From Streptomyces afghaniensis 772 (GTDB lineage: Bacteria; Actinomycetota; Actinomycetes; Streptomycetales; Streptomycetaceae): 32,043 bases of DNA. The DNA is taken from assembly GCA_000415505.1 (NCBI GenBank), contig KE354456.1, positions 1 through 32,043 on the forward strand, in the 5' to 3' direction. The notes under the pieces were generated by a model. That model saw nothing but the letters and a program-made list of their open reading frames with translations, was not told the origin of the DNA and made no database searches. Below, piece after piece: positions 1 through 32,043 of this stretch. How positions within the stretch are numbered: the stretch's first letter is position 1; each line of letters begins with the position of its first letter. The position numbers were made by a program, and so were the translations under genes.

Positions 1-754
1 CGGCCACCGCGGCGCCCTTGCGCGGCACGAGCCGGCCCAGCTGGAGCAGCCGGTGCGGGTACGGGCCGCGCGGTGCGGCCGGGCCCCTGGGGGTGAACCG
101 GTCCGGGTCGACGCCGCACGGCACGATGCCGATCTTGTGCGGGGGTATGCCCATGCGGGTCAGTTCGGCGGCCTCGTCCCGGCAGGTGGCGACGACGCGG
201 TCGCAGCCCAGCCCGATCTCGATCTCGCCGGGGATCCGCTCGGGCGGGCTGGTGTCGGCGAGGCGCTGGTGCCGTCGCTTCACGGTGCCGAGGGCGTGGT
301 ACGTGTGCAGCAGGGGCAGCCCGTGCGCGCGGGTCGCGCGCAGTGCGGCCAGGCCCGACATCCAGTAGTGCGAGTGCACGAGGTCGGGGGCCCGGGTGCG
401 CCAGCCGCGCTCCAGGTACCGGCCGAACTCGTCCATGTACGGCAGGAGTTCGTCCTTGGGGAGCGGCTCGGCCGGTCCGGCGGGGACGTGGTGCACCTCG
501 ACGCCGTCGCGCAGCTCCACCCGGCAGGGCAGGTCGGGCGCGTCCCGGCGGGTGTAGACGGTGACGCGGTGACCGCGGTCGGCGAGCGCCCCGGCGAGGC
601 AGGCGACGTGGACGTTCTGCCCGCCGGCGTCGACCCCGCCGAGCGCGGCGAGCGGACTCGCGTGCTCCGAGACGAGCGCGATCGCGAGGACGCCCGGGTC
701 GAGGGGGTCGCCGTCGAGCGGTCCGGTGGGGAAGGGGCTGAGGGACGGGGTCAT
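1..754 (-). CDS. GT4-family glycosyltransferase, 3' end beyond window
   Basis: A retaining GT-B glycosyltransferase of family 4, transferring a sugar from a nucleotide donor to an unknown acceptor in the cytoplasm. About 251 N-terminal codons are present and the rest lies left of position 1. The N-terminal half shows the family pattern: a glycine-rich acceptor loop (GGVDAGGQNVHV, near residue 38) as in MshA/sucrose-synthase-like enzymes, then HSHYWMSG and HTYHALG, and at the window edge GRLVPRKG, which begins the donor-binding domain. The ATG overlaps the stop of the preceding glycosyltransferase in an ATGA (751-754), so it is translationally coupled and is the last visible gene of the glycan operon. 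The family is clear; donor and acceptor cannot be read from sequence. Confidence 0.85.
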   Translation of the reverse strand, partial: MTPSLSPFPTGPLDGDPLDPGVLAIALVSEHASPLAALGGVDAGGQNVHVACLAGALADRGHRVTVYTRRDAPDLPCRVELRDGVEVHHVPAGPAEPLPKDELLPYMDEFGRYLERGWRTRAPDLVHSHYWMSGLAALRATRAHGLPLLHTYHALGTVKRRHQRLADTSPPERIPGEIEIGLGCDRVVATCRDEAAELTRMGIPPHKIGIVPCGVDPDRFTPRGPAAPRGPYPHRLLQLGRLVPRKGAAVA

Positions 755-1720
755 GAGCACACCTCCGTGATCAGGCGCTCCCAGTCGGCCAGGAAGCGCT
801 TGAGCCCATAGCGTTCGAGGGCCGCCTGCCGGGCCCGGGCTCCGTCCGCGGCCGCGGCCTCGGGTTCGTGGAGGTAGCGGCGGGCGACGCGGGCCAGGAC
901 GTCGGGGCGGGTGGAGAGGGTGCCCGCGCCGGGCGGGACGGCCTCGACGGCGCCGGTGGTGGCGAGGGCCAGGACGGGCAGGCCGAGGTGCATCGCCTCC
1001 AGCAGGGACAGGCCGAGCGAGGTCCAGCGCGACCGGGTGCAGGTAGAGTGCGGCGTTCGGCCAGCGCCGTGTGCCAGCTCGCTCGTGCGGCAGGTCGGCG
1101 GTGCGGCACCGGTCGGGTGGCAGGGCGAGCCGGCCGGCCAGGCCCTCGGTGCCCATGCCGAACACGTCGAGCGGTACCGCCTCGGCCAGGGTGGGCAGCA
1201 GGTCCGTGCCGGTGTACCGGGCGCGTCGCACGGGTTCGTTGACGACGACCGCGGCGCGCGCGAGCCGGCCGGTGTAGCGGTGGCCCGGGTCGACGATGCC
1301 GTGTTCGACGACCTCGGTCCGGGTGGTTCCGCAGTCCCAGAACAGCCGGTTGAAGTGCGTGACGTGCACGATCGTCAGATCGGCGCGGTCGGCGCACGGA
1401 TGCCGGGTGTCCGGTACGTCGCCGTCGGGCGCGTTGTGCTCCAGGTACAGCGCGGGCACGTCCCGGCCGGGGCGGCGTCCGCCGAGCCAGCGTTCGGCCA
1501 GCTCCGGTTCGTGCGGCCGTTGCAGGAGGACCAGGTCGACGGGCGTGTCGCGGAGTTCCCCGGGGGTGACCTCGCGGACCGAGGGGGGCCAGGAGAAGGT
1601 GCGGGCCCGTCCGAGGCCGTCCGGGTCGCGGCCCGGGGTGACGGGGACGACGTAGGTGTGCGGGCCCTGGACGAACGCGGTCGTCCAGGAGCCGTGCACG
1701 TGCCACAGCAGGATGTTCAT
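751..1720 (-). CDS. GT4-like glycosyltransferase, frameshifted near 1030
   Basis: Cytoplasmic glycosyltransferase of GT-B type. It starts at ATG 1720 (MNILLWHVHGSWTTAF), which overlaps the previous gene's stop in an ATGA. The N-terminal part reads well to about 1035, ending in ALYLHPV. The conserved continuation RWTSLGLSLLEAMHLGLP, the donor-site glycine/EAM region of this subfamily, appears only after changing frame between about 1027 and 1034. It then runs cleanly to the TGA at 751-753. The span is 970 bases, one more than a multiple of three, so the net change is one extra or two missing bases. Both halves are well conserved, so an assembly error is more likely than decay; if the shift is real the donor-binding domain is lost. 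Confidence 0.75.
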
Positions 1721-2789
1721 ACGGCCGCTCCTCGCTCCGTCTGATCTCCCTGGTCCGCCGGGTCGCCGGCGAGGGCAGCCACGGCGGCGAGCACCTCGGC
1801 GTCGCCGATGCCGTCCAGGCAGGGGTGTCCCGGCACCGGGCAGTGCCGGGCCCGGGTGTCCGCGCAGGCGGCGTGCCGGTCGCCCAGCAGGACGTGCGGC
1901 ACTCCGTAGGGAGCCCACTGTTCGGCCGGCACGACCGGTGCGAAGAGACTGACGACGGGTGTGCCGACGGCGGCGGCGAGATGGGCCGGGCCGGTGTTCC
2001 CGGCCACCACGGCCCGTGCCCCGGCGAGGACTCCGGCCAGGTGCGGCAGGTCGGTGGCGCCGCCGAGGTCCAGCGCGTGCCGTCCGGCGACCCGCGCGGT
2101 CAGCTCCCGCTCGGCGCGGCCCCCGGTGACGACGACCCGGTATCCCTCGGCGGACAGGACGGCGACGGCACGCGCCGCCCGGCCGGGCGTCCAGGCCCGG
2201 GCGGGGACGGCGGCGCCTGGGTGGACGACGACGTACGGCTCGGGGCCGGTGAGGTGGAGGGTGTGGGGCGGCGGGGTGACGCGCAGCCCGCCGTCGTCGC
2301 CGGGCGGAAGGGCGTAGCCGGCGGCGCGTGCCAGGTCGAGGGCGGCCAGGGCCTCGTGGCGGTGCGGCGGTCTGCGGTGGCGCAGGTCGAGCAGCACGCC
2401 GGGGTAGTCCTCGCTGTCGGCGGCGGTCCAGCCGATCCCGGCGAGCCTCAGCAGCAGGGCGATCGGCAGCGGGCTCTGGTGGTACGACACGAGGACGAGC
2501 GCCCGGTCGAAGCGGCCCGCCGTGAGCGTCTCCATCAACCGGCGGGTGGCCGTCCGGGTGACGGGCGGGGGCTCCAGCCCGACCCAGGGGGCGTCGTAGA
2601 TCAGCACGTCGTCCGCCCCGGGCAGCATCCGCCCCGCCGCGGCGCCCTGCGGCCCGCACAGCAGCGCGGTGTACGACGACCCGGCCGCGACCGCCCGCAC
2701 GGCGGGCCCGGCCAGGAGCACGTCTCCGGCGCTGTCGAGACGGACGACGAGAGTCCGGGGCAGGCGGCTGCGGGAACGGAAGGGGTCAT
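1717..2789 (-). CDS. GT9 heptosyltransferase-like glycosyltransferase
   Basis: Family 9 (ADP-heptose:LPS heptosyltransferase-like) glycosyltransferase. Visible motifs are TLVVRLDSAGDVLLAGPAV at the N-terminus, VVHPGAAVPARAWTP in the middle, and the family hallmark GNTGPAHLAAAVGTPVVSLF followed by PAEQWAPYG. A C-terminal cysteine-rich stretch (CADTRARHCPVPGHPC) is also present. It ends in an ATGA overlap with the next gene. The start is uncertain. The main frame offers only a distant GTG at 2892, whereas an ATG at 2789 (MTPSVPAAA) sits one frame away in the expected position. The span 2789-1717 is one base short of a multiple of three, so I infer one missing base at about 2750-2775. Donor is probably an ADP- or GDP-heptose given the neighbouring heptose phosphatase; this is inference. 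Confidence 0.82.
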
Positions 2790-3548
2790 CGCGGCTCCCC
2801 CGTGGCAGGGCGGGTGGCCGCGCGGTGCCGCCGCCGGCGCGGCCGGGTGACGGCGCGGTGCGCCGGCCGGCCCGGCCGGGCTGCTCCGCCACTCCCCCGT
2901 CGCCGTACCGGGATTCCGTCGTGGCTGTCCCGCCGGCGCAGCGGCGGGGGCCGGGTCGAGGACGAGGCGAACCGCAGCGAGCAGGTCGGCCGCCGTGGTG
3001 TCGGCGCCCGCGGTCTCCTCAAGGCGGGTGGCGGTCGTGGGGACCAGGATGCCGCGGGCCCCGGCGGCGCGCGCGGCCTCCACGTCGGCCCCGATGTCGC
3101 CGATGACGACGGTGCGTCCGGGCGGGACGGCGAGTCTGCGGCACGCGGCCAGTACCAGGCCGGGGGCCGGTTTGCGGCAGCCGCAGCCCTCCCCCGGCCC
3201 GTGCGGGCACACGGCCCACACGTCGAACGGCCCGAGCAGCTCCTCCACCCGCAGGCGTACGTCCTCGACCTGGCGAGGAGTCAGCAGGCCGCGGGCCACG
3301 CCCGACTGGTTGGTCACGACACCGACGGGAATCCCGGCGGCGCGCACGGCGTCCACGGCCTCCCGCGCGCCGGGCATGAGCGCGACCCGCGACGGGTCAC
3401 CGTTGTAGGGGACGTCGGCGACGAGCGTGCCGTCGCGGTCGAAGAGGACAGCCGCGGGGAGCGGGCCGCCCGGGTCGTGCGGGGGCTGCCGTACGCCGGT
3501 GGGCCCGTTCCGCCCGGAGAGCAGCCAGGGGCCGGTGGGGCGGGTCAT
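2786..3548 (-). CDS. gmhB: HAD-IIIA phosphatase, GmhB-like (heptose bisphosphatase)
   Basis: Probable D-glycero-D-manno-heptose 1,7-bisphosphate 7-phosphatase, which removes one phosphate in NDP-heptose synthesis. Motif I is FDRDGT (residues 36-41), then VVTNQSG (motif II), CRKPAPG (motif III) and GDIGADVEAA (motif IV). The Zn loop CPHGPGEGCGC (Cys-x-His...Cys-x-Cys), typical of GmhB, is present. The ATG at 3548 overlaps the stop of the GT2 gene (ATGA). The catalytic domain ends by about 2930; the proline/arginine-rich tail is unreliable. In the starting frame the reading runs on into the GT9 gene and looks like a shadow of it. A change of frame would end at TGA 2786-2788, overlapping the GT9 ATG as elsewhere in this operon. 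The exact 3' end is therefore inferred. Confidence 0.78.
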
Positions 3549-4618
3549 GACCGCAGCCGTTCCCTGACCGCCGGGCGGGGCGCGGGCGTCGGCTCGCCGG
3601 TCCCGAGCGGAGTGAGCGGCCGGGCCCCACGGTGCGCGAGTCGCCCGCGCAGCCAGTGCCAGGTCGCGGCCGGCGGGATGAGCGCGCTGGTCACGGCCAT
3701 GGTGAGCACCTCGTCACGGCTGCGCGGCCCGGGCAGGATCCGGGCCAGGGCGAACTCGGCCGTGCCGGCCAGCCATGCGGCGGCGCAGGCCCCGGCCGGT
3801 CGGTGCCGGCCGAGCAGGGCGCAGCCGAGCGCCGTCACCCCCGCACCGGTCAGGGCCAGGTGCAGGGGCAGCCGCCCGCGGGGCGCCTGCGCCCGGCGCC
3901 ACCAGTGGCGGCCGTGCAGCCGGGTCATCAGCACGTCGTCGGCGTTGCCGGCCTGGAGACGGACGGAGGTCCAGCGACCGGCCGGCCGCACGGGGTGGGC
4001 GGTGGTGCGCCGGCCCCCGGTGAGGGTCCAGCCGGCGTCGAGGATGCGCAGGGCCAGGTCGGCGTCCTCCCGGAAGGCCCGCCGGAAGCGCTCGTCGAAT
4101 CCGCCGACGGCGGCCAGCGCGGCCCGGCGGTACGCCATGTCGGCGGTGATCCAGCGGGCGCCGGCGAGTCCGGCCGTGTTGCGTTCCCAGTCGGTGGGTC
4201 GGCGGTCGGCGGGCAGCGGCACCTCGATCCGGGCGGTGATCCCGGCGGTCCACTCGGTCGCCGCGGACAGGTCGAGCGTCAGGTCGTCGCCCCAGGTGGG
4301 CCCGGGTACGACGTCGTCGTCGAGGAAGACGATCCAGGGCACGTCACCGGCCGCCCGCCAGCCGAGGTTGCGAGCAGCGGCCGGTCCGCGCGCCCCGCCG
4401 GGTACGACGAGGGTGCGCGAGCGCAGGGACGGCGGGACGTCGGCGGTGAGGGGCGGGCGGTCCGGGCCGGGCCGGTCGTCGACGACGACCACCCGGACGG
4501 GCCCCGGTCCGCTCGCCTCGGCCAGGGCGTGCAGGCACACGCGCAGGCTGGGCCGGCCGAGGGTCGGGACGACGACGGCGTACTCGGCGTCCCGGGCGCG
4601 GGCGTGGGGCTCGGTCAT
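3545..4618 (-). CDS. GT2-family glycosyltransferase, membrane-associated
   Basis: Inverting family 2 glycosyltransferase of 357 residues. The GT-A fold is shown by YAVVVPTLGRPSLRVCLHAL near the N-terminus, VVVDDRP, and the DxD metal/nucleotide motif in IVFLDDDVVPG. The acceptor-side GGFDERFRRAFREDADLALR carries the usual ED motif. Hydrophobic stretches toward the C-terminus (HLALTGAGVTALGCALL and VLTMAVTSALIPPAA) suggest membrane association. The ATG at 4618 is chosen because it overlaps the carbamoyltransferase stop in an ATGA; the same frame stays open far upstream but only as a shadow of that gene. It is intact, and its end overlaps the HAD gene. Its acceptor is likely the same glycan or scaffold that the neighbouring GT9 and GT4 enzymes act on. 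Confidence 0.88.
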   Translation of the reverse strand: MTEPHARARDAEYAVVVPTLGRPSLRVCLHALAEASGPGPVRVVVVDDRPGPDRPPLTADVPPSLRSRTLVVPGGARGPAAARNLGWRAAGDVPWIVFLDDDVVPGPTWGDDLTLDLSAATEWTAGITARIEVPLPADRRPTDWERNTAGLAGARWITADMAYRRAALAAVGGFDERFRRAFREDADLALRILDAGWTLTGGRRTTAHPVRPAGRWTSVRLQAGNADDVLMTRLHGRHWWRRAQAPRGRLPLHLALTGAGVTALGCALLGRHRPAGACAAAWLAGTAEFALARILPGPRSRDEVLTMAVTSALIPPAATWHWLRGRLAHRGARPLTPLGTGEPTPAPRPAVRERLRS

Positions 4619-6279
4619 CGCAGGCCTCCGGCGTCCTCGGAACGGAACAGGTCGCCGCGGCGGACGGCGTACGGGCCGATGGCCAGCAGGTCGACGGGCG
4701 AGGAGCCGAAGCACTCCAGGGCGTCGCGCGGATCGTCGACCATGGGCCGGCCGGCCGTGTTGAGGCTGGTGTTGACGACGACGGGCAGCCCGGTGAGGTG
4801 CTCGAACTCGCCGAGCATGCGGGCCACCAGCGGTTCGCGGGCCGGGTCGACGGTCTGGATCCGGGCGGTGCCGTCGACGTGGACGACGGCGGGGATGCGG
4901 TCCCGCCAGGCCGGGGCGACATCGTGCACGAACAGCATGTACGGGCTGGGCAGCGGGCCGTCGAAGATCTCGGCGGCGCGGTCGGCGAGGACCATCGGGG
5001 CGACGGGCCGGAACTGCTCGCGGCCCTTGACGTCGTTGAGCCGCTCCAGGTTGCCGGCGTGGCCGGGGTGGGCGAGCAGGGAGCGGTGACCGAGTGCCCG
5101 GGGGCCGTACTCGGAACGCCCCTGGAACCAGGCGACGATCGCGTTGTCCGCCAGGGCGCGGGCGACAGTGGCGGCGATGTCCGGGGGCCGTTCGAAGGGT
5201 ACGGCGGCCGTCTTCAGCCAGGCTCCGAGCTCCGCGTCGGACCAGTCCCGGCCGAGGTCGGCGCCGGTCATGGGCTCCGGTTCGTCGCCCTCGCCGGCGG
5301 ACAGCAGCAGGGCGCCGCCCAGGGCGGTACCGGCGTCTCCGGCGGCGGGCTGCACCCACACCCGCGAGAAGGGGCCCTCGCGTGCGATACGGGAGTTGGC
5401 GACGCAGTTGAGGGCGACGCCGCCGGCGAGCGTGAGCACCCGGTCGTGGGTACGGCCGTGCAGCCAGCGCACGAGGTCGAGCAGGGTCTCCTCCAGCACG
5501 GCCTGGGCGCTGGCGGCGACGTCGGCGTGGTCCTGCGTCCACGGCTCGTCGGACCTGCGCGGCGCGCACAGCTCCCGCCACGGCACGCCGGTGGCGTGGA
5601 AGCCGCCGTCGCCGGTGGGGTACACGTGGCGGCGCAGCTCGGTGAGCATGCGCGAGGTGCCGTGGGAGGCGAGGGCCATCACCTTGAACTCGTCGCAGGA
5701 GCGCAGGAAGCCGAGGTGTTCGGTGAGTTCCTCGTAGACCAGGCCGAGCGAGTGCGGCAGGTCCTGGGCGTGCAGCGCTTCCAGCCGGTTCCCCACGCGG
5801 CGGGCGGCCAGGTGGGAGGCGCGTTCGCCGCGGCCGTCGAGGACCAGGACGGAGGAGTCGCCGGCGTCCGGTGCGGCGAAGGCGCCGGAGGCGGCGTGGG
5901 CCATGTGGTGGGGCACGAAGCGGACGATGCCGGGGGCGAGGCCGGGCAGGGCCGTCCGCAGGAAGCCGGGCGCCTCACGGGCGTAGATCAGCCGCAGGTG
6001 GTCCCACGGGTCGTCCAGGCCCATGTCCTCGGCGGGCCGTGCGAGTGCCGGATCGAAGGAGTAGGTGACCGCGTCGAGGTCCTGCGGTCGCAGCCCGGCC
6101 CGCTTCAGGCACCAGGCGGCGGCCTTCTCGGGCAGCTCCCAGGCGGAGAACGGCAGGGGTCTCTTCCCGTGCTTGCGCCGGGAGAACCGCTCCTCCTCCG
6201 CGGCGGCGACGGTCCGCCCGTCGATCACCAGGGCGGCGGCGGGGTCGTGGAAGAGGGCGTTGATTCCGAGGATGCGCAT
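4615..6279 (-). CDS. O-carbamoyltransferase (NodU/CmcH family)
   Basis: Transfers a carbamoyl group from carbamoyl phosphate, through a carbamoyl-adenylate made with ATP, to a hydroxyl on a sugar or small molecule. It has 554 residues, the usual length of NodU, CmcH and TobZ. The N-terminal Kae1-like ASKHA domain begins MRILGINALFHDPAA and carries the metal-binding HHMAH at residues 124-128. It continues with LVLDGRGERASH (about 145-156) and GGVALNCVANSRI. The C-terminal carbamoyltransferase domain has EYGPRALGHRSLLA, KGREQFRPVAPMVL and VVNTSLNTAGRPMV. The ATG at 6279 is preferred over the in-frame upstream 6330 because homologues begin at MRILGI and an AAAGG site lies upstream. It is 70 bp downstream of the epimerase gene and overlaps the GT2 gene. 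No broken motifs. The carbamoylated substrate is probably a sugar made by this operon. Confidence 0.93.
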   Translation of the reverse strand: MRILGINALFHDPAAALVIDGRTVAAAEEERFSRRKHGKRPLPFSAWELPEKAAAWCLKRAGLRPQDLDAVTYSFDPALARPAEDMGLDDPWDHLRLIYAREAPGFLRTALPGLAPGIVRFVPHHMAHAASGAFAAPDAGDSSVLVLDGRGERASHLAARRVGNRLEALHAQDLPHSLGLVYEELTEHLGFLRSCDEFKVMALASHGTSRMLTELRRHVYPTGDGGFHATGVPWRELCAPRRSDEPWTQDHADVAASAQAVLEETLLDLVRWLHGRTHDRVLTLAGGVALNCVANSRIAREGPFSRVWVQPAAGDAGTALGGALLLSAGEGDEPEPMTGADLGRDWSDAELGAWLKTAAVPFERPPDIAATVARALADNAIVAWFQGRSEYGPRALGHRSLLAHPGHAGNLERLNDVKGREQFRPVAPMVLADRAAEIFDGPLPSPYMLFVHDVAPAWRDRIPAVVHVDGTARIQTVDPAREPLVARMLGEFEHLTGLPVVVNTSLNTAGRPMVDDPRDALECFGSSPVDLLAIGPYAVRRGDLFRSEDAGGLR

Positions 6280-6349
6280 GGGGTGGCGGGCCTTTCGGCG
6301 GTCGGGAGAGAACCGGACGCGGCGGTGCAAGGACGCCCGGGCGCTGGGG

Positions 6350-7315
6350 TCAGTCGTCCGTTCCGTCCTCGCGGAACCAGGCGATGGTGCGCCGCAGCCC
6401 TTCCTCGGCGCGCACCTGCGGCTCCCAGCCGAGCTTGTCTCGGGCCAGCGTGATGTCCGGGCAGCGCACGGCCGGGTCGTCCACCGGGCGTTCGATGAAG
6501 CGGATCTCCGACGGGGAGCCGGCGAGTTCGACGACCAGCCGGGCCAGGTCGAGCATGGTGATCTCGGTCGGGTTGCCGATGTTGACGGGGCCGCGCATGC
6601 CGTGGGCGGCCGCCGCGAGGATGCCGCGCACGGTGTCGTCGACGTAGCACAGCGACCGGGTCTGGCGGCCGTCGCCGGTCACGGTGAGGGGCTCGCCGGC
6701 CAGGGCCTGCCGTACGAAGGTCGGCACGGCGCGTCCGTCGTGGCCGCGCATCCGCGGGCCGTAGGTGTTGAACAGCCGCACGATGCAGGTGTCGGTGCCG
6801 TGAGTGTCGGCGTGGGCGGTGGTCAGCGCCTCACCGAAGCGTTTGGCCTCGTCGTAGACGCTGCGCGGGCCGACCGGGTTGACGTTGCCCCAGTAGCGCT
6901 CGTCCTGGGGGTTCTGCTGCGGGTCGCCGTAGACCTCGGAGGTGGAGGCGAGGACGTAGCGGGCGCGGGAGGACCGTGCGAGTTCCAGGGCGTTGCGGGT
7001 GCCGAGGCTGCCCGTCTCCATGGTGTGCAGCGGCAGGCGCAGGTAGTCCGCGGGGGACGCCGGGGAGGCGAAGTGCAGGACGAGGTCGGGCGTTCGCTTG
7101 ATCCGCAGGCCCTCGGTGACGTTGGCCTGCACGAGTGTGAATCCGGGCCGTTCGAGCAGCGGGGATATGTTCTCGGGCCGGCCGGTGCTGAAGTCGTCCA
7201 CGCAGGTGACGGCCGCGCCCGCGTCCAGCAGGGCGGCGCACAGGTGGGAGCCGACGAATCCGGCGCCGCCCGTGACGACGGCGTGTTCCCAGCTCCGTGA
7301 GAGGGCGGTGGTCAT
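6350..7315 (-). CDS. NAD-dependent sugar-nucleotide epimerase/decarboxylase (SDR)
   Basis: Extended short-chain dehydrogenase of 321 residues acting on an NDP-sugar. The NAD-binding motif TGGAGFVGSH is at residues 15-24, the Ser/Thr lies in LASTSEVYGDP, and the catalytic YxxxK is YDEAK. The stretch WGNVNPVGPRSVYDEAKR closely resembles UDP-glucuronate decarboxylases (UDP-xylose synthases), more than dTDP-glucose dehydratases. A 4-epimerase acting on a heptose or hexose nucleotide remains possible. The ATG at 7315 is chosen over an in-frame ATG at 7342 because GGAGGAG lies about 6 bases upstream of it. It is the first gene of the leftward glycan operon, so a promoter should lie between 7316 and about 7500. 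Confidence 0.9.
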   Translation of the reverse strand: MTTALSRSWEHAVVTGGAGFVGSHLCAALLDAGAAVTCVDDFSTGRPENISPLLERPGFTLVQANVTEGLRIKRTPDLVLHFASPASPADYLRLPLHTMETGSLGTRNALELARSSRARYVLASTSEVYGDPQQNPQDERYWGNVNPVGPRSVYDEAKRFGEALTTAHADTHGTDTCIVRLFNTYGPRMRGHDGRAVPTFVRQALAGEPLTVTGDGRQTRSLCYVDDTVRGILAAAAHGMRGPVNIGNPTEITMLDLARLVVELAGSPSEIRFIERPVDDPAVRCPDITLARDKLGWEPQVRAEEGLRRTIAWFREDGTDD

Positions 7316-7672
7316 CTCGGTCTCCTCCGTCAGCGGCGTCACGGCCCGGCACGACGGTGTACGCCTCGCGCCGCGGAAGGTGGCCGGAGGCCGTCGAGCC
7401 CAAGCTCAGCGTCCGCCGCCCGTGCGCCCGGGGCACGGTCGCGTACGGCAAACCGGTGAGTGACGGAGGGTGAGGGGTTGTGGTTACCGGCTGTTCGCGC
7501 AGGTCGGGGAGGGAGTGGAGGAGACCGACGCCGCCCGAGCTCACAGCCGCGACCACCGCAGACCGGCGAGGCAACGTCGCCGCAGGCCGGCCGTCAGACG
7601 CCGCCGAAGGTCGGCGGAAGGAGGCCGCCGGGAGCGGGCGGCGCGGGCCCCGTCAGGGGCAAGGCGCCGGCG
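7316..7672. other. Intergenic region upstream of glycan operon
   Basis: This 357-bp stretch separates the end of the 7673-8200 gene from the start of the epimerase gene, both on the minus strand. I found no convincing coding sequence. It must hold the promoter of the glycan operon, but I see no clear -35/-10 pair. It contains short inverted repeats, including CGCCGA-AGG-TCGGCG near 7600 and the terminator-like hairpin at 7647-7660. Confidence 0.5.
7647..7660 (-). terminator. Short hairpin after the 7673-8200 gene
   Basis: GCCCC, a 4-base loop and GGGGC form a perfect 5-bp stem starting 12 bases past the stop codon of the minus-strand gene ending at 7673. There is no T run, which is common for actinomycete terminators. 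The short stem keeps confidence low. Confidence 0.35.
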
Positions 7673-8200
7673 TCAGGCGATCAGTGTGCGGCCCGGGTGC
7701 AGGCGGGCGAGGAGTTGGGAGCGGTGCAGGTCGGCCACGGGGGCGAGCAGGTCGGGGTGGCGCAGCAGGGCGGCGGCGCGCTGGTCGCTGTCGTCGGGCG
7801 CGATGAGCCGGCGGAACTCGGCCGATGTGCCGGCGCTGTGGCTGCCCTCGGCGAGCGCGGCCACCGCCAGGGCGGCCAGCTCCGGGTCGGTGAGCAGACT
7901 GGCCGCCCAGCTCGCCACGACCTCGTCCACCCAGGTGCGCCAGGCGTGCGCGTCCACCTCGTCACCCGGGGACGCGTCCGCGCCGGTGACCCAGTCCAGC
8001 CGCGCGGAGCCGCCGGGGCCCGCCACGCCCACCAGGGCGGCGTCCATCTCCGTCGGGTACCTGAGCCATGCCGCGACGGTCGCGGCCTGCCGAGCCTGCA
8101 CCTCGCACAGCGCGGAGGCGAGAGCGCCGCCGGAGGCGGGGAAGGCGCGGGTCAGCCACTGGGCGGTCGCCGCTATGACAGGAGAGAGATCTGCTTGCAC
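7673..8200 (-). CDS. Unrecognised alanine-rich protein (175 aa)
   Basis: I do not recognise this protein. The frame shows good actinomycete codon bias and a protein-like composition: mostly helical and alanine-rich, with WLTRAFPASGG, WLRYPTEMDAALVGVAG and TWVDEVVASWAASLLTDPE as distinctive stretches. There is no signal peptide, transmembrane segment or cysteine-rich motif apart from one Cys. GTG 8200 is chosen as start (MQADLSPVIAATAQW) because an upstream extension would run into low-quality arginine/proline sequence, and a GGACGG sits about 8 bases before it. The gene is divergent from the unknown protein at 8468, with a perfect palindrome between them, suggesting shared regulation. A later internal start is possible. 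Confidence 0.65.
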   Translation of the reverse strand: MQADLSPVIAATAQWLTRAFPASGGALASALCEVQARQAATVAAWLRYPTEMDAALVGVAGPGGSARLDWVTGADASPGDEVDAHAWRTWVDEVVASWAASLLTDPELAALAVAALAEGSHSAGTSAEFRRLIAPDDSDQRAAALLRHPDLLAPVADLHRSQLLARLHPGRTLIA

Positions 8201-8294
8201 TGCCGGGCCGTCCGAAAGGGGTGGGAAGCGTGGGGTCTGCCCGTAGACGGTAGCCGTCGCTCCGCGCACCCGGACGTGATCGGGACCTCGTCCG

Positions 8295-8314
8295 GGATGT
8301 GGCCTCGGCCACAT
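8295..8314. promoter_or_regulatory. Perfect 9-bp inverted repeat between divergent genes
   Basis: GATGTGGCC, two bases, GGCCACATC: a perfect palindrome of 9-bp arms with a 2-base spacer, lying 95 bp from the GTG of the left gene and 153 bp from the ATG of the right gene. The arrangement suits a dimeric repressor controlling both directions. The binding protein is unknown. Confidence 0.5.
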
Positions 8315-8347
8315 CGAATCAGGGCTCGTGGGCGGGACGGCGATCCC

Positions 8348-8372
8348 GTTTCGCCGGGAGGGGCCGGGGCAC
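8348..8372 (+). promoter_or_regulatory. Weak candidate SigB-type promoter
   Basis: GTTT, 15 bases, GGGCAC resembles the Streptomyces SigB-like stress consensus (GNNT, 14-16 bases, GGGTAC) with one mismatch in the -10. It lies about 95 bp upstream of the gene at 8468. In DNA this rich in GC such matches occur by chance, so this is only a suggestion. Confidence 0.2.
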
Positions 8373-8467
8373 CCGCCCCGCGTAGGCTTCCGCGAGCCGG
8401 ACAGGTCCGGAGACTCCCCTGTTCCGGCCACCCTGGGGCAGGGCCGGAGCAGGACAGGAGCAGTGTC

Positions 8468-9001
8468 ATGACGGAACAGCGAACGGATCCGCCGGGCGCC
8501 CACCGTGCTCCGGCCACCGACATGTCCCTGCTGGGCATCTACCTCAACGACCATCTCGCCGGCGCCACCGCCGGGACGGCGCGGATCCGCTATCTGCTGC
8601 GCTCGTGCCGGGGTACGGCGCTCGCCGACGCCCTGACACCGGTCGCCGCCGAGATCGCCGAGGACCGGGCGAGCCTGCTCCACATCATGCGGCGGCTCGA
8701 CGTCCCGGTGCGACGCTACAAGGTGTACGCGGGCCGGGCGGCCGAGCAGATGAGCCGGTTGAAGAGCAACGGCAGCCTGGTACGGCGTTCCCCGCTGAGC
8801 ACGCTGTGGGAGCTGGAGGCGATGGGCCTGGGAGTGGAGGGCAAGACGGCCGGCTGGCAGACGCTGCGCGACCTGGCCGCAACGGACGCGCGCCTCGACG
8901 CGCGGCAGCTCGACGACCTCGTTGCACGGGCCCGGCGGCAGCGCGCCACGCTGGAGGAACTGCGCCGCGCCCAGGTTCAGGTCGCCTTCCGCGAGACCTG
9001 A
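8468..9001 (+). CDS. Unrecognised helical protein, possibly ferritin-like fold (177 aa)
   Basis: No family recognised with certainty. The protein is 177 residues and looks almost entirely helical. Early helices (MSLLGIYLNDHLAGATAGTA, then ADALTPVAAEIAEDRASLLHI) place acidic residues and His about one helix apart, as in small ferritin-like bundle proteins. A middle segment has LWELEAMGLGVEGKTAGWQT, and the C-terminus is charged and coiled-coil-like (LDDLVARARRQRATLEELR). No membrane segment or signal peptide. Start ATG 8468 has GGAG about 8 bases upstream; the frame is open much further upstream but without protein-like sequence. It is divergent from the 8200 gene across the palindrome at 8295-8314. 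The ferritin-like idea is inference from helix pattern only. Confidence 0.75.
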   Translation: MTEQRTDPPGAHRAPATDMSLLGIYLNDHLAGATAGTARIRYLLRSCRGTALADALTPVAAEIAEDRASLLHIMRRLDVPVRRYKVYAGRAAEQMSRLKSNGSLVRRSPLSTLWELEAMGLGVEGKTAGWQTLRDLAATDARLDARQLDDLVARARRQRATLEELRRAQVQVAFRET

Positions 9002-9027
9002 GCACCGGCCCCGCCGGCGGCCCTGGC

Positions 9028-9351
9028 TTACCAGAACCTGCTGCTGAGAGCCGGCTGATGCGACAGTTCCACGGCGTCCCGCAGCCGCAGCGCGACGCTG
9101 ATGGTGGCACGCAGGGCGGAGGGCCGTACGGTCTGGGCGGTCTCGGTGGCCAGGACCAGCAGGCACGCGGCCGCCTGCTCGACGACCGGCACGGGGAGGA
9201 TGAAGTCGTTGTCGGCGGCGGCACGGAACGCCTTCAAGGGGATCGCGGCCCCGTCGATGGCCCGGTGCGCGGCCTGCTCCAGGTGCTGTGCGGCCTGTTC
9301 GCACACGGGGGCGGGCAGGGCGATGGTGCGCTGGAACGGTGAACTCGTCAT
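9028..9351 (-). CDS. Small unrecognised protein (107 aa)
   Basis: A 107-residue protein of unknown function. The composition is protein-like and largely helical (APVCEQAAQHLEQAAHRAID, then VPVVEQAAACLLVLATETAQ). Two similar segments, PAPVCEQAA and PVPVVEQAA, suggest an internal duplication. No signal peptide or metal motif. Start ATG 9351; a purine-rich GGGGGA lies about 12 bases upstream with CGGGGC closer. It converges with the 8468 gene (26-bp gap) and is divergent from the fructosamine-kinase-like gene. Codon bias supports it, but its small size leaves some doubt. Confidence 0.6.
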   Translation of the reverse strand: MTSSPFQRTIALPAPVCEQAAQHLEQAAHRAIDGAAIPLKAFRAAADNDFILPVPVVEQAAACLLVLATETAQTVRPSALRATISVALRLRDAVELSHQPALSSRFW

Positions 9352-9529
9352 GCCCCGACTGGTCCCCCGGCGGTGGCCGGTTCTGTCGGCGGGCGGCGGG
9401 ATTTCACCGTCCCGCGTGACCGGGGCGTGGCGAATGTCCCGGATCCGGCAAGGCCGGCTTCGGCGCCGTCCCCTGGGGCGTGCCCCTACTCTGAGTGTCG
9501 ATCAGGCCCGGAGCCGAGGAGGAGCGTGT

Positions 9530-10384
9530 ATGACCACCCGTACGGATGCCGTGGCCCGGCTCACCGGGCGGGCGGTCACCGGGGAACGGCCCCTGTCCGG
9601 GGCCCTCGCCGAGGTGACGCTCGACGACGGGCGGGTGGTGATCGTCAAGCGCGTCGACGATCCGGGGGCGACGCGGGCCGAGGCGGCCGGGCTGCGCTGG
9701 CTGGCCGGGGCCGGCACGGTGCGGGTACCGGCCGTGCACGGCCACGACGCGCACTGGCTGGTCGTCGACCGGGTCGAGCAGGGGCGGCCGAGCCGGGAGG
9801 CGGCGGTCCGCTTCGGCCGCGACCTGGCCGCCCTGCACGCCGCCGGGGCGCCCGCGTTCGGCGCGCCGCCCCCGGGCGGACCGGCGGACGCCTACATCGG
9901 GCTCGCCCCGATGCGCAACGAGCCCCGCACCGACTGGCCGGGCTGGTACGCCGAGCATCGCGTGCTGCCGTATCTGCGGCGCGCGGTCGACCAGGGCACC
10001 GTCCAGCCCGGTGAGGCGACCGACGTTGAACGTCTGTGCGAGCGACTGCCGGAGCTGGCGGGGTCCGCCGAGCGGCCCGCGCGGCTGCACGGCGACCTGT
10101 GGAACGGCAACGTGCTGTGGGCGGCGGACGGGGACGTCCGGCTGATCGACCCGGCCGCGCACGGCGGACACCGCGAGACCGACCTGGCGATGCTGCGTCT
10201 GTTCGGCTGCCCGCACCTGGACGAGGTGCTGGACGGCTACCAGGAGAAGGCGCCGCTCGCCGACGGCTGGACGGACCGCGTCGGCGTGCACCAGCTGTTT
10301 CCGCTGCTGGTGCACGCCGTGCTGTTCGGCCGGAGCTACGCGGAACAGGCCCTCGCGGTGGCCCGTACCGCCCTGGCGGGGTGA
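9530..10384 (+). CDS. Fructosamine-3-kinase family protein
   Basis: ATP-dependent kinase of the fructosamine/ketosamine-3-kinase family (284 residues), which in known members phosphorylates sugar adducts on amines to start deglycation. Seen in sequence: the ATP-anchoring lysine in VVIVKRVDD (Lys40), the catalytic loop HGDLWNGN at residues 187-194 (Asp189, Asn194), and LIDPAAHGGHRETDLA with the metal Asp207 in the DP form typical of this family rather than DFG. Start ATG 9530 is set by the strong GAGGAGGAG site just upstream; the frame is open earlier but not coding. It is a single gene, convergent with catalase with only 4 bp between the two stop codons. Family call is firm; the physiological substrate is unknown. 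Confidence 0.92.
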   Translation: MTTRTDAVARLTGRAVTGERPLSGALAEVTLDDGRVVIVKRVDDPGATRAEAAGLRWLAGAGTVRVPAVHGHDAHWLVVDRVEQGRPSREAAVRFGRDLAALHAAGAPAFGAPPPGGPADAYIGLAPMRNEPRTDWPGWYAEHRVLPYLRRAVDQGTVQPGEATDVERLCERLPELAGSAERPARLHGDLWNGNVLWAADGDVRLIDPAAHGGHRETDLAMLRLFGCPHLDEVLDGYQEKAPLADGWTDRVGVHQLFPLLVHAVLFGRSYAEQALAVARTALAG

Positions 10385-10388
10385 GCGG

Positions 10389-12047
<1,659 letters not shown>

Positions 12048-12078
12048 ATGCGTGGGCTCCTTCGGCTCATGGCCGGTG

Positions 12079-12093
12079 GCCGACCTGGTCGGC
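12079..12093. promoter_or_regulatory. Palindrome upstream of catalase
   Basis: GCCGAC, CTG, GTCGGC: perfect 6-bp arms, 32 bp before the catalase ATG on the minus strand. It could be an operator for a peroxide-responsive regulator or chance in GC-rich DNA; the sequence does not match a Fur-type box I know. Confidence 0.3.
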
Positions 12094-12112
12094 ACCGCGA
12101 GCGGCCGCCCGG

Positions 12113-12134
12113 CCGGGCGTGGCGGAACGCCCGG
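12113..12134 (-). terminator. Hairpin between the 12157-13509 gene and catalase
   Basis: CCGGGCG, an 8-base loop and CGCCCGG form a 7-bp stem beginning 23 bases past the stop codon of the minus-strand gene ending at 12157. It would separate that gene from the catalase promoter. No T tract. Confidence 0.4.
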
Positions 12135-12156
12135 GTACCCGGAGGGGCGGGGTCAG

Positions 12157-13509
12157 TCACCTGCCGGTCCCGCGCACCACGGACCAGACCTCCGCGAGCA
12201 GGGCCGGGTGGTTCTCGCCGTACGTGACGACGGCCGCGAACACCGCGTCGAGGGCCGCCCGGAGCGGGTCGGGTCCGGCGGCGTCGGTCACCGCGGGGAG
12301 GGCCATGTGCGGCTGCGACATCCGCACGTGTGGGTCCGGTGGGCCGAAGGTGACCGCCATGGCGTGCAGGCCGGAACCGGCGACCTGCGGTTTCGCCGCG
12401 GCGGACGAGCCGGAGCCGGCAACCTGCCGTATCGCCGAGGCGTACGGGCCGGAGCCGGAGGCCTGCGTTCTCGCCACGGCGGCCGCCGGGCCCACCACGG
12501 CTTGTGTGGCCTCCAGGGCTTGCGGCACGGGGGTGCCGGGGGACGCGGGCGGCCGGAAGGGAGGCCGCTCGGGCGGGACGGCCCGGCCGACGGTCCGGTC
12601 CGGGACACGCGGGTCGGTGGCCAGGGTCTCCCACATGCGGGTCTCGTCGTCGAACGGCGGCGGCAGCGGACGGCCTTCGGCCAGGGCCGTGAGCGCGTCG
12701 GCGACCCAGTCGAGGGCCGTGAGACCGGCCGCTTCACACGCCCGGCGGGCCGCGAACAGGGCCACCTCACGCTGGGTGGCCGGGCCGGAGGCGTCGATGG
12801 CGTGGACCAGGGCGGGGTCGAACTCGAGCAGGCCGCGGACGTTGCCGCCGACGTCCCGCAGGGCCTGGCTCGGCGGCTGTCCGCCCCATTGCCATCGTTC
12901 GAAGGCGAGCCGGCGTTCCCGTTCCGCCGTCTCCTGCGCGAGGCGGGCCTGGCGCTCGGCCTCGGCGCGTTCGGCGGGCGTGAGAGGCGGCGGCAGTTCG
13001 CGGGCGTAGCGGTGCCAGTAGGCGGCGGCCTGCGAAGTCTGCTTGAGAACACGGTCCGGCTCGGGCGGGGCGGGCCAGAACTGCAGGAGGTAGCAGTCGA
13101 GTCGGGGCTCGCCGTCCGTCCGGGTGTCCTGCTCGCTCGCCTGGTCCATGCCCCGGGCGCAGTACCGCACGCGGTAGTCGGTCTCCTCCAGATCGAGCTG
13201 CCAGGAGCCTCCCCCTCCCCATTCCACGAGCGCGCTGTCCGCCGACGCCGGACGGAAGGACACCTCCACCACGTCCTCCCAGGCCGGATCCAGCGGCGGC
13301 GCCTTCTCGTGCACCTCGACCGTGAAGCCCACCGAGCCGGTGTGCAGTCCGGTGTTCAGCCACAGGGCGCCCGGTGTCGCCGCTCCACAAAGTCCCGCAC
13401 TCTGCCCGGCGAACGCCTCCTCGAGACCCGGCCCGTAGCTGTCCGGATCGGTCTCGACGTAGATCTGGCCGTAGTGCACATGCACCTCTCCCTCGACCGG
13501 CCTGCGCAC
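12157..13509 (-). CDS. Unrecognised two-part protein with 13-residue repeats (450 aa)
   Basis: No function recognised. The N-terminal 150 residues look like a folded beta-rich domain (VHVHYGQIYVETDPDSYGPGL, GALWLNTGLHTGSVGFTVEV, DVVEVSFRP, YRVRYCARGMDQA). A charged linker follows (PLTPAERAEAERQARLAQET), then a helical domain with DASGPATQREVALFAARRAC. Next comes a proline-rich segment, then four tandem 13-residue repeats encoded at 12352-12507, and a short helical C-terminus. GTG 13509 is chosen as start because AAGGAG lies exactly 6 bases upstream. An ATG at 13563 is also in frame with a poorer site, and a GTG slightly downstream at VHVHYG is also possible. It is divergent from the kinase at 13606 with 96 bp between starts. 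No signal peptide or membrane segment is seen. Confidence 0.75.
   Translation of the reverse strand: MRRPVEGEVHVHYGQIYVETDPDSYGPGLEEAFAGQSAGLCGAATPGALWLNTGLHTGSVGFTVEVHEKAPPLDPAWEDVVEVSFRPASADSALVEWGGGGSWQLDLEETDYRVRYCARGMDQASEQDTRTDGEPRLDCYLLQFWPAPPEPDRVLKQTSQAAAYWHRYARELPPPLTPAERAEAERQARLAQETAERERRLAFERWQWGGQPPSQALRDVGGNVRGLLEFDPALVHAIDASGPATQREVALFAARRACEAAGLTALDWVADALTALAEGRPLPPPFDDETRMWETLATDPRVPDRTVGRAVPPERPPFRPPASPGTPVPQALEATQAVVGPAAAVARTQASGSGPYASAIRQVAGSGSSAAAKPQVAGSGLHAMAVTFGPPDPHVRMSQPHMALPAVTDAAGPDPLRAALDAVFAAVVTYGENHPALLAEVWSVVRGTGR
12352..12507 (-). repeat. Four tandem 39-bp coding repeats
   Basis: Four consecutive 13-residue units in the C-terminal part of the unknown protein: TQAVVGPAAAVAR, TQASGSGPYASAI, RQVAGSGSSAAAK, PQVAGSGLHAMAV. 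The second to fourth share Q-x-x-GSG with a following small-residue stretch; the first is more diverged. As DNA this is a 39-bp tandem array of four copies, likely length-variable between strains. Confidence 0.75.
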
Positions 13510-13605
13510 GATCAGCTCCTTATCGTCCGGGGATGGGATGGTGAGCTGTCGGCATCGTGGCATCCACCACTGACAATCAGAGCGCGATCACGGGAGAGCG
13601 GAAGC

Positions 13606-14220
13606 ATGCGGCACGTCTACTGGATCGGGGGCGGGAGCGGCGCGGGCAAATCCACGATCGCCCGCAGACTCGCCGATCGGCAGGGCTGGCGTCTGTACTC
13701 GACCGACGACGTGATGGGGGACCACGCCCGACGGACCACGCCCGACGAGGCCCCGTTCCTGCACGAGTTCATGGCCATGGACATGGACGAGCGCTGGGTG
13801 AACCGTTCTCCGGAGACCATGCTCAGGACGTTCCACTGGTTTCGCGGCGAGGGCTTCGGGCTGATCGTCGAGGACCTGCTGCGCATGCCACAGGAGACGT
13901 GTGTCGTAGTCGAGGGATTCCGCCTGCTGCCGCACCTCGTACAGCCCCTGCTCACCGAGCCCGGACACGCGGTCTGGCTCCTGCCCACACCGCGGTTCCG
14001 GCAGGCCGCGTTCACGGGCCGGGCCACGCCGGGAACGCGTTTCACGGAGAGGACCAGTGACCCGGAGCGGGCGAACCGCAACATCGCCGCACGGGACCGC
14101 CTGTTCACGGAACGCCTCCGCGAGGAGACCGCACGCCGCCAACTGCCCGCCGTCACGGTCGACCTCACGATGTCGGAGGACGAACTCGCCGAACGGGTGA
14201 GCGCGATCTTCCGGCTCTGA
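13606..14220 (+). CDS. P-loop kinase-like NTPase (204 aa)
   Basis: Small nucleoside/phosphotransfer kinase-like protein. The Walker A motif GGGSGAGKST is at residues 8-17 (Lys15), followed by YSTDDVMGDHARRT, a substrate/Mg-binding Asp pair typical of adenylate-kinase-like AAA_33 proteins. ETCVVVEGFRLLPHLV is the Walker B-like strand. Arginine-rich lid-like sequence (RFRQAAFTGRATPGTRF, then ERTSDPERANRNIAARDRLF) follows. ATG 13606 is fixed by GGGAGAG about 8 bases upstream. It stands alone, divergent from the repeat protein and ending in a strong bidirectional hairpin. The substrate is unknown; antibiotic or small-molecule phosphorylation and nucleotide metabolism are both possible. Confidence 0.85.
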   Translation: MRHVYWIGGGSGAGKSTIARRLADRQGWRLYSTDDVMGDHARRTTPDEAPFLHEFMAMDMDERWVNRSPETMLRTFHWFRGEGFGLIVEDLLRMPQETCVVVEGFRLLPHLVQPLLTEPGHAVWLLPTPRFRQAAFTGRATPGTRFTERTSDPERANRNIAARDRLFTERLREETARRQLPAVTVDLTMSEDELAERVSAIFRL

Positions 14221-14227
14221 CCTCTTG

Positions 14228-14277
14228 CCACGCGAAGGGCCCGGACCCCGCCCGCCGGCGGTGTCCGGGCCGCGTGG
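14228..14277. terminator. Strong bidirectional terminator hairpin
   Basis: GGCCCGGAC (14238-14246) pairs perfectly with GTCCGGGCC (14263-14271). An outer CCACGC/GCGTGG stem (14228-14233 with 14272-14277) extends the hairpin. It lies between two convergent genes, the kinase ending at 14220 and the small gene ending at 14291, and can serve both. Confidence 0.75.
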
Positions 14278-14290
14278 CCCCGGTGGGGCC

Positions 14291-14527
14291 TCAGCCGCCG
14301 TTGAGGCGTGCGCGCAGGAGGTTCTTGCCCAGTTCGGCACCCTTGCGGCTGTCCGCCTGGGCCTTGCGGAACAGGTCCGCGACCTCGGTGTCCTTGGCGC
14401 GCTCCGCGTCCTGGATGTAGCTCTCCAGACGCAGGGCGTTGTTCAGGCACGCCTCGACGTACCAGATCAGGTTGTAGTCCTTGTCCTGCGTACCGGTCAC
14501 GCCGCCGGTCTCCGTCTCGCTGGTCAT
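14291..14527 (-). CDS. Small acidic helical protein (78 aa)
   Basis: A 78-residue hypothetical protein that reads as genuine: a flexible Thr/Gly/Glu-rich N-terminus, then helices (YNLIWYVEACLNNALRLESY, AERAKDTEVADLFRKAQADS, KGAELGKNLL). No membrane or secretion signal; one cysteine. Start ATG 14527 has a textbook AAGGAGG site 6 bases upstream, the strongest in this part of the window, implying high expression. It is convergent with the kinase gene across the hairpin at 14228-14277 and divergent from the conservon. Function is unknown; the pattern suits a small helical-bundle protein. Confidence 0.85.
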   Translation of the reverse strand: MTSETETGGVTGTQDKDYNLIWYVEACLNNALRLESYIQDAERAKDTEVADLFRKAQADSRKGAELGKNLLRARLNGG

Positions 14528-14868
14528 TCGGACCTCCTTCGTGCGGAGCGGACCTCTTCAGGCGTCGGACGGGTACCCGTCCTCCGGTGGGACACACAGC
14601 CCACCCCCATCACGTTCCGCGACCATCCGGTTACGCACTCGACGAGCGGGTGGCCGGCCCGCCGGTCAGACCTGTACGCACCACCAACTCCCCTACCCCG
14701 TACGGCAATCCTGACAGTTGCCACAGAAGCGAACAGACCCTGGTCAGTTTCAGAACGAAGTGCCCTTCCACCGTGCGAGACCGGTCGATGACGGTGTGTA
14801 CTGTGCTGCGGGTGGCTCGTCAGAGCACCTCGGACTCCGCCCTGCCCACTCTCCCTGGACTCGATTCG
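14528..14868. other. Intergenic region upstream of conservon
   Basis: 341 bp between the divergent small gene and cvnA. No gene seen. It is less GC-rich than its surroundings (ACAGTTGCCACAGAAGCGAA near 14716), as expected of a promoter region. A possible -10 TACTGT is at 14799-14804, 65 bp before the chosen cvnA start, but I find no matching -35. If cvnA starts at the in-frame ATG 14788 this element would be inside the gene. Confidence 0.45.
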
Positions 14869-16511
14869 ATGATCGAACTACCGGACCTGGTCGTCGGCGG
14901 TCTCGCCGTCGGCACGCTGTCCGCGTTCGCCCTCGGCGGCGGGTTGCTGCGCTCGCGGCGGCGACTGGCCGTGCAGCGCGCGAAGATTGCCGCTTTGCGG
15001 GCCCAACTCGACGGCAACACGCGGGCGTTCACGGCCGAGATCGAGCACCTGGCGGCACGGCGCGTACCCGCCGCGGCCCGGCAGGTGGCCCATCCGCACG
15101 TCGCCGTGCCCGGCCCGCTCAGCCCGCAGCTCTCCGGTTCGCCCCTGGGCCTCGCGATGGAGCAGGTACTGAAGGGGCTGCACGCCGAACTCGCCGCGCA
15201 GCGCACCCGCATCGACGCCGCCGCGCAGGCCGGGATGCGCGGGGCCACGCGGGAGATCCAGGCGGCGCTGTACCGGCTGCAGGACGCCCTGCGCGGCCTG
15301 CAACAGCATTACGACGACCCCGAGTTGGCGCAGACCCTGTTCGAACTGGACCACGAGAACGAGCAGTCGCTGCGGCGCGCGCAGATCGCCGCGGTGGTGT
15401 GCGGGGCCTGGGTGGGGCTGGCCCGGGAGGAGTCGCACCTCGTGGACGCGGTGACGGGCGGTCAGGCCCGGCTCGCGGGCTACCGGCGCGTCCGGATCCA
15501 CAACCACCTTCAGGCCGGGACCGCCCTGGTGTCCCACGCCGTCGAGCCGGTCGCCATCATCGTCGCCGAGCTCCTCGACAACGCGCTGCGGCACTCCGCG
15601 CCCGACACCGACGTCGTGGTCAACCTGGAGGCCGTCCACCACGGCGTCTGCGTCACCGTGGACGACGCCGGGCTGGGCATGACGCAGGACGAACGGGCCC
15701 GTGCCCAGCGGATGGTGGCCGGCTCCGAACCCATCCTGCTCACCGAGCTGGGCGACCCGCCGCGCATGGGACTCGCCGCCATCGGCCGGCTGACCCGGCA
15801 GTTCGACCTGAGCGTGGACCTGTCCTCGCCGTCCCCGTACGGCGGGGTGCGGGCGGTGCTGCGGGTCGACAGTCACCTGCTGACCCGCATCGATCCCGAA
15901 GAACTGCCTCCGGCGGCCAGCGCCCCGCGTTCGACGCGCAGGGCGGAGCGGGGCACGGCGGGTGGTGGCGCGTCGGTCTCTGCCTCGTCCGAGGCGCCCG
16001 ATGCCGCTGAGGGGCCTGCCGCCCGGCCCGCCCCCGCCCGTGCATCCGAACCGGCCCCGGCCACCGCGTCCGACGGCTGCGAGCCGCGCACCGCGCCCCG
16101 GAACCCCGAGCCCCCGTCCCCACCGCGGCGGCCCGCTCCACCGCACCCGATGACCACGGCTACGGCACGGACCAGGGCGACCAGGCCTCCACCCCGGCCC
16201 CCGGCCACCACGGCCCCCGTGACAACGGCGGACTCCCCCAGCGGCGTCGCCGCAGCCGGGCCACGCCGCCGCTGGACACCCCGGCCGCCGCCCCCGCGCC
16301 CGCACCGCAGCGCCGACCGCGGCGTCCCGAGGAGTCCGCCGCCGCCCTCGGCGCCCTCCAGTCCGGCACGGCGGCCGCACGTTTCGCCGCCCGGCCGAAC
16401 ACCGGCGCCCCTCCAGCCGTACCTGAGGGTGCCCCGGCCGCGACCACGGCCGACGGGCCTGACGACACCGGCCGAGACCGGAACGACCACGAAGGGGGAA
16501 CGGCTCGATGA
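14869..16511 (+). CDS. cvnA: Conservon sensor kinase-like protein CvnA, frameshifted tail
   Basis: Membrane-anchored histidine-kinase-like protein, first component of a conservon. One transmembrane helix (residues about 7-27), then a coiled coil, an H-box-like LDHENEQSLRR (His about 162), N-box AELLDNALRHS (Asn about 238) and G1 box DDAGLGMT. A long Pro/Ala-rich tail follows. It lacks the large extracellular sensing region of bigger CvnA proteins. The tail must change frame between about 16012 and 16135: only then does it give the NGGLPQRRRRSRATPP tail typical of CvnA and end at TGA 16509-16511, overlapping the cvnB ATG. The span is one base short of a multiple of three. Start ATG 14869 is a choice by protein quality; ATG 14788 is in frame and neither has a good ribosome site. 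Confidence 0.85.
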
Positions 16512-16930
16512 CCAGCCGCGCAACGGGGGACACGGCCTGGGTGCTCGAACCGGTTCTGGAGGTGCCGCACGTCGTGGCCGCCGTCCTGCTCACCCGGGAC
16601 GGGCTCGTGACCGGTTACACCGACGCGCTGTCGCAGCCGTCGGCCGAGCGGGTCGCCGCCATCACCAGCACCGTGCAGGGCGCCTGCCGTACCGCGGCGG
16701 CGGCGTTCGCCGACACCGACCGGGCCGACATCCGGCAGGTCGTCATCGAGTCGGACCACGGCTATGTGCTCATCGTGCCGACCGACCACGGCACCTGCGT
16801 CGCCGCGTACGGCGACCCCGAGGTGCGCCTGGACCTGCTCGCGCACCGGGTGCACTCGCAGGTCGCGCGGCTGGGCGAGAAGGCGATGGCCGCCGGGCCC
16901 CGAGGTGCCGACGGCGACACGCCGGCATGA
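16508..16930 (+). CDS. cvnB: Conservon roadblock/LC7 protein CvnB
   Basis: A 140-residue Roadblock/LC7-domain protein. In studied conservons CvnB binds the kinase-like CvnA and the GTPase CvnD in a membrane-associated complex and is thought to modulate GTPase state, like MglB with MglA. Seen here: the domain start WVLEPVLEVPHVVAAVLLTR, DGLVTGYTDALSQPSAERVA, and the second half RQVVIESDHGYVLIVPT with GTCVAAYGDPEVRLDLL. The ATG at 16508 overlaps the cvnA stop (ATGA) and has AAGGGGGAA upstream. The end overlaps cvnC by ATGA. It is intact. Confidence 0.93.
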   Translation: MTSRATGDTAWVLEPVLEVPHVVAAVLLTRDGLVTGYTDALSQPSAERVAAITSTVQGACRTAAAAFADTDRADIRQVVIESDHGYVLIVPTDHGTCVAAYGDPEVRLDLLAHRVHSQVARLGEKAMAAGPRGADGDTPA

Positions 16931-17289
16931 CCGGCCGCCGAGGCGGCCGCCCCCTGGTTCCCGCGTATCTGTCGACCGGCGGGGTGGCCCGGCCCAGCCG
17001 TGCCCACCTGGAGCGGCTGTCGGTCCTCACCGGCAGCGGCGAGCCGGCTCCCGCCGATCTGCCCGCCGCGCAGGCGGCCCTGCTGGAGGAGCTGGAGTAC
17101 GGGTCGCTGACGCTGGTGGAGGCCGCGGCCCTGCTGCGGCTGCCCGTCTCCGCCGTGCTGGTGCTGGCCGACGGCCTCATCGACCGTGACCTGGTGCTGG
17201 CCCGCGCGCCGATCCCGCCCGCCCGGCGCTTCGACCCCGACCTGCTGAAGAGAGTGGCCGATGGCCTCCGCGACCTCAAGCGCCGTTGA
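16927..17289 (+). CDS. cvnC: Conservon DUF742 protein CvnC
   Basis: A 120-residue DUF742 protein. Family features seen: RPLVPAYLSTGG near the N-terminus, followed by LEELEYGSLTLVEAAALLRLP, a winged-helix-like segment, then VLVLADGLIDRDLVLARAPIP and the C-terminal DLLKRVADGLRDLKRR. Its biochemical role is not settled; in conservons it belongs to the CvnA-D complex. The ATG overlaps the cvnB stop, and its 3' end overlaps cvnD by 29 bp, so all four proteins are likely made in fixed ratio. It is intact. Confidence 0.92.
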   Translation: MTGRRGGRPLVPAYLSTGGVARPSRAHLERLSVLTGSGEPAPADLPAAQAALLEELEYGSLTLVEAAALLRLPVSAVLVLADGLIDRDLVLARAPIPPARRFDPDLLKRVADGLRDLKRR

Positions 17290-17882
17290 CGCCGCCGGCG
17301 GCGGTGGCATCCATCTCCCGGACACCGCCCGCGACCTGGTGAAGATCCTGGTCACGGGGCCTTTCGGGGTGGGCAAGACCACCCTGATCGGCTCGGTGTC
17401 GGAGATCCGCCCGCTGCACACGGAGGAACAGCTCACGGAGGCGTCCGCGCAGGTCGACGATCTCGCCGGGTCCGGGACAAGTCGACCACCACGGTCGCCA
17501 TCGACTTCGGCCGGATCAGCCTGCCGGCGGGATCGTGCTCTATCTGTTCGGCACGCCCGGCCAGGAGCGGTTCCGGTCGCTGTGGGACGACATCGCCCAC
17601 GGCGCGCTCGGCGCGCTCGTGCTGGTCGACGCCCGCCGGATCGACGCCTCGTTCGACGTGCTGGGGCTGGTGGAGGAGACCGGGCTGCCGTACGCGGTGG
17701 CCTTCAACACCTTCCCGGACGCGCCCCGGCACCACACCCCCGAGCAGTTGCGCGCCGCTCTGGACCTGGAACCGACGACCCCGATGGTGACCTGCGACGC
17801 GCGGGAGGCGAACTCCTCGATCGACGCCCTGCTCGCCCTCGTCCAGCACCTGATCGACCACCGACCCGCGGAGCACCGGTGA
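17261..17882 (+). CDS. cvnD: Conservon small GTPase CvnD, two frameshifts
   Basis: Ras/MglA-like small GTPase switching between GTP and GDP forms. The P-loop GPFGVGKTT is intact in the first frame. The G3 region LFGTPGQERFRSLWDD (a conservon-type variant of DxxGQE) and later VLVDARRID are in another, with VAIDFGRISLPAG in the third. Two single missing G bases explain it exactly: DLAG-VRDKSTTTV requires GGGG where GGG stands at 17468-17470. LPAG-IVLYLFG requires GGGG where GGG stands at 17529-17531. The span is two bases short of a multiple of three. ATG 17261 has GAAGAGAG upstream; the stop overlaps the first P450 start (GTGA). With these corrections the protein is about 207 residues, normal for CvnD. 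Confidence 0.87.
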
Positions 17883-19114
17883 CCCACCCGTCCCCTGCCG
17901 AGCAGGCCTTCTCCCTCGCGGCGCCCGTGCGCCTGTGGGAGGACGGCTTCGCCCGCGACCCCCGCCCGTACTACGCCGCCCTGCGCGCCCAGGGCCCGGT
18001 CGGCTGGGCGGAACTCGCGCCCGGTGTGCCGGCGTACGTCGTCACGGACCGGCGGGCGGCGCTGGACCTGCTGCACGACACGCAGACGTTCTCGCACGAT
18101 CCCCGGCCCTGGCAGGCGACCGTCCCCGACGACTCCCCGTCCTCGGGATGATGCGCTGGCGGCCCAACACCCTGTTCGCCGACGGTGCCGCCCACATCCG
18201 CTACCGCACCACCCTCATCGACGCCTTCGACCTGGTGGAGCCGCACGACCTGCGGGAGAGGGTGCACCGGGCGGTGCATCTGCTGGTGAGCCGGATCGGG
18301 CCGCGGGGCGAGGCCGACCTGGTCGGCGAGTTCACCAGGCCGCTGATGGCGCTGGTGTTCAACAGCCTCTTCGGTCTGCCGGACAGTGCCGGCGACCGGC
18401 TCGACGCCGCGCTCGGCAAGCTGATCGAGGGCGGTGCCCAGGCGGCGGAGGGCGAGGCGGAGTACGCCGGGTACGTGCTGGAGCTGATCGCGGCCAAGAC
18501 CGAGCGGCGCGGCGACGACCTGCCGAGCTGGCTGCTGGATCATCCGGCGGGGCTGACCCCCGAGGAGGTCACCTGGCAGGTGTTCCTCACGCTCGGCGCG
18601 GGACACGAGCCGACGGCCAACCTGGTGTCCAACGCCCTGTCGAGGATCCTCGGCAACCCGGACTACTACTCGACGCTCACCAGCGGCGCCCGCCCGGTGA
18701 CGGACGCGGTGCTGGAGGTGCTGCACCACGAGACGCCGCTCGCCAACTACGGCATCCACTACGCCCGCACGCCGGTCACCTTCCACGGCGTGTGGATCCG
18801 GGCCTCGGTGCCGGTGGTGATCTCGTACGGGGCGCTGGCGCAGGCCGCCGAGCAGGAGCGCGGCGCGGACCGGCACCCGGGCGACGCCTCCCACCTTCCT
18901 GGTCGGCGGGCCCGCACGCCTGCCCGGTCAAGCAGCACACGCTGCTCATCGCCACCGAGGCGATCGAACGGCTCACGCAGTGGCTGCCCGACCTGGAACC
19001 CGTGCTGCCCCGCGAACGTCTCACCTGGCGGCCCGGCCCCTTCCACCGTTCGCTGACGGCGCTGCCCGCCCGTTTCGCTCCTCGCTCCCCCGATCAGCCA
19101 GAGGACGACCGTGA
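17879..19114 (+). CDS. CYP157-like cytochrome P450 without ExxR, frameshifted
   Basis: Conservon-associated P450 (CvnE position). The haem-ligand Cys is in WSAGPHACPVKQHTL, not the usual FGxGxHxCxG. The I-helix has LGAGHEPTANLV. The K-helix reads VLEVLHHETP, so the ExxR arginine is His. Lack of ExxR is known for the CYP157 family, which pairs with CYP154 in conservons, so this is likely a true family trait. Three frames are needed: a shift near 18135-18141 (SPVLGMMRW), one near 18893-18900, and apparently one after 19025 to reach TGA 19112-19114 overlapping the next GTG. The total span is a multiple of three, fitting three single missing bases. Start GTG 17879 overlaps the cvnD stop. Substrate unknown. 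Confidence 0.8.
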
Positions 19115-20340
19115 CCGTGACCGACCGCATCGCACTCGACCCCTTCGGCGCGGACATCGCGGGCGAGTGCGCCCGGCTGCGCGCCCTCGGCCCGATCGTG
19201 CCGGTGGAGCTGCCCGGCGGGAGTCCCCGCCCTCGGGCGCCCACGCGTTACGACACGCTGAAGGAACTCATCCTCGACGCGCGGGTCAGCAAGGACCCGC
19301 GGCTGCACTGGCGGCTGTGGCCCGAGATCGGCGAGCACCCGTCCTGGGGCTGGATCATGGGCTGGGTGGGCGTGGTCAACATGCTCTCCACCTACGGCGC
19401 GGACCACACGCGACTGCGCAAGCTGGTGGCGCCGAGCTTCACGCACCGGCGCACCGAGGCGCTGCGGCCCCGGGTGGAGGCGATCACCACGGAGCTGCTG
19501 GACGGGCTCGACGCGGCCGACGGCGCGGTCGTGGACATCAAGGAGGGGTTCGCCCATCCGCTGCCGATGCGGATCATCTGCGAACTGTTCGGTGTCCCCG
19601 ACGGGTTGCGCCAGGACACCGCCCGGATGATCGCGGCCCTCATGGACACCACCGACCCGAGCCCGGAGCACGCGGCGTCCGTCCAGCGGCAGATCGGCAC
19701 GGTGCTGCCCGCGCTGATCGCGCACAAGACCGCGCACCCCGGTGACGACATGACCACGGAGCTGATCCGGGTCCGGGACGAGGACGGCGACCGGCTCAGC
19801 GACGAGGAGTTGCTGTACACACTGATGCTGGTCATCGGGGCCGGTTTCGAGACCACCGTCAATCTCATCGGCAACGCGGTCGTGGCCCTGCTCCGCCGCC
19901 CCGAGCAGCTCGCCGCCGTACGGTCCGGGGCGATCGGCTGGGATGCCGTCGTCGACGAGACGCTGCGCGCCCACCCGTCGGTCGCCTCGCTGCCGCTCCG
20001 GTTCGCCGTCACGGACCTCACCGTCGGCGACGTCACGATCCCGGCCGGAGACGCCATCCTCACGACGTACGCCGCCGCGGGGCTCGACCCCGAGCACTAC
20101 GGACCGGACGCCGGCGTCTTCGACGCCACGCGCGCCGCAGACGACCATCTGTCGTTCGGGATCGGGGTCCACCGCTGCATCGGGGCACCCCTGGCCCGCC
20201 TGGAGGCGCTGACCGCGCTGCCGGCGCTGTTCGACCGGTTCCCCGGCCTGAGCCTGGCCGCCGGCGACGAGGGCCTGCGGCAGGTGGCGTCCTTCATCGC
20301 CTTCGGATGGCAGGAGATTCCCGTGCGGCTGCGCGGCTGA
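19111..20340 (+). CDS. CYP154-like cytochrome P450 (409 aa)
   Basis: Intact haem-thiolate monooxygenase of the bacterial class needing separate ferredoxin and reductase, which are not in this window. Motifs: I-helix GAGFETTVNLIGN, K-helix ETLR, and haem loop SFGIGVHRCIGAPLAR with the Cys ligand. Of typical length at 409 residues. GTG 19111 (MTVTDRIALDPF) overlaps the inferred end of the first P450; a second GTG 6 bases on is possible. The stretch GGSPRPRAPTRYDTL near residue 40 reads a little unusually and could hide a compensated pair of indels. CYP154 enzymes of other streptomycetes oxidise macrolides or steroids; the substrate here cannot be predicted. It is the last gene of the conservon operon. 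Confidence 0.94.
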   Translation: MTVTDRIALDPFGADIAGECARLRALGPIVPVELPGGSPRPRAPTRYDTLKELILDARVSKDPRLHWRLWPEIGEHPSWGWIMGWVGVVNMLSTYGADHTRLRKLVAPSFTHRRTEALRPRVEAITTELLDGLDAADGAVVDIKEGFAHPLPMRIICELFGVPDGLRQDTARMIAALMDTTDPSPEHAASVQRQIGTVLPALIAHKTAHPGDDMTTELIRVRDEDGDRLSDEELLYTLMLVIGAGFETTVNLIGNAVVALLRRPEQLAAVRSGAIGWDAVVDETLRAHPSVASLPLRFAVTDLTVGDVTIPAGDAILTTYAAAGLDPEHYGPDAGVFDATRAADDHLSFGIGVHRCIGAPLARLEALTALPALFDRFPGLSLAAGDEGLRQVASFIAFGWQEIPVRLRG

Positions 20341-20570
20341 GGCAACAGGAGGACTGCCATCCCGCAGGCAGCGCGCGGGAGCGCGACCGGTCCCCCGTTC
20401 CGGTCGAGCCCCCGCGGTTCGTCGAACCTACGTCGCCGTCCGAGGCCTTGTGAATCGCGTCGATGCCCGTTGCACGCTCAACAGGGCTCACCCGTGCACA
20501 GCTGAGTCCGGATGGCCCGGTTTCGTCCCGCCGCGACCTGGCCAACCGGTTGCCCGGGAGGCGAGCCCGG

Positions 20571-22062
20571 TCAGTCGGGGCGGCGGAGAACCGGGGGATC
20601 GAGGTCGCCGACGGCCAGGTGGGCCAGCACGACCTCGTACAGGTCGGTGCCGGCGGCGAGGAGTTGGCGTTCGAGGACGGGTTCGGCGCTGCGGACGTGC
20701 TCGCGCACGGTCTGCGGGTGCATGCCCAGGATCTGCGCCGCTCGTTCGGCGTTGCCGCCGGCGGTGATCCAGGTGCGCAGCGTCCGGCGGGGGTTCCTGG
20801 CGTCCGCGTCCAGCCGGCCCAGCAGGTCCCGCGCCCAGGTGCGTACGGCGGGCCCGGACAGCAGGTCGGAGAGCCGGAGCGTGGGGCTCCCGGTGTCGTC
20901 GGGGTACTGGGCGTCGGGCAGGCCGATCTGGGTGTTGAGCGCCAGGTGGACGACGGCCCGGACCGTGAGGTCGGCGAAGTCGGTGCCTAGCAGGGCTTCC
21001 ACGCGTTCCATGCGGGCGCGGACGGTGTTGCGGCTGACGCCGAGCACCTTGGCGGCGTTGACGGCGGTGAACTCCAGGCCGAGGCGGGTGGTGGCGAGGA
21101 GTTCGGCGCGGGTGTGGTGCGGCAGCGTGTCGAGCGGGCGCAGTACCCGGGCCGTCCAGCCGCGCAGTTCCTCCGGATCCATGAGGCGTTCGGGGTGGGT
21201 CCGCTCGGCGTAGACCGCCGTCTTGTCGGGCCGGAAGTGGGCGACGGCGAGGGCGCTGACGGCCTGTCCGTACGCGGTGGCGGTCCGGGCGAGGCTCTGG
21301 CGGACACTGCCGCCGAGGAAGATGTCCGGGTGCCGGCCGACCAGTGACCGCAGAGTCTCGCCGGTGGTGGCGCGGGGGCTGACGACGATGACATGCCCGT
21401 CCATGGCCGGACAGCGCACGACCAGGGCGTCCTCCCTGGTGCTGTCCAGGCACTCCTCGGCGATCCGGTCGCGTACGGCGGGGTCGGACTCGACGACGTA
21501 CACGCACGCCGTGTCGGCGTCGAGCAGTCCGGGCCAGAGTCCGGCGGCGACGCGGCGGGCGGCGATGGTGTCCTCGACCATCAGCAGTTGCAGGATGGCC
21601 AGGCGCAGGTCGGCGGTGGCCCGCCGGAGCCGGTGCCGGCCGCGGCCGACTCGCGCGCGGTCAGCAGGAGCTCGATCACCTGGGCGGTGTGCGTGACGAC
21701 GTCGGCGGCCGGCGGTCGAAGGGGGCCTCGCGGGAGACGGCCAGGACACAGGTGTGGGACGGGTGTCCCACCCTGACCAGGCGCTGATGGCGCTCCCGGC
21801 TCTCCCAGGCGGCGGAGGCGATCCGGCCGGCGGTGATGTCGGTGACGAGGCCCTCGTCCAGCGGGAGCCGGGTTCCGGCCATGAGGTTCCCGGCGGTGTC
21901 CTGAAGGGCCACGGACCCGCGCACGGCGCCGGCGAGCCAGTCCACGACCCTGCGCACGTCGCGCCCCGCCGGGCGCAGGTGCTCGAGCAGTTCCTCCGCC
22001 CACGCCGGGCCCGGCCCGGCCGGTGTCGGCTGCTCCCGGTTCCCGTCCTCTCGGCCAGTCAC
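20571..22062 (-). CDS. PucR/CdaR-type transcriptional regulator, two frameshifts
   Basis: DNA-binding regulator of about 497 residues once corrected. The N-terminal sensor-like region (WAEELLEHLRPAGRDVRRVV, then SVALQDTAGNLMAGTRLP) reads from GTG 22062 to about 21716. A middle piece (AADVVTHTAQVIELLLTARE) is one frame away, and from about 21635 the rest is in the third frame. The C-terminal part holds two helix-turn-helix segments, AAKVLGVSRNTVRARMERVE and AERAAQILGMHPQTVREHVR, as in PucR-type proteins. Each shift fits one missing base, at about 21706-21716 and 21632-21648; the span is two short of a multiple of three. GAGGGG lies upstream of the GTG. It converges with the conservon and diverges from yciO. 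Targets unknown. Confidence 0.82.
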
Positions 22063-22149
22063 CTCGGCTTCCCCTCGTTCCTCGCGCCGCCTCCGGCACG
22101 CCGGTCGGGGACGTTACCCCACATGTCCCACGCTCTCGTCCCGGGCGAT

Positions 22150-22166
22150 CCGGGGCGCGCCCCCGG
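22150..22166. promoter_or_regulatory. Palindrome between regulator and yciO
   Basis: CCGGGG, five bases, CCCCGG: perfect 6-bp arms in the 171-bp divergent region between the PucR-type regulator and yciO. Possible operator, for instance for autoregulation, but such repeats arise easily in GC-rich DNA. Confidence 0.2.
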
Positions 22167-22221
22167 CGCCCGCCCGCGGGCCGACACCCCGCCCTGCGCA
22201 GCCGCACCGCGCGGGGCGGCA

Positions 22222-22227
22222 TAAGCT
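22222..22227 (+). promoter_or_regulatory. -10 element placed for leaderless yciO transcript
   Basis: TAAGCT followed by 6 bases and then the ATG at 22234. A TAnnnT hexamer 6-7 bases before a start codon is the usual layout of leaderless actinobacterial transcripts, and no good ribosome site precedes this ATG. The -35 region is not recognisable. Confidence 0.4.
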
Positions 22228-22233
22228 CGGCGG

Positions 22234-22852
22234 ATGGCGAAGTACTACGACGTGCACCCCGACAACCCCCAGCCCCGCACCATCGGCCAGATCGCCGACA
22301 GCATCCGTGCGGACGCTCTTGTCGCCTACCCCACGGACTCGTGTTACGCACTGGGCTGCCGACTGGGCAGCCGTGACGGCATCGAGCGGATCCGTACGAT
22401 CCGCAAGCTGGACGACCGGCACCACTTCACCCTCGTGTGCCAGGACTTCGCGCAGCTCGGTCAGTTCGTGCGGATCGACAACGACGTGTTCCGCGCGATC
22501 AAGGCGTCGACGCCCGGCAGCTACACGTTCATCCTGCCGCGCGAAGGAGGTGCCGCGCATGCTCCTGCACCCCAAGAAGAAGACGGTCGGCGTGCGGATC
22601 CCGGACCATGTCGTCACCCAGGCCCTGCTCGCCGAGCTCGGTGAGCCGCTGCTGTCCAGCACCCTGCTGCTGCCCGGCGAGGAGGAGCCGATGACGCAGG
22701 GCTGGGAGATCAAGGACCTGCTCGACCACGTGCTGGACGGGGTGGTCGACTCCGGTGACTGCGGCACGGAGCCGACGACGGTGATCGACTTCTCCGGCGG
22801 GGAGGCCGAGATCGTGCGGCACGGCGCGGGCGACACCTCACGGTTCGAGTAA
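22234..22852 (+). CDS. yciO: YciO-type Sua5/YrdC protein, frameshifted near 22545
   Basis: Sua5/YrdC/YciO-fold protein, close by eye to E. coli YciO and of the same length (about 206 residues). The YrdC domain binds RNA and nucleotides; YrdC/Sua5 make threonylcarbamoyl-adenylate for tRNA t6A37, but the role of the YciO branch is less clear. Motifs: YYDVHPDNPQPRTI, VAYPTDSCYALGC (the KxR/SxN-site region) and HHFTLVCQDF. After the shift come KEVPRMLLHPKKKTVGVRIP and PTTVIDFSGG. The frame changes around 22540-22548, where the ILP-xx-KEVPR segment is two bases too short compared with the family. The rest is well conserved, so an assembly error is likely. The start ATG 22234 suits a leaderless transcript. 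Confidence 0.85.
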
Positions 22853-22872
22853 AGGGCACGCCAAGGGGCGTT

Positions 22873-22887
22873 CACGGCTGTGCCGTG
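22873..22887. terminator. Hairpin after yciO
   Basis: CACGGC, TGT, GCCGTG: perfect 6-bp stem with a 3-base loop, 21 bases past the yciO stop codon and 110 bp before the next gene. Position suggests a terminator, though the symmetry also suits an operator. Confidence 0.4.
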
Positions 22888-22997
22888 TGCGGGGGGCGGG
22901 CGAAATGCCCCGGGAAACGGCGTGTCACGATGCCCGTGATCCGCCCGGTAACGCGGACGGGTTTCCGGCCGAGACCCCGCAGAGAGGCAGCCCAGTC

Positions 22998-23753
22998 ATG
23001 ACCGCCGTACAGGGAACCGCCGTCGACATCCCCACCGAGGACGGCACCGCCGACGCGTATCTGGCCCGTCCCGCCGACGGGGCCGCCCACCCGGCGGTCC
23101 TGCTCTACATGGACGCCTTCGGACTGCGTCCGCGGCTGCGGTCCATGGCCGACCGGCTGGCCGGTGAGGGCTACGCGGTGCTGGTGCCCAACGTGTTCTA
23201 CCGGCACGGCCGCGCACCGCTGTTCGAGCTGCCCGAGTTCATCGACCCGGGGGCGCGGCCGGAGATATTCGAGCGCATCATGCCGGTCATGCGGGCCCTG
23301 ACGGCCGAACGGGCGATGCGGGACGCCGGCGCCTATCTGCGCTGGCTGGCCGAGTCGCCCGCGGTGGCCGACGGTCCGGTCGCGCTGACCGGCTACTGCA
23401 TGGGGGCACGCCTGTCGCTGCTCACGGCCGGGACCTACCCGGAGCGGGTCGCGGCGGCGGCCGGCTTCCACGGCGGGCGGCTGGCGACGGACACGCCGGA
23501 CAGTCCGCATCTGGTGGCCGGCAAGGTCACCGCCGAGCTGTACTTCGGCCACGCCGACGAGGACCCCTCGCTGCCCCGGGAGCAGATCGAGCGCCTGGAG
23601 GAGGCCCTGACCGCGGCGGGCGTCCGCCACCGGTGCGAGGTGTACACGGGCGCGCCCCACGGTTTCACGCAGTCCGACACCGCGTCGTACCACGAGGAGG
23701 CCGACGAGCGGCACTGGGCGGCTCTACTCGACCTGCTGAAGCGCACATTCTGA
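22998..23753 (+). CDS. Dienelactone hydrolase family protein (251 aa)
   Basis: Alpha/beta-hydrolase of the dienelactone hydrolase family, cytoplasmic. The Cys-His-Asp triad is visible: nucleophile Cys134 in GYCMGARLS, acid Asp187 in GHADEDPS and His221 in GAPHGFT. The N-terminus has YLARPADGAAHPAVLLYMDA and the family DAFGLRP. Known members open dienelactone in chlorocatechol degradation, but most actinomycete copies are of unknown ester specificity, and no aromatic-degradation genes are here. ATG 22998 has GAGAGG about 10 bases upstream. It appears to be a single gene, with its promoter in 22888-22990, where a TCACG/CGTGA inverted repeat (22925-22939) is a possible operator. Confidence 0.92.
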   Translation: MTAVQGTAVDIPTEDGTADAYLARPADGAAHPAVLLYMDAFGLRPRLRSMADRLAGEGYAVLVPNVFYRHGRAPLFELPEFIDPGARPEIFERIMPVMRALTAERAMRDAGAYLRWLAESPAVADGPVALTGYCMGARLSLLTAGTYPERVAAAAGFHGGRLATDTPDSPHLVAGKVTAELYFGHADEDPSLPREQIERLEEALTAAGVRHRCEVYTGAPHGFTQSDTASYHEEADERHWAALLDLLKRTF

Positions 23754-23835
23754 CCTCAATCGACTTCTGGTCGACAGGAGTTGCTCTCCTACCGACGGTA
23801 AGGGCTTGCTTTCCCGCGATCCCTGCGCGTAGACC

Positions 23836-23852
23836 TTGCTGAACATCAGCAA
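23836..23852. promoter_or_regulatory. TTGCTGA-ACA-TCAGCAA palindrome upstream of MHYT gene
   Basis: Perfect 7-bp arms with a 3-base spacer, AT-richer than its surroundings, ending 21 bp before the MHYT gene ATG and just upstream of its ribosome site. In the leader it could bind a dimeric repressor, or as RNA form a hairpin near the ribosome site. Confidence 0.5.
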
Positions 23853-23873
23853 TGACTCGGGGGGAGTTTGCTC

Positions 23874-24731
23874 ATGGAGGGCACGGTCGACGGGTTCCGC
23901 TACGGTGCGGTGACCCCGGTGGCGGCGTATCTGATGGCCTGTCTGGGAGGGGCGCTGGGGCTGCGGTGCATCGTGCGCTCGCTGCTGAACGCGCGTTCCT
24001 GGAAGCCGGGCTGGCTGGCGTTAGGCGCGGCCTCCATCGGGTGCGGGATCTGGACGATGCACTTCATCGCCATGACCGGCTTCCACGTGGAGGAGACCCG
24101 GGTCCGTTATGACGCGGCCACGACGGTGCTCAGTCTCGTCGTGGCCGTCGCCGTTGTCGGCATCGGGGTGTTCATCGTCGGCTACCGCGGGCCGGGCCGT
24201 GTCTCCCTGGCGGTCGCGGGTGTCGTCACCGGACTGGGGGTGGCGGCCATGCACTACCTGGGCATGGCCGCGATGCGGCTGCACGGCGACATCGGCTACG
24301 ACCCGGTCGGCGTCGTACTGTCCGTGCTGATCGCCATCGCCGCAGCGACCGCAGCGCTGTGGTCGGCCGTCACGATCCGCGGCCTGCTGACGAGCCTCGG
24401 GGCGAGCTTGGTGATGGGCGTGGCGGTGTCCGGGATGCACTACACGGGCATGGCAGCCGTCAGCGTGCATGTGCACGACACGACCGGTGGGACGTGGGAG
24501 GGCGAGTCGCCCCTGTCGCTGCTGCTGCCGATGCTGCTGGGGCCGATCGTCTTCCTGCTGCTGGCCGGGGTCGTGATCATGTTCGACCCGCTGCTGGTGC
24601 ACGGCGAGCGGTCCGGGAACCGGAACCCCGCCCCGCACCCGGGCCGCACCGTCGGCGTCCCCTCCGCCAATGCCGTTCCCGCGCCGCGTACTTCGTGGCA
24701 CGACACGGACTCGTCCGCCCGTCGCCGCTGA
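23874..24731 (+). CDS. MHYT-domain integral membrane sensor with TTA codon (285 aa)
   Basis: Polytopic membrane protein built on the MHYT sensor domain, proposed to bind copper and sense O2, CO or NO. Three MHYT-type repeats are visible: GIWTMHFIAMTGF, GVAAMHYLGMAAM and VSGMHYTGMAAV. About seven hydrophobic helices run from YLMACLGGALGL to LLGPIVFLLLAGVVIMF. The cytoplasmic tail is short and basic, with no GGDEF, EAL or kinase domain, so it must signal through a partner. ATG 23874 is fixed by GGGGGAG 7 bases upstream; the in-frame TTG 23868 is less likely. Leu50 is a TTA codon (24021-24023), the only one I found in the window, so translation probably depends on the bldA leucyl-tRNA, giving developmental control. 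A palindrome precedes it. Confidence 0.93.
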   Translation: MEGTVDGFRYGAVTPVAAYLMACLGGALGLRCIVRSLLNARSWKPGWLALGAASIGCGIWTMHFIAMTGFHVEETRVRYDAATTVLSLVVAVAVVGIGVFIVGYRGPGRVSLAVAGVVTGLGVAAMHYLGMAAMRLHGDIGYDPVGVVLSVLIAIAAATAALWSAVTIRGLLTSLGASLVMGVAVSGMHYTGMAAVSVHVHDTTGGTWEGESPLSLLLPMLLGPIVFLLLAGVVIMFDPLLVHGERSGNRNPAPHPGRTVGVPSANAVPAPRTSWHDTDSSARRR

Positions 24732-24765
24732 ACGACCCGCCTGCGGACGGCTCGTAGATCATTGT

Positions 24766-24771
24766 TACGGT
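24766..24771 (+). promoter_or_regulatory. Extended -10 for leaderless metallophosphoesterase transcript
   Basis: TGT followed by TACGGT forms an extended -10 (TGnTAnnnT), with 6 bases to the GTG at 24778. No ribosome site precedes the GTG, so a leaderless transcript is likely and supports this start over upstream in-frame codons. Confidence 0.45.
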
Positions 24772-24777
24772 GCAGCG

Positions 24778-26283
24778 GTGTCTGACTCCTCACGCCATAC
24801 TGCCGAAGGCGCCGGCTGGGGCACCGGCGAACGCGGCGCATACCGGCAGTTGATGCCGCAGCAGGTCGAGAAGATCTCCTGGCTGGACCCGAGAATGCTG
24901 TGGGCCGCCCGCAACGGCGTGCTGGCCTCCTGGTTCGGGGACCCGACCGGCCACACCCGAGGCCGGTGGGTGGCACAGCGCGCGGCCGCCGGCGCACCGG
25001 CCGACAACGTGATCCGGCGCGACGATCCGGACCGCTTCTCGTTCCTGGTCATCGGCGACACCGGCGAGGGCGACGACCCCCAGTACGCCGTCGTGCCGGG
25101 CCTCCTGAAGACCGGTCAGGACACCCGCTTCGCCGTGCTGGCCAGTGACGTGATCTACCCCGTGGGCAGCGCGGACGACTACGGCACCAAGTTCTTCCGC
25201 CCCTACCGGGACTACCAGGCGCCGATCTACGCGATCCCCGGCAACCACGACTGGTACGAGGACCTCGGCGGCTTCATGCGCGTCTTCTGCGACGACGCCG
25301 CGCCGCTGCCGCCCGAGCCCCGGCCGCGCCCGCTGACCCGGGCCCGGCTGCGGTCCCTGCTCTGGCACCGGCCGCGACCGGACGACGGTCACCACCTCGC
25401 CGAGGCCCGGAAGTTGCGCTCGGCACCCGCCCAGCAGTCCGTACAGCCGGGCCCGTACTGGGCGATCGACGCCGGACCGGTGCGGATCATAGGCATCGAC
25501 ACGGGCCTGCTGGGCACTCTCGACGCCGAGCAGGGCGCCTGGCTGCGCGAGGTGTCCCAGGGGCCCCGCCCGAAGATCCTGGTCACCGGGTCGCCCCTGT
25601 ACGTGGACGGCAGGCGCGAGCCGTGCGCCATCGAAGGGGGCGGCACCGTCGACGACATCGTCCGCGCCCCGGAGCACCACTACGTGGCGGCGATAGGCGG
25701 CGACATCCACAACTACCAGCGCTACCCGGTCCGGCTGGACGACGGACGCACCATCCAGTACGTGGTGGCGGGCGGCGGCGGGGCGTTCATGCACGCCACC
25801 CACACCATCCCCCGCGTCAAGATCGCGAACGTGACCGAGCGGGACTTCCGCTGCTATCCGCTGCGCGGCGACTCCCTCGCCTTCTACAGCCGGCTCTACG
25901 GCCGCCGGCTGCGCATGCCCCGCTTCTTCACGCTCACCGAGGCGGAGGCGACGGCGGTGATCGCCGAGCGCCTGGGCATCCCGCCGACGCGTGTCCCGGG
26001 CGCGGCCACCCGTGTCACCCGGCGCGTCCGGCTGGTCGCCGGGCTGCTCGGCACCGGCCGCCGGCCCGACCGGGCCAGGCGGTTCCGGCTGCCCGTGCGC
26101 AAGATCTACACGTCGCTGTTCTCGCCGGGCTCTGCGACGTACAGCCCGCCGTTCTTCAAGTGCTTCCTGCGCCTGGACGTCTCCCCGGAGTCGGTCCGGC
26201 TGCGCTGCTTCGCGGCCACCGGGAACCGCGCCCAGGAACTCGCCCCGCCGGTCGAGGACGAGGTGACGATCCCGCTGCGCTGA
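24778..26283 (+). CDS. Metallophosphoesterase (calcineurin-like, 501 aa)
   Basis: Binuclear-metal phosphoesterase. Family blocks in order: GDTGEGDDPQY (residue 93 on; GD metal ligands), LASDVIYPVG (about 121-130), GNHDWY (155-160), and GGDIHNYQRY (the late His block). The 90-residue N-terminal extension (EKISWLDPRMLWAARNGVLA) and the C-terminal 150 residues (MPRFFTLTEAEATAVIAERL, PVRKIYTSLFSPGSATYSPP) are outside the catalytic core and not recognised. No signal peptide, so probably cytoplasmic. GTG 24778 is chosen because of the leaderless-type promoter just upstream; the in-frame reading further up overlaps the MHYT gene. The substrate is unknown; the insert between GNHD and the late His block (about 140 residues) is large for the family. 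Confidence 0.9.
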   Translation: MSDSSRHTAEGAGWGTGERGAYRQLMPQQVEKISWLDPRMLWAARNGVLASWFGDPTGHTRGRWVAQRAAAGAPADNVIRRDDPDRFSFLVIGDTGEGDDPQYAVVPGLLKTGQDTRFAVLASDVIYPVGSADDYGTKFFRPYRDYQAPIYAIPGNHDWYEDLGGFMRVFCDDAAPLPPEPRPRPLTRARLRSLLWHRPRPDDGHHLAEARKLRSAPAQQSVQPGPYWAIDAGPVRIIGIDTGLLGTLDAEQGAWLREVSQGPRPKILVTGSPLYVDGRREPCAIEGGGTVDDIVRAPEHHYVAAIGGDIHNYQRYPVRLDDGRTIQYVVAGGGGAFMHATHTIPRVKIANVTERDFRCYPLRGDSLAFYSRLYGRRLRMPRFFTLTEAEATAVIAERLGIPPTRVPGAATRVTRRVRLVAGLLGTGRRPDRARRFRLPVRKIYTSLFSPGSATYSPPFFKCFLRLDVSPESVRLRCFAATGNRAQELAPPVEDEVTIPLR

Positions 26284-26347
26284 CACGCGGGAACCGGTGC
26301 GGCGGGAACAGCGCGGGCCGCTGCCGGGTTGGCACAGTCGTAGACCC

Positions 26348-26359
26348 TTGAACGTTCAA
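26348..26359. promoter_or_regulatory. TTGAACGTTCAA perfect palindrome (operator candidate)
   Basis: A 12-bp perfect palindrome, AT-rich for this genome, ending 14 bp before the GTG start of the luciferase-like gene and just before its ribosome site. Placement over the likely transcription start suits a repressor, such as a MarR- or TetR-type protein. No regulator gene is adjacent. Confidence 0.55.
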
Positions 26360-26373
26360 TGATGGAGGCGCCC

Positions 26374-27402
26374 GTGCCACCGACCTCGCGACCGCTGCGC
26401 AAGCTGGGCTTCCTGACCATCGGACTGTTCGACGAGGAGGATCCCCGGCGCGGCCACGAGTCCACACTGGAGATCATCGAACTGGGCGAGCGGCTCGGCT
26501 TCGACAGCGCGTGGGTGCGCCACCGCCATCTCCAGTACGGCATCTCCTCCCCCGTCGCCGTCCTGTCCGCGGCCTCACAGCGCACCCGCCGGATCGAACT
26601 CGGCACGGCGGTCATCCCGCTCGGCTGGGAGAACCCGCTGCGCCTCGCCGAGGACCTGGCCACCGTCGACCTGCTGTCCGGGGGCCGGCTCAACCCGGGC
26701 GTCAGCGTGGGCCCGCCGATGCACTTCGACCAGGTCAAGGGCGCGCTCTACCCGAACACAGCCGACGCCGAGGACTTCGGCTACGGACGGGTGGAGCGGC
26801 TGCTGGACGCCGTGCGGGGTGTGCCGGTGACGGACTTCAGCGGGACGGAAGGGTTCGAGACCTTCTCCGACCGGGTGCAGCCGCACTCCCCCGGTCTGGG
26901 CCGCCGGCTGTGGTACGGCGGCGGCAGCCTGCGCTCCGCCCGGTGGGCCGGCGAACACGGCATGAACCTGCTCACCAGCAGCGTCGTGAAGGCCGAAGCC
27001 CCCCACGGGCCCCACGACTTCGCGGAGATCCAGCTCTCCCACATCCGGGCGTTCCGCGCCGCCCACCCCGATGGCGAGGCCGCCCGCGTCTCGCAGGGCC
27101 TGGTCGTCATCCCCACGGACTCCGCCTCGCCCGGGCAGCGCGCCCGCTACGAGAAGTACGCCGCCGAGCGCACTCCCCGTACGGCCGCACCGCAGGGCCC
27201 GGCGCGGCTGCTGTTCGCGCCGGACCTGGTGGGGACCTCGCAGGAGATCGCCGAGCGGCTGCACGCGCACGCGGCGTTCCGCGAGGTGGACGAGGTCGCC
27301 TTCGCACTCCCGTTCACCTTCGAGCACGAGGACTATGTCCAGATCCTCACCGACACGGCGACGAAGCTCGGCCCGGCACTGGGCTGGCGACCGGGCGACT
27401 AG
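26374..27402 (+). CDS. Luciferase-like flavin-dependent monooxygenase (342 aa)
   Basis: FMN/F420-type oxidoreductase of the bacterial luciferase fold, cytoplasmic. Seen: LGFLTIGLFDEEDPRRGHES at the N-terminus, LGFDSAWVRHRHLQYGISSP, RRIELGTAVIPLGWENPLRL, the LATVDLLSGGRLNPGVSVG loop typical of the family, and LWYGGGSLRSARWAGEHG for flavin phosphate binding. GTG 26374 is set by GGAGG 5 bases upstream; ATG 26359/26362 in frame would overlap the palindrome and lack a site. It is preceded by the TTGAACGTTCAA palindrome, and its TAG shares CTAG with the TAG of the convergent reductase gene. The substrate is unknown, and FMN versus F420 cannot be decided from what I see. Confidence 0.9.
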   Translation: MPPTSRPLRKLGFLTIGLFDEEDPRRGHESTLEIIELGERLGFDSAWVRHRHLQYGISSPVAVLSAASQRTRRIELGTAVIPLGWENPLRLAEDLATVDLLSGGRLNPGVSVGPPMHFDQVKGALYPNTADAEDFGYGRVERLLDAVRGVPVTDFSGTEGFETFSDRVQPHSPGLGRRLWYGGGSLRSARWAGEHGMNLLTSSVVKAEAPHGPHDFAEIQLSHIRAFRAAHPDGEAARVSQGLVVIPTDSASPGQRARYEKYAAERTPRTAAPQGPARLLFAPDLVGTSQEIAERLHAHAAFREVDEVAFALPFTFEHEDYVQILTDTATKLGPALGWRPGD

Positions 27403-27962
27403 CGGGCCACGCGGTGGCGGAGGTAGACGACGCCCGAGCTGAAGGTGCGGGTCTCGACGAGTTCGAGATCCACCCGGCGCTCGTGCCGGGGAAAGAACGG
27501 AACGCCACCGCCGACCAGCACCGGGTGGACCACGGCCCGGTACTCGTCGATCAGGCCCAGGTCGGCCGCCTCGGCGGCGAGCGTCGCGCCGCCGATCGCG
27601 ATGTCACCCTCCCCCGGCTCGGCCCGCAGCCGCTCGATCTCCTCCGCCACGCCGCCGGAGGCCAGGCGGGCATGGCCCTGCACCTCCGACAGCGTGGTGG
27701 AGAACACCACCTTGGGGAGCGGATTCCAGAGCGCGGCCCACTCGAGCTCCGCGTCACCGAGCGAGGGATCCTGGTCGGCGGTCTCCCAGTACAGCATCGT
27801 CTCGTACAGCCGTCGCCCCAGCAGATGGACGCCGACGTCCCGGATCTCGTCGATCCAGAAGCGGAAGACGTCCGGGTCGGGCTCCGTCCAGTCGAAGCCG
27901 CCGTCCGGCCCGACGATGTAGCCGTCCAGTGAGACGCCCATCGAATACGTCACGCTGCGCAT
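27399..27962 (-). CDS. DHFR/RibD C-terminal family reductase (187 aa)
   Basis: NADPH-dependent reductase-like protein of the dihydrofolate reductase/RibD C-terminal superfamily. Motifs: TYSMGVSLDGYIVGPDGGFD at the N-terminus, VHLLGRRLYETMLYW in the middle, VVFSTTLSEV, DIAIGGATLAAEAADLGLID (glycine-rich NADP loop) and VVHPVLVGGGVPFFP. These match the common YyaP/YwjB-like small proteins, mostly of unknown substrate. ATG 27962 has AGGAGG about 6 bases upstream and is preferred over the in-frame 28013. It is tail-to-tail with the luciferase-like gene, overlapping by 4 bases. Both being flavin/NADPH-linked hints at a shared pathway, which is only an inference. Confidence 0.9.
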   Translation of the reverse strand: MRSVTYSMGVSLDGYIVGPDGGFDWTEPDPDVFRFWIDEIRDVGVHLLGRRLYETMLYWETADQDPSLGDAELEWAALWNPLPKVVFSTTLSEVQGHARLASGGVAEEIERLRAEPGEGDIAIGGATLAAEAADLGLIDEYRAVVHPVLVGGGVPFFPRHERRVDLELVETRTFSSGVVYLRHRVAR

Positions 27963-28043
27963 CGGTGTCCTCCTGAGTAAGGGGTTCGACAGTACGACCG
28001 CGGGACACCGCACAACTCATCGCGACTCACGGAACGGTTCGTG

Positions 28044-29018
28044 TCACCAGCGGCCGGGTGCCGTCCCCGTGATCGGCTCCGAGGCCCTGCCGTCCACCCC
28101 GACGGGCACGTCCCCGGCGAGCATCACCCGGTGCATGATCCGCGGGTGGTCGAGGTGTGCGGTGTCGCCGGGAGCCAGATGCATCGTGGCGCGGTTGTCC
28201 CAGAACGCCACACTGCCCGGCTCCCAGCGGAACCGGACCGTGTACTCGGGCCGGACGGCCTGTTCCAGCAGCATCTGAAGGATCGCGGCGCTCTCGGGCC
28301 GGGAGAGGCCGGCGATCTGCTCGACGTAGTAGCCGTTGACGTAGAGGATCCGCTCGCCCGTCTCCGGGTGGACGCGCACCAGGGGGTGCAGCGAGGCGAC
28401 CTGGCGGTCCAGCAGGTGGCGGACGTAGGCGTCGTCGCCGGGCCGGGGCTGGTAGCCGACGCCGAGCCGGTGCTCGGCCCACAGTCCGTCGACGAACTGC
28501 CGCAGCGGCGCGGAGAGTCCGGCGTAGGCCGCCGCGAGGTTCGACCAGGTGGTGTCGCCGCCGTAGGGCGGCACGGTCTCGGCGCGCAGGATCGTCGCAG
28601 CGGGCGGGTCGACGCGGGCACCGTGGTCGCAGTGCCAGCCGCGCAGCAGGGTGTGGCGGCGGCGCCGCAGCCACTCGTCGTGCTCCATGCCGAACCGCCC
28701 GCCCAGCTCCAGCCGGTCGGCGGTCGTCTCGATCTCGGGGAAGTCCGGGGGCGAGGCCTTGCCGCGCCGCGGCAGCAGCACCGTCTCACCGAACCGCCGC
28801 GCGAACGCCACATGCCCGGCATGGTCCAGCCGCTGCCCCCGGAAGAACACCACCTTCCACCGCAGCACCGCCGACCTGATCGCGGCGACCACGGTGTCGT
28901 CCAGGTCCGCGGCCAGGTCGACCCCGCTGATCTCGGCGCCGATGTGCCCCGCGACCGGCTTCACCTCCACCCCGGCGTCCCGCACCGCCTCGTCCGTCAT
29001 CGGGCTGTCCGTCGTCAT
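28044..29018 (-). CDS. TauD/TfdA-family 2-oxoglutarate dioxygenase (324 aa)
   Basis: Non-haem Fe(II)/2-oxoglutarate-dependent dioxygenase. Seen: VEVKPVAGHIGAEISGVDLA, typical of the TauD N-terminus, then VVFFRGQRLDHAGHVAFARR, the iron-binding His129-x-Asp131 in GWHCDHGAR, PYGGDTTWSNLAAAYAGL, and the distal His296 in PRIMHRVMLAGD. Known members cleave taurine, alkyl sulfates or 2,4-D; closer substrate assignment is not possible. ATG 29018 is chosen because GGAG lies 5 bases upstream; an in-frame GTG at 29024 is less likely. It is divergent from the sugar ABC importer, with the 184-bp spacer full of inverted repeats, so co-regulation is plausible: the importer's solute may be oxidised by this enzyme (inference). 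Confidence 0.93.
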   Translation of the reverse strand: MTTDSPMTDEAVRDAGVEVKPVAGHIGAEISGVDLAADLDDTVVAAIRSAVLRWKVVFFRGQRLDHAGHVAFARRFGETVLLPRRGKASPPDFPEIETTADRLELGGRFGMEHDEWLRRRRHTLLRGWHCDHGARVDPPAATILRAETVPPYGGDTTWSNLAAAYAGLSAPLRQFVDGLWAEHRLGVGYQPRPGDDAYVRHLLDRQVASLHPLVRVHPETGERILYVNGYYVEQIAGLSRPESAAILQMLLEQAVRPEYTVRFRWEPGSVAFWDNRATMHLAPGDTAHLDHPRIMHRVMLAGDVPVGVDGRASEPITGTAPGRW

Positions 29019-29058
29019 GCGCACTCCGCTGGTCGTGGGCGTGGTCGTGCCTACCGGA

Positions 29059-29076
29059 AGATCGTGACAGCGATCT
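29059..29076. promoter_or_regulatory. AGATCG-N6-CGATCT inverted repeat
   Basis: Perfect 6-bp arms around TGACAG, 40 bp upstream of the dioxygenase ATG. It lies between the two divergent transcription units and may be an operator for the dioxygenase. Confidence 0.35.
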
Positions 29077-29100
29077 CCGCCCGGGGCGACACCGCAGGAC

Positions 29101-29114
29101 CTAACTCGTTAAAG
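29101..29114. promoter_or_regulatory. Imperfect CTAAC-N4-GTTAG-like operator, distal copy
   Basis: CTAACTCGTTAAAG: the left half matches the proximal site at 29181-29194, and the 9-mer CCTAACTCG (starting at 29100) is the exact reverse complement of CGAGTTAGG within that site. Lying upstream of the TTGACA at 29133, it makes a two-site arrangement that could support repression by looping. Confidence 0.5.
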
Positions 29115-29132
29115 GTCAGGCCGTCCAGCGTC

Positions 29133-29161
29133 TTGACAGGCTCGTGCGGCGCTCACATCAT
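29133..29161 (+). promoter_or_regulatory. Candidate vegetative promoter for sugar ABC operon
   Basis: TTGACA (29133-29138, perfect -35), 17 bases, CATCAT (29156-29161, 4 of 6 to consensus). Predicted start near 29168 puts the CTAAC-N4-GTTAG palindrome just downstream, where a bound repressor would block elongation or initiation. Confidence 0.6.
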
Positions 29162-29180
29162 CTGGGGCATCACTCCTCGA

Positions 29181-29194
29181 CTAACACGAGTTAG
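29181..29194. promoter_or_regulatory. CTAACACGAGTTAG operator, proximal copy
   Basis: CTAAC, ACGA, GTTAG: perfect 5-bp arms with a 4-base spacer, ending 8 bp before the binding-protein ATG. It covers the place of the ribosome site and lies downstream of the predicted promoter. With the related site at 29101-29114 it is a strong candidate for the binding site of the operon's repressor, probably LacI-, GntR- or ROK-type given the sugar importer. Confidence 0.6.
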
Positions 29195-29202
29195 GCCTCA
29201 CG

Positions 29203-30612
29203 ATGACCGACTCGCACCTCACCCGGCGCACCCTGTTGCGGTACGGCGCCTACGGCGCGGGGGCAGCCGCCCTGGCCGGCACCGCCGCGAGCTGGGACCG
29301 GCTCACCGGAGCCGACATACCCGGCCGTGACGACGGCTCCCTCGTCGTCGCCACACTGGGCCCCGCCTACGGGCCGGAGGCGATCCGCACGCTCCGCGAG
29401 GGCTTCCGCGAGCTGCACCCCGACATCAAGCTCCAGATCAACGCTGTGCAGGCCGTGGACTGGTCCGACTTCTTCGCGAAGATCCTCACGCAGGTGGCCG
29501 CCGGCACCGCCCCCGACCTGGTCTACGTGGCCACCGAGGGCGTGCAGCTGTTCGCGCAGCGGCTCGGCGTCGCCCTGGACAAGTGGGTGAAGCGGGACGC
29601 GGCCGAACTCAAGGAGTACTTCGCCGACGTCCACCCGTCGCTGGTGGAGTCGATGATGTACGAGGGCAGCCTCTTCCAGCTGCCGGTGGAGTTCAACGCG
29701 GCCGACATGTACCTCAACCGCCAGGTGCTGCGCAGGGCCGGCGCGCAGTACCCGCCGGCCGACTGGACCCGCGACGACTTCACCGCGCTGCTGCGGGACA
29801 TGAAACAGGCCAGCGGCTCCCGCTTCACGCCCTACTTCTGGACCAACCGGCTGTGGGGCGGTGTGGTGCCCTGGCTGTTCGCGAACGGCACCAATCTGCT
29901 CGCCGAGTCCAAGGCTCCCGGCGGCGCGTGGCTGTGGGACTCCTTCTACCCGGCCGCGCAGCGCAAGGGCCGCGGGGGCGGCTTCCGGTGGACGACGCCG
30001 CAGGCCACGCACGACCGGGTGGAGGAGGTCTACGACTACCTCGCCTCCCTCGTCCGGGACGGCCTGTGCACCCGCCCCGAGGGCGGCAACGGCCAGAACC
30101 TCATCGGCGTGTTCTCCAACGGCCGGGTCGGTGTCACCCCGGCGGGCGGCTTCTGGGCGGGCGGCCTGCACCTGGCGGGGATGGAGCGGGACGGGTTCGA
30201 CGTGCAGTACTTCCCGCGCTGGCGCGCCCAGCGCATGCAGTACGGCGCGGCGGGCTACGCGCTGCTGCGCACCTCGAAGAGGCAGGAGGAGGCCTGGGAG
30301 TTCATCAAGTACGCGGCCCGCAAGGACACCCTGACGCGGCTGTTCACGACGAACCAGACGACCCCGGCCCGCCGCTCGATGCTGACCGCCGGCCGGTACG
30401 AGAAGACCGGCCCGGCGCACTGGCCGGTCTTCTACGACACCCTCGACCGGTTCCCCGACACCGGACCCATCCCGGCGCCGCCGCAGGTCGCCGAGGTCGA
30501 GCAGCTGCTGCTCAAGCACACCGGCACGGCCCTGGCCTCCCCGCGCTCGGTCCGTCCCGCGCTGCGCCGGTTGCAGGGCGACCTGGAGAAGGCCATGGAG
30601 CGTGACGCATGA
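29203..30612 (+). CDS. Sugar ABC transporter substrate-binding protein, Tat signal (469 aa)
   Basis: Family 1 extracellular solute-binding protein capturing a sugar for import. A twin-arginine signal (TRRTLLRYG, then GAGAAALAGTAAS) is at residues 7-30. There is no lipobox cysteine, and the only Cys in the protein is far downstream (DGLCTRPEGG), so it is not a standard lipoprotein. Binding-protein features: LREGFRELHPDIKLQI, KILTQVAAGTAPDLVYV, FQLPVEFNAADMYLNRQVL, and WEFIKYAARKDTLTRLFTTN. ATG 29203 is preceded by the operator rather than a good ribosome site. It overlaps the permease gene by ATGA. No ATPase is present here; streptomycete sugar importers often share the multi-operon ATPase MsiK. 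Sugar identity unknown. Confidence 0.93.
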   Translation: MTDSHLTRRTLLRYGAYGAGAAALAGTAASWDRLTGADIPGRDDGSLVVATLGPAYGPEAIRTLREGFRELHPDIKLQINAVQAVDWSDFFAKILTQVAAGTAPDLVYVATEGVQLFAQRLGVALDKWVKRDAAELKEYFADVHPSLVESMMYEGSLFQLPVEFNAADMYLNRQVLRRAGAQYPPADWTRDDFTALLRDMKQASGSRFTPYFWTNRLWGGVVPWLFANGTNLLAESKAPGGAWLWDSFYPAAQRKGRGGGFRWTTPQATHDRVEEVYDYLASLVRDGLCTRPEGGNGQNLIGVFSNGRVGVTPAGGFWAGGLHLAGMERDGFDVQYFPRWRAQRMQYGAAGYALLRTSKRQEEAWEFIKYAARKDTLTRLFTTNQTTPARRSMLTAGRYEKTGPAHWPVFYDTLDRFPDTGPIPAPPQVAEVEQLLLKHTGTALASPRSVRPALRRLQGDLEKAMERDA

Positions 30613-31565
30613 CGAACATCCAGACACCGCCCGCACGAGCCGAACGGCCCGAGGCCCGGCCCGCCCAGGACGCACCGCGTCCCTCGGCCCGCGACCGCGG
30701 CACCCGGCTGCTGGCCACGCTGTTCCTGGCCCCGACGATCATCGGCATCGTCGTCTTCACGGTCGTCCCCATCGTCGGCTCGGTGGTGCTGAGCCTCTTC
30801 CACTGGAACGTGATCGACTCGCCGCGCTTCGCCGGTGCCGCCAACTACGGCGCAGTGTTCGGCGACGAGACCGTGCTGGTGTCCTTCCGCAACACCCTCG
30901 TCTTCATGGTCATCGCCGTGGCGCTGCAACTGCTGGTCGCCCTGGCGCTCGCGCTGACGCTGAACGGGCGGATGCCCGTGTGGCTGCGGTCGGTGTTCCG
31001 CTCGGCGTTCTTCTTCCCGCTGGTGCTGTCCGCCGCGTCGATCTCGGTGGTGATGAAGTACCTGTTCAACCAGGACTTCGGGGTGGTCAACTGGCTGCTC
31101 GGCTTCGTCGGGATCGCGCCGGTGCCGTGGCTGACGTCGGAGAACGCGGCGATGGCGACCGTGGTCCTGGTCTACGTCTGGCAGCAGTTCGGCTTCTCCT
31201 TCCTGCTGTTCGTCGGCGGTCTGAACAACATCCCGAAGGAGATCCACGAGGCCGCCGCGCTGGACGGCGCGACCGGCCTGCGCAAGCACCTCAGCGTCAC
31301 GCTTCCCCTGCTGTCGCCGACGCTGCTGGTCGCCTCGGTGGTCGGCATCATCAACGCGCTCCAGGTCTTCGAGCAGCCGTACGTCCTGACCAACGGCGGT
31401 CCCGGCGACTCGACCCGCACGGTCGTGATGGTCATCTACGAGACCGCGTTCGAGCAGCTCCGCTTCGGTGAGGCGTCCGCGGTGGGTGTGCTGCTGTTCG
31501 TGCTGATCATGGCGGTCACGGCCCTCCAGTTCCGGCTCAGCCGGCGTTTCGTCCACTACCAGTGA
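30609..31565 (+). CDS. Sugar ABC transporter permease 1 (MalF-type, 318 aa)
   Basis: Integral membrane permease of a carbohydrate ABC importer. About six transmembrane helices are evident, from LFLAPTIIGIVVFTVVPIVG through VGVLLFVLIMAVTAL. The EAA loop, which contacts the ATPase, is in EIHEAAALDGATGLRKHL followed by SVTLPLLSPTL. The N-terminus has a soluble basic/proline-rich extension of about 30 residues, common in actinomycete MalF-type proteins. It starts by ATGA overlap with the binding protein and is followed 17 bp later by the second permease. It is intact. Confidence 0.95.
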   Translation: MTNIQTPPARAERPEARPAQDAPRPSARDRGTRLLATLFLAPTIIGIVVFTVVPIVGSVVLSLFHWNVIDSPRFAGAANYGAVFGDETVLVSFRNTLVFMVIAVALQLLVALALALTLNGRMPVWLRSVFRSAFFFPLVLSAASISVVMKYLFNQDFGVVNWLLGFVGIAPVPWLTSENAAMATVVLVYVWQQFGFSFLLFVGGLNNIPKEIHEAAALDGATGLRKHLSVTLPLLSPTLLVASVVGIINALQVFEQPYVLTNGGPGDSTRTVVMVIYETAFEQLRFGEASAVGVLLFVLIMAVTALQFRLSRRFVHYQ

Positions 31566-31582
31566 GCCGGGTGAGTCTTCCC

Positions 31583-32043
31583 ATGAGCCAAGCAACCCTG
31601 TCCTCCAGCCGCGTGCGGCACGGGCTGGCGCCCTGGGTCCGGATCGCCGGGCTGACCGTGTGCGCCCTGCTGACCCTCGGCCCGGTCGTGTGGACCGTGT
31701 CGACCTCGCTGCGCACCCCCGCCGAGGCGTTCGACCTGCCGCCGCAGCTGATCCCGGCGAACCCGTCCACCGAGGCGTACCGCGGAGTGTTCGACCAGAT
31801 CGACGTCTGGCTGCTCGCGCTGAACTCCACGCTGGTCACGGGCCTGATCGCGGCCGGCCAGATGATCACGGCGGGGCTGGCCGGATACGCCTTCGCGCGG
31901 CTGGAGTTCCGCTTCAAGAAGCCGCTGTTCGGCCTGGTCCTGGCGACGATGATGGTGCCGTTGCAGGTCACCATCGTGCCGGTGTTCCTGGTCCTGAAGT
32001 CGATGAGCCTGACCGACACCCTGCTCGGGCTGATCATCCCGGC
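31583..32043 (+). CDS. Sugar ABC transporter permease 2 (MalG-type), 3' end beyond window
   Basis: Second permease of the importer; about 153 codons are present. The N-terminal helix (VRIAGLTVCALLTLGPVVW) is followed by VSTSLRTPAEAFDLPP, the characteristic MalG-type periplasmic start, then ALNSTLVTGLIAAGQMITAG, AGYAFARLEFRFKK and MMVPLQVTIVPVFLVL. The EAA loop lies beyond the right edge. ATG 31583 is chosen for the GGTGAG 7 bases upstream; GTG 31571 is in frame and possible. The operon likely continues to the right. Confidence 0.93.
   Translation, partial: MSQATLSSSRVRHGLAPWVRIAGLTVCALLTLGPVVWTVSTSLRTPAEAFDLPPQLIPANPSTEAYRGVFDQIDVWLLALNSTLVTGLIAAGQMITAGLAGYAFARLEFRFKKPLFGLVLATMMVPLQVTIVPVFLVLKSMSLTDTLLGLIIP

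Follow-up and report, generated by a model that had tools for sequence, protein, structure and literature searches.

A type-1 cwg operon of Streptomyces afghaniensis and the O-carbamoylated, heptose-containing envelope glycan that its gene content suggests

What does a compact operon that pairs an O-carbamoyltransferase with heptose-type enzymes make in a Gram-positive bacterium? The operon in question lies at the left edge of the window, by which is meant the whole 32,043-nucleotide stretch analysed here (Streptomyces afghaniensis 772, GCA_000415505.1, contig KE354456.1, positions 1-32,043, forward strand). An earlier note on this DNA proposed a carbamoylated heptose-derived glycan and saw a resemblance to the sugar genes of the bleomycin family, in which a carbamoyltransferase accompanies NDP-sugar enzymes and a GT9-like transferase.

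Similar genes form the cwg operon, the original report of which is said to be that of Hong et al. in 2002. In Streptomyces coelicolor the operon (SCO6179-6190) has twelve genes, belongs to the sigmaE regulon and is induced by vancomycin, according to the available text of PMC6767563 and PMC5839063; its cwgB is SCO6180 and its cwgI SCO6187. In the open-access literature that was found, as far as its text was available, the product is described only as a predicted or putative cell-wall glycan, and no link of the operon to a carbamoylated heptose was found there. The cwg operon has been known for two decades as a vancomycin-induced sigmaE target, and its gene content now argues for NDP-D,D-heptose, UDP-xylose and O-carbamoylation.

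Here we describe a second, sister type of cwg operon, which we call type 1; the published envelope-stress target is type 2. The evidence comes from gene content and homology, from the conservation of motifs and of phyletic patterns, and from the complementary contents of the two types. From it we infer what each enzyme does, where and on which target the carbamoyl group is placed, the acceptor and the surface location, and we consider it probable that the operon of the window makes an O-carbamoylated, heptose- and probably xylose-containing cell-envelope glycan.

Layout of the locus

Seven cwg-type genes, A to G, were read from the open reading frames of the window, all on the minus strand and in one operon:

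cwgA, 6350..7315, minus strand: NAD-dependent SDR of the UDP-glucuronate decarboxylase (UDP-xylose synthase) type
cwgB, 4615..6279, minus strand: class III (NodU/CmcH) O-carbamoyltransferase, 554 aa
cwgC, 3545..4618, minus strand: GT2 glycosyltransferase, 357 aa (PF00535, 40 bits)
cwgD, ~2786..3548, minus strand: GmhB-like HAD-IIIA phosphatase; the window frame extends to 2601 owing to indels at the D/E junction
cwgE, 1717..2789, minus strand: GT9, heptosyltransferase fold; ATG at 2789
cwgF, 751..1720, minus strand: GT4-fold glycosyltransferase; window frame shifted around 1031-1085
cwgG, N-terminal part, 1..754, minus strand: GT4 related to MshA and sucrose-phosphate synthase; leaves the contig at the left edge

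The domain reading bears out the operon first described (SDR, carbamoyltransferase, GT2, GmhB-like, GT9 and two GT4 genes). The near-universal ATGA coupling reported with it also stands: plain ATGA overlaps occur at four junctions (F/G, E/F, C/D and B/C), ATGA is present at D/E too, but small indels relative to S. coeruleorubidus (L003) shift both frames there, and cwgA and cwgB are separated by 70 bases. The earlier note had suggested looking beyond the left edge for the heptose genes gmhA and hldE. Both were found in the same assembly, on contig C366, where the whole cwgG is followed by gmhA (cwgH) and hldE (cwgI, in two pieces) at C366:1070-4473, and in relatives whose sequence extends that far. 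Genes A to I run in order across contigs C751 and C366, and the next gene is on the opposite strand. No J, K or L was found at the type-1 locus of S. afghaniensis on these two contigs, and type-2 copies of J and D lie on contig C806.

The frame shifts are likely to be sequence errors at contig ends. Contig C366 (L094) opens with a second assembled copy of this region, 99.4% identical over 1,823 bp with several 1-base indels, and in that copy cwgF reads through the shift point of the window but is shifted at another place. A decaying operon, in which cwgF and the D/E junction were genuinely frame-shifted, would also account for the split hldE on C366 and the missing J-L. We regard it as very improbable: the catalytic motifs are intact, the cwg genes are intact in relatives, and two assembled copies that differ by 1-base indels make a genuine pseudogene state unlikely.

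Predicted enzymes

Judged by homology and motifs, candidate enzymes (GmhA, HldE kinase, GmhB and HldE adenylyltransferase) cover the whole route by which sedoheptulose-7-phosphate would become NDP-heptose. The best solved relative of CwgD is GmhB (4pnh, 77 bits); the protein scores 104 bits with PRK08942, under the cut-off of 178, and its DRDGT and C..H..C.C motifs are near-invariant in 75 copies. CwgI of L003 matches HldE over residues 8-452. Its adenylyltransferase domain reaches 184.8 against a curated cut-off of 181.5 and is the sole one of the NCBIfam heptose-pathway equivalog models to pass; those for GmhA, whole HldE, the HldE kinase domain, GmhB and heptosyltransferase all stay below theirs. 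For the HAD protein (CwgD) and the GT9 protein (CwgE), the best families are nevertheless the heptose ones. Among CwgI sequences of more than 400 residues, the strict STTR5 promiscuity motif, taken from the available text of PMC11573728, occurs in 3/76, and the GRSTT arginine of this motif in 66/76 non-gap rows. HldD, the 6-epimerase that leads to the L,D form, has 12 matches in the same genome, and the best of them scores 113 bits where the cut-off is 274.6; the heptose is therefore expected in its D,D form.

The first gene, earlier labelled an epimerase/decarboxylase, can be narrowed to a UDP-xylose synthase-like enzyme. Among solved structures, CwgA is closest to human UXS1, which it matches over 308 residues with 316 bits; no protein other than a UXS scores above 140 bits, and the motifs of CwgA hardly vary among the copies compared (up to 98). 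An assignment as HldD was rejected, as UXS1 is far closer and TIGR02197 gives just 68 bits. CwgA would convert UDP-glucuronate to UDP-xylose. A UDP-glucose dehydrogenase gene, which would supply the UDP-glucuronate, adjoins the module in L144 (Pfam) and is also present in L145 and L146.

CwgB has the domains PF02543 and PF16861, that is, the Kae1-like and C-terminal domains of class III enzymes with the metal His/Asp and base His residues. Residues H11, H124, H125, H128, D148 and D315 are kept in 103/103 copies; their roles were transferred from GdmN (available text of PMC9633730) by motif likeness, without superposition. Its solved relatives in the PDB (NovN-type, TobZ and GdmN) are all remote. 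For the operon enzymes as a whole, comparison of up to 103 copies shows almost no variation in the catalytic motifs.

The remaining genes encode putative glycosyltransferases. CwgE matches PF01075 at 82.5 bits, above the cut-off, and the AF2 model of its L003 orthologue (pLDDT 90) has GT9 structures as its top nine PDB matches (3tov, WaaF 1psw, WaaC). In the GT9 motif, CwgE has Asn (73/73) where CwgJ has Asp (59/59), so CwgE may use another donor. The C-terminal piece of CwgF matches PF00534, and relatives have full-length orthologues; for that of L003 (AF2 pLDDT 89.9), GT4 folds rank first (BshA, SPS). CwgG matches PF13439 at 126 bits, and its L003 orthologue matches the MshA model TIGR03449 at 242 bits, under the cut-off of 462. 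MshA glycosylates inositol phosphate.

Two operon types and their distribution

Sequence comparison indicates that the window operon is a type-1 paralogue of the sigmaE target cwg (SCO6179-6190) and not the published operon itself. In the CwgB tree, 25 rows including the window form the type-1 clade and seven rows the type-2 clade, each with support of 100/100. The published sigmaE promoter stands before type 2: L114 has exactly this promoter and genes A-L in order, and the window CwgB is 76% identical to its counterpart at the locus that carries the published promoter. A relaxed sigmaE motif (AAC-N15-18-C[AG]TCTT within 400 bp upstream of cwgA) was found in 6/7 type-2 regions; four of the seven were chosen by this promoter, and two of the other three have it. 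None of 76 type-1 upstream regions, the window included, has the relaxed motif (shuffles 0.08). Type-2-like sigmaE control of type 1 is accordingly unsupported, and the stress link of type 2 is not simply transferable. The looser strict core AAC-N15-18-CGTC occurs at varying positions in 11/75 type-1 loci plus the window, against 4.6 in shuffles, so some sigmaE input to type 1 may exist.

The operon is more than a chance assembly, since A-I are unbroken in window order in 35 of the 54 loci longer than 21 kb (among 80 fetched by CwgB similarity); the commonest architectures are ABCDEFGHIJ (17) and ABCDEFGHI (7). In 382 Streptomyces genomes, CwgB is found in 130 and HldE in 131, both in 122 and neither in 243 (Fisher 8e-78), with B only in 8 and HldE only in 9; B, HldE and GT9 occur together in 121. 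The module is also present in other actinobacterial genera: a sample of 18 loci from outside Streptomyces (L144-L161; 10 families, 15 genera) shows varied gene order, and within 20 kb all of A-J occur in 12/18 and seven or more of these genes in 16/18.

Because genes within an operon tend to move as a unit, this co-occurrence alone does not show that CwgB acts on heptose. Possibly, although we think it the less likely case, the heptose is made and used while CwgB carbamoylates a xylose or hexose of the same glycan. L165 and L166 have lost the heptose genes but retain A and B side by side, and L160 holds A, B, C and J only. The strong co-occurrence of B with HldE speaks against this, as does the Pseudomonas precedent, in which the carbamoyl group sits on heptose (available text of PMC8005017). 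Other departures include G118, where A, B and a truncated C remain but HldE and GT9 are absent at the thresholds used, and L155, which has B without any other cwg gene in 20 kb.

GmhB and GT9 are missing from some type-1 loci. In a search of eight genomes of this kind, a GT9 was found elsewhere in seven and not in G005; a ninth, represented by L008, was outside this search. Second loci were examined for G001, G002, G003, G007 and G008, with G004 and G006 left out. In four of these five, a reduced type 2 supplies most of the missing genes, and 43 of the 48 type-1 plus type-2 gene slots are single, 3 double and 2 empty (Fisher 4e-8, assuming independent slots). G001, whose reduced type 1 is accompanied by two full type-2 loci, was excluded from this count. 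These contents argue against the view, which we hold unlikely, that the two types make different glycans and that the complementarity reflects coincidence or block deletions in one lineage. That view is favoured by G001 itself and by S. coeruleorubidus, which has a full type 2 plus A-I of type 1. In addition, the four complementary genomes belong to one genus and their losses are contiguous blocks, so the losses need not be independent events.

The proposed product and known systems

In the proposed pathway, CwgE (GT9), CwgC (GT2), CwgF and CwgG (GT4) and CwgJ (a second GT9, on another contig) would assemble a short glycan containing heptose and probably xylose, most likely part of the cell envelope. 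With gmhA and hldE found, the carbamoylated heptose-derived glycan of the earlier note is the best reading. No flippase, polymerase or ligase was recognised in the operon, so a surface location can only be inferred.

It seems rather doubtful that the operon makes a carbamoylated natural product like bleomycin or septacidin, or a carbamoylated glycolipid based on inositol. Such a product would suit an operon with no recognised polymerase or exporter, the likeness of CwgG to MshA, and the many secondary metabolites from which class III carbamoyltransferases are known (available text of PMC9633730). However, carbamoyltransferase matches at E<=1e-60 occur in 43/137 genera of a class draw (a count that includes non-cwg proteins below 48% identity), and the type-2 operon is a sigmaE and vancomycin target (available text of PMC6767563). 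No NRPS or PKS was recognised among the ten window ORFs outside the operon, in line with the earlier note, or in the reading of the L003 ORFs. Three loci have a carbamoyltransferase 39-40% identical to CwgB, and one adjoins an NRPS gene (Pfam); none has another operon homologue at E<=1e-4.

If the envelope-glycan reading is true, many Gram-positive envelopes normally contain heptose glycans of the LPS type, and Gram-positives with cwg would contain NDP-heptoses, which vertebrate ALPK1 senses (available text of PMC11573728). Where genes are lost in a complementary manner across two loci, annotation or deletion of a single locus misses part of the pathway in some species. Only tentatively can it be suggested that actinobacteria share an LPS-core-like module for a stress-regulated, O-carbamoylated D,D-heptose/xylose envelope oligosaccharide, its genes partitioned in Streptomyces between two paralogous operons with nearly each step encoded once.

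The resemblance to the bleomycin family did not hold up. The locus differs in its heptose pathway and in having no recognised NRPS or PKS, the solved carbamoyltransferase relatives are remote, and the likeness was rejected on gene context and the three remote loci, the bleomycin proteins themselves being outside the comparison. The S. coelicolor operon is closer: the available text of PMC5839063 lists cwgH as a phosphoheptose isomerase and describes cwgI as a bifunctional synthase/transferase, which puts these functions where H and I stand in the present operon. In contrast, cwgD is a putative dehydratase there and a GmhB-like phosphatase here, and the window differs from published type 2 in its separate CwgB clade and in the absence of J-L and of a type-2-like sigmaE motif at its locus. 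L100 has a polysaccharide deacetylase next to A, and none was noticed next to A of the window.

The heptose of the Pseudomonas LPS core is carbamoylated, which the available text of PMC8005017 assigns to the putative carbamoyltransferase WapO, encoded with heptosyltransferases; the 13C signal of the O-carbamoyl group is given there as near 159 ppm. The likeness is one of gene roles, and it is to a Gram-negative LPS core, whereas the window comes from an actinobacterium whose operon encodes UXS-like, GT2 and MshA-like enzymes and in whose genome no HldD match exceeds the cut-off. Septacidin, hygromycin B and the tridomain NDP-heptose synthetases provide actinobacterial examples of the sedoheptulose-7-phosphate route (cited in the available text of PMC11573728 and PMC10948575). 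Unlike these, the cwg locus has an HldE of two domains and a GmhA of its own, both encoded among glycosyltransferase genes in one operon.

Gene content of the operon and its continuation

The minus-strand operon is real and is a new paralogous type of a known operon, the vancomycin-induced sigmaE target operon cwg (cwgA-cwgL, SCO6179-6190) of Streptomyces coelicolor. The seven genes named in the earlier note were all found, in the same direction. At the positions expected to be catalytic, the motifs of A, B, D, E, H, I and J hardly vary (counted in 103 sequences for B, down to 60 for J).

Genes of the operon (A-G, minus strand of the window; H and I, contig C366 of the same genome)
A, 6350-7315, minus: UXS1-like
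B, 4615-6279, minus: class III O-carbamoyltransferase
C, 3545-4618, minus: GT2
D, about 2786-3548, minus: GmhB-like HAD
E, 1717-2789, minus: GT9 (model pLDDT 90; GT9 heptosyltransferases are the first structural matches)
F, 751-1720, minus: GT4 fold
G, from 754 off the left edge, minus: MshA/SPS-like GT4
H, C366:2563-3012: GmhA
I, C366:3090-3932 (kinase-domain match): HldE, both domains
J, seen in relatives: second GT9
K and L: similar to GT2-type enzymes

In this genome the sequence at contig ends cannot be trusted. Positions 1-1823 of the window were assembled again as C366:1-1817 (locus L094), with 99.4% identity over 1,823 bp and several single-base indels. In the window, the reading frame is shifted in F and at the D/E junction. 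The C366 copy of F is open through the window's shift point, yet is shifted elsewhere. The frame shifts in F and at D/E are taken as contig-end errors.

The earlier note proposed looking for heptose genes left of position 1. On C366 the order is F, G, gmhA (H) and hldE (I), the last split into two pieces. The gmhA and HldE matches and this gene order therefore place both heptose genes beyond the left edge, and the heptose part of the earlier idea is supported. No HldD above the cut-off was found in the genome. After I, an opposite-strand gene (L094:4486-5796) resembles the MFS transporter that follows I in the S. coeruleorubidus locus L003.

Elsewhere in the window, a fructosamine-kinase family protein is encoded upstream of the operon (9101-10384), and an ABC transporter binding protein and permease lie at the right contig end (29203-31565).

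Conservation within and beyond the genus

Among 382 genomes drawn from the genus, CwgB was found in 130 (E<=1e-100), CwgI in 131 (E<=1e-50) and GT9 in 139 (E<=1e-8). B and I occur together in 122 genomes, 121 of which also have GT9; 8 have B only, 9 have I only and 243 have neither. Two of the B-only genomes, G113 and G349, are assemblies of more than 1,400 contigs, and the B of G244 is only 45% identical. The nearly closed genome G118 has kept A, B and a shortened C without heptose genes. The I-only genomes (G049, G071, G080, G121, G177, G184, G199, G360 and G382) have no CwgB at the thresholds used. Their HldE relatives are 39-54% identical to CwgI in the eight with a match listed, and could be part of different heptose pathways.

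CwgB matches at E<=1e-60 occur in 101 of 394 genomes drawn from across the class. Identities are either at least 62% or at most 47%, and because of this gap the upper part is regarded as cwg-like. Eighteen loci were fetched outside the genus. All of A-J are present in 12 and at least seven of them in 16, within 20 kb and in varied order; the exceptions are L155 (B alone) and L160 (A, B, C and J). In L144, the one locus with Pfam assignments for these genes, I and J flank a short-chain dehydrogenase (15073-15771), and J is followed by a UDP-glucose dehydrogenase (16550-17998). Equivalents of both are present in L145 and L146, and of the short-chain dehydrogenase also in L147, L148 and L150.

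A remote carbamoyltransferase, 39% identical to CwgB, lies near an NRPS gene in L162 (G024, 9147-19046). The NRPS gene has 1,933 codons and encodes condensation, AMP-binding and thioesterase domains.

Two types with complementary gene content

The CwgB tree, built from 50 sequences selected from the available copies, separates type 1 (25, window included), type 2 (7) and other genera (18), with 100/100 support for both Streptomyces types. The published cwg promoter is matched at two or fewer mismatches in 6 of 392 genomes of the genus, once exactly (G257). Five of the six loci were fetched (G163 was left out). Four have A-L in order, and their CwgB is 75-76% identical to that of the window. 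In L116 (G147, 2578-5598) the promoter, with one mismatch, is followed by C and G only; no other cwg genes were found in this stretch and no CwgB match in its genome. None of 76 type-1 regions has a relaxed sigmaE motif upstream of A, as against 6 of 7 type-2 regions. Four of the seven were picked by the published promoter; two of the other three have the motif. A looser sigmaE core occurs before type 1 somewhat more often than in shuffles (12/76 vs 4.6).

A GT9 search of eight genomes whose type-1 locus is reduced found one elsewhere in seven. Second loci were fetched for five such genomes. G001 has two complete type-2 loci (A-L) besides the reduced type 1, giving three cwg loci in one Streptomyces genome (L101 and L102). 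The remaining four genomes keep A, B, C, G, H and I at the type-1 locus, one of them F as well. At the type-2 locus they carry D, E and J; C, F and K-L are each found there in three of the four. Across 12 genes and four genomes, 43 slots are single, 3 double and 2 empty (K and L of one genome), where a gene counts as absent when the fetched stretch lacks it, even though it may lie elsewhere in the genome, and a B remnant of 50 residues in L105 is scored absent. The Fisher value of 4e-8 overstates independence, because the four genomes share one genus and losses occur in blocks. In the window's own genome, type-2 D and J are adjacent on contig C806 (L107, 8151-9885), with E-I missing between them. 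L107 is a remnant of a type-2 cwg locus.

Proposed mechanism and comparison with known systems

What the analysis shows is which genes are present, how well they are conserved, and that two types exist with complementary contents. In the proposed mechanism NDP-D,D-heptose and UDP-xylose would be the donors, the GT9 enzymes would act as heptosyltransferases, and CwgB would put a carbamoyl group on the glycan. At one place in the shared GT9 motif, CwgE has Asn (73/73) and CwgJ has Asp (59/59), a sequence difference that suggests two donor or acceptor specificities. Counted against the mechanism are equivalog scores below cut-off, the Asn of CwgE, and the few genomes with B that are without heptose genes. 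So are two negative results: no export machinery was recognised, and no type-2-like promoter was found before type 1.

The likeness to bleomycin sugar genes drawn in the earlier note is not supported. No paper tying carbamoylated heptose to the cwg operon was found in searches of open literature. A precedent for the pairing is the Pseudomonas LPS core, where PMC8005017 describes carbamoyl on heptose and assigns it to WapO. For the published cwg operon, table rows in PMC5839063 give cwgH as a phosphoheptose isomerase and cwgI as a bifunctional synthase/transferase, which agrees with the placement of H and I in this operon, whereas cwgD is named a putative dehydratase, at odds with the GmhB-like D described here.
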